Source: a bacterium
GTDB taxonomy: Bacteria > Bacteroidota > Bacteroidia > B-17B0 > Aurantibacillaceae
Assembly: GCA_029945625.1 (NCBI GenBank)
Contig: JAQSCW010000015.1
Location: forward strand, 1-37,080
Direction of reading: 5' to 3'
DNA: 37,080 nt
Part shown: positions 1 through 37,080 of the stretch, one piece after another
Layout of the letters: each line of letters opens with the position of its first letter
Position numbering within the stretch: position 1 is the first letter of the stretch
Notes under the pieces: model-generated
The model's database searches: none
What the model was told of the DNA's origin: nothing
The model's input: the letters and a program-made list of their open reading frames with translations, nothing else
Program-made: the position numbers and the translations under genes

Positions 1-194
1 GTGGGCTTTCCACTACAATCGCTCACGCAGCAAACTAGTTGTCTCCATTTATAAAAAAAATCGAAGGAATAAACAAAATGCATTTCCCCAACAATTCGGC
101 TTGATCCAAAGTTTGCCCTTCGTCCCCAATGTAGAGAGCGTATCCGAATTTTACTTTCCTGCCCCTACCCGAGATCATCTTGCAATTTGGAAAC
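1..194. other. Gene-free left edge, possible repeat fragment
   Basis: No credible reading frame is present; the short frames here stop within a few codons. The first 25 bases contain GGGCTTTCCACTACAATC. This resembles, from memory only, the tail of a dispersed Bacteroidota repeat (GGGCTATCCGCT.CAATC-like), and GCTTTCC also occurs at the right edge of the window. The rest is unremarkable sequence downstream of the leftward membrane-protein gene, with no clear terminator hairpin. Confidence 0.35.
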
Positions 195-1433
195 CTATTT
201 CACATCCACATCGGGTACCTGAACCGTGTGACTTCGTCGTTGTGACAGGAGTAACATAACAAGGCTGATTAGGATGACCAGAGAGGCCGCCAGCAAGGCG
301 AGATTTCCATAGGGAATAGAAGTGTAAGAAAACGAAGCGATGCCCTGAATACCCAAAATCAACTCATTTAAGTATACGCCGGCAATAAAAACGAGAATCC
401 CTGACGTGCTGAGTTTATTGATGTGAATGATCTTCATCACATGCAGATAAGAAACCAGAAAAACGGAAATAATTGCCAGTAAGATCAAGTGCAAGTAAGC
501 GATTACGATGGGCCTGAAACCGAATGCCAGCTGACTCACCGCGGGAATAGTGGAACCGAGCTGCAAGGTGAATTTAACGCTGAGGGCCAGAGCCACCAAG
601 AGAAAAAACAAGCGACCCTTTTTGAATAAATCAGTAGCGCTGCCAAGACTTGTTTTTATTCTTAGCAAAAAAAAGATCCAGGCAGAAGCTTGCAATAGTG
701 CCGCCGCCACAACCACCAACAATAACCAAAGTGGCAGGTGCAACCAAAGGATCGAGAGGAGATATGAAAACACACAGGAAATTGCAAACCACGTAAAAAT
801 ACGCTCCGAATATCTAAAAGCAGGTAACAACTTAGGGAGCTGAGAAATAAAGAGACCCAAACAGGCAAAGGTAAAAAAGCCATTATATTGAAAGTGCAGG
901 TAGTAGTACAAAGAAGCGAGATGAACCTTTTGATTAAAAATATGGCGGGCAATATGATATGCAAGCGTGAAGGTGCCCAAGGATGAAACTATATTGAACC
1001 ATAACGCCGCTTTAAACCAATTCTTGTAAGGGACATTCACTAAACTTTTGAGGTCTTTAAATAAATTATAAGCAACTAAATAAGAAACTAGGATCGAACA
1101 GGTGGAAATGACAATGGAAATCCAACTATATCCCGTGCAGGAAAAAGAAATCAACATGCCATAGGCACAGATTAGATTGGCGATAAGTAGTTTTTTGTAT
1201 TTTCCAATCGCAAGTAAAGGCTTGTCCTGTTGTATTACCCAAATCATTAATACATATAAGGTATGAGCAAGCCAGCCCACAAATGCAAAATGAGAATGGG
1301 CATGCTGAAGACTTTTTTGATCAAAGTACGGGAATTCGTAACCGATCTTGTAACGCATTATTACTCCCAAAACGGCAATAATCAGAAGATTGAATATGGA
1401 AATATTCAACCAATACTTATAATTCAACTTCAT
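195..1433 (-). CDS. Polytopic membrane protein, haem-copper oxidase subunit I-like
   Basis: This 412-residue protein is almost entirely hydrophobic, with roughly eleven to twelve predicted membrane spans. Near the N-terminus is HAHSH (residues 44-48) followed by GW (53-54), and further on H160, H164, H171 and YLHFQYNGFF (179-188). Histidine-rich HAHxxxxGW and YLHxQYNGxF helices recall single-subunit proteins distantly related to haem-copper oxidase subunit I (CcoN/NorB-like); haem binding is inferred, not shown. No oxidase partner subunit lies nearby. The gene ends with TAG and starts at the ATG on 1431-1433. It faces away from the DoxX gene, and a pair of FNR-like sites lies between them; the nearer one is 32 bp from a degenerate -7 element, so low-oxygen or redox control is likely. 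Function is uncertain. Confidence 0.6.
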   Translation of the reverse strand: MKLNYKYWLNISIFNLLIIAVLGVIMRYKIGYEFPYFDQKSLQHAHSHFAFVGWLAHTLYVLMIWVIQQDKPLLAIGKYKKLLIANLICAYGMLISFSCTGYSWISIVISTCSILVSYLVAYNLFKDLKSLVNVPYKNWFKAALWFNIVSSLGTFTLAYHIARHIFNQKVHLASLYYYLHFQYNGFFTFACLGLFISQLPKLLPAFRYSERIFTWFAISCVFSYLLSILWLHLPLWLLLVVVAAALLQASAWIFFLLRIKTSLGSATDLFKKGRLFFLLVALALSVKFTLQLGSTIPAVSQLAFGFRPIVIAYLHLILLAIISVFLVSYLHVMKIIHINKLSTSGILVFIAGVYLNELILGIQGIASFSYTSIPYGNLALLAASLVILISLVMLLLSQRRSHTVQVPDVDVK

Positions 1434-1496
1434 AATACAGTACCAAAATTTACTTGCAAGTAAGCTAATTTAGCTCAAATTCCCAACATCCATTTA

Positions 1497-1538
1497 CAAA
1501 GATCAGTAGAGCAGGTCCTGAGCTTTTGACAAGTATCA
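1497..1538 (-). promoter_or_regulatory. Leftward promoter with FNR-like site for the oxidase-like gene
   Basis: TGACAAGTATCA at 1527-1538 fits TGA-N6-TCA. On the minus strand a degenerate -7 element, GATCTTTG (1504-1497), has its centre 32 bp away, putting the site near -41. The second site at 1549-1560 lies exactly 22 bp further upstream for this promoter, so the pair is shared with the divergent DoxX promoter. Confidence 0.5.
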
Positions 1539-1548
1539 GCAAAATGAC

Positions 1549-1591
1549 TGACTTTAGTCATGCTAAAAATCTCATTGATTTTTCAAATTTG
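1549..1591 (+). promoter_or_regulatory. DoxX operon promoter with FNR-like site
   Basis: TGACTTTAGTCA (1549-1560) is a perfect TGAC-N4-GTCA palindrome. The -7 element CAAATTTG (1584-1591) has its centre exactly 33 bp downstream, so the palindrome would centre near -41 of a start at about 1594, some 16 bases before the ATG. The second copy at 1527-1538 is centred exactly 22 bp upstream. Confidence 0.65.
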
Positions 1592-1609
1592 CAATAGATT
1601 GCATCCGGT

Positions 1610-2023
1610 ATGGAGTTTAATAGTCAAATAGCCGAATTTTTGGTCAGAATTTTCTTGGGAATTCTGTTCTTTTTTCAAGGCTATGACAAGCTTTTCGGGA
1701 TTAAAATGGCGGCTGTTATACGTGCTTTTCAGGACGACGCCAATCGCAATCATATTCCCCGGCCCATTCTTGTAATCATTTCCTACTATACCAGCCTTGT
1801 GGAGTTAGTGGGCGGCTTATTGCTCCTCCTCGGCTTATATACGAACTACAGCCTGTATTTGTTGGGTTCTGATTTGTTGCTGGTATGTTGCGCATTTACC
1901 TATATGCAACCGATGTGGAACATGAAGTACGTATTTCCCCGTTTTGTTCTGCTTATCTTTTTACTCATGTTGCCCGAGAGCTCACATCATTTCAGTTTGG
2001 ACCATTTTTTTATGAATAAATAA
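1610..2023 (+). CDS. DoxX-family membrane protein
   Basis: The 137-residue protein has the four membrane spans of the DoxX family. It starts with the usual amphipathic lead and RIFLGILFFFQGYDKLF (residues 13-29), and has a second pair of helices around VELVGGLLLLLGL and LLGSDLLLVCCAF. DoxX proteins are small inner-membrane proteins linked to respiration and redox stress in several bacteria; the biochemical role is not settled. A close paralogue is encoded at 36480-36905, sharing the QGYDKLF segment. The start at 1610 leaves a short leader after the predicted promoter. The TerB-like gene follows after 15 bases, so the two are probably co-transcribed. The paired FNR-like sites upstream place it in the regulon described for this window. 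Confidence 0.85.
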   Translation: MEFNSQIAEFLVRIFLGILFFFQGYDKLFGIKMAAVIRAFQDDANRNHIPRPILVIISYYTSLVELVGGLLLLLGLYTNYSLYLLGSDLLLVCCAFTYMQPMWNMKYVFPRFVLLIFLLMLPESSHHFSLDHFFMNK

Positions 2024-2038
2024 ATCGGGCAAATAACC

Positions 2039-2437
2039 ATGAAAAATGTAAAAGAATATTATAAGCTCCTTGGTAAATTAGCATATTCCGTTGCTATTGC
2101 CGATGGTGTTATTCAAGAAGAAGAGAGAGATGCTCTTCGAAAAGGGGTGCTTAGTGACTTTGCCATGAATGAATCGGCATTTGATTCTTCAGGGATGAAT
2201 AAAGCATTTTATGTGGATTTTGAATTTGACGAAGGCAATCAACAACAGCCCGACATGTATAAAACACTAAAGAAATTCGCCGACTTTATTGAGGAAAATT
2301 ACGAACGAACAGACCTCGATTTGCTTCAACGATCGACTTTACTGCTGGAGAAAGTCGCCAATGCGTACTCAAAGAGTAAAGAGAAGATCATTATCGAAAC
2401 CTTAAAAAACAAGATCAATGCCACGCTATTTATTTAG
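2039..2437 (+). CDS. TerB-like small helical protein
   Basis: This 132-residue all-helical protein begins with a segment of the form YxxLGKLAYSVAIADGVIQEEE (residues 7-28), the hallmark of TerB/DjlA-like domains, where acidic residues after the ADG turn may bind a metal. Two relatives lie in the window, at 12017-12433 and 26045-26452, sharing the YxxLGKL(A/F)YAIAxADG start but little else. TerB-like proteins are associated with tellurite resistance and general stress; none of the rest of a ter operon is present. The gene is second in the DoxX operon, and the unknown gene at 2475 follows 37 bases later. Assignment to the fold is fairly safe; the function is unknown. Confidence 0.7.
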   Translation: MKNVKEYYKLLGKLAYSVAIADGVIQEEERDALRKGVLSDFAMNESAFDSSGMNKAFYVDFEFDEGNQQQPDMYKTLKKFADFIEENYERTDLDLLQRSTLLLEKVANAYSKSKEKIIIETLKNKINATLFI

Positions 2438-2474
2438 CCGGCAGATTTAACTAGTTTACGACCGCACCTACATA

Positions 2475-2867
2475 ATGTCTGTTAAGAAAAAAGAAAATAT
2501 CGCATTGGTAATCACCGCAAACAAAAAATTATCTCTTATCCAAAAGGAGTTTAATTTGTTGTTTCCGTTTTTGAAACTGGAATTCTTTAGAACTAAACAC
2601 GGGGTAAAAGCAAGTAGTCCCAAAAAAGATATTTTAAAACAGGACTTTACGCTCAAGGAATTTCGCAAGAAAAACCTACACGGAAGCATCACCATTACAG
2701 AAGAGATGGTGGTATCAACACTCGAACAATTATTTGATGAGCAATTCGGAATCTCGGCGCAAGTATTCCGTAAATCGGGCCGCTCATGGCTCGAAACCAG
2801 CATGACCGACGATTGGACCCTAAAGCGCCAGAACGACCAGGGAAGAGAACTGAGTTATTTCGCCTGA
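2475..2867 (+). CDS. Uncharacterised small protein, paralogue of 6472-6882
   Basis: I do not recognise this 130-residue protein. It is a clear paralogue of the product of 6472-6882: both begin with a hydrophobic strand and an NKKLSLIQKEFNxLFPFLKLEFF-type segment (about residues 15-38), and both end with a block containing ITxEMxVxxLEQxF, a long spacer, then SWLETSMTDDWTLKRQN-like sequence (about 75-125). The middle is basic and variable. There is no signal peptide or membrane span, so it is probably cytoplasmic. Alternating strands and one helix could form a small alpha/beta fold, but that is a guess. Both copies sit directly behind a stress gene (TerB-like here, UspA there) in operons that carry the FNR-like sites, which suggests a role in the same response. 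Confidence 0.6.
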   Translation: MSVKKKENIALVITANKKLSLIQKEFNLLFPFLKLEFFRTKHGVKASSPKKDILKQDFTLKEFRKKNLHGSITITEEMVVSTLEQLFDEQFGISAQVFRKSGRSWLETSMTDDWTLKRQNDQGRELSYFA

Positions 2868-3116
2868 TTCAGAATTACCTTTTGTAAGAAAAATTTTTAG
2901 TGCTGCGCCTTCTAACCTCTGAACGCAGCAATCAGTGGTGACCCTCAACACTGCATGTGCAAAAATCATTCTCCCAATCCTTCTTACCTACAAACCGTCA
3001 CGACCTCTCCTGTTTAATGAAAGGCCAAGCCGATTTATTCGTCGACGTCTTCAAGAAGAAAAATACCGGTGATTCCTACTTTCGTCCCTTCTTCGCGAGG
3101 GGGCTATCATCGGGTT
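2868..3116. other. Intergenic region between convergent genes
   Basis: There is no convincing gene; a 65-codon frame at 2957-3154 has no family features and runs into the end of the response-regulator gene. A weak hairpin, GCTGCG (2901-2906) with CGCAGC (2923-2928), might help termination, but no T-tract follows it. No FNR-like palindrome is present. Confidence 0.4.
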
Positions 3117-4175
3117 TTAGGCACGCAATTTTTTTAATTTATCGGGTGCAATGATGGTGATGTTGCTCCCCTTGATTTCTACCATTTTTTCGTCTTTAAA
3201 GTCGCTCAGCGTACGAATCAGCGATTCGGTGGCCGTACCTACTATGTTGGCGAGATCTTCTCTTGAGATGGAAATGGTGAAGTTTTTATCTTTCGATGTG
3301 TTATAACGTTTTTGGAGTAAAATGAGTGCTTCCGCCACACGCTTTCGAACGGTGCTGTATGCCAAATTCACCAATTGTGTTTCTTTTTCAATGATATTGT
3401 CTGACAACATTTTCACAAATGTTTTCATCACGTGTACATTCCCGTACATCAATGAGAAAAAATCTTCTTTGGGGATTAAACAAACTTCCGAATCTTCCAA
3501 GGCTTCAGCTGTTTCAGAATAGGGCTGCTCTTCCAAAAGTGCCGTATAGCCAAAGAAGTCGCCTTCTTTATAGAGCGTTGTAATGAGTTCCTTGCCATAT
3601 TCGTGCGAGCGGTAAGTTTTTACTTTTCCTTTCGATAAAAAATAAAGATAAATGGGACTACTGCCTTCACCAAAGATATTTTCCTTCTTTTTATAGACCT
3701 TGATCCTCCGATCGGTAGAAAGTTTCTTGAGGTCGTCAATTTTCTGTACTTCATCAAAAAACTTATTTAGTCCTTCAACATTTTTCGAAAATTCGGCACG
3801 CAAAAATTCACTTTTCTTCAGGCGACTCTCCACAGCCTTGAGCAATTCAATGTCGTCGAAGGGTTTGCTGATATAGTCATCTGCTCCCATTTCCATGCCT
3901 TTTCTAAAGTCCATGCGCTCGCTTTTTGCCGTTAAAAAAATAAACGGAATACTTGCGGTTTCAGGGTTCTTATTGAGCAAATGGATTACGCCGTATCCGT
4001 CGAGCACGGGCATCATAATATCGCAAATGATGAGGTCGGGTTTCACCTGCTGCGCAATTTCAACTCCCAATTTTCCGTTTTCTGCCTGCAGAACTTTGTA
4101 ATTTGCCAATTCTAAGATCTCGGCGGTGTTCTCGCGAACATCCATGTTGTCTTCTATAATCAAGATTGTTTTCAT
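3117..4175 (-). CDS. Response regulator fused to a CRP/FNR transcription factor
   Basis: The 352-residue protein has three domains: a receiver domain (about 1-122) with the acidic pair E8/D9, phospho-acceptor D52 in ICDIMMP and conserved K104 in SKPF; a cyclic-nucleotide-binding-type beta-barrel (about 145-255); and a CRP-type winged helix (about 265-345). In the recognition helix, TESLIRTL places Glu317 and Arg321 where CRP Glu181/Arg185 and FNR Glu209/Arg213 contact the TGA core, while the Arg180-equivalent of CRP is Thr316, as in FNR-like readers. No cysteine cluster for an iron-sulphur centre is seen, so sensing probably comes through phosphorylation by the kinase encoded just upstream with one base between. 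I infer that it binds the TGA-N6-TCA palindromes of this window, including those at its own promoter. Receiver-CRP fusions are unusual. Confidence 0.85.
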   Translation of the reverse strand: MKTILIIEDNMDVRENTAEILELANYKVLQAENGKLGVEIAQQVKPDLIICDIMMPVLDGYGVIHLLNKNPETASIPFIFLTAKSERMDFRKGMEMGADDYISKPFDDIELLKAVESRLKKSEFLRAEFSKNVEGLNKFFDEVQKIDDLKKLSTDRRIKVYKKKENIFGEGSSPIYLYFLSKGKVKTYRSHEYGKELITTLYKEGDFFGYTALLEEQPYSETAEALEDSEVCLIPKEDFFSLMYGNVHVMKTFVKMLSDNIIEKETQLVNLAYSTVRKRVAEALILLQKRYNTSKDKNFTISISREDLANIVGTATESLIRTLSDFKDEKMVEIKGSNITIIAPDKLKKLRA

Positions 4176-4176
4176 A

Positions 4177-5385
4177 TTATTCGTTCGGAATGGTGATGTT
4201 AAACGTGGTTCCTTTATTTAATTCGCTTGTAAATTCAATACGTCCTTGCATGGTTTCAAGATATTTTCCAATAATATTAAGTCCCAAGCCGGTACCCTGA
4301 ATATTGGTAACATTTTTAGCTCTGAAGAACCGTTCAAACAAGTGATCCTGTTCCTCCTTCGGAATACCAATGCCCTCGTCGGAAACTTCAATTTTTATTT
4401 CCGCTTCGCTAATGTCGGTAGTTACTTTTATCGTTCTATTCTCGGGCGAAAACTTTATGGCATTTGAAATGAGGTTGAGCAGGATATTCCTCACCATTTG
4501 CCGGTCGAACAATGCAATGGAAGGGCCAACGTGATGATAAACCACTTTTTGGCCCGTTTTCAAAATTCCCTGAATCTCACCTATCACTTCATTGGCCAGT
4601 TTTTGAAGATCCAATTCTTCTTTACGCAAAAACACCTTGCCCTCTTCTAACTTTTCGGCCGACAAGAAGTCGTTTAAAATAAGGGTCATATTAGTGACTG
4701 CTGATTTTATGCGGTTCACGTGCTTGCTCACTTTTTCGTCATTCAGACTCTCATTATATTTGTTGACCAACGAAATTGAAGATAAGATGGTACTTAAAGG
4801 AGTTCTGAATTCATGAGACGCCATGGTCACAAAGCGCGACTTCATATCATTCAACTCCTTTTCGGCCTCCAGTGCAATACTTAACTGTTCTTTCGAATTT
4901 TCAAGTTCGATAAGAGCTTCCTGAAGCACCTTGGTTCGTTCCTCCACCTTATTTTCGAGTTCCATATTGAGCCGAATGATGTTCGCTTCCTGGCGTTTTC
5001 TTTCGGTTACGTCAATAATAAAGGAAATTACAAACTGTTCCCCATCCTGCTTATAATAAGAAAGACTGATTTCCAACGGAAACTCCGAATTATCTTTTCG
5101 TTTCCCGAAGAGCGTCATGTTTTTACCCATGGAGCGCGCGTGGGGATGAGCATTGTATCCGGCCCGGTGGTGGGTATGACCTTCAACAAAGCGGGTGGGT
5201 ACCAGATCTTCTATCACTTTACCCTGAAGTTCGCCCGGTTTGTAGCCAAAAAGCCGCTCCGAACTGGGATTTGCCCTCACAATAGTACCCTGCTGATCGG
5301 CAATAACAATGCCTTCAGTAGCATGTTCAAAAAGGGCATTCAAGCTTTGCATACGAAACGAGTTTTCAGTTTCTAATGTAATCAT
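4177..5385 (-). CDS. PAS-domain sensor histidine kinase
   Basis: The 402-residue protein lacks membrane spans and is probably cytosolic. An N-terminal PAS domain (about 12-128) is followed by a coiled coil (130-185), a dimerisation/phospho-acceptor domain with His191 in MASHEFRTPL, and an ATPase domain with N308 in the N box, DEGIG at 336-340 and GTGLGL at 364-369. All catalytic residues are present. In the PAS domain, LVPxxxxxxH (L61 to H70) and the later GKRKDNSEFP align without gaps to FixL-type PAS domains, with His70 at the position of the FixL haem ligand; however, Met90 replaces the oxygen-contacting Arg220, and this His is also common in PAS domains with no known haem. The response regulator follows after one base, so they form a pair. 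Two FNR-like sites precede the gene. Confidence 0.88.
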   Translation of the reverse strand: MITLETENSFRMQSLNALFEHATEGIVIADQQGTIVRANPSSERLFGYKPGELQGKVIEDLVPTRFVEGHTHHRAGYNAHPHARSMGKNMTLFGKRKDNSEFPLEISLSYYKQDGEQFVISFIIDVTERKRQEANIIRLNMELENKVEERTKVLQEALIELENSKEQLSIALEAEKELNDMKSRFVTMASHEFRTPLSTILSSISLVNKYNESLNDEKVSKHVNRIKSAVTNMTLILNDFLSAEKLEEGKVFLRKEELDLQKLANEVIGEIQGILKTGQKVVYHHVGPSIALFDRQMVRNILLNLISNAIKFSPENRTIKVTTDISEAEIKIEVSDEGIGIPKEEQDHLFERFFRAKNVTNIQGTGLGLNIIGKYLETMQGRIEFTSELNKGTTFNITIPNE

Positions 5386-5423
5386 TTTAAGTCTGGTTTT
5401 AATATTATTTAAATTGACTTATT

Positions 5424-5488
5424 CAAATTTCACCAATAAAGCATGAAATTACCTTGACAGGCGTCAGGTCAAAAACTGACAATTGTCA
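5424..5488 (-). promoter_or_regulatory. Promoter of the kinase/regulator operon with two FNR-like sites
   Basis: TGACAGGCGTCA (5455-5466) and TGACAATTGTCA (5477-5488) are both perfect TGAC-N4-GTCA palindromes, centred 22 bp apart. The minus-strand -7 element GAAATTTG (5431-5424) is centred exactly 33 bp from the nearer one. The transcript would start near 5420, about 35 bases before the ATG. The arrangement implies autoregulation. Confidence 0.7.
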
Positions 5489-5502
5489 TATCGTAATAAA
5501 AC

Positions 5503-5567
5503 TGAGGTTAATCACGTCGAGGGCTGACGGCTGTCAGAACAATGCCTAATAACAAGTGCTAATTTTG
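5503..5567 (+). promoter_or_regulatory. UspA promoter with two FNR-like sites
   Basis: TGAGGTTAATCA (5503-5514) and TGACGGCTGTCA (5525-5536) are centred 22 bp apart. A perfect -7 element, TAATTTTG (5560-5567), is centred exactly 33 bp after the second. Transcription would start near 5571, leaving a leader of about 67 bases. Together with the two sites of the divergent promoter there are four palindromes in 82 bp. Confidence 0.75.
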
Positions 5568-5637
5568 TAAAAGGCTAGGGGCCGATTTAAAATTGTGCAA
5601 GGCATTAGCTCTTTCTTAACTAACTAGTAATGATACT

Positions 5638-6459
5638 ATGAAAACCATATTGGCAACCAGCGATTTTTCGCCTGCATCACTCAACGCTGCCAGATACGCA
5701 GCAGAATTAGCCGCAAAAGCCGGCGCAAAATTGATTCTCCTGCACGTGTACCACCCCCCGGTAATGGTATCGGAAGGATATATCGTAACCCCTTCGCTGG
5801 ACGAGATGAAAGAGGACAGTAATGCACGATTAAAACTTATTTGCGATAAACTTCAATCTGAACAAGAAGGAAAATTAGACCTTGAGTTCCAAAGTAAAGT
5901 GGGTTTGGCAGCTGATGAAATTGATTTGTTTGCGAAAGAAAAACAGGTTGATTTGGTAATCATGGGCATGCAAAGCAGTAGTAAAATGGCCGAAAAATTG
6001 TTTGGCAGCACTACTACTTCTTTCCTTTCCCGAACATTGTGCACCACGTTATCGATCCAACAAGATGTAAAATTTAAGGATGTAAAAAAGATAGCCTACG
6101 CCAGTGATTACAAAGAGTATCATACAAATTTACCCGAGATTCTACGGGATCTTATCAAACTCTGGGGCGCTTCCATCCACATCCTCCACGTATTTCCCGA
6201 ACAAGGAGAGATCCCTTCTTACAACGAGGCTATTGCAGGAATAAAGTTGGAGCAACAATTGCAAGGAATTGAACACACGTTTCATGCCATTGTAAACAAA
6301 GATGTGGTGCAGGGAATAAACGACTATATCACCGCAAATAAGTCCGACATGGTGGTGATGACCCCTCGCAAGCACTCGTTCATCGAATCACTGTTTAAGG
6401 AACCGAACACGAAACGAATGGCCTTTCATTCTAACATACCTTTACTTACCATTCACTGA
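5638..6459 (+). CDS. Universal stress protein, tandem UspA domains
   Basis: The 273-residue protein contains two Usp domains (about 1-140 and 147-273), each starting with a beta strand followed by a DFS or DYK-type acidic loop. The first-domain nucleotide loop reads GMQSSSKMAEKLFGSTTT, a variant of the ATP-binding G-x2-G-x9-G(S/T) motif in which the second Gly is Ser, so ATP binding is possible but not certain. The second domain is more diverged. Tandem Usp proteins are typical of Bacteroidota and are induced by growth arrest, oxygen or redox stress. The gene lies opposite the kinase operon, and four FNR-like sites occupy the space between. The unknown gene at 6472 follows after 12 bases and is probably in the same operon. 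Confidence 0.9.
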   Translation: MKTILATSDFSPASLNAARYAAELAAKAGAKLILLHVYHPPVMVSEGYIVTPSLDEMKEDSNARLKLICDKLQSEQEGKLDLEFQSKVGLAADEIDLFAKEKQVDLVIMGMQSSSKMAEKLFGSTTTSFLSRTLCTTLSIQQDVKFKDVKKIAYASDYKEYHTNLPEILRDLIKLWGASIHILHVFPEQGEIPSYNEAIAGIKLEQQLQGIEHTFHAIVNKDVVQGINDYITANKSDMVVMTPRKHSFIESLFKEPNTKRMAFHSNIPLLTIH

Positions 6460-6471
6460 TACCCGCTCATT

Positions 6472-6882
6472 ATGATCATAGCGATTAACGACAACCGCAA
6501 ACTGTACGCTGTGCAGGAGGAGTTTACTCAACAATTTCCGTTTCTTAAACTCGAATTTTTTTCTAAGCCTTCAAAGCCCGGAGCAGGTTCTTCCAAGAAA
6601 ATCATCGGCCATAGCAGTAAAACGATAGGAGAGTGCCGAACCATTCACGATAATGGAAATATTTCTATAAGTCCCGAAATGACCGTGACCGAACTCGAGC
6701 AACGTTTTAGCGATGTATATGGTTTACATGTACAGCTGCTGCGAAAAGCCGGTAATGTATGGCTCGAAACCTCGGTTACCGATGGATGGACCCTGAGCGA
6801 GCAAAACCGTCAGGGTGAAACCTTAAGCAAAGACTTGCACCAGGTGAACTCCAAGAGTGAGCAAAATCAAAACAAGGATTGA
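6472..6882 (+). CDS. Uncharacterised small protein, paralogue of 2475-2867
   Basis: I do not recognise this 136-residue protein beyond its relation to 2475-2867. The shared parts are the N-terminal EEFTQQFPFLKLEFF-like segment (about residues 16-30) and the C-terminal block with ISPEMTVTELEQRF and VWLETSVTDGWTLSEQN. The C-terminal tail is hydrophilic and rich in Gln, Asn and Lys. No signal peptide or membrane span is present. The start is the ATG 12 bases after UspA, matching the N-terminus of the paralogue. The 3' end is unusual: the two FNR-like sites of the Hsp20 promoter lie at its end, one fully inside the last codons and the other beginning at the stop codon TGA. Confidence 0.6.
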   Translation: MIIAINDNRKLYAVQEEFTQQFPFLKLEFFSKPSKPGAGSSKKIIGHSSKTIGECRTIHDNGNISISPEMTVTELEQRFSDVYGLHVQLLRKAGNVWLETSVTDGWTLSEQNRQGETLSKDLHQVNSKSEQNQNKD

Positions 6883-6922
6883 GTGTGGTCATTTGAATCG
6901 GTAGTTTTCACTTGCAACTTTG
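6858..6922 (+). promoter_or_regulatory. Hsp20 promoter with two FNR-like sites, partly inside the preceding gene
   Basis: TGAGCAAAATCA (6858-6869) and TGAGTGTGGTCA (6880-6891) are centred 22 bp apart. The -7 element CAACTTTG (6915-6922) is centred exactly 33 bp after the second. The first site is wholly within the 3' coding part of the preceding gene, and the second begins with its stop codon. The leader would be about 40 bases. Confidence 0.6.
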
Positions 6923-6966
6923 CGGTGATTAATTCACTATTGTTTCACCTTTAAAAACCATTTACC

Positions 6967-7410
6967 ATGACACTCGTAAAAGCAAAAAAAGACACAAACC
7001 TGTTTCCTTCATTATTGACAGATTTTTTTGATAATGATAAATTTTTTGGAAATCGCTGGTTTGAAAAAGAATTCAACGATTCTCTGCCTGCCGTAAACAT
7101 TAAAGAAAACGGCAAAGAATTTGACCTCGAATTTGCGGCACCCGGATTCACAAAATCTGACTTCAAAATCAATGTCGAAGAAAATGTACTTACAGTTTCG
7201 GCAGAAAAGGAAAAAGAAAAAAAAGAAGAAAACGAACGTTTTACCAGAAAAGAGTACGCGTATAATTCTTTTTCACGTTCATTTACGTTACCTCAGAACA
7301 TTATTGCCGATAAAATTGATGCCAAATACACTGAAGGTATTTTGAAACTTTGCATTCCTAAAAAGGAAGTCGTAAAATCGCTTCCTAAAAAAGAAATTAA
7401 AGTGGATTGA
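6967..7410 (+). CDS. Hsp20/alpha-crystallin small heat-shock protein
   Basis: The 147-residue protein has the expected length and layout of a small heat-shock protein: a short N-terminal arm with LFPSLLTDFFDNDKFF, an alpha-crystallin domain from about residue 40 (LPAVNIKENGKEFDLEFAAPG) to 133, and the A-x-y-x-x-G-I-L-K-L signature at about 121-130 (AKYTEGILKL), followed by a lysine-rich tail. Such proteins form oligomers and hold unfolding proteins in solution without ATP. The gene has its own promoter with two FNR-like sites, rather than only a heat-shock control, and a strong terminator hairpin follows it. It therefore closes the UspA gene group. Confidence in the family is very high. Confidence 0.95.
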   Translation: MTLVKAKKDTNLFPSLLTDFFDNDKFFGNRWFEKEFNDSLPAVNIKENGKEFDLEFAAPGFTKSDFKINVEENVLTVSAEKEKEKKEENERFTRKEYAYNSFSRSFTLPQNIIADKIDAKYTEGILKLCIPKKEVVKSLPKKEIKVD

Positions 7411-7418
7411 TTCTAAAT

Positions 7419-7453
7419 AAAACCCGGTTGCCCCCGGGTTTTGTTCTTTTTTT
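7419..7453 (+). terminator. Rho-independent terminator after Hsp20
   Basis: AAAACCCGG (7419-7427) pairs with CCGGGTTTT (7434-7442), giving a nine-base-pair stem with a six-base loop. A T-rich tract (GTTCTTTTTTT) follows to 7453. It lies nine bases after the Hsp20 stop codon. Confidence 0.85.
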
Positions 7454-7631
7454 AATCCCACTATAAAGATGCAAAGCTTTTATTACCAGCATGTCCCTAC
7501 TAGGAACTGTGTACGACCTATTCTTCAGCAGCAACAAATGTTAAAAAAACTTTTGCAGTTTTAATTTCCGCTTGTGATTGTGGTAAATTGAACTATTTTT
7601 ATAATTTATAAACTAGTACGTTAATTCTTCT

Positions 7632-8570
7632 ATGACTGTTGCACCTCGGATTCCGTTCGGGAAGATTCTTTTTTTCCTCTTTATTTCTTTAACATTAACT
7701 ATCCGCGCCCAAGATAATTTGGATAGCTTAATGAGTGACCTGGCGGGCGAAGAAAAACCCGAAAACGTTATGGCCACGTTTAAAACCACCAAGTTGGTTA
7801 ATTTGCAAACCACAGAGCAGGTAAAGCGGGGAGAATTGGATTTTAGGATCACCCACCGCTTCGACGACATTGGTAGTTCGGCGGGAGGCATTAAAACGCT
7901 CTACGGGTTTGATAATGTTACCGATATAAGACTTGGTTTTGACTATGGTTTAAACGACAAATGGACTATAGGGTTTGGAAGAAGCAAAGGCGCGTACGTA
8001 AGAAAACAGATCCTGGATTTTAATACTAAGATTAAAATCCTTCAACAAAAAACCAACAATTCTATTCCGTTCAGCGCGTCGCTTTACATGGCTTCCGAAA
8101 TTAGCACGATGGCATCCTCCTCCGATACCATGTCAACTGCATACTTCAACAAGAGTCCCTGGCACCGCATCAATTACGTATCGCAACTTTTACTCGCGCG
8201 AAAATTCGGTGATCGGCTTTCAATTGAACTGGCCCCCACCCTTATTCACCGAAACCTGGTAAATTACACAGAAAACAACACCACGTTTGCACTGGGATTC
8301 GGTTTTAGATACAAATTTACCAAGCGGCTAGGCATTATTTGCGACTACTTTTACAGTTTTGATAAAACCAAAGTACCCTCAAACGGATATTACGCTGCAT
8401 TGGGCATTGGTATTGAGATTGAAACAGGAGGACACGTATTTCATTTGCTTTTCAGCAATAACAAAGGAGTTCTCGAAAGTCAGTACATCACCGAAAACAA
8501 AGACAATTGGCTGGTTGGACAGGTAAGATTTGGCTTCAATATCTCAAGAGTTTTTCATGTTGGTAATTAA
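7632..8570 (+). CDS. DUF5777-type outer-membrane beta-barrel protein
   Basis: The 312-residue protein has an N-terminal signal peptide (KILFFLFISLTLTIRAQ, cleavage probably near residue 27) and then alternating amphipathic strands ending in an aromatic/Asn-rich C-terminus, as in an outer-membrane barrel. FRITHRFDDIG..., GFDNVTDIRLGFDYGLNDKW and the closing WLVGQVRFGFNISR match, by memory, the DUF5777 family of Bacteroidota, which is often encoded next to haem c lipoproteins as it is here. Its role is unknown; it may provide a surface electron or substrate pathway. The cytochrome gene follows after 19 bases, so they are likely an operon. The 221-base gap before it holds the Hsp20 terminator but no FNR-like site. 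Confidence 0.75.
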   Translation: MTVAPRIPFGKILFFLFISLTLTIRAQDNLDSLMSDLAGEEKPENVMATFKTTKLVNLQTTEQVKRGELDFRITHRFDDIGSSAGGIKTLYGFDNVTDIRLGFDYGLNDKWTIGFGRSKGAYVRKQILDFNTKIKILQQKTNNSIPFSASLYMASEISTMASSSDTMSTAYFNKSPWHRINYVSQLLLARKFGDRLSIELAPTLIHRNLVNYTENNTTFALGFGFRYKFTKRLGIICDYFYSFDKTKVPSNGYYAALGIGIEIETGGHVFHLLFSNNKGVLESQYITENKDNWLVGQVRFGFNISRVFHVGN

Positions 8571-8589
8571 AATTTTAAAAAAAATAAAA

Positions 8590-9282
8590 ATGAACCGTTC
8601 TCATCTATTCATCCTACCCATGGCGCTGGCCGCATGTACCGTGTTCTTTAACGGCTGCACGAAAGACAAAACCCCTGTCCCTGTTGAACCCTGCGATCCC
8701 AACAAGGTATATTTTCAAAACGACGTATTTCCGATTATTGCCTCCAATTGCGCCAAGAGTGGCTGTCACGATGCTGCTACGCAAGCAGAAGAAATAAATC
8801 TCTCCTCTTATAATGGGATTATGAAAATCGTGAAGCCCGGTAATCCATCGGGAAGTGATCTCATGAAAGTGATTAATACTCCCACCGGCGAAAAAGCCAT
8901 GCCTCCGGCGCCAAACACCCCTTTAAGTCAAACTAAAAAAGACATGATCAGCAAATGGATCTCGGAAGGAGCTTTAAATAACTATTGCTCAAATGACCTT
9001 GCTAACTGCACTACTGATTCTGTTACCTATAGTGGTACTATTTCGAAGATCATGATATCCAACAATTGTCTTTCCTGCCACTCCGGAGCAACTATTAAAG
9101 GTGGATTTGACCTGTCTAATTACTCGGGAGTTCAAAGCGCTGCCGCCAGCGGAAAATTATATAATGCAGTTTTGCAAAATGGTTCTGCCGTGGCCATGCC
9201 CCCTTCGCCTGCTCCTAAGATCTCTTCCTGTGACTCCAAAAAAATAAAAGCTTGGATTGATGCAGGAATGAAAAACAACTAA
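8590..9282 (+). CDS. Cytochrome c-like lipoprotein with two haem-binding-type repeats
   Basis: I start this at the ATG on 8590, which gives MNRSHLF and a lipoprotein signal with lipobox FFNGC (Cys at about residue 23); the longer frame from 8530 would bury the signal and overlap the barrel gene. The mature 208 residues contain two similar halves, each VYFQNDVFPII or VTYSGTISKIM followed by a haem-type cluster and a later conserved AMPP. The first cluster is CAKSGCH (C-x4-CH) and the second is the normal CLSCH. The AMPP methionine is a plausible axial ligand in each half. It is probably a periplasm-facing or surface dihaem electron carrier. It is paired with the DUF5777 barrel upstream. Confidence 0.75.
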   Translation: MNRSHLFILPMALAACTVFFNGCTKDKTPVPVEPCDPNKVYFQNDVFPIIASNCAKSGCHDAATQAEEINLSSYNGIMKIVKPGNPSGSDLMKVINTPTGEKAMPPAPNTPLSQTKKDMISKWISEGALNNYCSNDLANCTTDSVTYSGTISKIMISNNCLSCHSGATIKGGFDLSNYSGVQSAAASGKLYNAVLQNGSAVAMPPSPAPKISSCDSKKIKAWIDAGMKNN

Positions 9283-9342
9283 AATCATGTAATTTTTGAA
9301 TTTAGTGTGATTTTTGTCCTATTTTCCTTTGGGATTTAAATG

Positions 9343-9351
9343 GTACTTTTG
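9343..9351 (+). promoter_or_regulatory. Candidate promoter for the Mla operon
   Basis: TACTTTTG (9344-9351) fits the TAnnTTTG -7 element of Bacteroidota. A weak, imperfect FNR-like half palindrome, TGATTTTTGTCC (9308-9319), lies 34 bp upstream with no partner at 22 bp, so I do not count it as a site. The rest of the 270-base gap holds nothing recognisable; a 64-codon frame there has no family features. Confidence 0.35.
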
Positions 9352-9552
9352 TTTGTGCTGGTACAGGCAAACCATAAAGCACAAATTTTGGTGACGTCAA
9401 ATTGCCGTTGCATTACGTTACCAGTTCACTCAGTGTGCTTAAAGCCGTTAAAAGGGATCCGAAGTACAGTGAGCATTTTTTTAGCGTTGGGTAGTTTCAC
9501 AGTAAATAAAAAAATCGGTTTGTCCGGTTCTTAACAAAGACAATCAGAGAAT

Positions 9553-10320
9553 ATGGCCTTTGAAGCGATCAAAAAAGTGTTAGCCGAAGCAGGCGATATT
9601 GCGAGATTTACCGCACGGTTTTTTTCGGAAGCTTTTCGACCGCGTTTCGAATTCACCGAATTTCTTCGGCAGTGTTTTTTTATCGGTTATAAATCTCTGC
9701 CCCTGGTTGCTATAACTGCCTTTATTATGGGTTTGGTCATCACCATTCAATCACGGCCCACCCTGGTTGAATTTGGTGCCGAATCATGGCTCCCAAAAAT
9801 GGTATCAGTATCGCTGGTGCGAGAAATTGCTCCTGTTATAACAGCCCTAATCTGTGCAGGAAAAATTGGCTCGGGCATTGGTGCCGAACTAGGCTCCATG
9901 AAAGTAACCGAACAAATTGATTCCATGGAGGTATCAGGTACCAATCCCTTTAAATATTTGATTGCTACCCGCGTGCTGGCCTCTACGTTTATGATTCCCA
10001 TATTAGCTGTTATTGCCGATGCCGTTTCTCTTTACGGAGGATTTCTGGGTGCCAACATTCACGGGGCGGTGAGCTGGACACTCTTCTGGAATCAGGTATT
10101 TGAAACATTACAATATGGCGATATCGTGCCATCTATCCTTAAAACGTATTTTTTTGGTTTTGCGATTGGCATCATTGGCTGTTACAAAGGGTATAATTCG
10201 AATAAAGGCACCGAAGGTGTGGGACGTTCGGCAAACTCAGCAGTGGTGATTTCGTCGTTACTTGTATTTGTAATCGATCTTTTGGCGGTACAAATTTCAG
10301 ATCTCCTCAACCTGACCTAA
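9553..10320 (+). CDS. mlaE: MlaE-family ABC permease of an MCE lipid transporter
   Basis: The 255-residue protein is the expected size for MlaE and has about five to six membrane spans. It contains the conserved core ending with EIAPVITALICAGKIGSGIGAELGSM (split over residues about 96-121), then MKVTEQIDSMEVSG, the typical elbow/coupling-helix region of this family. It lies in the inner membrane, where with MlaF and MlaD it moves phospholipids between membranes to maintain outer-membrane asymmetry. The ATPase gene follows after seven bases and the MCE gene follows that, giving the standard E-F-D order; MlaB and MlaC are absent here, as is common in Bacteroidota. Confidence 0.93.
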   Translation: MAFEAIKKVLAEAGDIARFTARFFSEAFRPRFEFTEFLRQCFFIGYKSLPLVAITAFIMGLVITIQSRPTLVEFGAESWLPKMVSVSLVREIAPVITALICAGKIGSGIGAELGSMKVTEQIDSMEVSGTNPFKYLIATRVLASTFMIPILAVIADAVSLYGGFLGANIHGAVSWTLFWNQVFETLQYGDIVPSILKTYFFGFAIGIIGCYKGYNSNKGTEGVGRSANSAVVISSLLVFVIDLLAVQISDLLNLT

Positions 10321-10327
10321 GTCAATT

Positions 10328-11056
10328 ATGAAAGCAGTGATCGAAATAGAACATCTCAATAAGACTTTTGGCGACAATCATGTGTTGCGAGACTTTAGTT
10401 TTACCCTGCTTGAAGGAGAGAACGTGGTGGTACTCGGCAAATCGGGATCAGGAAAATCGGTTCTCATCAAGTGCATTATCGGACTGATTAGACCCGACTC
10501 CGGAAAATTACTAGTGTTTGGAAAAGATGTTCCAACGTTAAGCCACAAAGAGCTCGACCATGTGCGATCAAGAGTAGGCTTTTTGTTTCAGAGCAATGCC
10601 CTTTATGACTCCATGACAGTGAGAGAAAATCTTGAATTTCCGCTACGCCGGCACCGCAGCGAGTTGAACAAAGAGCAGATTAACGCACTCGTTATGGAAG
10701 CCCTTGGAAATGTGGGATTAGAGCACACGATCGACATGGAACCCTCTGAGCTTTCGGGAGGAATGAAAAAACGGATCGCGCTGGCCAGAACCCTCATTCT
10801 TAAACCCGACATCATCTTATACGATGAGCCTACCACCGGTTTAGACCCCATTACGGGAAAGGAAATAAGTCATCTGATCCGTGAACTGGCCCTTAAGTAT
10901 CATACCTCTTCTTTTATTATATCCCATGATCTTAACTGCGTAAACATTGTTGCCGACAAGATCATCATGCTCATCGATGGCACTTGCTACGCATCGGGAA
11001 CCATGGAGCAACTTAACCAATCAACAGATAGTAAAATAAAAACTTTTTTTGAATAA
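10328..11056 (+). CDS. mlaF: MlaF-family ABC ATPase
   Basis: The 242-residue ATPase has Walker A GKSGSGKS at 37-44, a Q-loop in FLFQSNALYDSMTV, the signature LSGGMKKR and Walker B IILYDEPTTGLDP, then the H-loop in ISHDL. The LSGGMKKR form and the ALYDSMTVRENL segment are typical of MlaF/TGD3-like ATPases rather than of general exporters. It powers the lipid transporter with the permease upstream and the MCE protein downstream. The operon is compact, with one base between its stop codon and the probable ATG of the next gene. Confidence 0.93.
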   Translation: MKAVIEIEHLNKTFGDNHVLRDFSFTLLEGENVVVLGKSGSGKSVLIKCIIGLIRPDSGKLLVFGKDVPTLSHKELDHVRSRVGFLFQSNALYDSMTVRENLEFPLRRHRSELNKEQINALVMEALGNVGLEHTIDMEPSELSGGMKKRIALARTLILKPDIILYDEPTTGLDPITGKEISHLIRELALKYHTSSFIISHDLNCVNIVADKIIMLIDGTCYASGTMEQLNQSTDSKIKTFFE

Positions 11057-11057
11057 C

Positions 11058-12014
11058 ATGGCAAATGAAACTTTTAGAAATATTCGACTCGGCGTTTTTG
11101 TAGTTGTTGGTACTTTATTATTGGTAACGGCATTTTACCTGGTAGGCAACAAACAAAATCTTTTTGGATCTTCGTTTCGCATTAGCGCGCGATTTTACAA
11201 TGTCAATGGGTTAACACAAGGCAATAATGTACGCTTTGCCGGCATTGATGTGGGTACAGTAGAAACCGTGAATATAGAAAACGATTCAACAGTGATCGTT
11301 GTAATGCTTCTTGAAAAAGATGTCCAAAAATTCATCAAAGGAAATGCAATTGCGAGCGTGGGTACCGATGGCTTAATGGGCAATAAACTGGTGAACATTA
11401 ACTCGGTAAAGGATCTGGGTTTGTCCATTAAAGAAGGAGACGAGCTACGTACCCTGCGACCGCTGGAAATGGATGAAATGGTGAGAACGTTGAATGAAAC
11501 CAACATCAATATAAAAGTGATCACCGATAATCTGCGTTCCATTACTGAAAAAATAAGCAGCAAAAACAGTCTTTGGAACGTATTGCTCGATACCATTGTG
11601 GCCGATAATGTAAAATCTGCGGTTGTTAATTTGAAATTAATGTCAAACGATGGGATTGCAATAACCGGAAACTTAAAAGAACTCGCCCGCCAAATGAGGT
11701 ACGGAAAAGGTACAATAGCCGCCCTCATCACCGATACCGTGCTGTCGGGTCGCATCAATCAAACCATTGTGAAACTCGAAAAATTCAGTGATACCGCAGC
11801 CGTTATTTCGGGTGATATTTCCTACCTGGTACAGCAACTAAAACATGGGAAAGGATCTATGGGGGTATTACTAACCGACACCATGCTGGTACACGATCTT
11901 AACAAGAGCATTTTAAGGATAGATACGGCAGCAGGTAGTTTTAATGAAAACATGGAGGCCCTCCAATACAGTTGGCCCTTTAAAAAATATTATAAGAAAA
12001 AAGGGAAGAAGTAA
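11058..12014 (+). CDS. mlaD: MCE-domain (MlaD-like) lipid-transfer protein
   Basis: The reading frame opens at a TTG on 11049, but the ATG at 11058 gives MANETFRNIRLGVFV and avoids overlap with the ATPase gene, so I prefer it (318 residues). One N-terminal membrane anchor (about 10-30) is followed by the MCE domain (about 37-115) with FYNVNGLTQGNNVRFAGIDVG, then a long helical periplasmic region containing two repeats around GKGTIAALITDT and GKGSMGVLLTDT. MlaD-like proteins form a hexameric ring through which lipids pass. The C-terminus ends in a lysine-rich run. A convergent TerB-like gene ends two bases away. Confidence 0.9.
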   Translation: MANETFRNIRLGVFVVVGTLLLVTAFYLVGNKQNLFGSSFRISARFYNVNGLTQGNNVRFAGIDVGTVETVNIENDSTVIVVMLLEKDVQKFIKGNAIASVGTDGLMGNKLVNINSVKDLGLSIKEGDELRTLRPLEMDEMVRTLNETNINIKVITDNLRSITEKISSKNSLWNVLLDTIVADNVKSAVVNLKLMSNDGIAITGNLKELARQMRYGKGTIAALITDTVLSGRINQTIVKLEKFSDTAAVISGDISYLVQQLKHGKGSMGVLLTDTMLVHDLNKSILRIDTAAGSFNENMEALQYSWPFKKYYKKKGKK

Positions 12015-12016
12015 AA

Positions 12017-12433
12017 TTAACTCTTCTCGTTGTTATAGTAGACGGGGTCTCCGTGCAGAGGTTCAATGTCATTCTTAAATCGTTCAATGTAATGGTTCTC
12101 TTCCGGAGTTACAGGAGGGAACGCAATCGCCACTTTCTCCATCACTTTGATAAAGGTTGCTTTTAATTCGGGACTCAAATAATGGCTATTCAGGCGCACC
12201 TGCTTCAGGCCCCATTGGTAAGAATCCTCGGAAGAATTATTTTCTTTGTCCATGATCTGGAAAATGATCGATGAAATATCAAATCCGTAGTTTTCACATT
12301 TTAGTTCAGCCGCCACAATGTCGTGGAATTTCTGACGTTCTTCTTTTTGCACAGTACCATCTGCCCGTGCAATTGCATATGCCATTTCTCCAATGGCAAA
12401 ATGCAAGTTCTGGTAGGGAGTCATCATGTCCAT
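12017..12433 (-). CDS. TerB-like small helical protein
   Basis: The frame runs back to 12490, but the conserved domain begins at NLHFAIGEMAYAIARADG, so I start at the ATG on 12431-12433 (138 residues, MDMMTPY); ATGs at 12427 or 12424 are also possible. A -7 element at 12450-12443 on this strand would place transcription start near 12440, which rules out the longer frame. The AYAIARADGTVQKEE motif is the TerB/DjlA-like signature, shared with 2039-2437 and 26045-26452. The remainder is helical with acidic clusters. It is divergent from the cation ATPase operon, and the two share a pair of FNR-like sites. Function unknown; a general stress role is inferred from context. Confidence 0.65.
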   Translation of the reverse strand: MDMMTPYQNLHFAIGEMAYAIARADGTVQKEERQKFHDIVAAELKCENYGFDISSIIFQIMDKENNSSEDSYQWGLKQVRLNSHYLSPELKATFIKVMEKVAIAFPPVTPEENHYIERFKNDIEPLHGDPVYYNNEKS

Positions 12434-12442
12434 TTGTTTTCT

Positions 12443-12485
12443 CAAATTTATTATATAAATACGAAAGGGGCCATGAGTAGCATCA
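12443..12485 (-). promoter_or_regulatory. Promoter of the TerB-like gene with FNR-like site
   Basis: On the minus strand a perfect -7 element, TAAATTTG (12450-12443), is centred exactly 33 bp from TGAGTAGCATCA (12474-12485). The next site, TGACAATACTCA, is centred 22 bp further upstream and is shared with the divergent ATPase promoter. Confidence 0.6.
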
Positions 12486-12495
12486 AACACTTACA

Positions 12496-12537
12496 TGACA
12501 ATACTCATAATAATACCAAGGTAAGAATTTATTTTTG
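12496..12537 (+). promoter_or_regulatory. ATPase operon promoter with FNR-like site
   Basis: TGACAATACTCA (12496-12507) has one mismatch to the palindrome consensus. A perfect -7 element, TATTTTTG (12530-12537), is centred 32 bp downstream. The second site of the pair, 22 bp upstream, is the proximal site of the leftward TerB-like promoter. The leader would be about 65 bases. Confidence 0.6.
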
Positions 12538-12605
12538 ATCCATCATAGTGTTAATTTTGTTTTGTCAATTCGGGGGCACTAAAAAGCATTACCATTTACG
12601 CAGCT

Positions 12606-15119
12606 ATGAATAACGATATCAAGAGAGGATTATCATCAGAAGAAGTAATTTCGCAACGTGAAAAATACGGGAGCAATGCTTCCGACGTGAAAAAAGAGAA
12701 CAAAATTCTCGAAGTCATAAAAGAAATTATCTCCGAACCCCTCTTTGTAATTCTTGTGTGCGCATCGGTAGTGTATTTTGTTCTTAGAGAATACAAGGAA
12801 GGAGTCATCATGCTCCTCGCCCTTACCTTTGTTTCGGGCATCTCCCTGTTTCAGGAAAGCAAAAGTCGCAATGCAGTAGATGCCTTAAAAAAATTATCAA
12901 GTCCGCGCGCCAAAGTAATAAGAAATGGAATCACCGATGAAATAGATGCGGTGGAAATTGTAATAGACGATTTAATTGTGGTAGAAGATGGTTCATTTGT
13001 GCCGGCAGATGCCGTGATTGTTGAGGCGCATGACTTTACAGTGAATGAAAGCATTATCACAGGAGAAGCAATGCCTGCTGTTAAAGAACTCTCTGCACCA
13101 AATAACCTACTCTATCAGGGCACCATGGTTACTTCGGGCTCAGCAATTGCGCGGGTAAATGCCATCGGAAAAGCTACCGAATTGGGCAAGATCGACCAAT
13201 CCTTAAAAGAGATTAAGATCAGCAAAACCCCTCTTCAACTCCAAATCAGAAATTTTGTTCGGTCCTTAGTGGGCGTTGGTGTTATTGCCTTTGTTCTGGT
13301 TTGGGGCATAAATTACTATTTGTCAAAAAGTATCCTGCATGGGTTGTTACACGGCTTAACACTTGCTATGTCTATTTTACCTGAAGAAATTCCCGTAGCG
13401 TTTAGCACATTTATGGCCTTGGGCGCTTATCACCTGTACAAACAAAAAGTGATCGTTCTTAGTCCGCATACGGTTGAAACTCTGGGTGCTGCTACCGTAA
13501 TTTGTGTTGATAAAACCGGCACCATTACCCAAAACGAAATGCGGCTTGCCGCTATCTATGACTATGAAGCAAAATGCCTATACGATTATACCAAACAAGC
13601 GTTCAATTCTAACTCCGTGCTTGAATACGCTATGTGGTCTTCCGAATCAGATCCTTTTGATAACATGGAAAAATCAATCCATCAGGCTTATGCCGAATGT
13701 GCTGTTACCGATCAACGGCCTTTTTATGAGATGATACACGAATATCCGCTGGGAGGTAGACCACCGATGATGACCCATGTGTTCATGTCCAAAAACAATA
13801 ATCACATCATCGCAGTGAAGGGGGCACTGGAAGCGATCTTGGATCGTTCGGTACTTAGCGAAACAGAAAAGAGCAACCTGCGAAAAAATTCTGCGGCCCT
13901 GGCAGCCAAGGGCTATAGGGTGCTGGGCGTAGGGAAATCGCTTGAGGATGTGAAGCACTTGCCTGCCACTCAACAGGAATTGACGTTTGAGTTTTTAGGT
14001 TTACTCGCGTTTTACGACCCACCCAAAAAGAACATTTCCCAAATTCTGAAGCAATTTTATGAGGCAGGAATCGAGGTAAAAATGATTACCGGCGATTATT
14101 CCGAAACCGCCGTGGCAATTGCTGAACAAATTCACATGCAAAACAGCTCCGTGGTATTAATGGGTGAAGAAGTAACTTCCATGACAGAAAATGAGCTGCG
14201 TGAGAGAGTTCGCGTCACGAATATTTATGCGCGAATGTTTCCCGAGGCAAAACTGAGAGTGATTGAAGCACTAAAAGCCAATGGAGAAGTAGTGGCCATG
14301 ACAGGCGACGGAGTAAATGACGGCCCCGCACTAAAGGCCGCACATATTGGAATTGCCATGGGTTTAAAAGGGAGCGAAGTGGCAAAAAAATCGGCTTCCC
14401 TTATTTTGATGGACGATGATTTGGTTCATATGACCGAAGCGGTGGCTCTGGGCCGAAGGATCTATGAAAATTTAAAAAAAGCCATTCTCTACATTATTTC
14501 CATTCACATTCCCATTGTTCTTATTGTAACAGTTCCGCTAATTCTGTCGTGGACCTACCGCGATTTGTTTTCGCCCATACATGTTATTTTTCTGGAACTC
14601 ATTATGGGGCCCACCTGCTCTATTGTGTTTGAAAAAGAACCCATTGAAAAAAACTCAATGAAGCTGGCACCCCGAAAAATGAGTCTTACTTTTTTTTCGT
14701 GGCATGAACTCTCCCTCAGCATCGTTCAAGGCATGGTGATCACGCTCGCCTGTTTAGGAACCGGTTACTATTTTATGCAACTAGGAAGTGACGAAAAAGA
14801 AGTACGCACCATTGTGTTTACGACTCTCATTTTCAGCAATCTGTTCCTCACTCTGGTAAATCGCTCGTTTACTTATTCTGTCATTTCCACTCTAAAAAAC
14901 AAGAACAAGCTTTTACCCCTTGTAATTGTAATTTCATTGATCGTTTTATTCATGTCTATTTTTGTGCCTGTCATACGGAATATTTTTGAGTTCCGCATTC
15001 TTGATTATCATAGTATTCTTTTTTGTTTGATGGCCAGTTTCGTTGGTGTTATCTGGGTGGAGGTGCCAAAGTACAGTAAGCGAAGAAAAAACAAGATCTC
15101 ACAAGCGACTAACGGTTAA
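12606..15119 (+). CDS. Cation-transporting P-type ATPase (P2 type)
   Basis: The 837-residue protein has the full P2-ATPase plan: cytoplasmic N-terminus with the GLSSEEVISQREKYG lead, paired N-terminal helices, actuator domain, PEEIP at 259-263 in M4, phosphorylation site Asp302 in DKTGTIT, nucleotide domain, TGDGVND at 566-572 and six C-terminal helices. The actuator loop reads TGEA (152-155) where almost all P-type ATPases have TGES; the Glu that acts in dephosphorylation is kept. PEEIP rather than PEGLP leaves the ion (calcium, manganese, sodium or proton) open. It starts a four-gene operon with an AMP-phosphorylase-like enzyme, a PRPP synthetase-like enzyme and a CRP-family regulator, all within a few bases of one another, and is driven by a promoter with FNR-like sites. 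Confidence 0.9.
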   Translation: MNNDIKRGLSSEEVISQREKYGSNASDVKKENKILEVIKEIISEPLFVILVCASVVYFVLREYKEGVIMLLALTFVSGISLFQESKSRNAVDALKKLSSPRAKVIRNGITDEIDAVEIVIDDLIVVEDGSFVPADAVIVEAHDFTVNESIITGEAMPAVKELSAPNNLLYQGTMVTSGSAIARVNAIGKATELGKIDQSLKEIKISKTPLQLQIRNFVRSLVGVGVIAFVLVWGINYYLSKSILHGLLHGLTLAMSILPEEIPVAFSTFMALGAYHLYKQKVIVLSPHTVETLGAATVICVDKTGTITQNEMRLAAIYDYEAKCLYDYTKQAFNSNSVLEYAMWSSESDPFDNMEKSIHQAYAECAVTDQRPFYEMIHEYPLGGRPPMMTHVFMSKNNNHIIAVKGALEAILDRSVLSETEKSNLRKNSAALAAKGYRVLGVGKSLEDVKHLPATQQELTFEFLGLLAFYDPPKKNISQILKQFYEAGIEVKMITGDYSETAVAIAEQIHMQNSSVVLMGEEVTSMTENELRERVRVTNIYARMFPEAKLRVIEALKANGEVVAMTGDGVNDGPALKAAHIGIAMGLKGSEVAKKSASLILMDDDLVHMTEAVALGRRIYENLKKAILYIISIHIPIVLIVTVPLILSWTYRDLFSPIHVIFLELIMGPTCSIVFEKEPIEKNSMKLAPRKMSLTFFSWHELSLSIVQGMVITLACLGTGYYFMQLGSDEKEVRTIVFTTLIFSNLFLTLVNRSFTYSVISTLKNKNKLLPLVIVISLIVLFMSIFVPVIRNIFEFRILDYHSILFCLMASFVGVIWVEVPKYSKRRKNKISQATNG

Positions 15120-15120
15120 C

Positions 15121-16623
15121 ATGAACTCCGATTCTAATACTCTTACCTTGCGACGCATCTTTATTGATACGCAGATTGAACATATTGTGTACATGCGAAA
15201 AGACTGTCCAATATATAAAGCAGAAGGGTTTGAGTCAATGAGCCGTGTTCAAATTTCGGTGAATAACAAATTCCTGGTAGCTTCCCTCAATATTGTGAGT
15301 AATGGCCTTTTGGATCATGGTGAAGCAGGTCTTTCGGAAAGTGCCTGGCATATACTTGGCGCGGTAGAAGGAGGGAGAATTATTTTTAGTCACCCCGCCC
15401 CGGTAAATTCGATGCAGTTCGTAAGGGCAAAAATTTATGGTAACGTACTCAGCAAATATCATTTTAAAGAGATCCTGCATGACGTGGTGCTGGGAAAATA
15501 TTCTAATGTAGAGATTTCCTCATTTATTACTGCCTGCGCGGGAGATCATCTCAGCTTGGAAGAAATCACCGCTTTAACAGAAGCAATGGTGGAAAGCGGG
15601 CAACTCTTAAAGTGGAAAAGCAACATGGTGGTAGATAAACATTGTGTTGGGGGTTTGCCCGGAAACCGCACCACTCCCCTTGTTGTGGCAATAGTGGCAG
15701 AAGCGGGACTCGTGATCCCAAAAACCTCGTCACGTGCTATTACATCTCCGGCCGGTACGGCCGATACCATGGAAACGCTAACACAGGTGGATCTGGATTT
15801 GGAACAGATCACTCGTGTGGTGGAACGCGAAAATGGCTGTTTTGTATGGGGTGGTTCGGTAAAGCTGAGCCCTGCAGACGATATCCTCATTCGCATTGAA
15901 CGCGCTCTGGATATTGACAGTGACGGACAAATGATTGCTTCCGTGTTATCGAAAAAAAGTGCAGCGGGCTCCACGCATGTGATCATCGACATTCCGGTTG
16001 GAAAAACAGCAAAAGTGCGAACGCAGGAGAATGCTGAAAAACTGAAATATTATTTTAAAGTTGTGGGATCGGCCCTTCATATGAATGTGAAAGCAATTAT
16101 TACCGACGGGTCTCAACCTGTTGGAAGAGGTATTGGACCTGCACTCGAAGCACTCGATATTTTAAGTGTGTTGAGAAATGAAAGCACGGCACCACAAGAC
16201 CTGAAAAATAGGGCCATACTTCTTGCCGGAGAAATCTTCGAACTTTCCAATACATCAAAGCCTGGCGAAGGGCAAGAACTGGCCTCTGAAATTCTTTCCA
16301 GCGGCCGGGCATACGCTAAATTTCTTTCCATCTGCAAAGCTCAAGGCGCTATAAAAGAACCTCAATTGGCAAAACTTAAAGTAGATGTGAAAGCAATCAG
16401 AGGAGGCACGATCCTGGAAATAAACAACCGAAAATTAGCAAAACTTGCAAAACTAGCCGGCGCCCCAAAAGCAAAATCTGCCGGCATACTGTTGCACTGC
16501 CCTTTGGGAAAAAAGGTGCAAGAGAACGACGTACTGTATACCATTTATGCAGAGGAAACGGGAGAACTTAATTACGCGCTCGATTATTTGAAAGTGCAAA
16601 CTGATATTATATTAATAGCTTAG
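15121..16623 (+). CDS. AMP phosphorylase-like / thymidine phosphorylase-family enzyme
   Basis: The frame extends back into the ATPase gene, but the ATG at 15121, one base after the ATPase stop, gives a 500-residue protein of the length of archaeal AMP phosphorylase (about 500), longer than DeoA (about 440). It has an N-terminal extra domain (about 1-85), the phosphate-binding KHCVGG at 173-178 followed by LPGNRTT, and TSSRAITSPAGTADTM (202-217) in place of the TGGTLDKLE loop of thymidine phosphorylase. The last two features are typical of the archaeal AMP phosphorylase branch, which splits AMP with phosphate into adenine and ribose 1,5-bisphosphate. The next gene encodes a PRPP synthetase-like protein. 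No ribose-1,5-bisphosphate isomerase or RuBisCO is present in the window, so the fate of the sugar is open. Confidence 0.82.
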   Translation: MNSDSNTLTLRRIFIDTQIEHIVYMRKDCPIYKAEGFESMSRVQISVNNKFLVASLNIVSNGLLDHGEAGLSESAWHILGAVEGGRIIFSHPAPVNSMQFVRAKIYGNVLSKYHFKEILHDVVLGKYSNVEISSFITACAGDHLSLEEITALTEAMVESGQLLKWKSNMVVDKHCVGGLPGNRTTPLVVAIVAEAGLVIPKTSSRAITSPAGTADTMETLTQVDLDLEQITRVVERENGCFVWGGSVKLSPADDILIRIERALDIDSDGQMIASVLSKKSAAGSTHVIIDIPVGKTAKVRTQENAEKLKYYFKVVGSALHMNVKAIITDGSQPVGRGIGPALEALDILSVLRNESTAPQDLKNRAILLAGEIFELSNTSKPGEGQELASEILSSGRAYAKFLSICKAQGAIKEPQLAKLKVDVKAIRGGTILEINNRKLAKLAKLAGAPKAKSAGILLHCPLGKKVQENDVLYTIYAEETGELNYALDYLKVQTDIILIA

Positions 16624-16624
16624 G

Positions 16625-17506
16625 ATGAAGCCATTGTTTTTTGCGTTTCCGGGCAATGAAGATCTCTTATTAAAACTTGTTGCTCAGCAGCCTGCTGAGA
16701 GGGGCATTGCTGATTTTAGGCAGTTTCCCGACGGCGAAACCTATGTTCGGATAGACTCTGAGTTAAAAAATAGGCAGGTGGTCATTGTATGCACACTCCA
16801 CCAACCCGACACTAAATTTCTCCTCCTCCACTTTTTCAGCAAGATTGCCAGAGAAATGGGCTGTGCCAAAATAACTCTCATTAGTCCCTATTTGGGTTAT
16901 ATGAGACAAGACAAAATATTTAAAGTAGGGGAAGGACTCACTTCCACTTACTTTGCCCATTTAGTTTCTTCATGTGTGGATGAATTAATCACCATTGATC
17001 CTCATTTACACCGAATCGCTTCACTGAATAAGATTTACACCATTCCCTGCAGAGCAATGCAGGCAGCAGTCCACATTGCCAGGTGGATCACACAACATGT
17101 GCCCAATCCGCTCCTCATTGGTCCCGATTCTGAAAGCGAACAATGGGTTTCGGATGTGGCCATAAAAGCAAAAGCACCGTTTGTAGTGCTGCAAAAAATA
17201 AGGACAGGTGATAAAGAAGTGCGGGTTTCAGTCCCAAATGTACAAGCCTATGCCGGTGTAACCCCTGTATTGGTGGATGATATTATTTCCACCGGTAAGT
17301 CCATGATGGAGACGATCCTGCACCTAAAAAAAATAAATTTATCTGCCCCGGTGTGTGTTGGCATTCATGCCGTTTTCGCTCCGGGTGCCTATCAAGAGTT
17401 ACTGGCCACCGGCGCTTCCCGCGTCGTTACGTGTAATACCATTCCGCATGAAAGTAATCAAATTGATATTTCTGATCTGCTGCAAGTCAATGGAAAACAA
17501 ATTTAG
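16625..17506 (+). CDS. Ribose-phosphate pyrophosphokinase (PRPP synthetase)-like
   Basis: The 293-residue protein carries the family motifs: FPDGETYVRI near 35-43, YMRQDK (92-97), DPHLH (125-129), a flexible catalytic-type KIRTGDKEVR (191-200) and the PRPP loop VLVDDIISTGKS (215-226). It is shorter than the housekeeping class I enzyme (about 315) and resembles the compact archaeal-type or accessory forms. The expected reaction is ribose 5-phosphate plus ATP to PRPP plus AMP. Placed one base after the AMP-phosphorylase-like gene, it may form a purine/ribose-phosphate salvage pair, with AMP made here feeding the partner. The same two enzymes are, from memory, adjacent in low-oxygen gene clusters of some Proteobacteria. 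Confidence 0.85.
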   Translation: MKPLFFAFPGNEDLLLKLVAQQPAERGIADFRQFPDGETYVRIDSELKNRQVVIVCTLHQPDTKFLLLHFFSKIAREMGCAKITLISPYLGYMRQDKIFKVGEGLTSTYFAHLVSSCVDELITIDPHLHRIASLNKIYTIPCRAMQAAVHIARWITQHVPNPLLIGPDSESEQWVSDVAIKAKAPFVVLQKIRTGDKEVRVSVPNVQAYAGVTPVLVDDIISTGKSMMETILHLKKINLSAPVCVGIHAVFAPGAYQELLATGASRVVTCNTIPHESNQIDISDLLQVNGKQI

Positions 17507-17524
17507 AATCCTTAACTTCGTCGT

Positions 17525-18145
17525 ATGGAATTAACAAACGTCAACGAATTCAAATTCTCACCTCAAGTTAGGGAAAAACTTCTACAATATGGTTTTTCGA
17601 AAACCTTTAAAGAAGGCGATGTCATTCTAAATGAAAATGCATACATAAAAGCCATTCCCATCGTCACAACAGGAAATATACGGGTGATGCGCATGGACGA
17701 AGATGGCAGAGAGATTCTCCTGTATTACATCAAAGCAGGCGAAAGCTGCATCATGTCTTTTTTGGGTGGCATTCATCAGGACACCAGTAAGGTGAAGGCT
17801 GTAGCGGAGGAGGAAACAGAGATCCTTTTCATTCCCACCGACAAAGTGAGTTTACTAATTAAAGAATTTCCGGAATGGCTGGACTACATTTTCAGATTGT
17901 ATCACAAACGCTTTGAAGAACTGCTGCAAGTGGTAAACGATGTAGCGTTTAAGAAAATGGATGAGCGGCTCTTTGACTATATAAAAACAAAATGTGCCCT
18001 CACAAAAAGCCCCACACTTTTCGTTACCCACGAACAATTGGCCAATGAACTTGGAACCGCCAGAGTGGTTGTTTCGAGGCTCCTTAAACAAATGGAACAT
18101 GAAGGATTGGTGATTTTGGGGAGAAACAAAATTTCCCTTGTGTAA
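17525..18145 (+). CDS. CRP/FNR-family transcription regulator
   Basis: The 206-residue protein has a cyclic-nucleotide-type barrel (about 20-130), a dimer helix and a CRP winged helix (about 145-206). The N-terminus lacks the cysteine cluster of FNR, so an iron-sulphur sensor is not indicated; the effector is unknown. In the recognition helix, TARVVVSRLL puts Arg180, Val181 and Arg185 at the positions of Arg180, Glu181 and Arg185 of E. coli CRP. Replacement of Glu181 by Val changes the preferred core from TGTGA towards TGTAA in classic CRP work. Fittingly, TGTAAC boxes occur just downstream of this gene (18141) and before the rhodanese operon (18632). The gene is last in the ATPase operon, 18 bases after the PRPP synthetase-like gene. 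Confidence 0.88.
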   Translation: MELTNVNEFKFSPQVREKLLQYGFSKTFKEGDVILNENAYIKAIPIVTTGNIRVMRMDEDGREILLYYIKAGESCIMSFLGGIHQDTSKVKAVAEEETEILFIPTDKVSLLIKEFPEWLDYIFRLYHKRFEELLQVVNDVAFKKMDERLFDYIKTKCALTKSPTLFVTHEQLANELGTARVVVSRLLKQMEHEGLVILGRNKISLV

Positions 18146-18173
18146 CCAATGTTGCCGTCAAGTTGTATATTTG
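18141..18173 (+). promoter_or_regulatory. Promoter of the DUF2892 gene with a candidate TGTAAC box
   Basis: TATATTTG (18166-18173) is a perfect -7 element. GTAACCAATGTTGC (18142-18155) is an imperfect GTAAC-N4-GTTAC palindrome, overlapping the stop codon of the regulator gene. Its centre lies only 21 bp before the -7 element, unlike the 33 bp of the other promoters, so its role (repression or none) is unclear. Confidence 0.35.
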
Positions 18174-18218
18174 TTTGCATCTTGCACCTAATATATTTAT
18201 CCACTAAAACTAAAGATT

Positions 18219-18428
18219 ATGAAGCTAAACGTAGGAACAACAGACAAAGTAGTTAGAATACTGCTCGCCCTCATTATTGCCGGACTTTATTACGCCAAAC
18301 TGATCGACGGGACACTGGCTATTGTTTTACTAATCCTTGCCGCCGTGCTGATCCTCACCAGTTTTGTTAGTTTTTGCCCGCTGTATTTGCCTTTTGGAAT
18401 TTCCACAAGGAAAAAAGAAAGTAAATAA
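18219..18428 (+). CDS. DUF2892 small inner-membrane protein
   Basis: The 69-residue protein starts MKLNVGTTDKVVRILLALII and has two membrane spans, with the conserved SFCPLYLPFGIST near the end, matching the DUF2892 family (the membrane part of YgaP-like proteins). Such proteins occur with rhodaneses, sometimes fused to them, and may take part in sulphur transfer or transport; here the rhodanese operon begins about 416 bases downstream. A strong terminator hairpin follows, so it is transcribed alone or at the end of the ATPase operon. The conserved cysteine at residue 52 could be functional. Confidence 0.8.
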   Translation: MKLNVGTTDKVVRILLALIIAGLYYAKLIDGTLAIVLLILAAVLILTSFVSFCPLYLPFGISTRKKESK

Positions 18429-18454
18429 CTAAGGCAAAGTTTCACATTCACTAT

Positions 18455-18496
18455 TCCTGCCCTGCAGCAATTCAGGGCAGGGATTTTATTTTAGTC
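18455..18496 (+). terminator. Rho-independent terminator after the DUF2892 gene
   Basis: CCTGCCCTG (18456-18464) pairs perfectly with CAGGGCAGG (18473-18481), a nine-base-pair stem with an eight-base loop. A T-rich run, ATTTTATTTTAG, follows. It separates the DUF2892 gene from the rhodanese operon. Confidence 0.85.
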
Positions 18497-18585
18497 CTAA
18501 AAGGATGAACATTTGTCCTACTCCCTTAAAAACAGTTTTCTGATACGACATCACCCACAGCGTGTATGTTCTCCAAAAAAACGAT

Positions 18586-18676
18586 TGAGAATCATCACAA
18601 AAAAATAAAAAAAGTACTCTCAAGGCCCGTTTGTAACAAATGTAACGCCCTATCACAAAAACAGAACGTAAATTTG
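18586..18676 (+). promoter_or_regulatory. Rhodanese operon promoter with a TGTAAC-type box
   Basis: TAAATTTG (18669-18676) is a perfect -7 element. GTAACAAATGTAAC (18633-18646), one mismatch from a GTAAC-N4-GTTAC palindrome, is centred exactly 33 bp upstream, the same position as the FNR-like sites of other promoters. A lone TGAGAATCATCA (18586-18597) lies 48 bp further up, with no partner at 22 bp. The predicted leader to the ATG is long, about 165 bases, and I recognise no riboswitch in it. Confidence 0.5.
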
Positions 18677-18844
18677 TAGTATAAAATTAAGATCCTGTTT
18701 ATGTAACAAACACCATTAAGAAACATCACCCATCAATAGCCGGGTACACATAAATAGGTTTTCAACGTGAGTCTCCCTGTAAAATAGTTTAGCGATGGGA
18801 ACTACTAGAAATAAACTAAACATCTAATAACACAACTAATAGAA

Positions 18845-19129
18845 ATGAAAATAGAAGAGATCATCAAAGAAAAAAGAGGCACCATCGTTGACGTGCGCAC
18901 TCCGGGAGAATTTAGCGGAGGAAAAGTAACAGGTTCAGTTAATATTCCGTTGCAGGAACTTATTGCCAGAATGGATGAAGTTAAGGCTTTGCCGCAGCCA
19001 CTCATCTTATGCTGTGCTTCGGGAGGTCGCAGCGGGCAGGCGCATCACTACTTGTCACAACAAGGTATTGATTGCCACAACGGAGGATCTTGGTTAGACG
19101 TAAATTATTATCAAAATAACACAAAATAA
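18845..19129 (+). CDS. Single-domain rhodanese (sulphurtransferase)
   Basis: The 94-residue protein is a minimal rhodanese domain with VDVRTPGEF (15-23) and the active loop CASGGRS starting at Cys57, preceded by a second Cys at 56. The loop cysteine carries a persulphide in such enzymes, moving sulphane sulphur from thiosulphate or glutathione persulphide to an acceptor. It lacks a signal peptide and is cytosolic. Its paralogue follows after three bases, and four more redox/sulphur genes follow in the same direction to 21163, so they are almost certainly one operon. Expression is probably governed by the TGTAAC-type box upstream. Confidence 0.92.
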   Translation: MKIEEIIKEKRGTIVDVRTPGEFSGGKVTGSVNIPLQELIARMDEVKALPQPLILCCASGGRSGQAHHYLSQQGIDCHNGGSWLDVNYYQNNTK

Positions 19130-19132
19130 GCC

Positions 19133-19450
19133 ATGCTAGAAACACTAAAAAAACTCTTCGGCCTGGGGCCAAAAGTTGATTACGCACAATTGGTAAAAGA
19201 CGGAGCGATCATTATTGACGTACGTACAAAAGGTGAATATGCCGGAGGCAAAATAAAAGGGTCTATAAATATTCCCGTTGACCAATTAAAAAATAACCTT
19301 GGAAAACTAAAAGATAAGGACAAGACCATTATTACCTGCTGTGCCTCGGGCATGAGGAGTGCATCTGCCAAAATGATCCTTAAATCGAGTGGCTACTCAC
19401 AGGTACACAATGGTGGTTCATGGTACAGCCTACAAAATAAAATTCAGTAA
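19133..19450 (+). CDS. Single-domain rhodanese, paralogue of the preceding gene
   Basis: The 105-residue protein has an N-terminal helical lead (about 1-17) and then a rhodanese domain with IDVRTKGEYAGGK (28-40) and active loop CASGMRS from Cys70, again preceded by Cys69. It shares GGK(V/I)xGSxNIP, CCASG and HNGGSW with its neighbour at 18845-19129, indicating local duplication. The loop differs (GMRS instead of GGRS), which could alter the acceptor or donor. The protein is cytosolic. A small membrane protein gene follows after three bases. Confidence 0.92.
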   Translation: MLETLKKLFGLGPKVDYAQLVKDGAIIIDVRTKGEYAGGKIKGSINIPVDQLKNNLGKLKDKDKTIITCCASGMRSASAKMILKSSGYSQVHNGGSWYSLQNKIQ

Positions 19451-19453
19451 ATT

Positions 19454-19705
19454 ATGAAAGACCTCAAAGCAACTTTGCTTACGAACTGGAATTTCATGCG
19501 CTGGCTACGTTTGGTTCTGGGTGTGTATGTGGGAGTTCAGGCGATCCTTATGCGGGATCCGCTCTCGGGACTGATCTCAGTTTTTTTTCTCTACCAGTCA
19601 CTCACAAACACGGGTTGCTGCGGAGTAAACAGCTGCGAGACTCCCACACGCCATCCGGCTCAAGAACCGGAAGTTGTAAAATTTGAAGAAATAAAATCGA
19701 ATTAA
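19454..19705 (+). CDS. Small membrane protein with CC motif
   Basis: The 83-residue protein begins with an amphipathic segment NWNFMRWLRLVLGVY, has one or two membrane spans (about 17-50), and then a CCGVNSC cluster (Cys55, Cys56, Cys61) before a polar tail. It resembles the membrane half of YgaP-like proteins and small proteins often encoded in Bacteroidota rhodanese operons, though I cannot name a family firmly. The cysteines next to the membrane could accept sulphur or take part in disulphide exchange with the rhodaneses and thioredoxin encoded beside it. Spacing of three bases on each side supports co-transcription. Confidence 0.65.
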   Translation: MKDLKATLLTNWNFMRWLRLVLGVYVGVQAILMRDPLSGLISVFFLYQSLTNTGCCGVNSCETPTRHPAQEPEVVKFEEIKSN

Positions 19706-19707
19706 CT

Positions 19708-20169
19708 ATGGAAGCACATTATTATACTGTTGATCTCAAATGGGAACAAGACAGAAAAGGCATCATGTCGTCGCCGGAATTAACGAACGCTCTTGAAGTG
19801 GCCACACCCCCACCCTTCCCAAAGGGCACTGAAGGAATTTGGTCACCCGAACACCTACTCACCGCGTCGGTGAATAGTTGCTATATGACCACTTTTCTTG
19901 CGATCGCCGAAAATTCAAAACTTGAATTTACCAGCTTTAGTTGTTCGGCGGGCGGCAAGTTGGAGCAAGTTGATGGCAAATACCTGATGACAGAAATTCA
20001 TCTGGAGCCCACCTTGGTGATTACCAAAGAATCAGATCTGGAAAAAGCGGAACGGATCCTTCAAAAATCGGAAGTAGCATGTTTGATCTCAAATTCTATA
20101 AAATCGAAAGTTACATTAACTACTCACATTAAGTTTGACAAATGGCAAGTTCCTTCGCAGATATCATAA
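19708..20169 (+). CDS. OsmC/Ohr-family peroxide-detoxifying protein
   Basis: The 153-residue protein has the OsmC fold: [19 protein letters not shown] (45-63) with the first redox Cys58 and, later, the second redox cysteine Cys125 in [11 protein letters not shown]. These two cysteines reduce organic hydroperoxides and are recycled through a lipoyl or thioredoxin-like reductant; Glu48 in the SPEHLL segment is also conserved. A thioredoxin is encoded immediately downstream, with its ATG 28 bases inside the end of this gene, which points to translational coupling and a shared thiol pathway. Confidence 0.92.
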
Positions 20170-20444
20170 ATAGAGATACACCTACCCTGGTAGATTTTTC
20201 GGCCGAATGGTGCGGACCATGTAAAGCCATGGCACCCATATTAGAAGAACTTAAATCTAAAATTGGTGAAAAAGCTACCATCTTAAAAATTGATGTGGAT
20301 AAAAACCCACAAATCTCATCCGAATTTCAGATAAAGGGTGTGCCTACCTTAATAATTTTCAAGAAGGGTCAGGTAAAATGGCGTCAATCGGGCGTAGTGC
20401 CTGCAACTAATCTTAAACAAATCATAGAACAATACATTCCTTAA
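20142..20444 (+). CDS. trxA: Thioredoxin
   Basis: The 100-residue protein is a full thioredoxin: [12 protein letters not shown] with the catalytic pair Cys24/Cys27, the cis-proline at Pro68 (GVPTLI), and IIFKKGQ near residue 73. It has no signal peptide, so it is cytosolic. The start overlaps the OsmC gene by 28 bases, and the stop overlaps the next ATG by one base. It is therefore coupled to OsmC upstream and to the rhodanese-thioredoxin fusion downstream, making it the probable general reductant of this operon. The gene symbol is a family name; the genome may hold other copies. Confidence 0.95.
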
Positions 20445-21163
20445 TGAAATACTTTAGTACAATTTCAATTGTGATAGCCCTTTCGGGCTTATGGCTGAGC
20501 GCTTGTTTGGGCGGTCAAGGCGCAAACGGACAAACCAATCTCGCTGCCACGGCATTTTCTGAAAAAATAAAAGAACTGCCGGGTGCCCCCATCATCGATG
20601 TAAGAACACCTGATGAATTTTCGAACGGTCACCTCAAGAATGCCAAAAATATTGATTGGAACGGCGATAACTTTGATTCGGAAATAGCTGGTCTCGACAA
20701 AACAAAACCGGTATTTGTGTACTGTTTGAGTGGAGGAAGAAGTTCATCGGCCGCTGCGAAGATGCGGTCGGGAGGTTTCAAAACTGTATATGAACTCAGT
20801 GGAGGAATGATGAAATGGCGGGCTGCTAATCTGCCTGAAACAACAGACAATACGATCGTATCTCCAGGAATGACCCAAGCTGAATTTGATCAACTGCTTC
20901 AAACAGACAAGCTGGTGCTGATCGACATTTACGCTGAATGGTGCGCTCCTTGTAAAAAAATGAAACCCTATCTGGATGAAATATCACTGGATATGAAGGA
21001 AAAGGTGACAGTGGTGAGAATAGATGCTGATGCTAATAAAATGTTGATGAAAACACTTAAAGTAGATGAGCTGCCGGTTCTGCTCCTGTACAAGAATAAA
21101 AGTTTGATCTGGACAACTACCGGATACATCGACAAAGAGGGAGTTCTTTCTCACCTTCAGTAA
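20444..21163 (+). CDS. Rhodanese-thioredoxin fusion lipoprotein
   Basis: The 239-residue protein joins two redox domains behind a lipoprotein signal (lipobox LSAC, Cys21). Domain one (about 38-130) is a rhodanese with IDVRTPDEF (51-59) and active loop CLSGGRS from Cys94. Domain two (about 143-239) is a thioredoxin with WCAPC (Cys167, Cys170) and the cis-proline in DELPVLL. Anchored at the membrane outside the cytosol, it could load sulphur on Cys94 and release it through its own thioredoxin half. It is the last gene of the operon. Rhodanese and thioredoxin are often adjacent genes but less often a single chain. Confidence 0.9.
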   Translation: MKYFSTISIVIALSGLWLSACLGGQGANGQTNLAATAFSEKIKELPGAPIIDVRTPDEFSNGHLKNAKNIDWNGDNFDSEIAGLDKTKPVFVYCLSGGRSSSAAAKMRSGGFKTVYELSGGMMKWRAANLPETTDNTIVSPGMTQAEFDQLLQTDKLVLIDIYAEWCAPCKKMKPYLDEISLDMKEKVTVVRIDADANKMLMKTLKVDELPVLLLYKNKSLIWTTTGYIDKEGVLSHLQ

Positions 21164-21272
21164 AGGGTTCCACCAAACACCAATCATACGGTAAGACCCC
21201 CTAAACATAAACCGTGTGAAGTGGGTGAAAACGTGAATTGAAGGCACGGTGTGCAAAAAAAACCGTTAAATA

Positions 21273-21315
21273 TGACATAAATCACTATTTTCTTGCGGCA
21301 TTTTGGTACAATTTA
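21273..21315 (+). promoter_or_regulatory. Promoter of the coiled-coil gene with one FNR-like site
   Basis: TGACATAAATCA (21273-21284) fits TGA-N6-TCA. ACAATTTA (21308-21315), a degenerate -7 element with the TTT in register, is centred 33 bp downstream. No second copy lies 22 bp upstream, the only regulon promoter without a pair. Transcription would begin near 21318, about 38 bases before the ATG. Confidence 0.45.
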
Positions 21316-21355
21316 TCGTATTGGGTTGTAAATTTACTTTCAAAACAACCCTGCC

Positions 21356-21958
21356 ATGAATATAATCGAAACCAAAACCTTCGCAGATAAGATCAGCGAT
21401 GGTTTAAAAAGTGCAGTTAACGAAATTGAAGACCTCCGTATTCAAGGTACTCTGGGTTTGGCGGAAGCAAGAGATTTGTTTGAACAGCTTAAAAAGAAAT
21501 TCCACGCACAGGTTTCCGAACTAAAGGGAATAGTGGATGCGCTCCGAGCGAATGGAGAGGTGCTTAAGTTTATTAATGCGATTGAATTTTTAGAAGTGCA
21601 GCTGGCACTTGGAAAAGCTGAATCAAAGGAAGCATTCGAACACCAGAGCAAACGCATCTTGGTTGCGTTAAGAAAACTCGAACGTGCCATTAAAGAGGAA
21701 GTGAACCAAAACGAACAGTATGCACACTTGCATTTTGAAATTGAGAAATTCAAGATAAAACTTGATTTGCTTGCCCTACACTTTCAGCTGAAGAAAATTA
21801 CTTTACAATACAATTTTGAGCAACGAAAATACGCCTTTATCGAAAAACTTAAGAACATAAAGCAACGCATTTCGAATAAAGAAAACGAAAATAAACTTGC
21901 CCAGTTTCGTGAGGAGATCATTCACGCATTTGAGGAATTGAAAAAAGCAATCATTTGA
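21356..21958 (+). CDS. Coiled-coil protein of unknown function
   Basis: I do not recognise this 200-residue protein. It is almost wholly helical with heptad-like spacing and very high charge (many Glu and Lys), in three long helices around residues 1-65, 68-125 and 128-198. There is no signal peptide, membrane span or cysteine. The repeated pattern of LxxQLxxKFHAQVSEL and LRKLERAIKEEV resembles apolipoprotein-like or PspA-like scaffolds in general character only; I do not claim homology. It stands alone between the rhodanese operon and a Usp operon, with its own promoter bearing one FNR-like site, so it is probably part of the same response. Confidence 0.6.
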   Translation: MNIIETKTFADKISDGLKSAVNEIEDLRIQGTLGLAEARDLFEQLKKKFHAQVSELKGIVDALRANGEVLKFINAIEFLEVQLALGKAESKEAFEHQSKRILVALRKLERAIKEEVNQNEQYAHLHFEIEKFKIKLDLLALHFQLKKITLQYNFEQRKYAFIEKLKNIKQRISNKENENKLAQFREEIIHAFEELKKAII

Positions 21959-22051
21959 ATTGCTGAAATTCACCGGTACTTTTATGGTAATTATGTTAAT
22001 GGGAAGTTGTTATGAGTGCTTGCAACGGCAGTACACCTGAACCTTTCGTAA

Positions 22052-22116
22052 TGATATTCATCATTTGACGACATGACAGGAATCATCGTGTCTTTAGTTC
22101 ATATTGTCGACATTTA
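22052..22116 (+). promoter_or_regulatory. Promoter of the second Usp operon with two FNR-like sites
   Basis: TGATATTCATCA (22052-22063) and TGACAGGAATCA (22074-22085) are centred 22 bp apart. GACATTTA (22109-22116), a degenerate -7 element with TTT in register, is centred exactly 33 bp after the second. The leader would be about 30 bases. Confidence 0.55.
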
Positions 22117-22149
22117 TACTGCGAAAGAAGTTCATTTATTTCGCATGGT

Positions 22150-22986
22150 ATGCCAAAACTTTTAGTCACCACCGATTTTTCCGAAAATTCAAAAGCTGGA
22201 ATCCGATTCGCTCTGCAACTGGCTTCGCAAACACGCGCTGAACTAGAATTTTATCACCTCGTTGAAATAACAAAGCCCACGGCATGGTCGGACCGAAAGT
22301 TCAAATTTTTAGCAGAAGAACGGCTTAAACAAGCGCTCTTCAAACTTAAAAAATTTGTAGCAAAGATTGTCCTTAAAAGTGGTCAGCCCGCCGGCAAACA
22401 CAGCTTTAGGGTGGTGATCGGAAACGATGCCAGCGAACATATTATTTCGCATGCAAAAAAGTCGAAATTCGATTACATTTGCATGAGCACCCACGGGGCA
22501 GGCAAACTGCGAAAATTAATTGGCACTCATGCATCCGCTTTAATTACGGCTTCTCCCATTCCGGTATTTGTAGTTCCCAAAGGCTATCGTTCAAAACCAA
22601 TTTCTAAACTGTTTTATGCGTCTGATTTTTCAAACCTGGCAAAAGAACTTAGTCAGGTTGATCAATTTGCCAAACTCATACATGCCCACCTCGAAGTGTA
22701 TCATTTTGATTACCTCCTTCATGTGGATGAAAATAGAAAAAAACTGGAGGCAAAGGCAGCTAAATTTAAAAAACCATCTATCACGTTTAACTTCAAAAGA
22801 TTAGAGGTAGAGTTCACGCTTGCTGATCATTTGAAAAAATACGTACAAAAAATAAGATCCCAACTCTTAATCTTATTTACCAAACAAAACAGAACCTGGT
22901 ACGACAAGCTTTTGCGCAATGCCAGTTCGGCAGAAATGACTTTTCACTCCAAGACACCACTTCTGGTATTCAGAAAAAGAAAGTAA
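22150..22986 (+). CDS. Universal stress protein, tandem domains, degenerate nucleotide loop
   Basis: The 278-residue protein has a first Usp domain (about 1-148, starting with LLVTTDFSENSKAG) and a diverged second domain (about 155-278, starting LFYASDFSNLAK). The nucleotide loop reads STHGAGKLRKLIGTHAS: the first Gly of G-x2-G-x9-G(S/T) is Ser and the spacer is one residue short, so ATP binding is doubtful. The protein is unusually basic with many lysines. It is followed after 26 bases by a secreted thioredoxin and then by another Usp gene, forming a three-gene operon behind a paired-site promoter. It is most similar in layout to the Usp proteins at 5638 and 23461. Confidence 0.82.
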   Translation: MPKLLVTTDFSENSKAGIRFALQLASQTRAELEFYHLVEITKPTAWSDRKFKFLAEERLKQALFKLKKFVAKIVLKSGQPAGKHSFRVVIGNDASEHIISHAKKSKFDYICMSTHGAGKLRKLIGTHASALITASPIPVFVVPKGYRSKPISKLFYASDFSNLAKELSQVDQFAKLIHAHLEVYHFDYLLHVDENRKKLEAKAAKFKKPSITFNFKRLEVEFTLADHLKKYVQKIRSQLLILFTKQNRTWYDKLLRNASSAEMTFHSKTPLLVFRKRK

Positions 22987-23012
22987 AAAAAAGTGATCAA
23001 AAAATAACGGCC

Positions 23013-23441
23013 ATGCAACTTTTCAAATCTCTTAACATAAAACTTTCAATTGGGTTTCTAATTTCCCTGTTTTCAAGCCTGATTGGCCAAAATTGTGATG
23101 ATACCACGGATGCAGCAAACAGAGGCCCGGTTAAAGCAACTGTGGCGCAATTCACAAAATGGACCAATCGCAGCGACAAGCTGGTATTGGTGTACTTTTC
23201 GGCAGATTGGTGCATTGTGTGCAAAAAACAAAAACCTATCCTAAATGAAGTAAAAGAGGAAAAGAAAAACAGTTGCGAAGTGATCTCATTTGATATGGAA
23301 TGTAACCCCCTTATTGCCGAACATTTTGAAGTAGATGCCTTGCCGGTGATTCTGATTTATAAGAAAGGGAAGTTGACATTTAGCCAAAAAGGACTCATCA
23401 CAAAAACTAATTTAGTAGCCACTTTGCAACTTTACGAATAA
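23013..23441 (+). CDS. Secreted thioredoxin-like protein
   Basis: The 142-residue protein carries an N-terminal signal peptide (LSIGFLISLFSSLIG, cleavage probably near residue 26) and a thioredoxin domain with YFSADWCIVCKKQKP, catalytic Cys67/Cys70, and the cis-proline in DALPVILIY. The WCIVC active site differs from the WCGPC of the cytosolic thioredoxin; the residues between the cysteines set redox potential, so an oxidised-side or specialised partner is likely. Extra cysteines lie at 28, 89 and 97. It acts in the periplasm. It sits between two Usp genes and is probably co-transcribed with both. Confidence 0.85.
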   Translation: MQLFKSLNIKLSIGFLISLFSSLIGQNCDDTTDAANRGPVKATVAQFTKWTNRSDKLVLVYFSADWCIVCKKQKPILNEVKEEKKNSCEVISFDMECNPLIAEHFEVDALPVILIYKKGKLTFSQKGLITKTNLVATLQLYE

Positions 23442-23460
23442 AGATACCCCATGGTAAATT

Positions 23461-24309
23461 ATGAAAACACTGCTCGTTCCAACCGACTTTTCTGAAAGTG
23501 CCGACAATGCGCTCAATTATGCCATCGAATTTGCGTTAAAAGATCACTCTAAGATCATTTTATTGCATTCGGATGAGCTAGATTACCAAACATTTCTATA
23601 TACTCTTATTGTACCTGCAAACGATGCCATCAAGAGCGTTACGCACCAATTACTCCGCGATCGCGCCTTGAAAATTGGAAGAACCGGCGTGTTGGAATAC
23701 GATTCTATCCTAAAAAATAGTTCTTTGTCCGATGCCATCCTCAGCACAGCCGAAGAACAACACGTTGATCTTATCATTATGGGTACAAAGGGAGCTCATG
23801 GCCTCAAGAAATTTCTTGCCGGAAGCAATACCGCAAGTATTGTCGAAAATGCCCATTGCCCCGTTATTGCTGTCCCCGAAAATGCTCACTATAAAGACAT
23901 ACGCAAGATTACCTATGCAACCGACTATCATGAAAGTGATGTGCCCGCCTTCCAAAAATTAATACGGATTGTAAAGCCCTTTTCGGCAGAGTTGGAAATC
24001 GTTCATGTTTCTTCACCGGCAGTTGCACAAAATTCATCCGACCATGAAAAAATGCAACAATTCCTCAGTAAATTGCATCTACTCGAAGGCGGTGAAGCCA
24101 TTTCCTTCAAAATTCTGGAAGGAGAGAACCTTGCTGAAAAATTTGAAGACTACGTGAACTCAGGTGGAACGAACCTCCTAGTTATGAATACACAGCAGCG
24201 TAATTTAGTTGAGAAATTACTTAATGATAGTATTTCGAAGGAGATTACCTACCACGCGAAGGTGCCCCTTTTGGTATTTCACCATACCAAACAACCCATC
24301 GTGTTTTAA
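23461..24309 (+). CDS. Universal stress protein, tandem UspA domains
   Basis: The 282-residue protein has two Usp domains (about 1-143 and 148-275). The first carries an intact ATP-binding motif, GTKGAHGLKKFLAGS, which follows G-x2-G-x9-G-S exactly, unlike the Usp proteins at 5638 and 22150. It also contains the classical LVPTDFSESADNAL start and the CPVIAVPE end of the domain. The second domain is diverged. The gene is third in the operon starting at 22150, 19 bases after the secreted thioredoxin, and so is inferred to fall under the same FNR-like control. It is the most canonical Usp of the three. Confidence 0.92.
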   Translation: MKTLLVPTDFSESADNALNYAIEFALKDHSKIILLHSDELDYQTFLYTLIVPANDAIKSVTHQLLRDRALKIGRTGVLEYDSILKNSSLSDAILSTAEEQHVDLIIMGTKGAHGLKKFLAGSNTASIVENAHCPVIAVPENAHYKDIRKITYATDYHESDVPAFQKLIRIVKPFSAELEIVHVSSPAVAQNSSDHEKMQQFLSKLHLLEGGEAISFKILEGENLAEKFEDYVNSGGTNLLVMNTQQRNLVEKLLNDSISKEITYHAKVPLLVFHHTKQPIVF

Positions 24310-24471
24310 CGTATAAGTAAAAAAAGATGAAGTTCCTCAGGATCACACAAACATGTAACCGGCTGCACAAAACATCTATAATCTATTCGATCTCTAATAT
24401 TGATAAATATCACCTCAAACTTTTTCCTTTTTCACCTCTTATTGTGTAATTTAACCTTCAAAACCAAAACA

Positions 24472-24702
24472 ATGAGCGAATCGCAATCAAACACCGGAAA
24501 ACTTATTGGAGCCCTGCTATTGGGTCTTGCTGCAGGCGCAGCCCTTGGAATACTGTTGGCCCCCGACAAAGGCAGTGAAACCCGAAAGAAACTGGCCGAT
24601 GGGGCAAAAGGTTTTGCAGACGATTTAAAGGATAAACTAAAAGAGGGTCTAACTAATATGACCCAAAAATTTGAAGATCCCGAATCAGAAAACCCGGTTT
24701 AA
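24472..24702 (+). CDS. YtxH-domain small membrane protein
   Basis: The frame opens at 24400, but the ATG at 24472 gives [41 protein letters not shown], split here as the lead, a glycine-rich membrane span (about 10-29), the [14 protein letters not shown] signature and an amphipathic helix. This is the YtxH family, small general-stress proteins of unknown action, at the usual length of about 76 residues. It starts a run of small envelope-stress genes (holin-like protein at 24732, then 25097 and 25492). Two TGA-N6-TCA motifs lie upstream (24328-24339 and 24401-24412) but neither has the spacing of the regulon promoters. Confidence 0.85.
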
Positions 24703-24731
24703 TACTACCAAAGTAAAAAGGCCTCAAGAAT

Positions 24732-25085
24732 ATGGCGGATACAAAAATAGAAGAACTATTCTCAAACCTAAAGGAGTACATTGCCTTGCAGGTGGAGATT
24801 CTTAAACTCCAAGTGATCGGCAAAGTTGCTACCTTGACCGGAAATTTGGTATCCGTTCTCTTACTCACAGTGGTGAGCTTTATGGCCCTAATATTCTTCA
24901 GTATTGCAGCCGCACTCTATCTGGCAGAACGCCTGGGTAGCAATCTGCAAGGCTTTTTAATAATTGCTGCCTTTTATGGTATAAGTGTGATTGTGTTTAT
25001 AGTGTTTCAAAAACCGTTAATTAGAAATCCGGTGAGAGACAAACTTATTAAAGAACTGTTGAAAAAGAAATCGGAACAAAAATAA
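24732..25085 (+). CDS. Holin superfamily III / DUF1469 (YqjE-like) membrane protein
   Basis: The 117-residue protein has an amphipathic N-terminal helix (about 5-30), two closely spaced membrane spans (about 35-60 and 70-93), and a lysine-rich tail. This is the layout of the phage holin superfamily III/DUF1469 proteins, typified by YqjE, which are encoded with YtxH or YqjD-like proteins in stress operons and are not known to act in lysis there. The order YtxH, YqjE-like, small soluble protein is common in Bacteroidota. Spacing of 29 bases before and 11 after supports an operon. Confidence 0.78.
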   Translation: MADTKIEELFSNLKEYIALQVEILKLQVIGKVATLTGNLVSVLLLTVVSFMALIFFSIAAALYLAERLGSNLQGFLIIAAFYGISVIVFIVFQKPLIRNPVRDKLIKELLKKKSEQK

Positions 25086-25096
25086 ATTCAACCATC

Positions 25097-25495
25097 ATGG
25101 ACTCCGTTAACATCCGCAATCATGAAGACCTTAGGAAACACCTGAGCTATTTGATTGCCGAAAAAGAAAAACGATCGGTTCTAATAATAGCGGATGCAAA
25201 AGAAGTTGTTGAGGTGTTTTACCATCCGGCAAAAATTATTAAGAAAACCATCGGTGAACTAGCGGGCGATACGAATTTTCGATCCGACCTCATTCTAATA
25301 GCCGTAAACGCAGCTTCAAATTTTATTGGCCGCAAAGTAGCCGGTACGACACTTAGCGCGCTTCTTACCCTTTTAATCGACAAAGTGACCGCGGGGAAGA
25401 AGGGCGAGCCAACGTCAAACTTTTTAAGTAAAATTTTTTCCACGATCTCGGGCAAAAAGTCCGGGCAAAACAAATCTAAAGAATCAGAACTATGA
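25097..25495 (+). CDS. Uncharacterised protein of the YtxH/holin-like cluster
   Basis: I do not recognise this 132-residue protein. It has a polar N-terminal part (about 1-75, with LIADAKEVVEVFYHPAKI), then a mildly hydrophobic, alanine- and leucine-rich segment (about 78-108, with AVNAASNFIGRKVAGTTLSAL), and a lysine- and serine-rich tail. It could be a peripheral membrane protein, in the position occupied by YqjK-like proteins in enterobacterial clusters, but no sequence similarity to those is claimed. The last bases overlap the start of the next gene by four (ATGA), showing translational coupling. Confidence 0.55.
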   Translation: MDSVNIRNHEDLRKHLSYLIAEKEKRSVLIIADAKEVVEVFYHPAKIIKKTIGELAGDTNFRSDLILIAVNAASNFIGRKVAGTTLSALLTLLIDKVTAGKKGEPTSNFLSKIFSTISGKKSGQNKSKESEL

Positions 25496-25914
25496 AAAAG
25501 CAAACAGGCATCTGGATTGACGGTTCAAAAGCAATTGTCATCGCATTAAAAGGAGGAAAAGAGACGGTTCAAGAGATCGCCTCTGAAATTGAAACGAGCG
25601 TACATCATGCGCACGAGGGAGACAAAGGTTCGTTTATGGGCGCAAGGCATATTAATAACGAGAAGAAAATTGATGAGCGCAAGAAACATCAGGTTGATCA
25701 GTTTCTCGACAAAGTAATAAATCAGGTAAAAGAAGCCGATGAACTTTTTGTAATGGGACCTGCCTCGTTAAAACTGAAGCTAAAAACCCGAATAGAAGAA
25801 AATCATCTTATTAAAAACAAACTTAAAGGAGTTGAAACGTCGGCCCAAATGACTATAAATCAATGCGTAGAAAAAGTAAAAACTTTTTACAAGGAAAGTA
25901 ATTCAGCAAACTGA
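25492..25914 (+). CDS. Small baeRF/host-attachment-like protein
   Basis: The 140-residue protein begins GIWIDGSKAIVIALKGG and later has VDQFLDKVINQVKEADELFVMGPASLKLKLKTRIEE and a final MTINQCVEKVKTFY segment. This pattern (WIDxxxAxIV start, then ADELFVxGPxxxKxxLxxxI, then MTxxQxxxKVxxFY) recalls a family annotated as translational machinery or host-attachment proteins related to eRF1 domain 2 (baeRF), seen widely in stress gene clusters. Here it is at the short end of the range, with no catalytic residue known. The ATG overlaps the preceding stop by four bases. Function in translation is inference only. Confidence 0.5.
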   Translation: MKKQTGIWIDGSKAIVIALKGGKETVQEIASEIETSVHHAHEGDKGSFMGARHINNEKKIDERKKHQVDQFLDKVINQVKEADELFVMGPASLKLKLKTRIEENHLIKNKLKGVETSAQMTINQCVEKVKTFYKESNSAN

Positions 25915-26044
25915 AGAATGAAGGAGGTAGAACATGGGTGGGTGCAGATTATTTTTTAATTCAATATAAAGTTTCACTTTCCTAATGTACCTTTATCTCA
26001 GATAATTTTCGATCTTCATTTAGTCATATACAAAATTTAACATT

Positions 26045-26452
26045 ATGAAACCGTCAGAAGAAACTCTTAAAAAACTCTATCAAAACCTCGGAAAATTATT
26101 CTATGCCATTGCTGCTGCTGATAATAAGGTTAGCCAGGCTGAAATAAATACACTGGTAAAACTGGTAAATACAGAATGGCTCCCGATGGAAAAAATGGAG
26201 GATGAATACGGCACTGACGAGGTGTTTCAGATAGAAATAATATTTGACTGGTTGCTCGAGGAGGAAGCTAATCCTGCTGTGTGTATGGCCGACTTTAAGG
26301 CTTTTAAGAAAGCACATGAAAGTTTGTTTACCGATAAGGTTAAAAAACTGACTTGGAAAACTGCGAGTTCGATCGCCTCTGCTTTTTCGGGAAAAAACAA
26401 ATCAGAACTAATTATGCTTCACGAATTGAGTGCCGTATTGAAGGCACATTAA
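26045..26452 (+). CDS. TerB-like small helical protein
   Basis: The 135-residue protein is the third TerB-like protein of the window, with the signature QNLGKLFYAIAAADNKVSQAE at about residues 13-33 (Asn replaces the usual Gly after AAAD) and the helical, acidic remainder. It shares this segment with 2039-2437 and 12017-12433; the LFYAIAAAD core is strongest in this copy. It has no signal peptide. It stands about 130 bases after the baeRF-like gene with no FNR-like site before it, so its control differs from the other two. Function unknown. Confidence 0.65.
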   Translation: MKPSEETLKKLYQNLGKLFYAIAAADNKVSQAEINTLVKLVNTEWLPMEKMEDEYGTDEVFQIEIIFDWLLEEEANPAVCMADFKAFKKAHESLFTDKVKKLTWKTASSIASAFSGKNKSELIMLHELSAVLKAH

Positions 26453-26659
26453 ATACTAATATAATCAAAAAGGCCTGTCAAAACGTGGCAAAGCCTATTT
26501 CATACGCACGAAAAGTTTGCTTGTCCTGTTGTTAAACATGATCTTTACGCATGCGACATTGCTAATTTTCCCCTTCACGAAGAATCACTTTTTTTTGAGG
26601 TTCGAGGGGAAGAATAAAACAGACCGGGGAAACTGTAATCGGGCCTAAAAAACAAAACC

Positions 26660-27070
26660 ATGAAAACACTAGTTCAATTTGCCTTTGCGCTGATTGTAAT
26701 TGCCGGCCTCACCATTACAAGCTGTAAGAAAGAAGTGAGCGGATGTACAGACACCAAAGCTACCAATTACAACTCGAAGGCCACGCAGGATAATGGAACT
26801 TGCAGCTATCCTGCAGCATGCGAAACCAATAAAACCGGTGAAGTTTACTTTATTAATCACAGCAAGTCGAACAGTACCTATGACATTATTTGGGATGGCG
26901 TAAAAATTGCCACAGTTCCCCCGAATGAAAGTAGCAACGTATTCGCGTACCCTGCAAACGTGCAACATTCACTCGTGTTCCGTTATACGAATACAGCGAA
27001 TAATTCTTGCACACCCAGCACGCCATACCTAACACAATGCCAGCGTTTGTGGTTTGATTGCTCGCAGTAA
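26660..27070 (+). CDS. Lipoprotein with GCTDxxATNYN motif
   Basis: The 136-residue protein has a lipoprotein signal (LTITSC, Cys22) and then the Bacteroidota extracellular motif GCTDTKATNYNSKATQDNGTCSY (29-51, described here as GCTD..ATNYN..A..D.GTC). The remainder has VYFINHS and a beta-rich stretch with paired cysteines (115, 126, 134), which may form disulphides. It is therefore exported and anchored in a membrane, probably the outer one. The 207-base gap in front holds no recognised promoter or FNR-like site, and an ABC exporter operon converges on it from the right. No function can be assigned. Confidence 0.7.
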   Translation: MKTLVQFAFALIVIAGLTITSCKKEVSGCTDTKATNYNSKATQDNGTCSYPAACETNKTGEVYFINHSKSNSTYDIIWDGVKIATVPPNESSNVFAYPANVQHSLVFRYTNTANNSCTPSTPYLTQCQRLWFDCSQ

Positions 27071-27151
27071 TAATTTGTAGGACATAGAATCTCCGGCATC
27101 TTTTTTACTTATCTGCTAAACTAAATTAGTAGTAGGTTAAAGCACCTCTGC

Positions 27152-27832
27152 TCACATGCGAATAATCTTTCCGTCTTCCATTTCAATGATACGGTGGGTG
27201 CGTGCAGCAAATTCGTTGTCGTGCGTTACAATTAAAAGTGACTGGTGATAGACCTCCGCCAGTTCTTTAAAGATATTAAATACCACTTCGCTGTTCTTGA
27301 TATCGAGATTTCCTGTTGGTTCATCCCCCATAATGATAAGGGGATCATTGATCAGAGAACGACCAATAGCCACCCGTTGTTTTTGTCCTCCCGATAACTG
27401 ATTGGGCCGCTTCAATGCTTCACGCTCAATACCCAGAATTTTCAATTTTTCATAAGCTCGGTGCTCCACTTCCTGCTCCGAGTATTTTCCTAGTTTCAGG
27501 CCGGGTAGCATCACGTTTCGCAGAACAGAAAATTCGTTGAGCAAATAATGGAATTGAAAAACAAAACCAATCTTTTCGTTTCGAACACTGGCCAGTTGAG
27601 GTTCATTTTTCGTTTTCATATCCTCTCCGTCAATTTTCAAAATACCTTCATAATCGGTATCCATGGTTGAAAGAATGTACAAAAGTGTCGATTTCCCGCA
27701 TCCCGACTTTCCAATCACGGACACAAATTCACCTTTGCTTACCGAAAACGTAATGTCTTTTAAAACTTGCAAGCGTACCGGGTCATGAAAGTATTTCGAC
27801 ACAGATTTAGCTTCAAGGATAATGTTGTTCAT
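27152..27832 (-). CDS. ABC exporter ATPase (LolD/MacB type)
   Basis: I start at the ATG on 27830-27832 (226 residues, MNNIILEAKSVSKYF); the longer frame from 27865 overlaps the permease gene. The motifs are Walker A GKSGCGKS (41-48), signature LSGGQKQR, Walker B LIIMGDEPTGNLD and the H-loop in LIVTHDNEF. The EPTGNLD form marks the LolD/MacB/FtsE group that drives mechanotransmission permeases. Together with the permease (27834-29093) and adaptor (29090-30172) it forms a tripartite-type ABC exporter. The permease stop is two bases upstream of this ATG. Confidence 0.88.
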   Translation of the reverse strand: MNNIILEAKSVSKYFHDPVRLQVLKDITFSVSKGEFVSVIGKSGCGKSTLLYILSTMDTDYEGILKIDGEDMKTKNEPQLASVRNEKIGFVFQFHYLLNEFSVLRNVMLPGLKLGKYSEQEVEHRAYEKLKILGIEREALKRPNQLSGGQKQRVAIGRSLINDPLIIMGDEPTGNLDIKNSEVVFNIFKELAEVYHQSLLIVTHDNEFAARTHRIIEMEDGKIIRM

Positions 27833-27833
27833 T

Positions 27834-29093
27834 TTATTTTCCTCTGATAATAACCACCGGGTCAATTTTACTCGCTTTCAGGGAGGGAAAATAACCGGCA
27901 AAATAAGTAGTAACTAAAGAAAAAACGCCGCCAATGATATAGAATTTAGCATCGTAGTTAACCGGATAGGTCTTTACCATGGGTAAGGCCGCGGTGATGA
28001 AGGGAATCTGATCAATTAAAAGTGACACCCCGAAACCAAACAGCAAACCCAATAAACCTCCAAAAATACCAATACTCAGCGCTATGGAAATAAAAATCCG
28101 GTTCACATCTTTCCCCGAAAATCCCGTTGCTTTTAGAATAGCAATTGAATCCATTTTTTCATAGATCATCATATTTAAAATATTATAAATACCAAAGCCG
28201 GCCACGATGAGTAGAGTGATGCCAACTGCATAGGAAATAAGAGAGCGTACAAAACTACCCGTTTCAAATTGCGCATTGGCCGTTTGAATATCAAGCGCCT
28301 TTACATTGAATAAAGCCGTGTATTCTTTTGCAACAAGAGGTGCCTGATTCAAGTCTTTTAATTTGATCTGAATGTCGGTGATGTAGTTGGCTGGTTCCCC
28401 CAGTAATTTTTGTGTGGTGGTTATAGACGCATAACTTTGAACCTTGTCCAGTTCCTGAATTCCCGATTGATAAAACCCAACCACTTTCAGAAACATTCTC
28501 TCGCCCTTAGCTGTTGTCACCTGAATTACAGCTCCCAAATTAGCAACCATCTTTTCAGCGGCACCCTTCCCTAATACAATGCTGTTTGGCGTGTTTTGCA
28601 AATCCATATAATTTCCTCCAACAACATAATCACTGAATAAGAAAAGTCGGTTCTCCGCCTCCACATCAATTCCATTAATCACACCTGTCATATCTATTGG
28701 GCCCACATTATAAAACACCTGCGCCGTGATCTTAGGAGCAAGACCCAACACACGCGTATCGGATTTCAGAAACTTTATTATGGCAGCATTATTATAAATC
28801 TCGAGCCGTTCATTTTTAGGTTTTACGCTGCTCACAAAATTATGAAAGGATCGGAATTTGGAAGAGCGATCGATAGGCTGCACAGGGCTGGGTTCAATTT
28901 CTTTGTATAAGCGGATGTGTGGGGTGCGATTCAGAATAAGACCATCGAGCAGGTCATTGAGTCCATTCATAAAGCCCAGCAGTGCGATAAACATGGTGAT
29001 ACTGAAGGTAACGCCAATAGCAGCCACCAACGTTTGTTTCCAACGTGCCATTAATAAAGAACGCGCAACACTGGCAATCAATCCGTATTTCAT
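27834..29093 (-). CDS. MacB/FtsX-type ABC permease
   Basis: The 419-residue protein has the LolC/E or MacB-like topology: a first membrane span (about 20-43), a large periplasmic domain (about 45-280) and three C-terminal spans (about 283-310, 335-362 and 385-412). The coupling region includes MIYEKMDSIAILKATGFSG (about 310-330), the standard FtsX-family sequence. It belongs with the adaptor encoded upstream, with which it overlaps by ATGA, and the ATPase downstream. The substrate is unknown; the combination resembles DevBCA or MacAB rather than the lipoprotein sorter, because the adaptor is present. Confidence 0.85.
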   Translation of the reverse strand: MKYGLIASVARSLLMARWKQTLVAAIGVTFSITMFIALLGFMNGLNDLLDGLILNRTPHIRLYKEIEPSPVQPIDRSSKFRSFHNFVSSVKPKNERLEIYNNAAIIKFLKSDTRVLGLAPKITAQVFYNVGPIDMTGVINGIDVEAENRLFLFSDYVVGGNYMDLQNTPNSIVLGKGAAEKMVANLGAVIQVTTAKGERMFLKVVGFYQSGIQELDKVQSYASITTTQKLLGEPANYITDIQIKLKDLNQAPLVAKEYTALFNVKALDIQTANAQFETGSFVRSLISYAVGITLLIVAGFGIYNILNMMIYEKMDSIAILKATGFSGKDVNRIFISIALSIGIFGGLLGLLFGFGVSLLIDQIPFITAALPMVKTYPVNYDAKFYIIGGVFSLVTTYFAGYFPSLKASKIDPVVIIRGK

Positions 29094-30172
29094 TGGGCAG
29101 GTTTTATCAGTTCATCATCAGCCGTCAATCCTTCCGTGATCTCGATCATCTTATAATCCTTTAGCCCCGTCTTCACCTTTACCATATTATCTTTTCCTTT
29201 TAGCACCATTGAATCGTTGATCATAAAATTGCGGGGTATCAACAGCGCTTTTTCTTTGGAGGTTAATACAATATTGGCTTCAAAGGTGATGTTGGGATAA
29301 ATGACCTCGGGACGATCAGTAAATTCAGCCTCCACTAAAAATGTTTTGCTCCTTTCATTCATCATCGGATTGATTCGTGTAATTTTTGCCTCAAACACTC
29401 TTCCCCGGTAACTATCTAGCACCACCAAAACCGGTAGGTCTTTCTTAATTTTGATGATATCGTATTCGTCTACCTGCATTTCCAGAATAAAATTTTTGGC
29501 GTCGCCCAGAGTTGCCAAAGGTGTTTGCATACTCACTATCTCCCCTTTTACCTTGTTAAGATTATAAACAACACCATCGATCTCACTCTTCAACGTAAAG
29601 TCACTCTCCACCAGCGAAGAAATCAGCAGGTTCTTTTTCGATTGAAGAGAGGTGAAATCCAATTGGCGTTTCAGATCCCAATACCTGATTTTTGCCGAAG
29701 AATAGGCGTTTTTTGAATTCTGATACGACAGCTCCCGTTGCTCTAACTCCACCTTGGTACCAATGTTTTGTTCCCATAAGTTAAGCGATCTATAATACAA
29801 CGCTGAATCAACTTTCAACTTATTTCGTGCCAATTCAATACCAAGTTGCGCTTCATTGAGTTTACCCTGATTGGCGTTGAAATCTGAAAATTCAGCGGCA
29901 AGCCCTGCATTTTCTTTGTTCAAACGCTGCGCTTCACTCGCAATTGATAAAATAGGCTCGCCCTTCTTCACCGAATCTCCCTCCTTCACGTAAATAGTTT
30001 CAATAAGGCCGTTCACCGTAGCAAACGCCTCATACTGATTTTTGCTTTTTAGGATGCCTGAGGCGTAAATAGATTCAGAAATTGCAGAAAATACAGGTTT
30101 TACCTTTTCAACCTTGCTCCTGCAAGATAAAAAGAAAATAGAGAGGAGAAAAAAACACAAAAACGATTTCAT
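29090..30172 (-). CDS. Periplasmic adaptor lipoprotein (HlyD/MacA type) of the ABC exporter
   Basis: The ATG at 30170-30172 gives a 360-residue protein with lipobox FFLSC (Cys17); the frame from 30181 adds only three residues. It has the membrane-fusion layout: a lipoyl-like half (GLIETIYVKEGDSVKKGEPIL, near 50-70), a coiled-coil hairpin (about 78-165), a second lipoyl half and a beta-barrel (VDEYDIIKIKKDLPVLV). Such adaptors link an inner-membrane ABC permease to an outer-membrane TolC-like channel, which is not encoded here. The stop overlaps the permease start (ATGA). Confidence 0.85.
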   Translation of the reverse strand: MKSFLCFFLLSIFFLSCRSKVEKVKPVFSAISESIYASGILKSKNQYEAFATVNGLIETIYVKEGDSVKKGEPILSIASEAQRLNKENAGLAAEFSDFNANQGKLNEAQLGIELARNKLKVDSALYYRSLNLWEQNIGTKVELEQRELSYQNSKNAYSSAKIRYWDLKRQLDFTSLQSKKNLLISSLVESDFTLKSEIDGVVYNLNKVKGEIVSMQTPLATLGDAKNFILEMQVDEYDIIKIKKDLPVLVVLDSYRGRVFEAKITRINPMMNERSKTFLVEAEFTDRPEVIYPNITFEANIVLTSKEKALLIPRNFMINDSMVLKGKDNMVKVKTGLKDYKMIEITEGLTADDELIKPAQ

Positions 30173-30364
30173 CACCCACAAAGTTATCTAATACTAGGCC
30201 AAAAATGTAGGGCATTGCTCAGGAAAAAACATGATTGTTGTCTTTTATAACAAGGAAAAACTGTTTCTTTCGCTCGCCGAATTCCGGGCTGCTGAGGATT
30301 TTCCTCTACTTCTTTTTTCAAAAACACTCATCCTGCCTTTCCCTAAAAGGGTTGCACTCCCCTC

Positions 30365-31489
30365 CTATTCCCCTTTGTTCTTTATGCTCATAAAGAGTGA
30401 ATAAGCTCCTTCCACCACAATTGTTTTATCTTTTAGTTGTCCGCTGTTTCTGATCTCTACCATACCCTGATCAATTAGGCCCGGGTACACTTGTTTCATC
30501 ATAAACGCCCCTTTACCAGTTTCAAGAAAGACATAACTCAAACCCTCAAAATTTACCATTGCCTTTTCATCAATAGCGTATACGGAGTCGGACCGCATTG
30601 CAATATTTGCATTCATATACATCCCCGGAATCAAGGTATGATCGTAATCTTTAAAATGGCAATGAACTTCCAGACTTCTGTCGGCATTGAGGTTTTTTCC
30701 CACAAGAATAATTTCACAAGGGTAGGTTTTTCGCGAATTGTTGGTAAAGGCCACCAAACGCTGTCCAACGTAAAGTTTGCTGATATCCTTTTCAAAAACG
30801 GTAAGTGCCAAATGAATGTCTTCCGGATTCACTAACTCAAATAAAACATCACTTGGATTCAAGTATTTGCCGATGTTGACATTCACCTTTGAAACGTACC
30901 CATTAATGGGGGAATACATATTTAAGGACCTCGACAGGTTGTGTTCATTTAATTTATCAGGATCAAGTCCTATCAGTTTTAATTTTTCACTTAACCCTGT
31001 AAGCATAATTTTCTGGGTGAGAAAGTCCAATTCGGCTTGTTGGAATATTTTATCACTCGCGGTCTTGCTTTGATTTAATTCCTTCTGGCGGTGATATTCA
31101 GCTTCCACAAAAACCAATTTCGCTTTGGCCGACAAATATTCCTGCTGGAGATTAATGTATTGCTGATCCTCCATCACGGCAATCACTTCCCCTTTTCTTA
31201 TCTTTGTGCCCGGCAATAGACTGGTCGAACTCAGATATCCTCCCAGAGGCGCACTCACCGACACCATATTTTGGGGTGGCGCTTCAATTTTACCATTGGC
31301 GTGCAAGATGGCCGACAACGTTTTGATTGTTAATTTGCCCGTGGTGATGCCGATATTTTTAATTTGGGTCTCATTTAAAACAATATGATCGGAAACCCTT
31401 GTATTTGCTTTGTTTTGCATTTTGCTTTTATCGCTCGAACAAGCATAAAAGGTAAAAAGTAGGGATATAAAATAAATGGTGTTTTTCAT
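30365..31489 (-). CDS. CzcB/CusB-type RND adaptor lipoprotein
   Basis: The 374-residue protein has a lipoprotein signal (lipobox FYAC, Cys16) and the metal-RND adaptor layout: a lipoyl half (VSVSAPLGGYLSSTSLLPGTKIRKGEVI), a helical hairpin (about 105-165), the second lipoyl half (MYSPINGYVSKVNVNIGKYL), a barrel (HLALTVFEKDISKLYVGQ) and a membrane-proximal end. It lies 17 bases after the fused pump gene 31507-35859, from which it would be translated next. Unlike CusB there is no N-terminal Met-rich region for copper or silver, in line with the zinc/cobalt/cadmium-like character of the pump. Confidence 0.87.
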   Translation of the reverse strand: MKNTIYFISLLFTFYACSSDKSKMQNKANTRVSDHIVLNETQIKNIGITTGKLTIKTLSAILHANGKIEAPPQNMVSVSAPLGGYLSSTSLLPGTKIRKGEVIAVMEDQQYINLQQEYLSAKAKLVFVEAEYHRQKELNQSKTASDKIFQQAELDFLTQKIMLTGLSEKLKLIGLDPDKLNEHNLSRSLNMYSPINGYVSKVNVNIGKYLNPSDVLFELVNPEDIHLALTVFEKDISKLYVGQRLVAFTNNSRKTYPCEIILVGKNLNADRSLEVHCHFKDYDHTLIPGMYMNANIAMRSDSVYAIDEKAMVNFEGLSYVFLETGKGAFMMKQVYPGLIDQGMVEIRNSGQLKDKTIVVEGAYSLFMSIKNKGE

Positions 31490-31506
31490 AGATTTTTAAA
31501 TTGATG

Positions 31507-34500
31507 TTATTTGCCTGATAAATAATTGAGTTGAATAATACTTTCATTGTAAGTCCTTAACACCTGAATGTACTCGTAGCGAAGATTCATAGCATGGTTA
31601 GTGAGCATGACCCATTGCAGGTAATTGATTTCGCCGTTGTGAAACTGTTTGGTGGCACCCACCGTAATTACATCGGCATTTTTTAAGGCGGTACCTTCAT
31701 AGTACAAGAGGATCTTTTGCTGGGTACGGTAGTGCGAAAATGCTCGCGCGTAATCTGTTTCGAGAACTTGCAAACCAAGTTGATAATTGTTATCCGCTAT
31801 GAGCAGGGTTTGGCGTGCTGCATCGATGCGCGACTTCTGAGCGCCAAAAAACAAAGGCACTCCTACTCCAATTTGTGCCGATTGAAACCGGCTCGAACCT
31901 GTGTAAGATACCTCATCCGCTCCCACGCCCTTCATGCTCATATTATTGTAAGCCACAAAAAATCCCGGCAACAATTTAGATCTTTCCAATTTAACCTGAA
32001 GTGCCGACGTTTTGCTTTGTTGCATCAGAAACAGCATGTTTGGGTGCTGCAAAAGCTGCGCTGTATCACTGAAGCCCTGCATCAGCAGTTTTTTCTCCTC
32101 CTCATCAGGCACCACTGCTGCACCAGTATTTAGCAGTAATTGAAACTGAAGTTGCATCATGTCCATTTCTGAATTCAGTTGCTCTAGTTGTACCAACAAT
32201 TGCCCCCGCTGAGTTTCGGCGGTTGCCTTCTCAAGTGCATTGCTCTCGCCGGCCTTCAACCGTTGTTCGGCTCCCGTTAAAAAATTAGCATACAAACTAT
32301 CATGATGCAGAAGCAAATTCTGTTTTTCCTTTAAATACTGCAGATCAAAAAAAGTTCGGCTCACGTTTTTTCTTAATTCTGCTTCTTTTAGGGCCACATT
32401 TAGAAGACTTTCATCCTTCAGTGAATAAAGGATAGTTTTTTGATTGCTATAAACACTCGGAAAACTGAAATTCTGCGTAACACTAAATCGGTTGTCAGAA
32501 TAGCTGCTGTTTATCTGACCAAATTCCCCCGCTACATTGGTTTGAGGCAGATCGAAACCACTCTTCAGTAATTTCTTTCGATATTCCGCTAGTAATCGTT
32601 CGTTCTTTACCGTTAAATTGTTCTTCAACGCAGTATCTGTAGCTCCCTGCAAACTAAGCCGGGTTTGTGCATTAACGGGTGATGCAAAAGTGAGAACACC
32701 CAAAAACAACACCGATGCAAGTGGCAATTTTTGTTTTTTCTTAAGAAAACGTTTCTCAAAAAGAACATACAATACGGGCAATATAAACAAAGTAAGTCCG
32801 GTAGCAATTATCAGTCCGCCTATAACCACTGTGGCCAACGGGCGTTGCACTTCGGCCCCGGCTCCTTGACTAAGAGCCATAGGGAGAAACCCTAGTGAAG
32901 CCACTGCTGCCGTCATGAGTACGGGCCGCAAACGAATGCGGGTGCCTTTCATCACAATTTCACGTAAGTCTGCAATACCTTCCAACTTCAACCTGTTAAA
33001 CTCGGCAATGAGTACAATACCGTTTAATACTGCCACACCAAACAAGGCAATAAAACCTACACCTGCGCTAATGCTGAAGGGAAGTCCGCGCAAGGCCAGG
33101 GCAAACACTCCCCCTATGGCCGAAAGTGGAATAGCTGAGTATATTAATAAACCGTGACGAATGGAATTGAACGCAAAATAGAGTAAAAGGAAGATCAAGG
33201 CCAAAGAAACAGGCACTGCAATCGAGAGTCGTTTTTTGGCGGCATTAAGGTTTTCGAAAGCTCCACCGTAAGTAGGGTAATACCCGGTTGGGAATTTTAC
33301 CTGCGCGGTCACTTTATCCTGAAGTTCGTGCACGATGCTTTGAACGTCTCTGCCCCTCACATTAAACCCAATAATGATGCGACGTTTCGCATCTTCCCGC
33401 TGAATTTGATTGGGACCATTGCGCTCCTGCACATCGGCAAAGTGAGAAAGTGGCACTTGATTACCGTTCGGTGTGGGGATAAGCACATTCAGTACATCCT
33501 GAAGGTGTTTTCGTTTGTTACTGTCCAGTCGCACCACCAAATCGAACCTACGTTCACCCTCAAATACCATTCCTGAGCTTTCACCCGCAAAAGCCGCTCT
33601 GATAATTTTATTTACTTCAGAAACAGATATATTGTATTGCGCCATTATTGCCCTCTTGTATGAAATAACTATTTGCGGCATACCGGTAACCGTTTCCACA
33701 TACAGATCTTTAGCTCCGTCAACTGTAGAAATAATGGAACCGAGTTTGGCTGCGTATTTTGAGAGAGTGTCGAGGTCTTCACCAAATATCTTACAAACTA
33801 CATCTTGTTTGGCACCTGTCATCAATTCGTTAAAACGCATTTGCACCGGAAATTGGAAACTGTATGTAAGTCCCGGTACATCCTCCAATGCCGCCGCCAT
33901 TTTTTCGGCCAACTCATTAAATGATCGGGCGCTCGTCCACTCTTTTTTATCTTTGAGCATTATCACCATGTCTGCTGCTTCCATAGGCATAGGATCGGTG
34001 GGTACTTCCCCACTCCCAATTTTGGTGACCACTTTTTGCACTTCCGGAAATTGCGTTTTCAGAATATGCGCCGCTTTCTGCGTACCGGCTATGGTGGTGT
34101 TGAGATTTGTTCCCGTAAGTAAACGAGTTTCAACAGCGAAATCACCTTCTTCTAAAGTGGGAATGAACTCCCCTCCCAGCGATAACAGTACCATCATGGC
34201 AACCACAAATAACGACACCACTATCCCAATTGCATATTTTGGAACATGAAGAACTTTGAGAAGGGCACGCTGAAAAACATTCTCGATGCGCTCCATAAAT
34301 TTGTCTGAGATATTTTTTTTAATTTTTATTGTTCTGCTTAAGAACAGCGTACTCATCATGGGAATATAAGTAAGCGAAAGCAGAAACGCGCCCACCAAGG
34401 CGAACGCCACAGTTTGAGCCATGGGTTTAAACATTTTTCCTTCTATTCCCTGTAAGGTAAAAATAGGAAGGTAAACCACCAAAATGATCAATTGCCCAAA

Positions 34501-35859
34501 TACGGCACTGTTCATCATTCTTCCGGCCGAATGCTCTACCTCAACATCCATCTGTTTTTGGTCGAGTCGCGTTAATCCTGCCACTCCTTTGCTCGCACTG
34601 AGCCGATGCATCACCGCTTCTACAATAATTACCGCACCGTCAACAATGAGTCCGAAATCGAGTGCACCCAAACTCATTAAATTGCCGCTCACACCAAAGG
34701 TGTTCATCATGATCACCGCAAACAACATAGATAAAGGAATAACAGAAGCCACTAACAAACCGGCCCTGAAATTTCCCAAAAACAATACCAGAACAAAAAT
34801 CACGATAAGGGCCCCCTCCATCAGATTTGTCTCTACCGTGCCAATGGCATTGTTCACCATTTTACTCCTGTCCAGAAACGGCTCGAGTACCACACCCACC
34901 GGAAGAGTCTTTTGAATTTCAAGGATCTTCTTCTTTACGAGTTTTATCACGTCGCTGCTGTTAGCCCCCTTCAACATCATTACCACCGCTCCGGCCACTT
35001 CTCCCTGATCATCAAGACACATAGCGCCGAAACGCGTGGCACTGCCAATTCGCACTTCGGCCACATCTTTTACAAACAATGGAGTGCCATTTCCTGTTGA
35101 ACGGATGGCCGTATTTCGAATGTCCTCTTCTTTGCCAATAAGTCCCTCCGTACGAATGTTGAGCACCGTGGGGCCCTTTTCAATATAGGCTCCCCCCGTG
35201 TTTTCATTGTTGCTTTCTAGAGCTTTAAATACATCACTGATGGTGATATTATACGACTGAAGTTTGTTGGGATCTACCGCCACCTCATATTGCTTTAGTT
35301 TGCCACCAAAACTACTCACCTCAGCAACACCCCTCACCCCCAGCAACTGCCGGCGAACGATCCAATCCTGAATGGTACGTAGTTCTGTTATACTGTACTT
35401 TTGTTCGTAGCCCTTTTTGGGCCGGATCACATATTGGTAGATTTCACCGAGCCCTGTTGAAACCGGACCAAGTACCGGAATCCCAATCCCCTTTGGAATA
35501 ATGGCCTGCACCCTCTGAAGCCGCTCTGCTACCTGCTGCCGAGCCCAGTAGATGTCGGTATTATCTTCAAATACAATGGTAACCAGTGAAAGTCCGAAGC
35601 GTGAAAAACTTCTAATCTCTATAAGGCCGGGAATATTGTTATTGGCCTGTTCAATAGGAAAAGTAATGAGTCGTTCAATGTCATTAGCACCAAACGAAGG
35701 CGCCAACGTGATCACCTGAACCTGATTATTGGTAATATCAGGCACTGCGTCGATGGGTAATTTGGTAAGTTGGTATGATCCGTATCCTACAAGCACGGCC
35801 AAAAACAAACCAATCATTAATTTATTTCGAATAGAAAAATGGATGATCTTATTGAGCAT
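31507..35859 (-). CDS. CzcA-type heavy-metal RND pump fused to a TolC-like outer-membrane channel
   Basis: This 1450-residue protein joins a heavy-metal RND pump (about 1-1040) to an outer-membrane channel protein of the CzcC/TolC family (about 1065-1450). The pump has the proton-relay helix ALDFGLIVDGAVIIVEA and two large periplasmic loops. In the substrate region it reads DPMPMEAADM and MRFNELMTG, like CzcA, and lacks the methionines that CusA uses for copper and silver, suggesting zinc, cobalt or cadmium (inference). At the junction (about residues 1040-1065) lies a hydrophobic SVLFLGVLTFASPVNAQ that looks like the channel's own signal peptide, kept inside the chain. The CzcB-like adaptor gene follows. 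Pump-channel fusions of this length are familiar in Bacteroidota. Confidence 0.9.
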   Translation of the reverse strand: MLNKIIHFSIRNKLMIGLFLAVLVGYGSYQLTKLPIDAVPDITNNQVQVITLAPSFGANDIERLITFPIEQANNNIPGLIEIRSFSRFGLSLVTIVFEDNTDIYWARQQVAERLQRVQAIIPKGIGIPVLGPVSTGLGEIYQYVIRPKKGYEQKYSITELRTIQDWIVRRQLLGVRGVAEVSSFGGKLKQYEVAVDPNKLQSYNITISDVFKALESNNENTGGAYIEKGPTVLNIRTEGLIGKEEDIRNTAIRSTGNGTPLFVKDVAEVRIGSATRFGAMCLDDQGEVAGAVVMMLKGANSSDVIKLVKKKILEIQKTLPVGVVLEPFLDRSKMVNNAIGTVETNLMEGALIVIFVLVLFLGNFRAGLLVASVIPLSMLFAVIMMNTFGVSGNLMSLGALDFGLIVDGAVIIVEAVMHRLSASKGVAGLTRLDQKQMDVEVEHSAGRMMNSAVFGQLIILVVYLPIFTLQGIEGKMFKPMAQTVAFALVGAFLLSLTYIPMMSTLFLSRTIKIKKNISDKFMERIENVFQRALLKVLHVPKYAIGIVVSLFVVAMMVLLSLGGEFIPTLEEGDFAVETRLLTGTNLNTTIAGTQKAAHILKTQFPEVQKVVTKIGSGEVPTDPMPMEAADMVIMLKDKKEWTSARSFNELAEKMAAALEDVPGLTYSFQFPVQMRFNELMTGAKQDVVCKIFGEDLDTLSKYAAKLGSIISTVDGAKDLYVETVTGMPQIVISYKRAIMAQYNISVSEVNKIIRAAFAGESSGMVFEGERRFDLVVRLDSNKRKHLQDVLNVLIPTPNGNQVPLSHFADVQERNGPNQIQREDAKRRIIIGFNVRGRDVQSIVHELQDKVTAQVKFPTGYYPTYGGAFENLNAAKKRLSIAVPVSLALIFLLLYFAFNSIRHGLLIYSAIPLSAIGGVFALALRGLPFSISAGVGFIALFGVAVLNGIVLIAEFNRLKLEGIADLREIVMKGTRIRLRPVLMTAAVASLGFLPMALSQGAGAEVQRPLATVVIGGLIIATGLTLFILPVLYVLFEKRFLKKKQKLPLASVLFLGVLTFASPVNAQTRLSLQGATDTALKNNLTVKNERLLAEYRKKLLKSGFDLPQTNVAGEFGQINSSYSDNRFSVTQNFSFPSVYSNQKTILYSLKDESLLNVALKEAELRKNVSRTFFDLQYLKEKQNLLLHHDSLYANFLTGAEQRLKAGESNALEKATAETQRGQLLVQLEQLNSEMDMMQLQFQLLLNTGAAVVPDEEEKKLLMQGFSDTAQLLQHPNMLFLMQQSKTSALQVKLERSKLLPGFFVAYNNMSMKGVGADEVSYTGSSRFQSAQIGVGVPLFFGAQKSRIDAARQTLLIADNNYQLGLQVLETDYARAFSHYRTQQKILLYYEGTALKNADVITVGATKQFHNGEINYLQWVMLTNHAMNLRYEYIQVLRTYNESIIQLNYLSGK

Positions 35860-35928
35860 AATTTTTTTTAATGTTTCAAATACAGGTGAATTGGCCCCTA
35901 AGAACCAAGGTGAAAAAAAAAGAAGAAA

Positions 35929-36312
35929 TTAAGCACATTTTGGCGGCTGCCAAATGCTGGTGTGGTAGGTGGCGTAAGAATCTTCTTCCACCATTCCGAA
36001 AATCTTTCCGATGAAACTTAATGCAGGTTTTAGGGAGGTAGGCACACCCGGCAGGCTGTTAAATTGCTCCGCAAGATGCGGACAGTTGCTGTGTGACTTA
36101 AAAGGCAAAGCACCGTCCCGTCCATCATCGTCGCTGCTATCTTGCGCGTCGAAATAATGAATGGCCAGAAAATCGAAAAAAGAAATGGTTTTGTTTTTAG
36201 TTTGGTGTTCGGTATAATGTTCCAACAGCTCGGGTACTTTCAATAACTCAGCAAATTCCGTAGCAGAAAACAGGTAAGTAAATAAGACAATTATGACCAA
36301 ATATTTTTTCAA
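35929..36312 (-). CDS. Small exported protein upstream of the metal-efflux genes
   Basis: The 127-residue protein has an N-terminal signal peptide (KKYLVIIVLFTYLFSATEF), then LKVPELLEHYTEHQ, a FFDFLAIHYF segment, a DSSDDDGRDGALPFKSH acidic stretch and a closing IWQPPKCA. His and Asp are abundant, so metal binding is possible. I recall similar small proteins standing before Bacteroidota CzcA-type pumps, but no function is known. It lies 69 bases before the pump gene in the same direction. A perfect -7 element, TAAATTTG (36369-36362 on the minus strand), sits about 50 bases before the start, and the gene may lead the metal-efflux operon. Confidence 0.6.
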   Translation of the reverse strand: MKKYLVIIVLFTYLFSATEFAELLKVPELLEHYTEHQTKNKTISFFDFLAIHYFDAQDSSDDDGRDGALPFKSHSNCPHLAEQFNSLPGVPTSLKPALSFIGKIFGMVEEDSYATYHTSIWQPPKCA

Positions 36313-36361
36313 AATAAACTTAGTGCTCTATTTTAGATTTCTTGGTTTTTAGAATAACGTA

Positions 36362-36437
36362 CAAATTTATAAAGATTCCCGATGAACTAGGGCGCTTTTG
36401 AGCTCCAATCGACAATTTACAATTATTTAGTAATTGT
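36362..36437 (-). promoter_or_regulatory. Promoter element and small palindrome before the metal-efflux genes
   Basis: TAAATTTG (36369-36362, minus strand) is a perfect -7 element for the gene starting at 36312. ACAATTA (36419-36425) and TAATTGT (36431-36437) form an AT-only inverted repeat with a five-base loop, about 60 bp upstream. It could be an operator for a metal-responsive regulator or the tail of the DoxX transcript; the sequence does not decide. Confidence 0.35.
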
Positions 36438-36479
36438 TTAACACCCCACAGTCTATGTTAAAAGGACTAAATCGCCTCC

Positions 36480-36905
36480 CTATTTTAAAAATTGTAGAAT
36501 TAATTGGTCGAGGGAAAGGAGGTCCCAGTTGCCGGGTAAATACAACAGCACCGATAAGATGGCCAGCCTTGGGAACAATAATTGCATATCCCACATGGGT
36601 TTCATCATGCTAAAGGCACCACAAACCAGAATGAGATCGACTCCCAAAAAACAAAGTGCATAGGTTTTAAAAAGGCCAAGTATGAGAAGACCTCCCGCAA
36701 AAAATTCAATTAAGGAAGTAAAGTAGGCCGACAAGCTCAGCAAAAATGAAGGCACATTTTTTCCCCTCATTTCCTCATGAAAAAATTCGATCACTCCCTT
36801 TATCTTTAACTTAAATAGTTTGTCGTAGCCCTGAAAGAAAAACAAAATGCCAAGAATCACCCTCAAGGTGAAATACAATACCGATTCATTTGTAAAATAT
36901 GTCAT
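36480..36905 (-). CDS. DoxX-family membrane protein, paralogue of 1610-2023
   Basis: The 141-residue protein has four membrane spans and the DoxX features LRVILGILFFFQGYDKLFKLKI (about 14-35) and SLIEFFAGGLLILGLF. It is about as long as the paralogue at 1610-2023 and shares QGYDKLF, the GGLL(I/L)LGL turn and the (F/C)PRLAIL/FPRFVLL segment. The two flank the window at opposite ends and point towards its interior. Unlike the first copy, no FNR-like pair lies before it: the 175 bases upstream hold an unrelated structured repeat. Its role is as uncertain as that of the first. Confidence 0.85.
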   Translation of the reverse strand: MTYFTNESVLYFTLRVILGILFFFQGYDKLFKLKIKGVIEFFHEEMRGKNVPSFLLSLSAYFTSLIEFFAGGLLILGLFKTYALCFLGVDLILVCGAFSMMKPMWDMQLLFPRLAILSVLLYLPGNWDLLSLDQLILQFLK

Positions 36906-36978
36906 GATCTTATTATTTCTTTAAAAATACATCTTTTTTTCTGTGATGGCACATTCGAGAGGTCAAAACTTCGGGTCA

Positions 36979-37066
36979 AGCGGAAAAGCCGGAGAGAAAG
37001 TTTTTGGGCGTGCCCCCTGAAGCGAAAAACTTTCCAAAACAATTCCCGGTTTTTCTGCTTCAGGGG
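36979..37066. repeat. Structured repeat with nested inverted repeats at the right edge
   Basis: GAAAGTTTTT (36996-37005) pairs perfectly with AAAAACTTTC (37025-37034). CCCCTGAAGC (37014-37023) pairs perfectly with GCTTCAGGGG (37057-37066). A third, imperfect pair joins 36979-36994 with 37045-37060. The arms overlap, so alternative folds compete. The element probably continues past the window end, where GCTTTCCGTT follows. I recall similar motifs (GGGCGTGCCCC, CAGGGGTCG, GCTTTCCG) scattered through Bacteroidota genomes; no transposase gene is seen. Confidence 0.55.
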
Positions 37067-37080
37067 TCGCGCTTTCCGTT

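Follow-up and report, generated by a model that had tools for sequence, protein, structure and literature searches.

A probable oxygen-responsive histidine kinase and receiver-CRP/FNR fusion regulator with paired TGA-N6-TCA promoter boxes in Bacteroidota

FixJ of the FixL-FixJ-FixK system has a DNA-binding output domain, and the cbb3 oxidase is among the targets of FixK, as it is among the targets predicted here. FNR recognizes sites with a TGA-N6-TCA core, and the class II position is known for both CRP and FNR. In mycobacteria, the DosR dormancy regulon is a two-component hypoxia response whose targets include universal stress proteins (Usp) and Hsp20, as in the present case, but DosR has a NarL-type output domain and different boxes. 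To our knowledge, low-oxygen switching in aerobically respiring Bacteroidota is poorly charted. In one member of this phylum, expression of the cbb3 oxidase rises strongly when oxygen becomes limiting, and the passage reporting this names no regulator (PMC9723704).

The window analyzed here, a 37,080-nucleotide stretch of a Bacteroidota genome, encodes a histidine kinase together with a response regulator in which a receiver is fused to a CRP/FNR-type DNA reader. Judging from comparative sequence analysis, the two proteins probably constitute an oxygen-responsive, positively self-regulated system that would do the work of FixL-FixJ-FixK with the receiver and the FNR-class reader joined. It looks like an oxygen-response switch because, in related Bacteroidota, the paired boxes found before these two genes recur, with constant spacing and placement in the promoter, before genes of low-oxygen respiration and of stress.

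The regulator gene (3117-4175, minus strand) encodes a 352-aa protein with domain matches to Response_reg (residues 4-116), an effector-like cNMP_binding domain (159-243) and HTH_Crp_2 (278-350); the cNMP_binding fold followed by HTH_Crp is the arrangement of the CRP/FNR superfamily. The key receiver residues are D52, T82 and K104. Among 41 aligned regulators, E8, D9, D52 and K104 are invariant, and position 82 is Thr in 39 and Ser in two. The recognition helix, GTATESLIRTL, contains E317 and R321. In an alignment with A. fischeri FNR these two residues match the Glu and Arg of its recognition helix, and they are kept in 40/41 and 41/41 regulators, respectively; Ile320 is present in all 41. 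The preliminary description of this locus had named the fusion and its residues D52, K104, E317 and R321, and both the domains and the conservation (40-41 of 41) bear it out. Y210 and Y219, placed by eye in what we take to be the columns of the cAMP-contacting Glu and Arg in the phosphate-binding cassette of CRP, are Tyr in 38 and 36 of the 41 sequences. The whole protein has two Cys, so it lacks the four-Cys cluster of an FNR-type Fe-S protein. An AlphaFold2 model built on a 38-row alignment, picked from 76 suitable frames, reached a mean pLDDT of 86.7 and a pTM of 0.64. All 50 Foldseek matches listed for this model are CRP/FNR structures, with poor overall superposition (TMq about 0.3), and none of these 50 is a receiver-CRP protein.

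This architecture, previously described as uncommon, is not rare in Bacteroidota. A fusion match at E 1e-40, in some cases partial, was found in 71 of the 87 family genomes, and a scan of named genomes found a relative at E 1e-3 in at least 581 of 593 candidate stretches, from which the best 80, nearly full-length, formed our named-genome set. Exact-word searching of the open-access literature recognized no receiver-CRP regulator of Bacteroidota, which is not proof of novelty. In two surveys that mention REC together with cNMP_binding, the latter is listed as a sensing domain of kinases (PMC4618731, PMC9953108).

Exact TGAC-N4-GTCA palindromes occur in the window at 5455-5466, 5477-5488 and 5525-5536, as well as at 1549 and 10313. 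These five compare with a shuffle mean of 0.40, and none of 100 shuffles reached five. With one mismatch allowed, there are 17 sites versus 10.1 expected, a count matched by 4 of 100 shuffles, so that loose single matches are weak evidence. The first two palindromes lie 22 bp apart and serve the kinase-regulator operon, as had been stated for its promoter: the proximal box TGACAGGCGTCA (5455-5466) and the distal box TGACAATTGTCA (5477-5488) have predicted centres at -41.5 and -63.5, upstream of a -7-like element GAAATTTG (5424-5431, minus strand; one mismatch to TANNTTTG) that is assigned by spacing, with a predicted transcription start near 5419. Judged by its position, the exact palindrome at 5525-5536 (TGACGGCTGTCA) is the proximal box of the divergent Usp promoter. 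Its one-mismatch partner TGAGGTTAATCA (5503-5514) is the degenerate distal box, and a -7 element TAATTTTG (5560-5567, plus strand) gives a predicted start near 5572. The predicted target is the universal stress protein gene at 5638-6459 (plus strand), identified by domain match. At 10313 the palindrome is within the 3'-terminal part of the MlaE gene and probably arose by chance.

As a genome-wide signature, the exact single palindrome was rejected (36 occurrences versus 35 for the reversed pattern), whereas in the neighbourhoods of the regulator (643,540 bases) there are 34 versus 6 reversed. Only pairs, or the neighbourhoods of the regulator, are informative. Pairs spaced by 22 bp number 14 versus 0 in the reversed control in the window's own genome and 475 versus 20 across the 87 genomes, 74 of which contain pairs. 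Of the pairs formed by 440 TGAN6TCA palindromes within 40 neighbourhoods, 74 have a spacing of 22 bp and 15 a spacing of 23 bp; every other distance from 8 to 60 bp accounts for at most four, and the 125 sites of the reversed control form none. Pairs are intergenic in 107 of 108 cases, a count in which the overlap of two own-genome loci (L102 and L103) enters two pairs twice.

The sigma-A -7 element begins 35 bp past the start of the proximal box. Among 200 boxes, the distance from box start to TANNTTTG is 35 bp in 29 cases and 57 bp in 33, and no other distance between 12 and 84 exceeds seven cases; the control gave 0, from only 23 sites. In a mapped flavobacterium, the -7 box is described at -12 to -5 (PMC9723704), and the 35-bp distance accordingly places the box centres at -41.5 and -63.5, an arrangement of the class II activator type. 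In 20 hand-picked site-direction cases, each scored at its best among eight offsets, a -7 element with no more than one mismatch is present at an offset of 56-58 in 16 and missing in four. Some pairs have a -7 element on both sides; since the paired palindrome is symmetric, such a pair could activate two divergent genes at once.

The fusion is the best candidate for the reader of these boxes. Pairs occur in 53 of the 54 good genomes that have the fusion versus one of the eight without it (phi 0.86 in these 62 genomes, 0.63 in all 87), and this co-occurrence, together with the fixed -7 distance, argues strongly for the shared-box regulon that had been proposed. Co-occurrence does not by itself prove the reader, since pairs, fusion and targets may have come and gone jointly as a single island, and the phi values carry no correction for shared ancestry. 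Pairs without a detected fusion were found in six genomes (G018, 13; G005 and G069, three each; G062, two; G036 and G061, one each), and three genomes (G043, G001, G044) have a match to the fusion and no pair. The title of master regulator given to the fusion earlier is not sustained: the window's own genome encodes four further HTH_Crp_2 proteins, and G018 has boxes without a detected fusion. In G018, no fusion was found at E 1e-40, and down to 1e-12 there were only separate receiver or CRP matches; with 630 contigs, a completeness of 91% and a contamination of 6%, this assembly may simply have a gap where the fusion lies.

Three other CRP/FNR proteins associate less with the pairs (phi 0.28, 0.21 and 0.04 for the 17525-18145-type, C17-type and C52-type, respectively). 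The receiver-less CRP/FNR gene at 17525-18145 was rejected as the main reader on this value; moreover, G037 has an 82% relative with neither pair nor fusion, and the helix reads ARVVVSR. The C17 and C52 homologues were likewise rejected as main readers for their lower association and are retained as rivals because of G018. It is unlikely that such stand-alone FNR/CRP homologues are the main readers, with the fusion a target or a protein sharing the sites. Consistent with a stand-alone reader, an FNR-like gene of G018 (C276:10456-11139) has a one-mismatch pair just upstream (10365-10398), the own-genome C17 and C52 homologues have helices that read E--VR and E--IR by eye, and each of the 16 genomes in which a C17-type protein was detected (E 1e-40) has three pairs or more. 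However, at the thresholds used, 40 of the 54 good genomes with pairs have no C17-type, 45 no C52-type and 13 no 17525-18145-type protein, and in the own genome no 22-bp pair was found upstream of the C17, C52 or 17525-18145 genes. It is more doubtful still that part or all of the boxes are read by a second fusion paralogue (C31:135815-136855, 44% identical). In G003 and G004 this paralogue lies amid a second cluster of pairs, and the C31 regulator and a nearby kinase have single good boxes upstream, but rows of 44-50% identity, taken as the paralogue, occur in 11 of the 87 genomes versus 74 with pairs, and the paralogue helix is E--SR, unlike that of the fusion with its conserved Glu317, Ile320 and Arg321.

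Within the fusion-centered reading, the predicted regulon extends to further genes of the window. A box pair at 1527-1560 lies between a DoxX-family gene (1610-2023, plus strand), a predicted target, and the gene at 195-1433 (minus strand). Degenerate pairs with two mismatches were found upstream of the Hsp20 gene 6967-7410 (6858-6891) and between TerB-family and cation P-type ATPase genes (12474-12507), the latter flanked on each side by an exact -7 element. The predicted promoter of a second Usp gene (22150-22986) has a pair at 22052-22085 with a poor -7 match (two mismatches). Among related Bacteroidota, boxes precede genes for cbb3 oxidase, metal P-ATPase, Usp, Hsp20 and DoxX, with DoxX and Usp genes at the top of the list; the cluster names rest on one representative per cluster. 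As in a FixK/FNR-type regulon, boxes lie upstream of cbb3 oxidase genes: pairs directly precede CcoNO-type genes in four loci and P-ATPase genes in six, and in the own genome a pair lies 5' of a P-ATPase gene, the next gene being a CcoNO-type cbb3 oxidase (1313 bits versus a cut-off of 1080). A contig with five pairs also encodes a class II ribonucleotide reductase and respiration genes.

The kinase gene (4177-5385, minus strand) has PAS, HisKA and HATPase_c domain matches, and a single base separates its stop codon from the start of the regulator gene. A kinase match adjoins the regulator in all 40 fetched neighbourhoods. The PAS matches include FixL (1d06, E 1.8e-13), and the best sequence match is the solved PAS 10jx. 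His70 aligns with the heme-histidine of SmFixL (1d06), and this column is His in 41/41 aligned kinases. In the named-genome set, which overlaps these 41 and was counted with the window's own row excluded, His is present in 59 of the 64 kinases aligning there and absent from five; 14 of 78 kinases gave no alignment over His70, two of them having no readable frame. As a control, the PAS domains of the 41 kinases were made into a profile and compared with own-genome stretches with other strong PAS_9 matches and a second kinase. Besides the window's own PAS, four of 17 translated sequences passed, and none of these four has His at the His70 column in alignments read by eye; the control is small and its alignments loose. 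A structure search (VIA-align) with the kinase model, built on 40 rows picked from 49 suitable frames, listed 50 matches led by kinase cores and thus neither supports nor denies a heme PAS.

The column of the FixL distal Arg, which we take to be R220, is Met in this kinase and variable among relatives. In FixL-type PAS domains, a His in helix F-alpha binds heme (PMC10468136, PMC10765370), and a survey of the FixL/DosP cluster gives the heme His as invariable in about 60% (PMC10468136), so that membership in this type alone does not settle sensing. These two points, and the DoxX and Usp genes heading the list of box-bearing genes, would also fit a kinase that senses redox state, nitric oxide or heme itself and governs a general stress regulon. 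We regard this as possible, if rather doubtful, given the invariance of His70 among the 41 kinases, the cbb3 oxidase genes that follow boxes, and the content of the five-pair contig. The earlier link of the kinase to nearby stress genes is retained through the Usp, Hsp20 and DoxX boxes and modified as to the signal, since the FixL-type PAS and the cbb3 oxidase among the targets make low oxygen likelier than a general stress signal.

The proposed self-regulation has strong comparative support. Of 39 relatives, 37 have TGA-N6-TCA in the 300 bp preceding the kinase gene, and 15 have a 22/23-bp pair there; with the window included, 38 of 40 promoters have a box and 16 a pair, while base shuffles of the 40 average 3.7 boxes and 0.007 pairs, and reversed patterns give 4 and 0 (L080, with three bases upstream, is left out). 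In the Dyadobacter and Pontibacter loci, and at three of the four labelled Chitinophaga, the roughly 300 bp preceding the kinase contained no 22/23-bp pair; this form of self-regulation is therefore not universal. The sign of regulation is not derivable from sequence alone, and the operon boxes might be repressor sites for negative feedback, but we consider this highly improbable, as the boxes of most promoters with an identified -7 element lie upstream of that element without overlap, in the class II activator arrangement.

Under the favoured reading of an oxygen-responsive activator, the kinase PAS would bind heme via His70 and sense oxygen in a FixL-like manner, and the kinase would phosphorylate D52 of the fusion, as the conserved acceptor site and the shared operon suggest. 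The regulator would then dimerize, and two dimers would occupy TGA-N6-TCA boxes 22 bp apart and activate sigma-A promoters as a class II activator from -41.5 and -63.5. It would thereby act on its own operon, in a positive feedback, and on further targets that include the genes for cbb3 oxidase, a metal P-ATPase, Usp, Hsp20 and DoxX. We give even chances to the broader view that this is a widespread low-oxygen regulator of Bacteroidota, in which a heme-PAS kinase and a receiver-FNR fusion form a two-protein FixL-FixJ-FixK with its own two-dimer promoter code. The system supplies candidates for both sensor and reader along with an exact promoter code. The low-oxygen question thus becomes testable at named base pairs, and the boxes provide a rule for listing target genes in this group from sequence.

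Among described systems, the closest solved relative of the CRP part is a Crp/Fnr family regulator of Porphyromonas gingivalis (PDB 2gau, E 1.2e-30), a 232-residue chain that, unlike the fusion, has no receiver and has Ser at the E317 column in the printed alignment. FNR/ANR of E. coli and A. fischeri shares the CRP/FNR fold and the recognition-helix Glu and Arg, but the residue before the Arg is Ser in FNR and Ile in the fusion, which also differs by its receiver and its having only two Cys. The FixL-FixJ-FixK system of rhizobia and Caulobacterales is similar in its PAS kinase with the heme-histidine column, its receiver, its FNR-class reader without an Fe-S cluster and its FNR-type boxes (PMC4999443). 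It differs in that FixJ is a separate regulator that switches on fixK (PMC4999443), whereas in the present locus receiver and CRP-type reader form one protein. The transcriptional step from FixJ to fixK thus drops out, and the locus represents a case of a receiver that would directly drive an FNR-class reader, with one step of the known cascade removed.

The receiver-CRP/FNR fusion regulator is encoded on the reverse strand at 3117-4175 (352 residues; Response_reg, cNMP_binding and HTH_Crp_2 domains) of the 37,080-base window, contig C15 in a genome of 4.12 Mb and 55 contigs, and its gene is preceded by that of its kinase partner (4177-5385, reverse strand; 402 residues; PAS-HisKA-HATPase_c). 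The coordinates and residues named in the preliminary description proved correct. The AlphaFold2 model of the fusion has well-modelled domains (mean pLDDT 86.7, pTM 0.64), and that of the kinase is usable (mean pLDDT 81.2, pTM 0.49). The recognition helix of the fusion, GTATExxIRTL, is nearly invariant among aligned relatives; its Glu and Arg occupy the same alignment columns as their counterparts in A. fischeri FNR.

Exact copies of TGAC-N4-GTCA, a TGA-N6-TCA-type palindromic box, occur five times in the window versus 0.40 expected. This single palindrome is not enriched across the whole genome (36 versus 35 for the reversed control pattern); the informative unit is a pair of boxes 22 bp apart. 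The pair pattern TGAY-N4-RTCA-N10-TGAY-N4-RTCA, with at most one mismatch, was found 14 times in this genome and never in its reversed form; across the 87 genomes of the family there are 475 pairs versus 20 reversed ones, with at least one pair in 74 genomes. In 40 neighbourhoods fetched around relatives (643,540 bases in total), 440 TGA-N6-TCA palindromes form 74 pairs 22 bp apart and 15 pairs 23 bp apart; no other distance between 8 and 60 bp accounts for more than four, and the 125 reversed palindromes form no pairs. The best 80 of at least 581 named-genome relatives (loci from Dyadobacter, Pontibacter, Chitinophaga, Rufibacter and others, some family members again included) contain 65 pairs at 22 bp, and the reversed control none at that spacing. 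Of 108 pairs in 49 loci, a count that includes two pairs twice owing to the overlap of two own-genome loci, 107 fall between reading frames or on their margins, and the remaining one falls inside a frame.

Measured from the start of 200 boxes, the Bacteroidota sigma-A -7 element TAnnTTTG was found 29 times at 35 bp and 33 times at 57 bp, whereas no other distance between 12 and 84 bp has more than seven; the control gave zero, from 23 sites only. The two peaks are 22 bp apart, as the box pair requires. Given these offsets and the location of the -7 element at -12 to -5 in Flavobacterium psychrophilum, stated in an excerpt of PMC9723704, the proximal box is predicted to span -47 to -36, with its midpoint at -41.5, and the distal box to be centred on -63.5. 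Of 20 hand-picked site-direction cases from the window's own genome, 16 show a -7 element at an offset of 56-58 with no more than one mismatch (seven exact). In the kinase operon, boxes at 5455-5466 and 5477-5488 are combined with the -7-like element GAAATTTG and a predicted start near 5419; the divergent Usp promoter combines a degenerate box at 5503-5514 and a second box at 5525-5536 with the -7 element TAATTTTG and a predicted start near 5572. Two pairs, at window position 12474 and at L107:7423 (another locus of this genome), possess an exact -7 element on both flanks, suggesting two-way promoters. The former, a degenerate pair (12474-12507), is a candidate two-way promoter between a TerB-family gene and a row of P-type ATPase, phosphorylase-type and PRPP-synthetase-type genes; the latter has the same layout.

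The proposal of the preliminary description that the system regulates itself is favoured by the regions upstream of the kinase. In the 39 relatives with enough sequence (the window left out and one locus with too short an upstream region dropped), the 300 bp ahead of the kinase contain TGA-N6-TCA in 37 cases, the stricter TGAY-N4-RTCA in 32 and a 22/23-bp pair in 15. With the window added, the respective counts for 40 regions are 38, 33 and 16, versus means of 3.7, 1.0 and 0.007 for base shuffles and 4, 0 and 0 for the reversed patterns. In 26 of the 37 box-bearing regions, the box is followed 34-36 bp on by a -7 element that has one mismatch at most; other three-offset windows gave 0 to 8, except the overlapping 35-37 with 21. 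Among the best 80 named loci, pairs are often located elsewhere than in front of the kinase, and those of Dyadobacter and Pontibacter have no pair within about 300 bp upstream of it.

Among 62 good-quality genomes, the pair is present in 53 of 54 with the fusion versus one of eight without it (phi 0.86, kinship ignored); for all 87 genomes, the counts are 68 of 71 versus six of 16 (phi 0.63, kinship likewise ignored). In the good-quality set, the fusion outscores three further CRP/FNR proteins encoded in the window's genome (phi 0.28, 0.21 and 0.04, again with kinship ignored). The boxes may also move as a set with the targets and the regulator. G043, G001 and G044 have a fusion match but no pair; pairs but no fusion match were found in G018 (13), G005 (3), G069 (3), G062 (2), G036 (1) and G061 (1). 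The exception that matters most for who reads the boxes is G018, where only separate receivers and CRP proteins, and no fusion, were found down to E 1e-12, and where a stand-alone FNR-like gene has a one-mismatch pair just upstream (gene and pair together at G018:C276:10365-11139). In some species, stand-alone relatives thus probably use the box code as well; the G018 gene looks as if a one-component form used the same code. In the window, a receiver-less CRP/FNR gene (17525-18145) closes the gene row beside 12474; its recognition helix, ARVVVSR, is unlike that of the fusion, and so the protein may read another site. A second kinase and a second receiver-CRP fusion (44% identical to the window fusion) were found on contig C31 (L109:2578-9868), with Usp and erythromycin-esterase-family genes in between and single good boxes upstream; in G003 and G004 this paralogue sits within a second box cluster.

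The 134 genes directly downstream of pairs in the 49 loci, with clusters named from one representative each, include a DoxX-family protein in 26 loci and the kinase of the system in 17, besides Usp (14 genes in 11 loci), heavy-metal P-ATPase (6), Hsp20 (4), the fused cbb3 oxidase CcoNO (4) and MlaE (3). Also among the commonest are families of 127 residues (15 loci; e.g., L055:5755-6138) and 109 residues (13 loci; e.g., L047:11478-11807) with no Pfam match at E 0.001. In the window's own genome, the gene after a P-ATPase (L107:7579-9987) encodes CcoNO, which scores 1313 bits (cut-off 1080). The 34-kb contig C19 has five pairs and carries genes, not all directly behind a pair, for NadA, a COX1-family protein and a c-type cytochrome (putatively NorBC-like from their context), class II ribonucleotide reductase, Usp, YceI and NrfD-type proteins. 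Taken together, these putative regulon genes make up a set for low-oxygen respiration and stress. DUF5777 genes recur on C19 close to pairs and EB_dh-type genes, and in the window (7632-9282) a DUF5777 barrel gene overlaps another whose product has PSCyt1 and CBB3-type cytochrome domains. Elsewhere in the window, one 1450-residue reading frame (31507-35859) combines an AcrB/AcrD/AcrF-type pump with an outer-membrane efflux protein domain (Pfam ACR_tran 5-1034, OEP 1270-1449).

The kinase PAS domain aligns with FixL (1d06, E 1.8e-13) and with DosP. Its His70 falls in the FixL heme-histidine column and is invariant across all 41 aligned kinases, as are R74, P81, R84, M86 and G87. In the overlapping set of the best 80 named-genome relatives, this His is kept in 59 of the 64 kinases aligned there, and 14 of 78 have no alignment over the column; the second kinase, near the C31 paralogue, lacks the heme histidine. 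The FixL distal Arg column holds Met in the window kinase and varies among its relatives, so the preferred ligand may not be the same as in FixL. Heme binding and oxygen sensing are predicted functions of the kinase. A large survey (PMC10468136) takes the His of the heme column to decide whether members of the FixL/DosP cluster bind heme, and reports it as invariable in about 60% of that cluster.

Exact-word searching of the open-access literature found no description of this regulator or of its box code. The architecture, regarded in the preliminary description as an uncommon design, is unusual by textbook standards only, since many Bacteroidota carry the fusion (71 of the 87 family genomes have a match, and there are nearly full-length loci in the best 80 of at least 581 named-genome relatives). 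The fusion has only two Cys and is therefore not FNR. The system, which offers a sharply testable promoter rule, functionally resembles FixL-FixJ-FixK as portrayed in excerpts of PMC4999443 and PMC10765370; however, it has neither the separate FixJ nor the transcriptional relay of that cascade, and is thus not a member of it.
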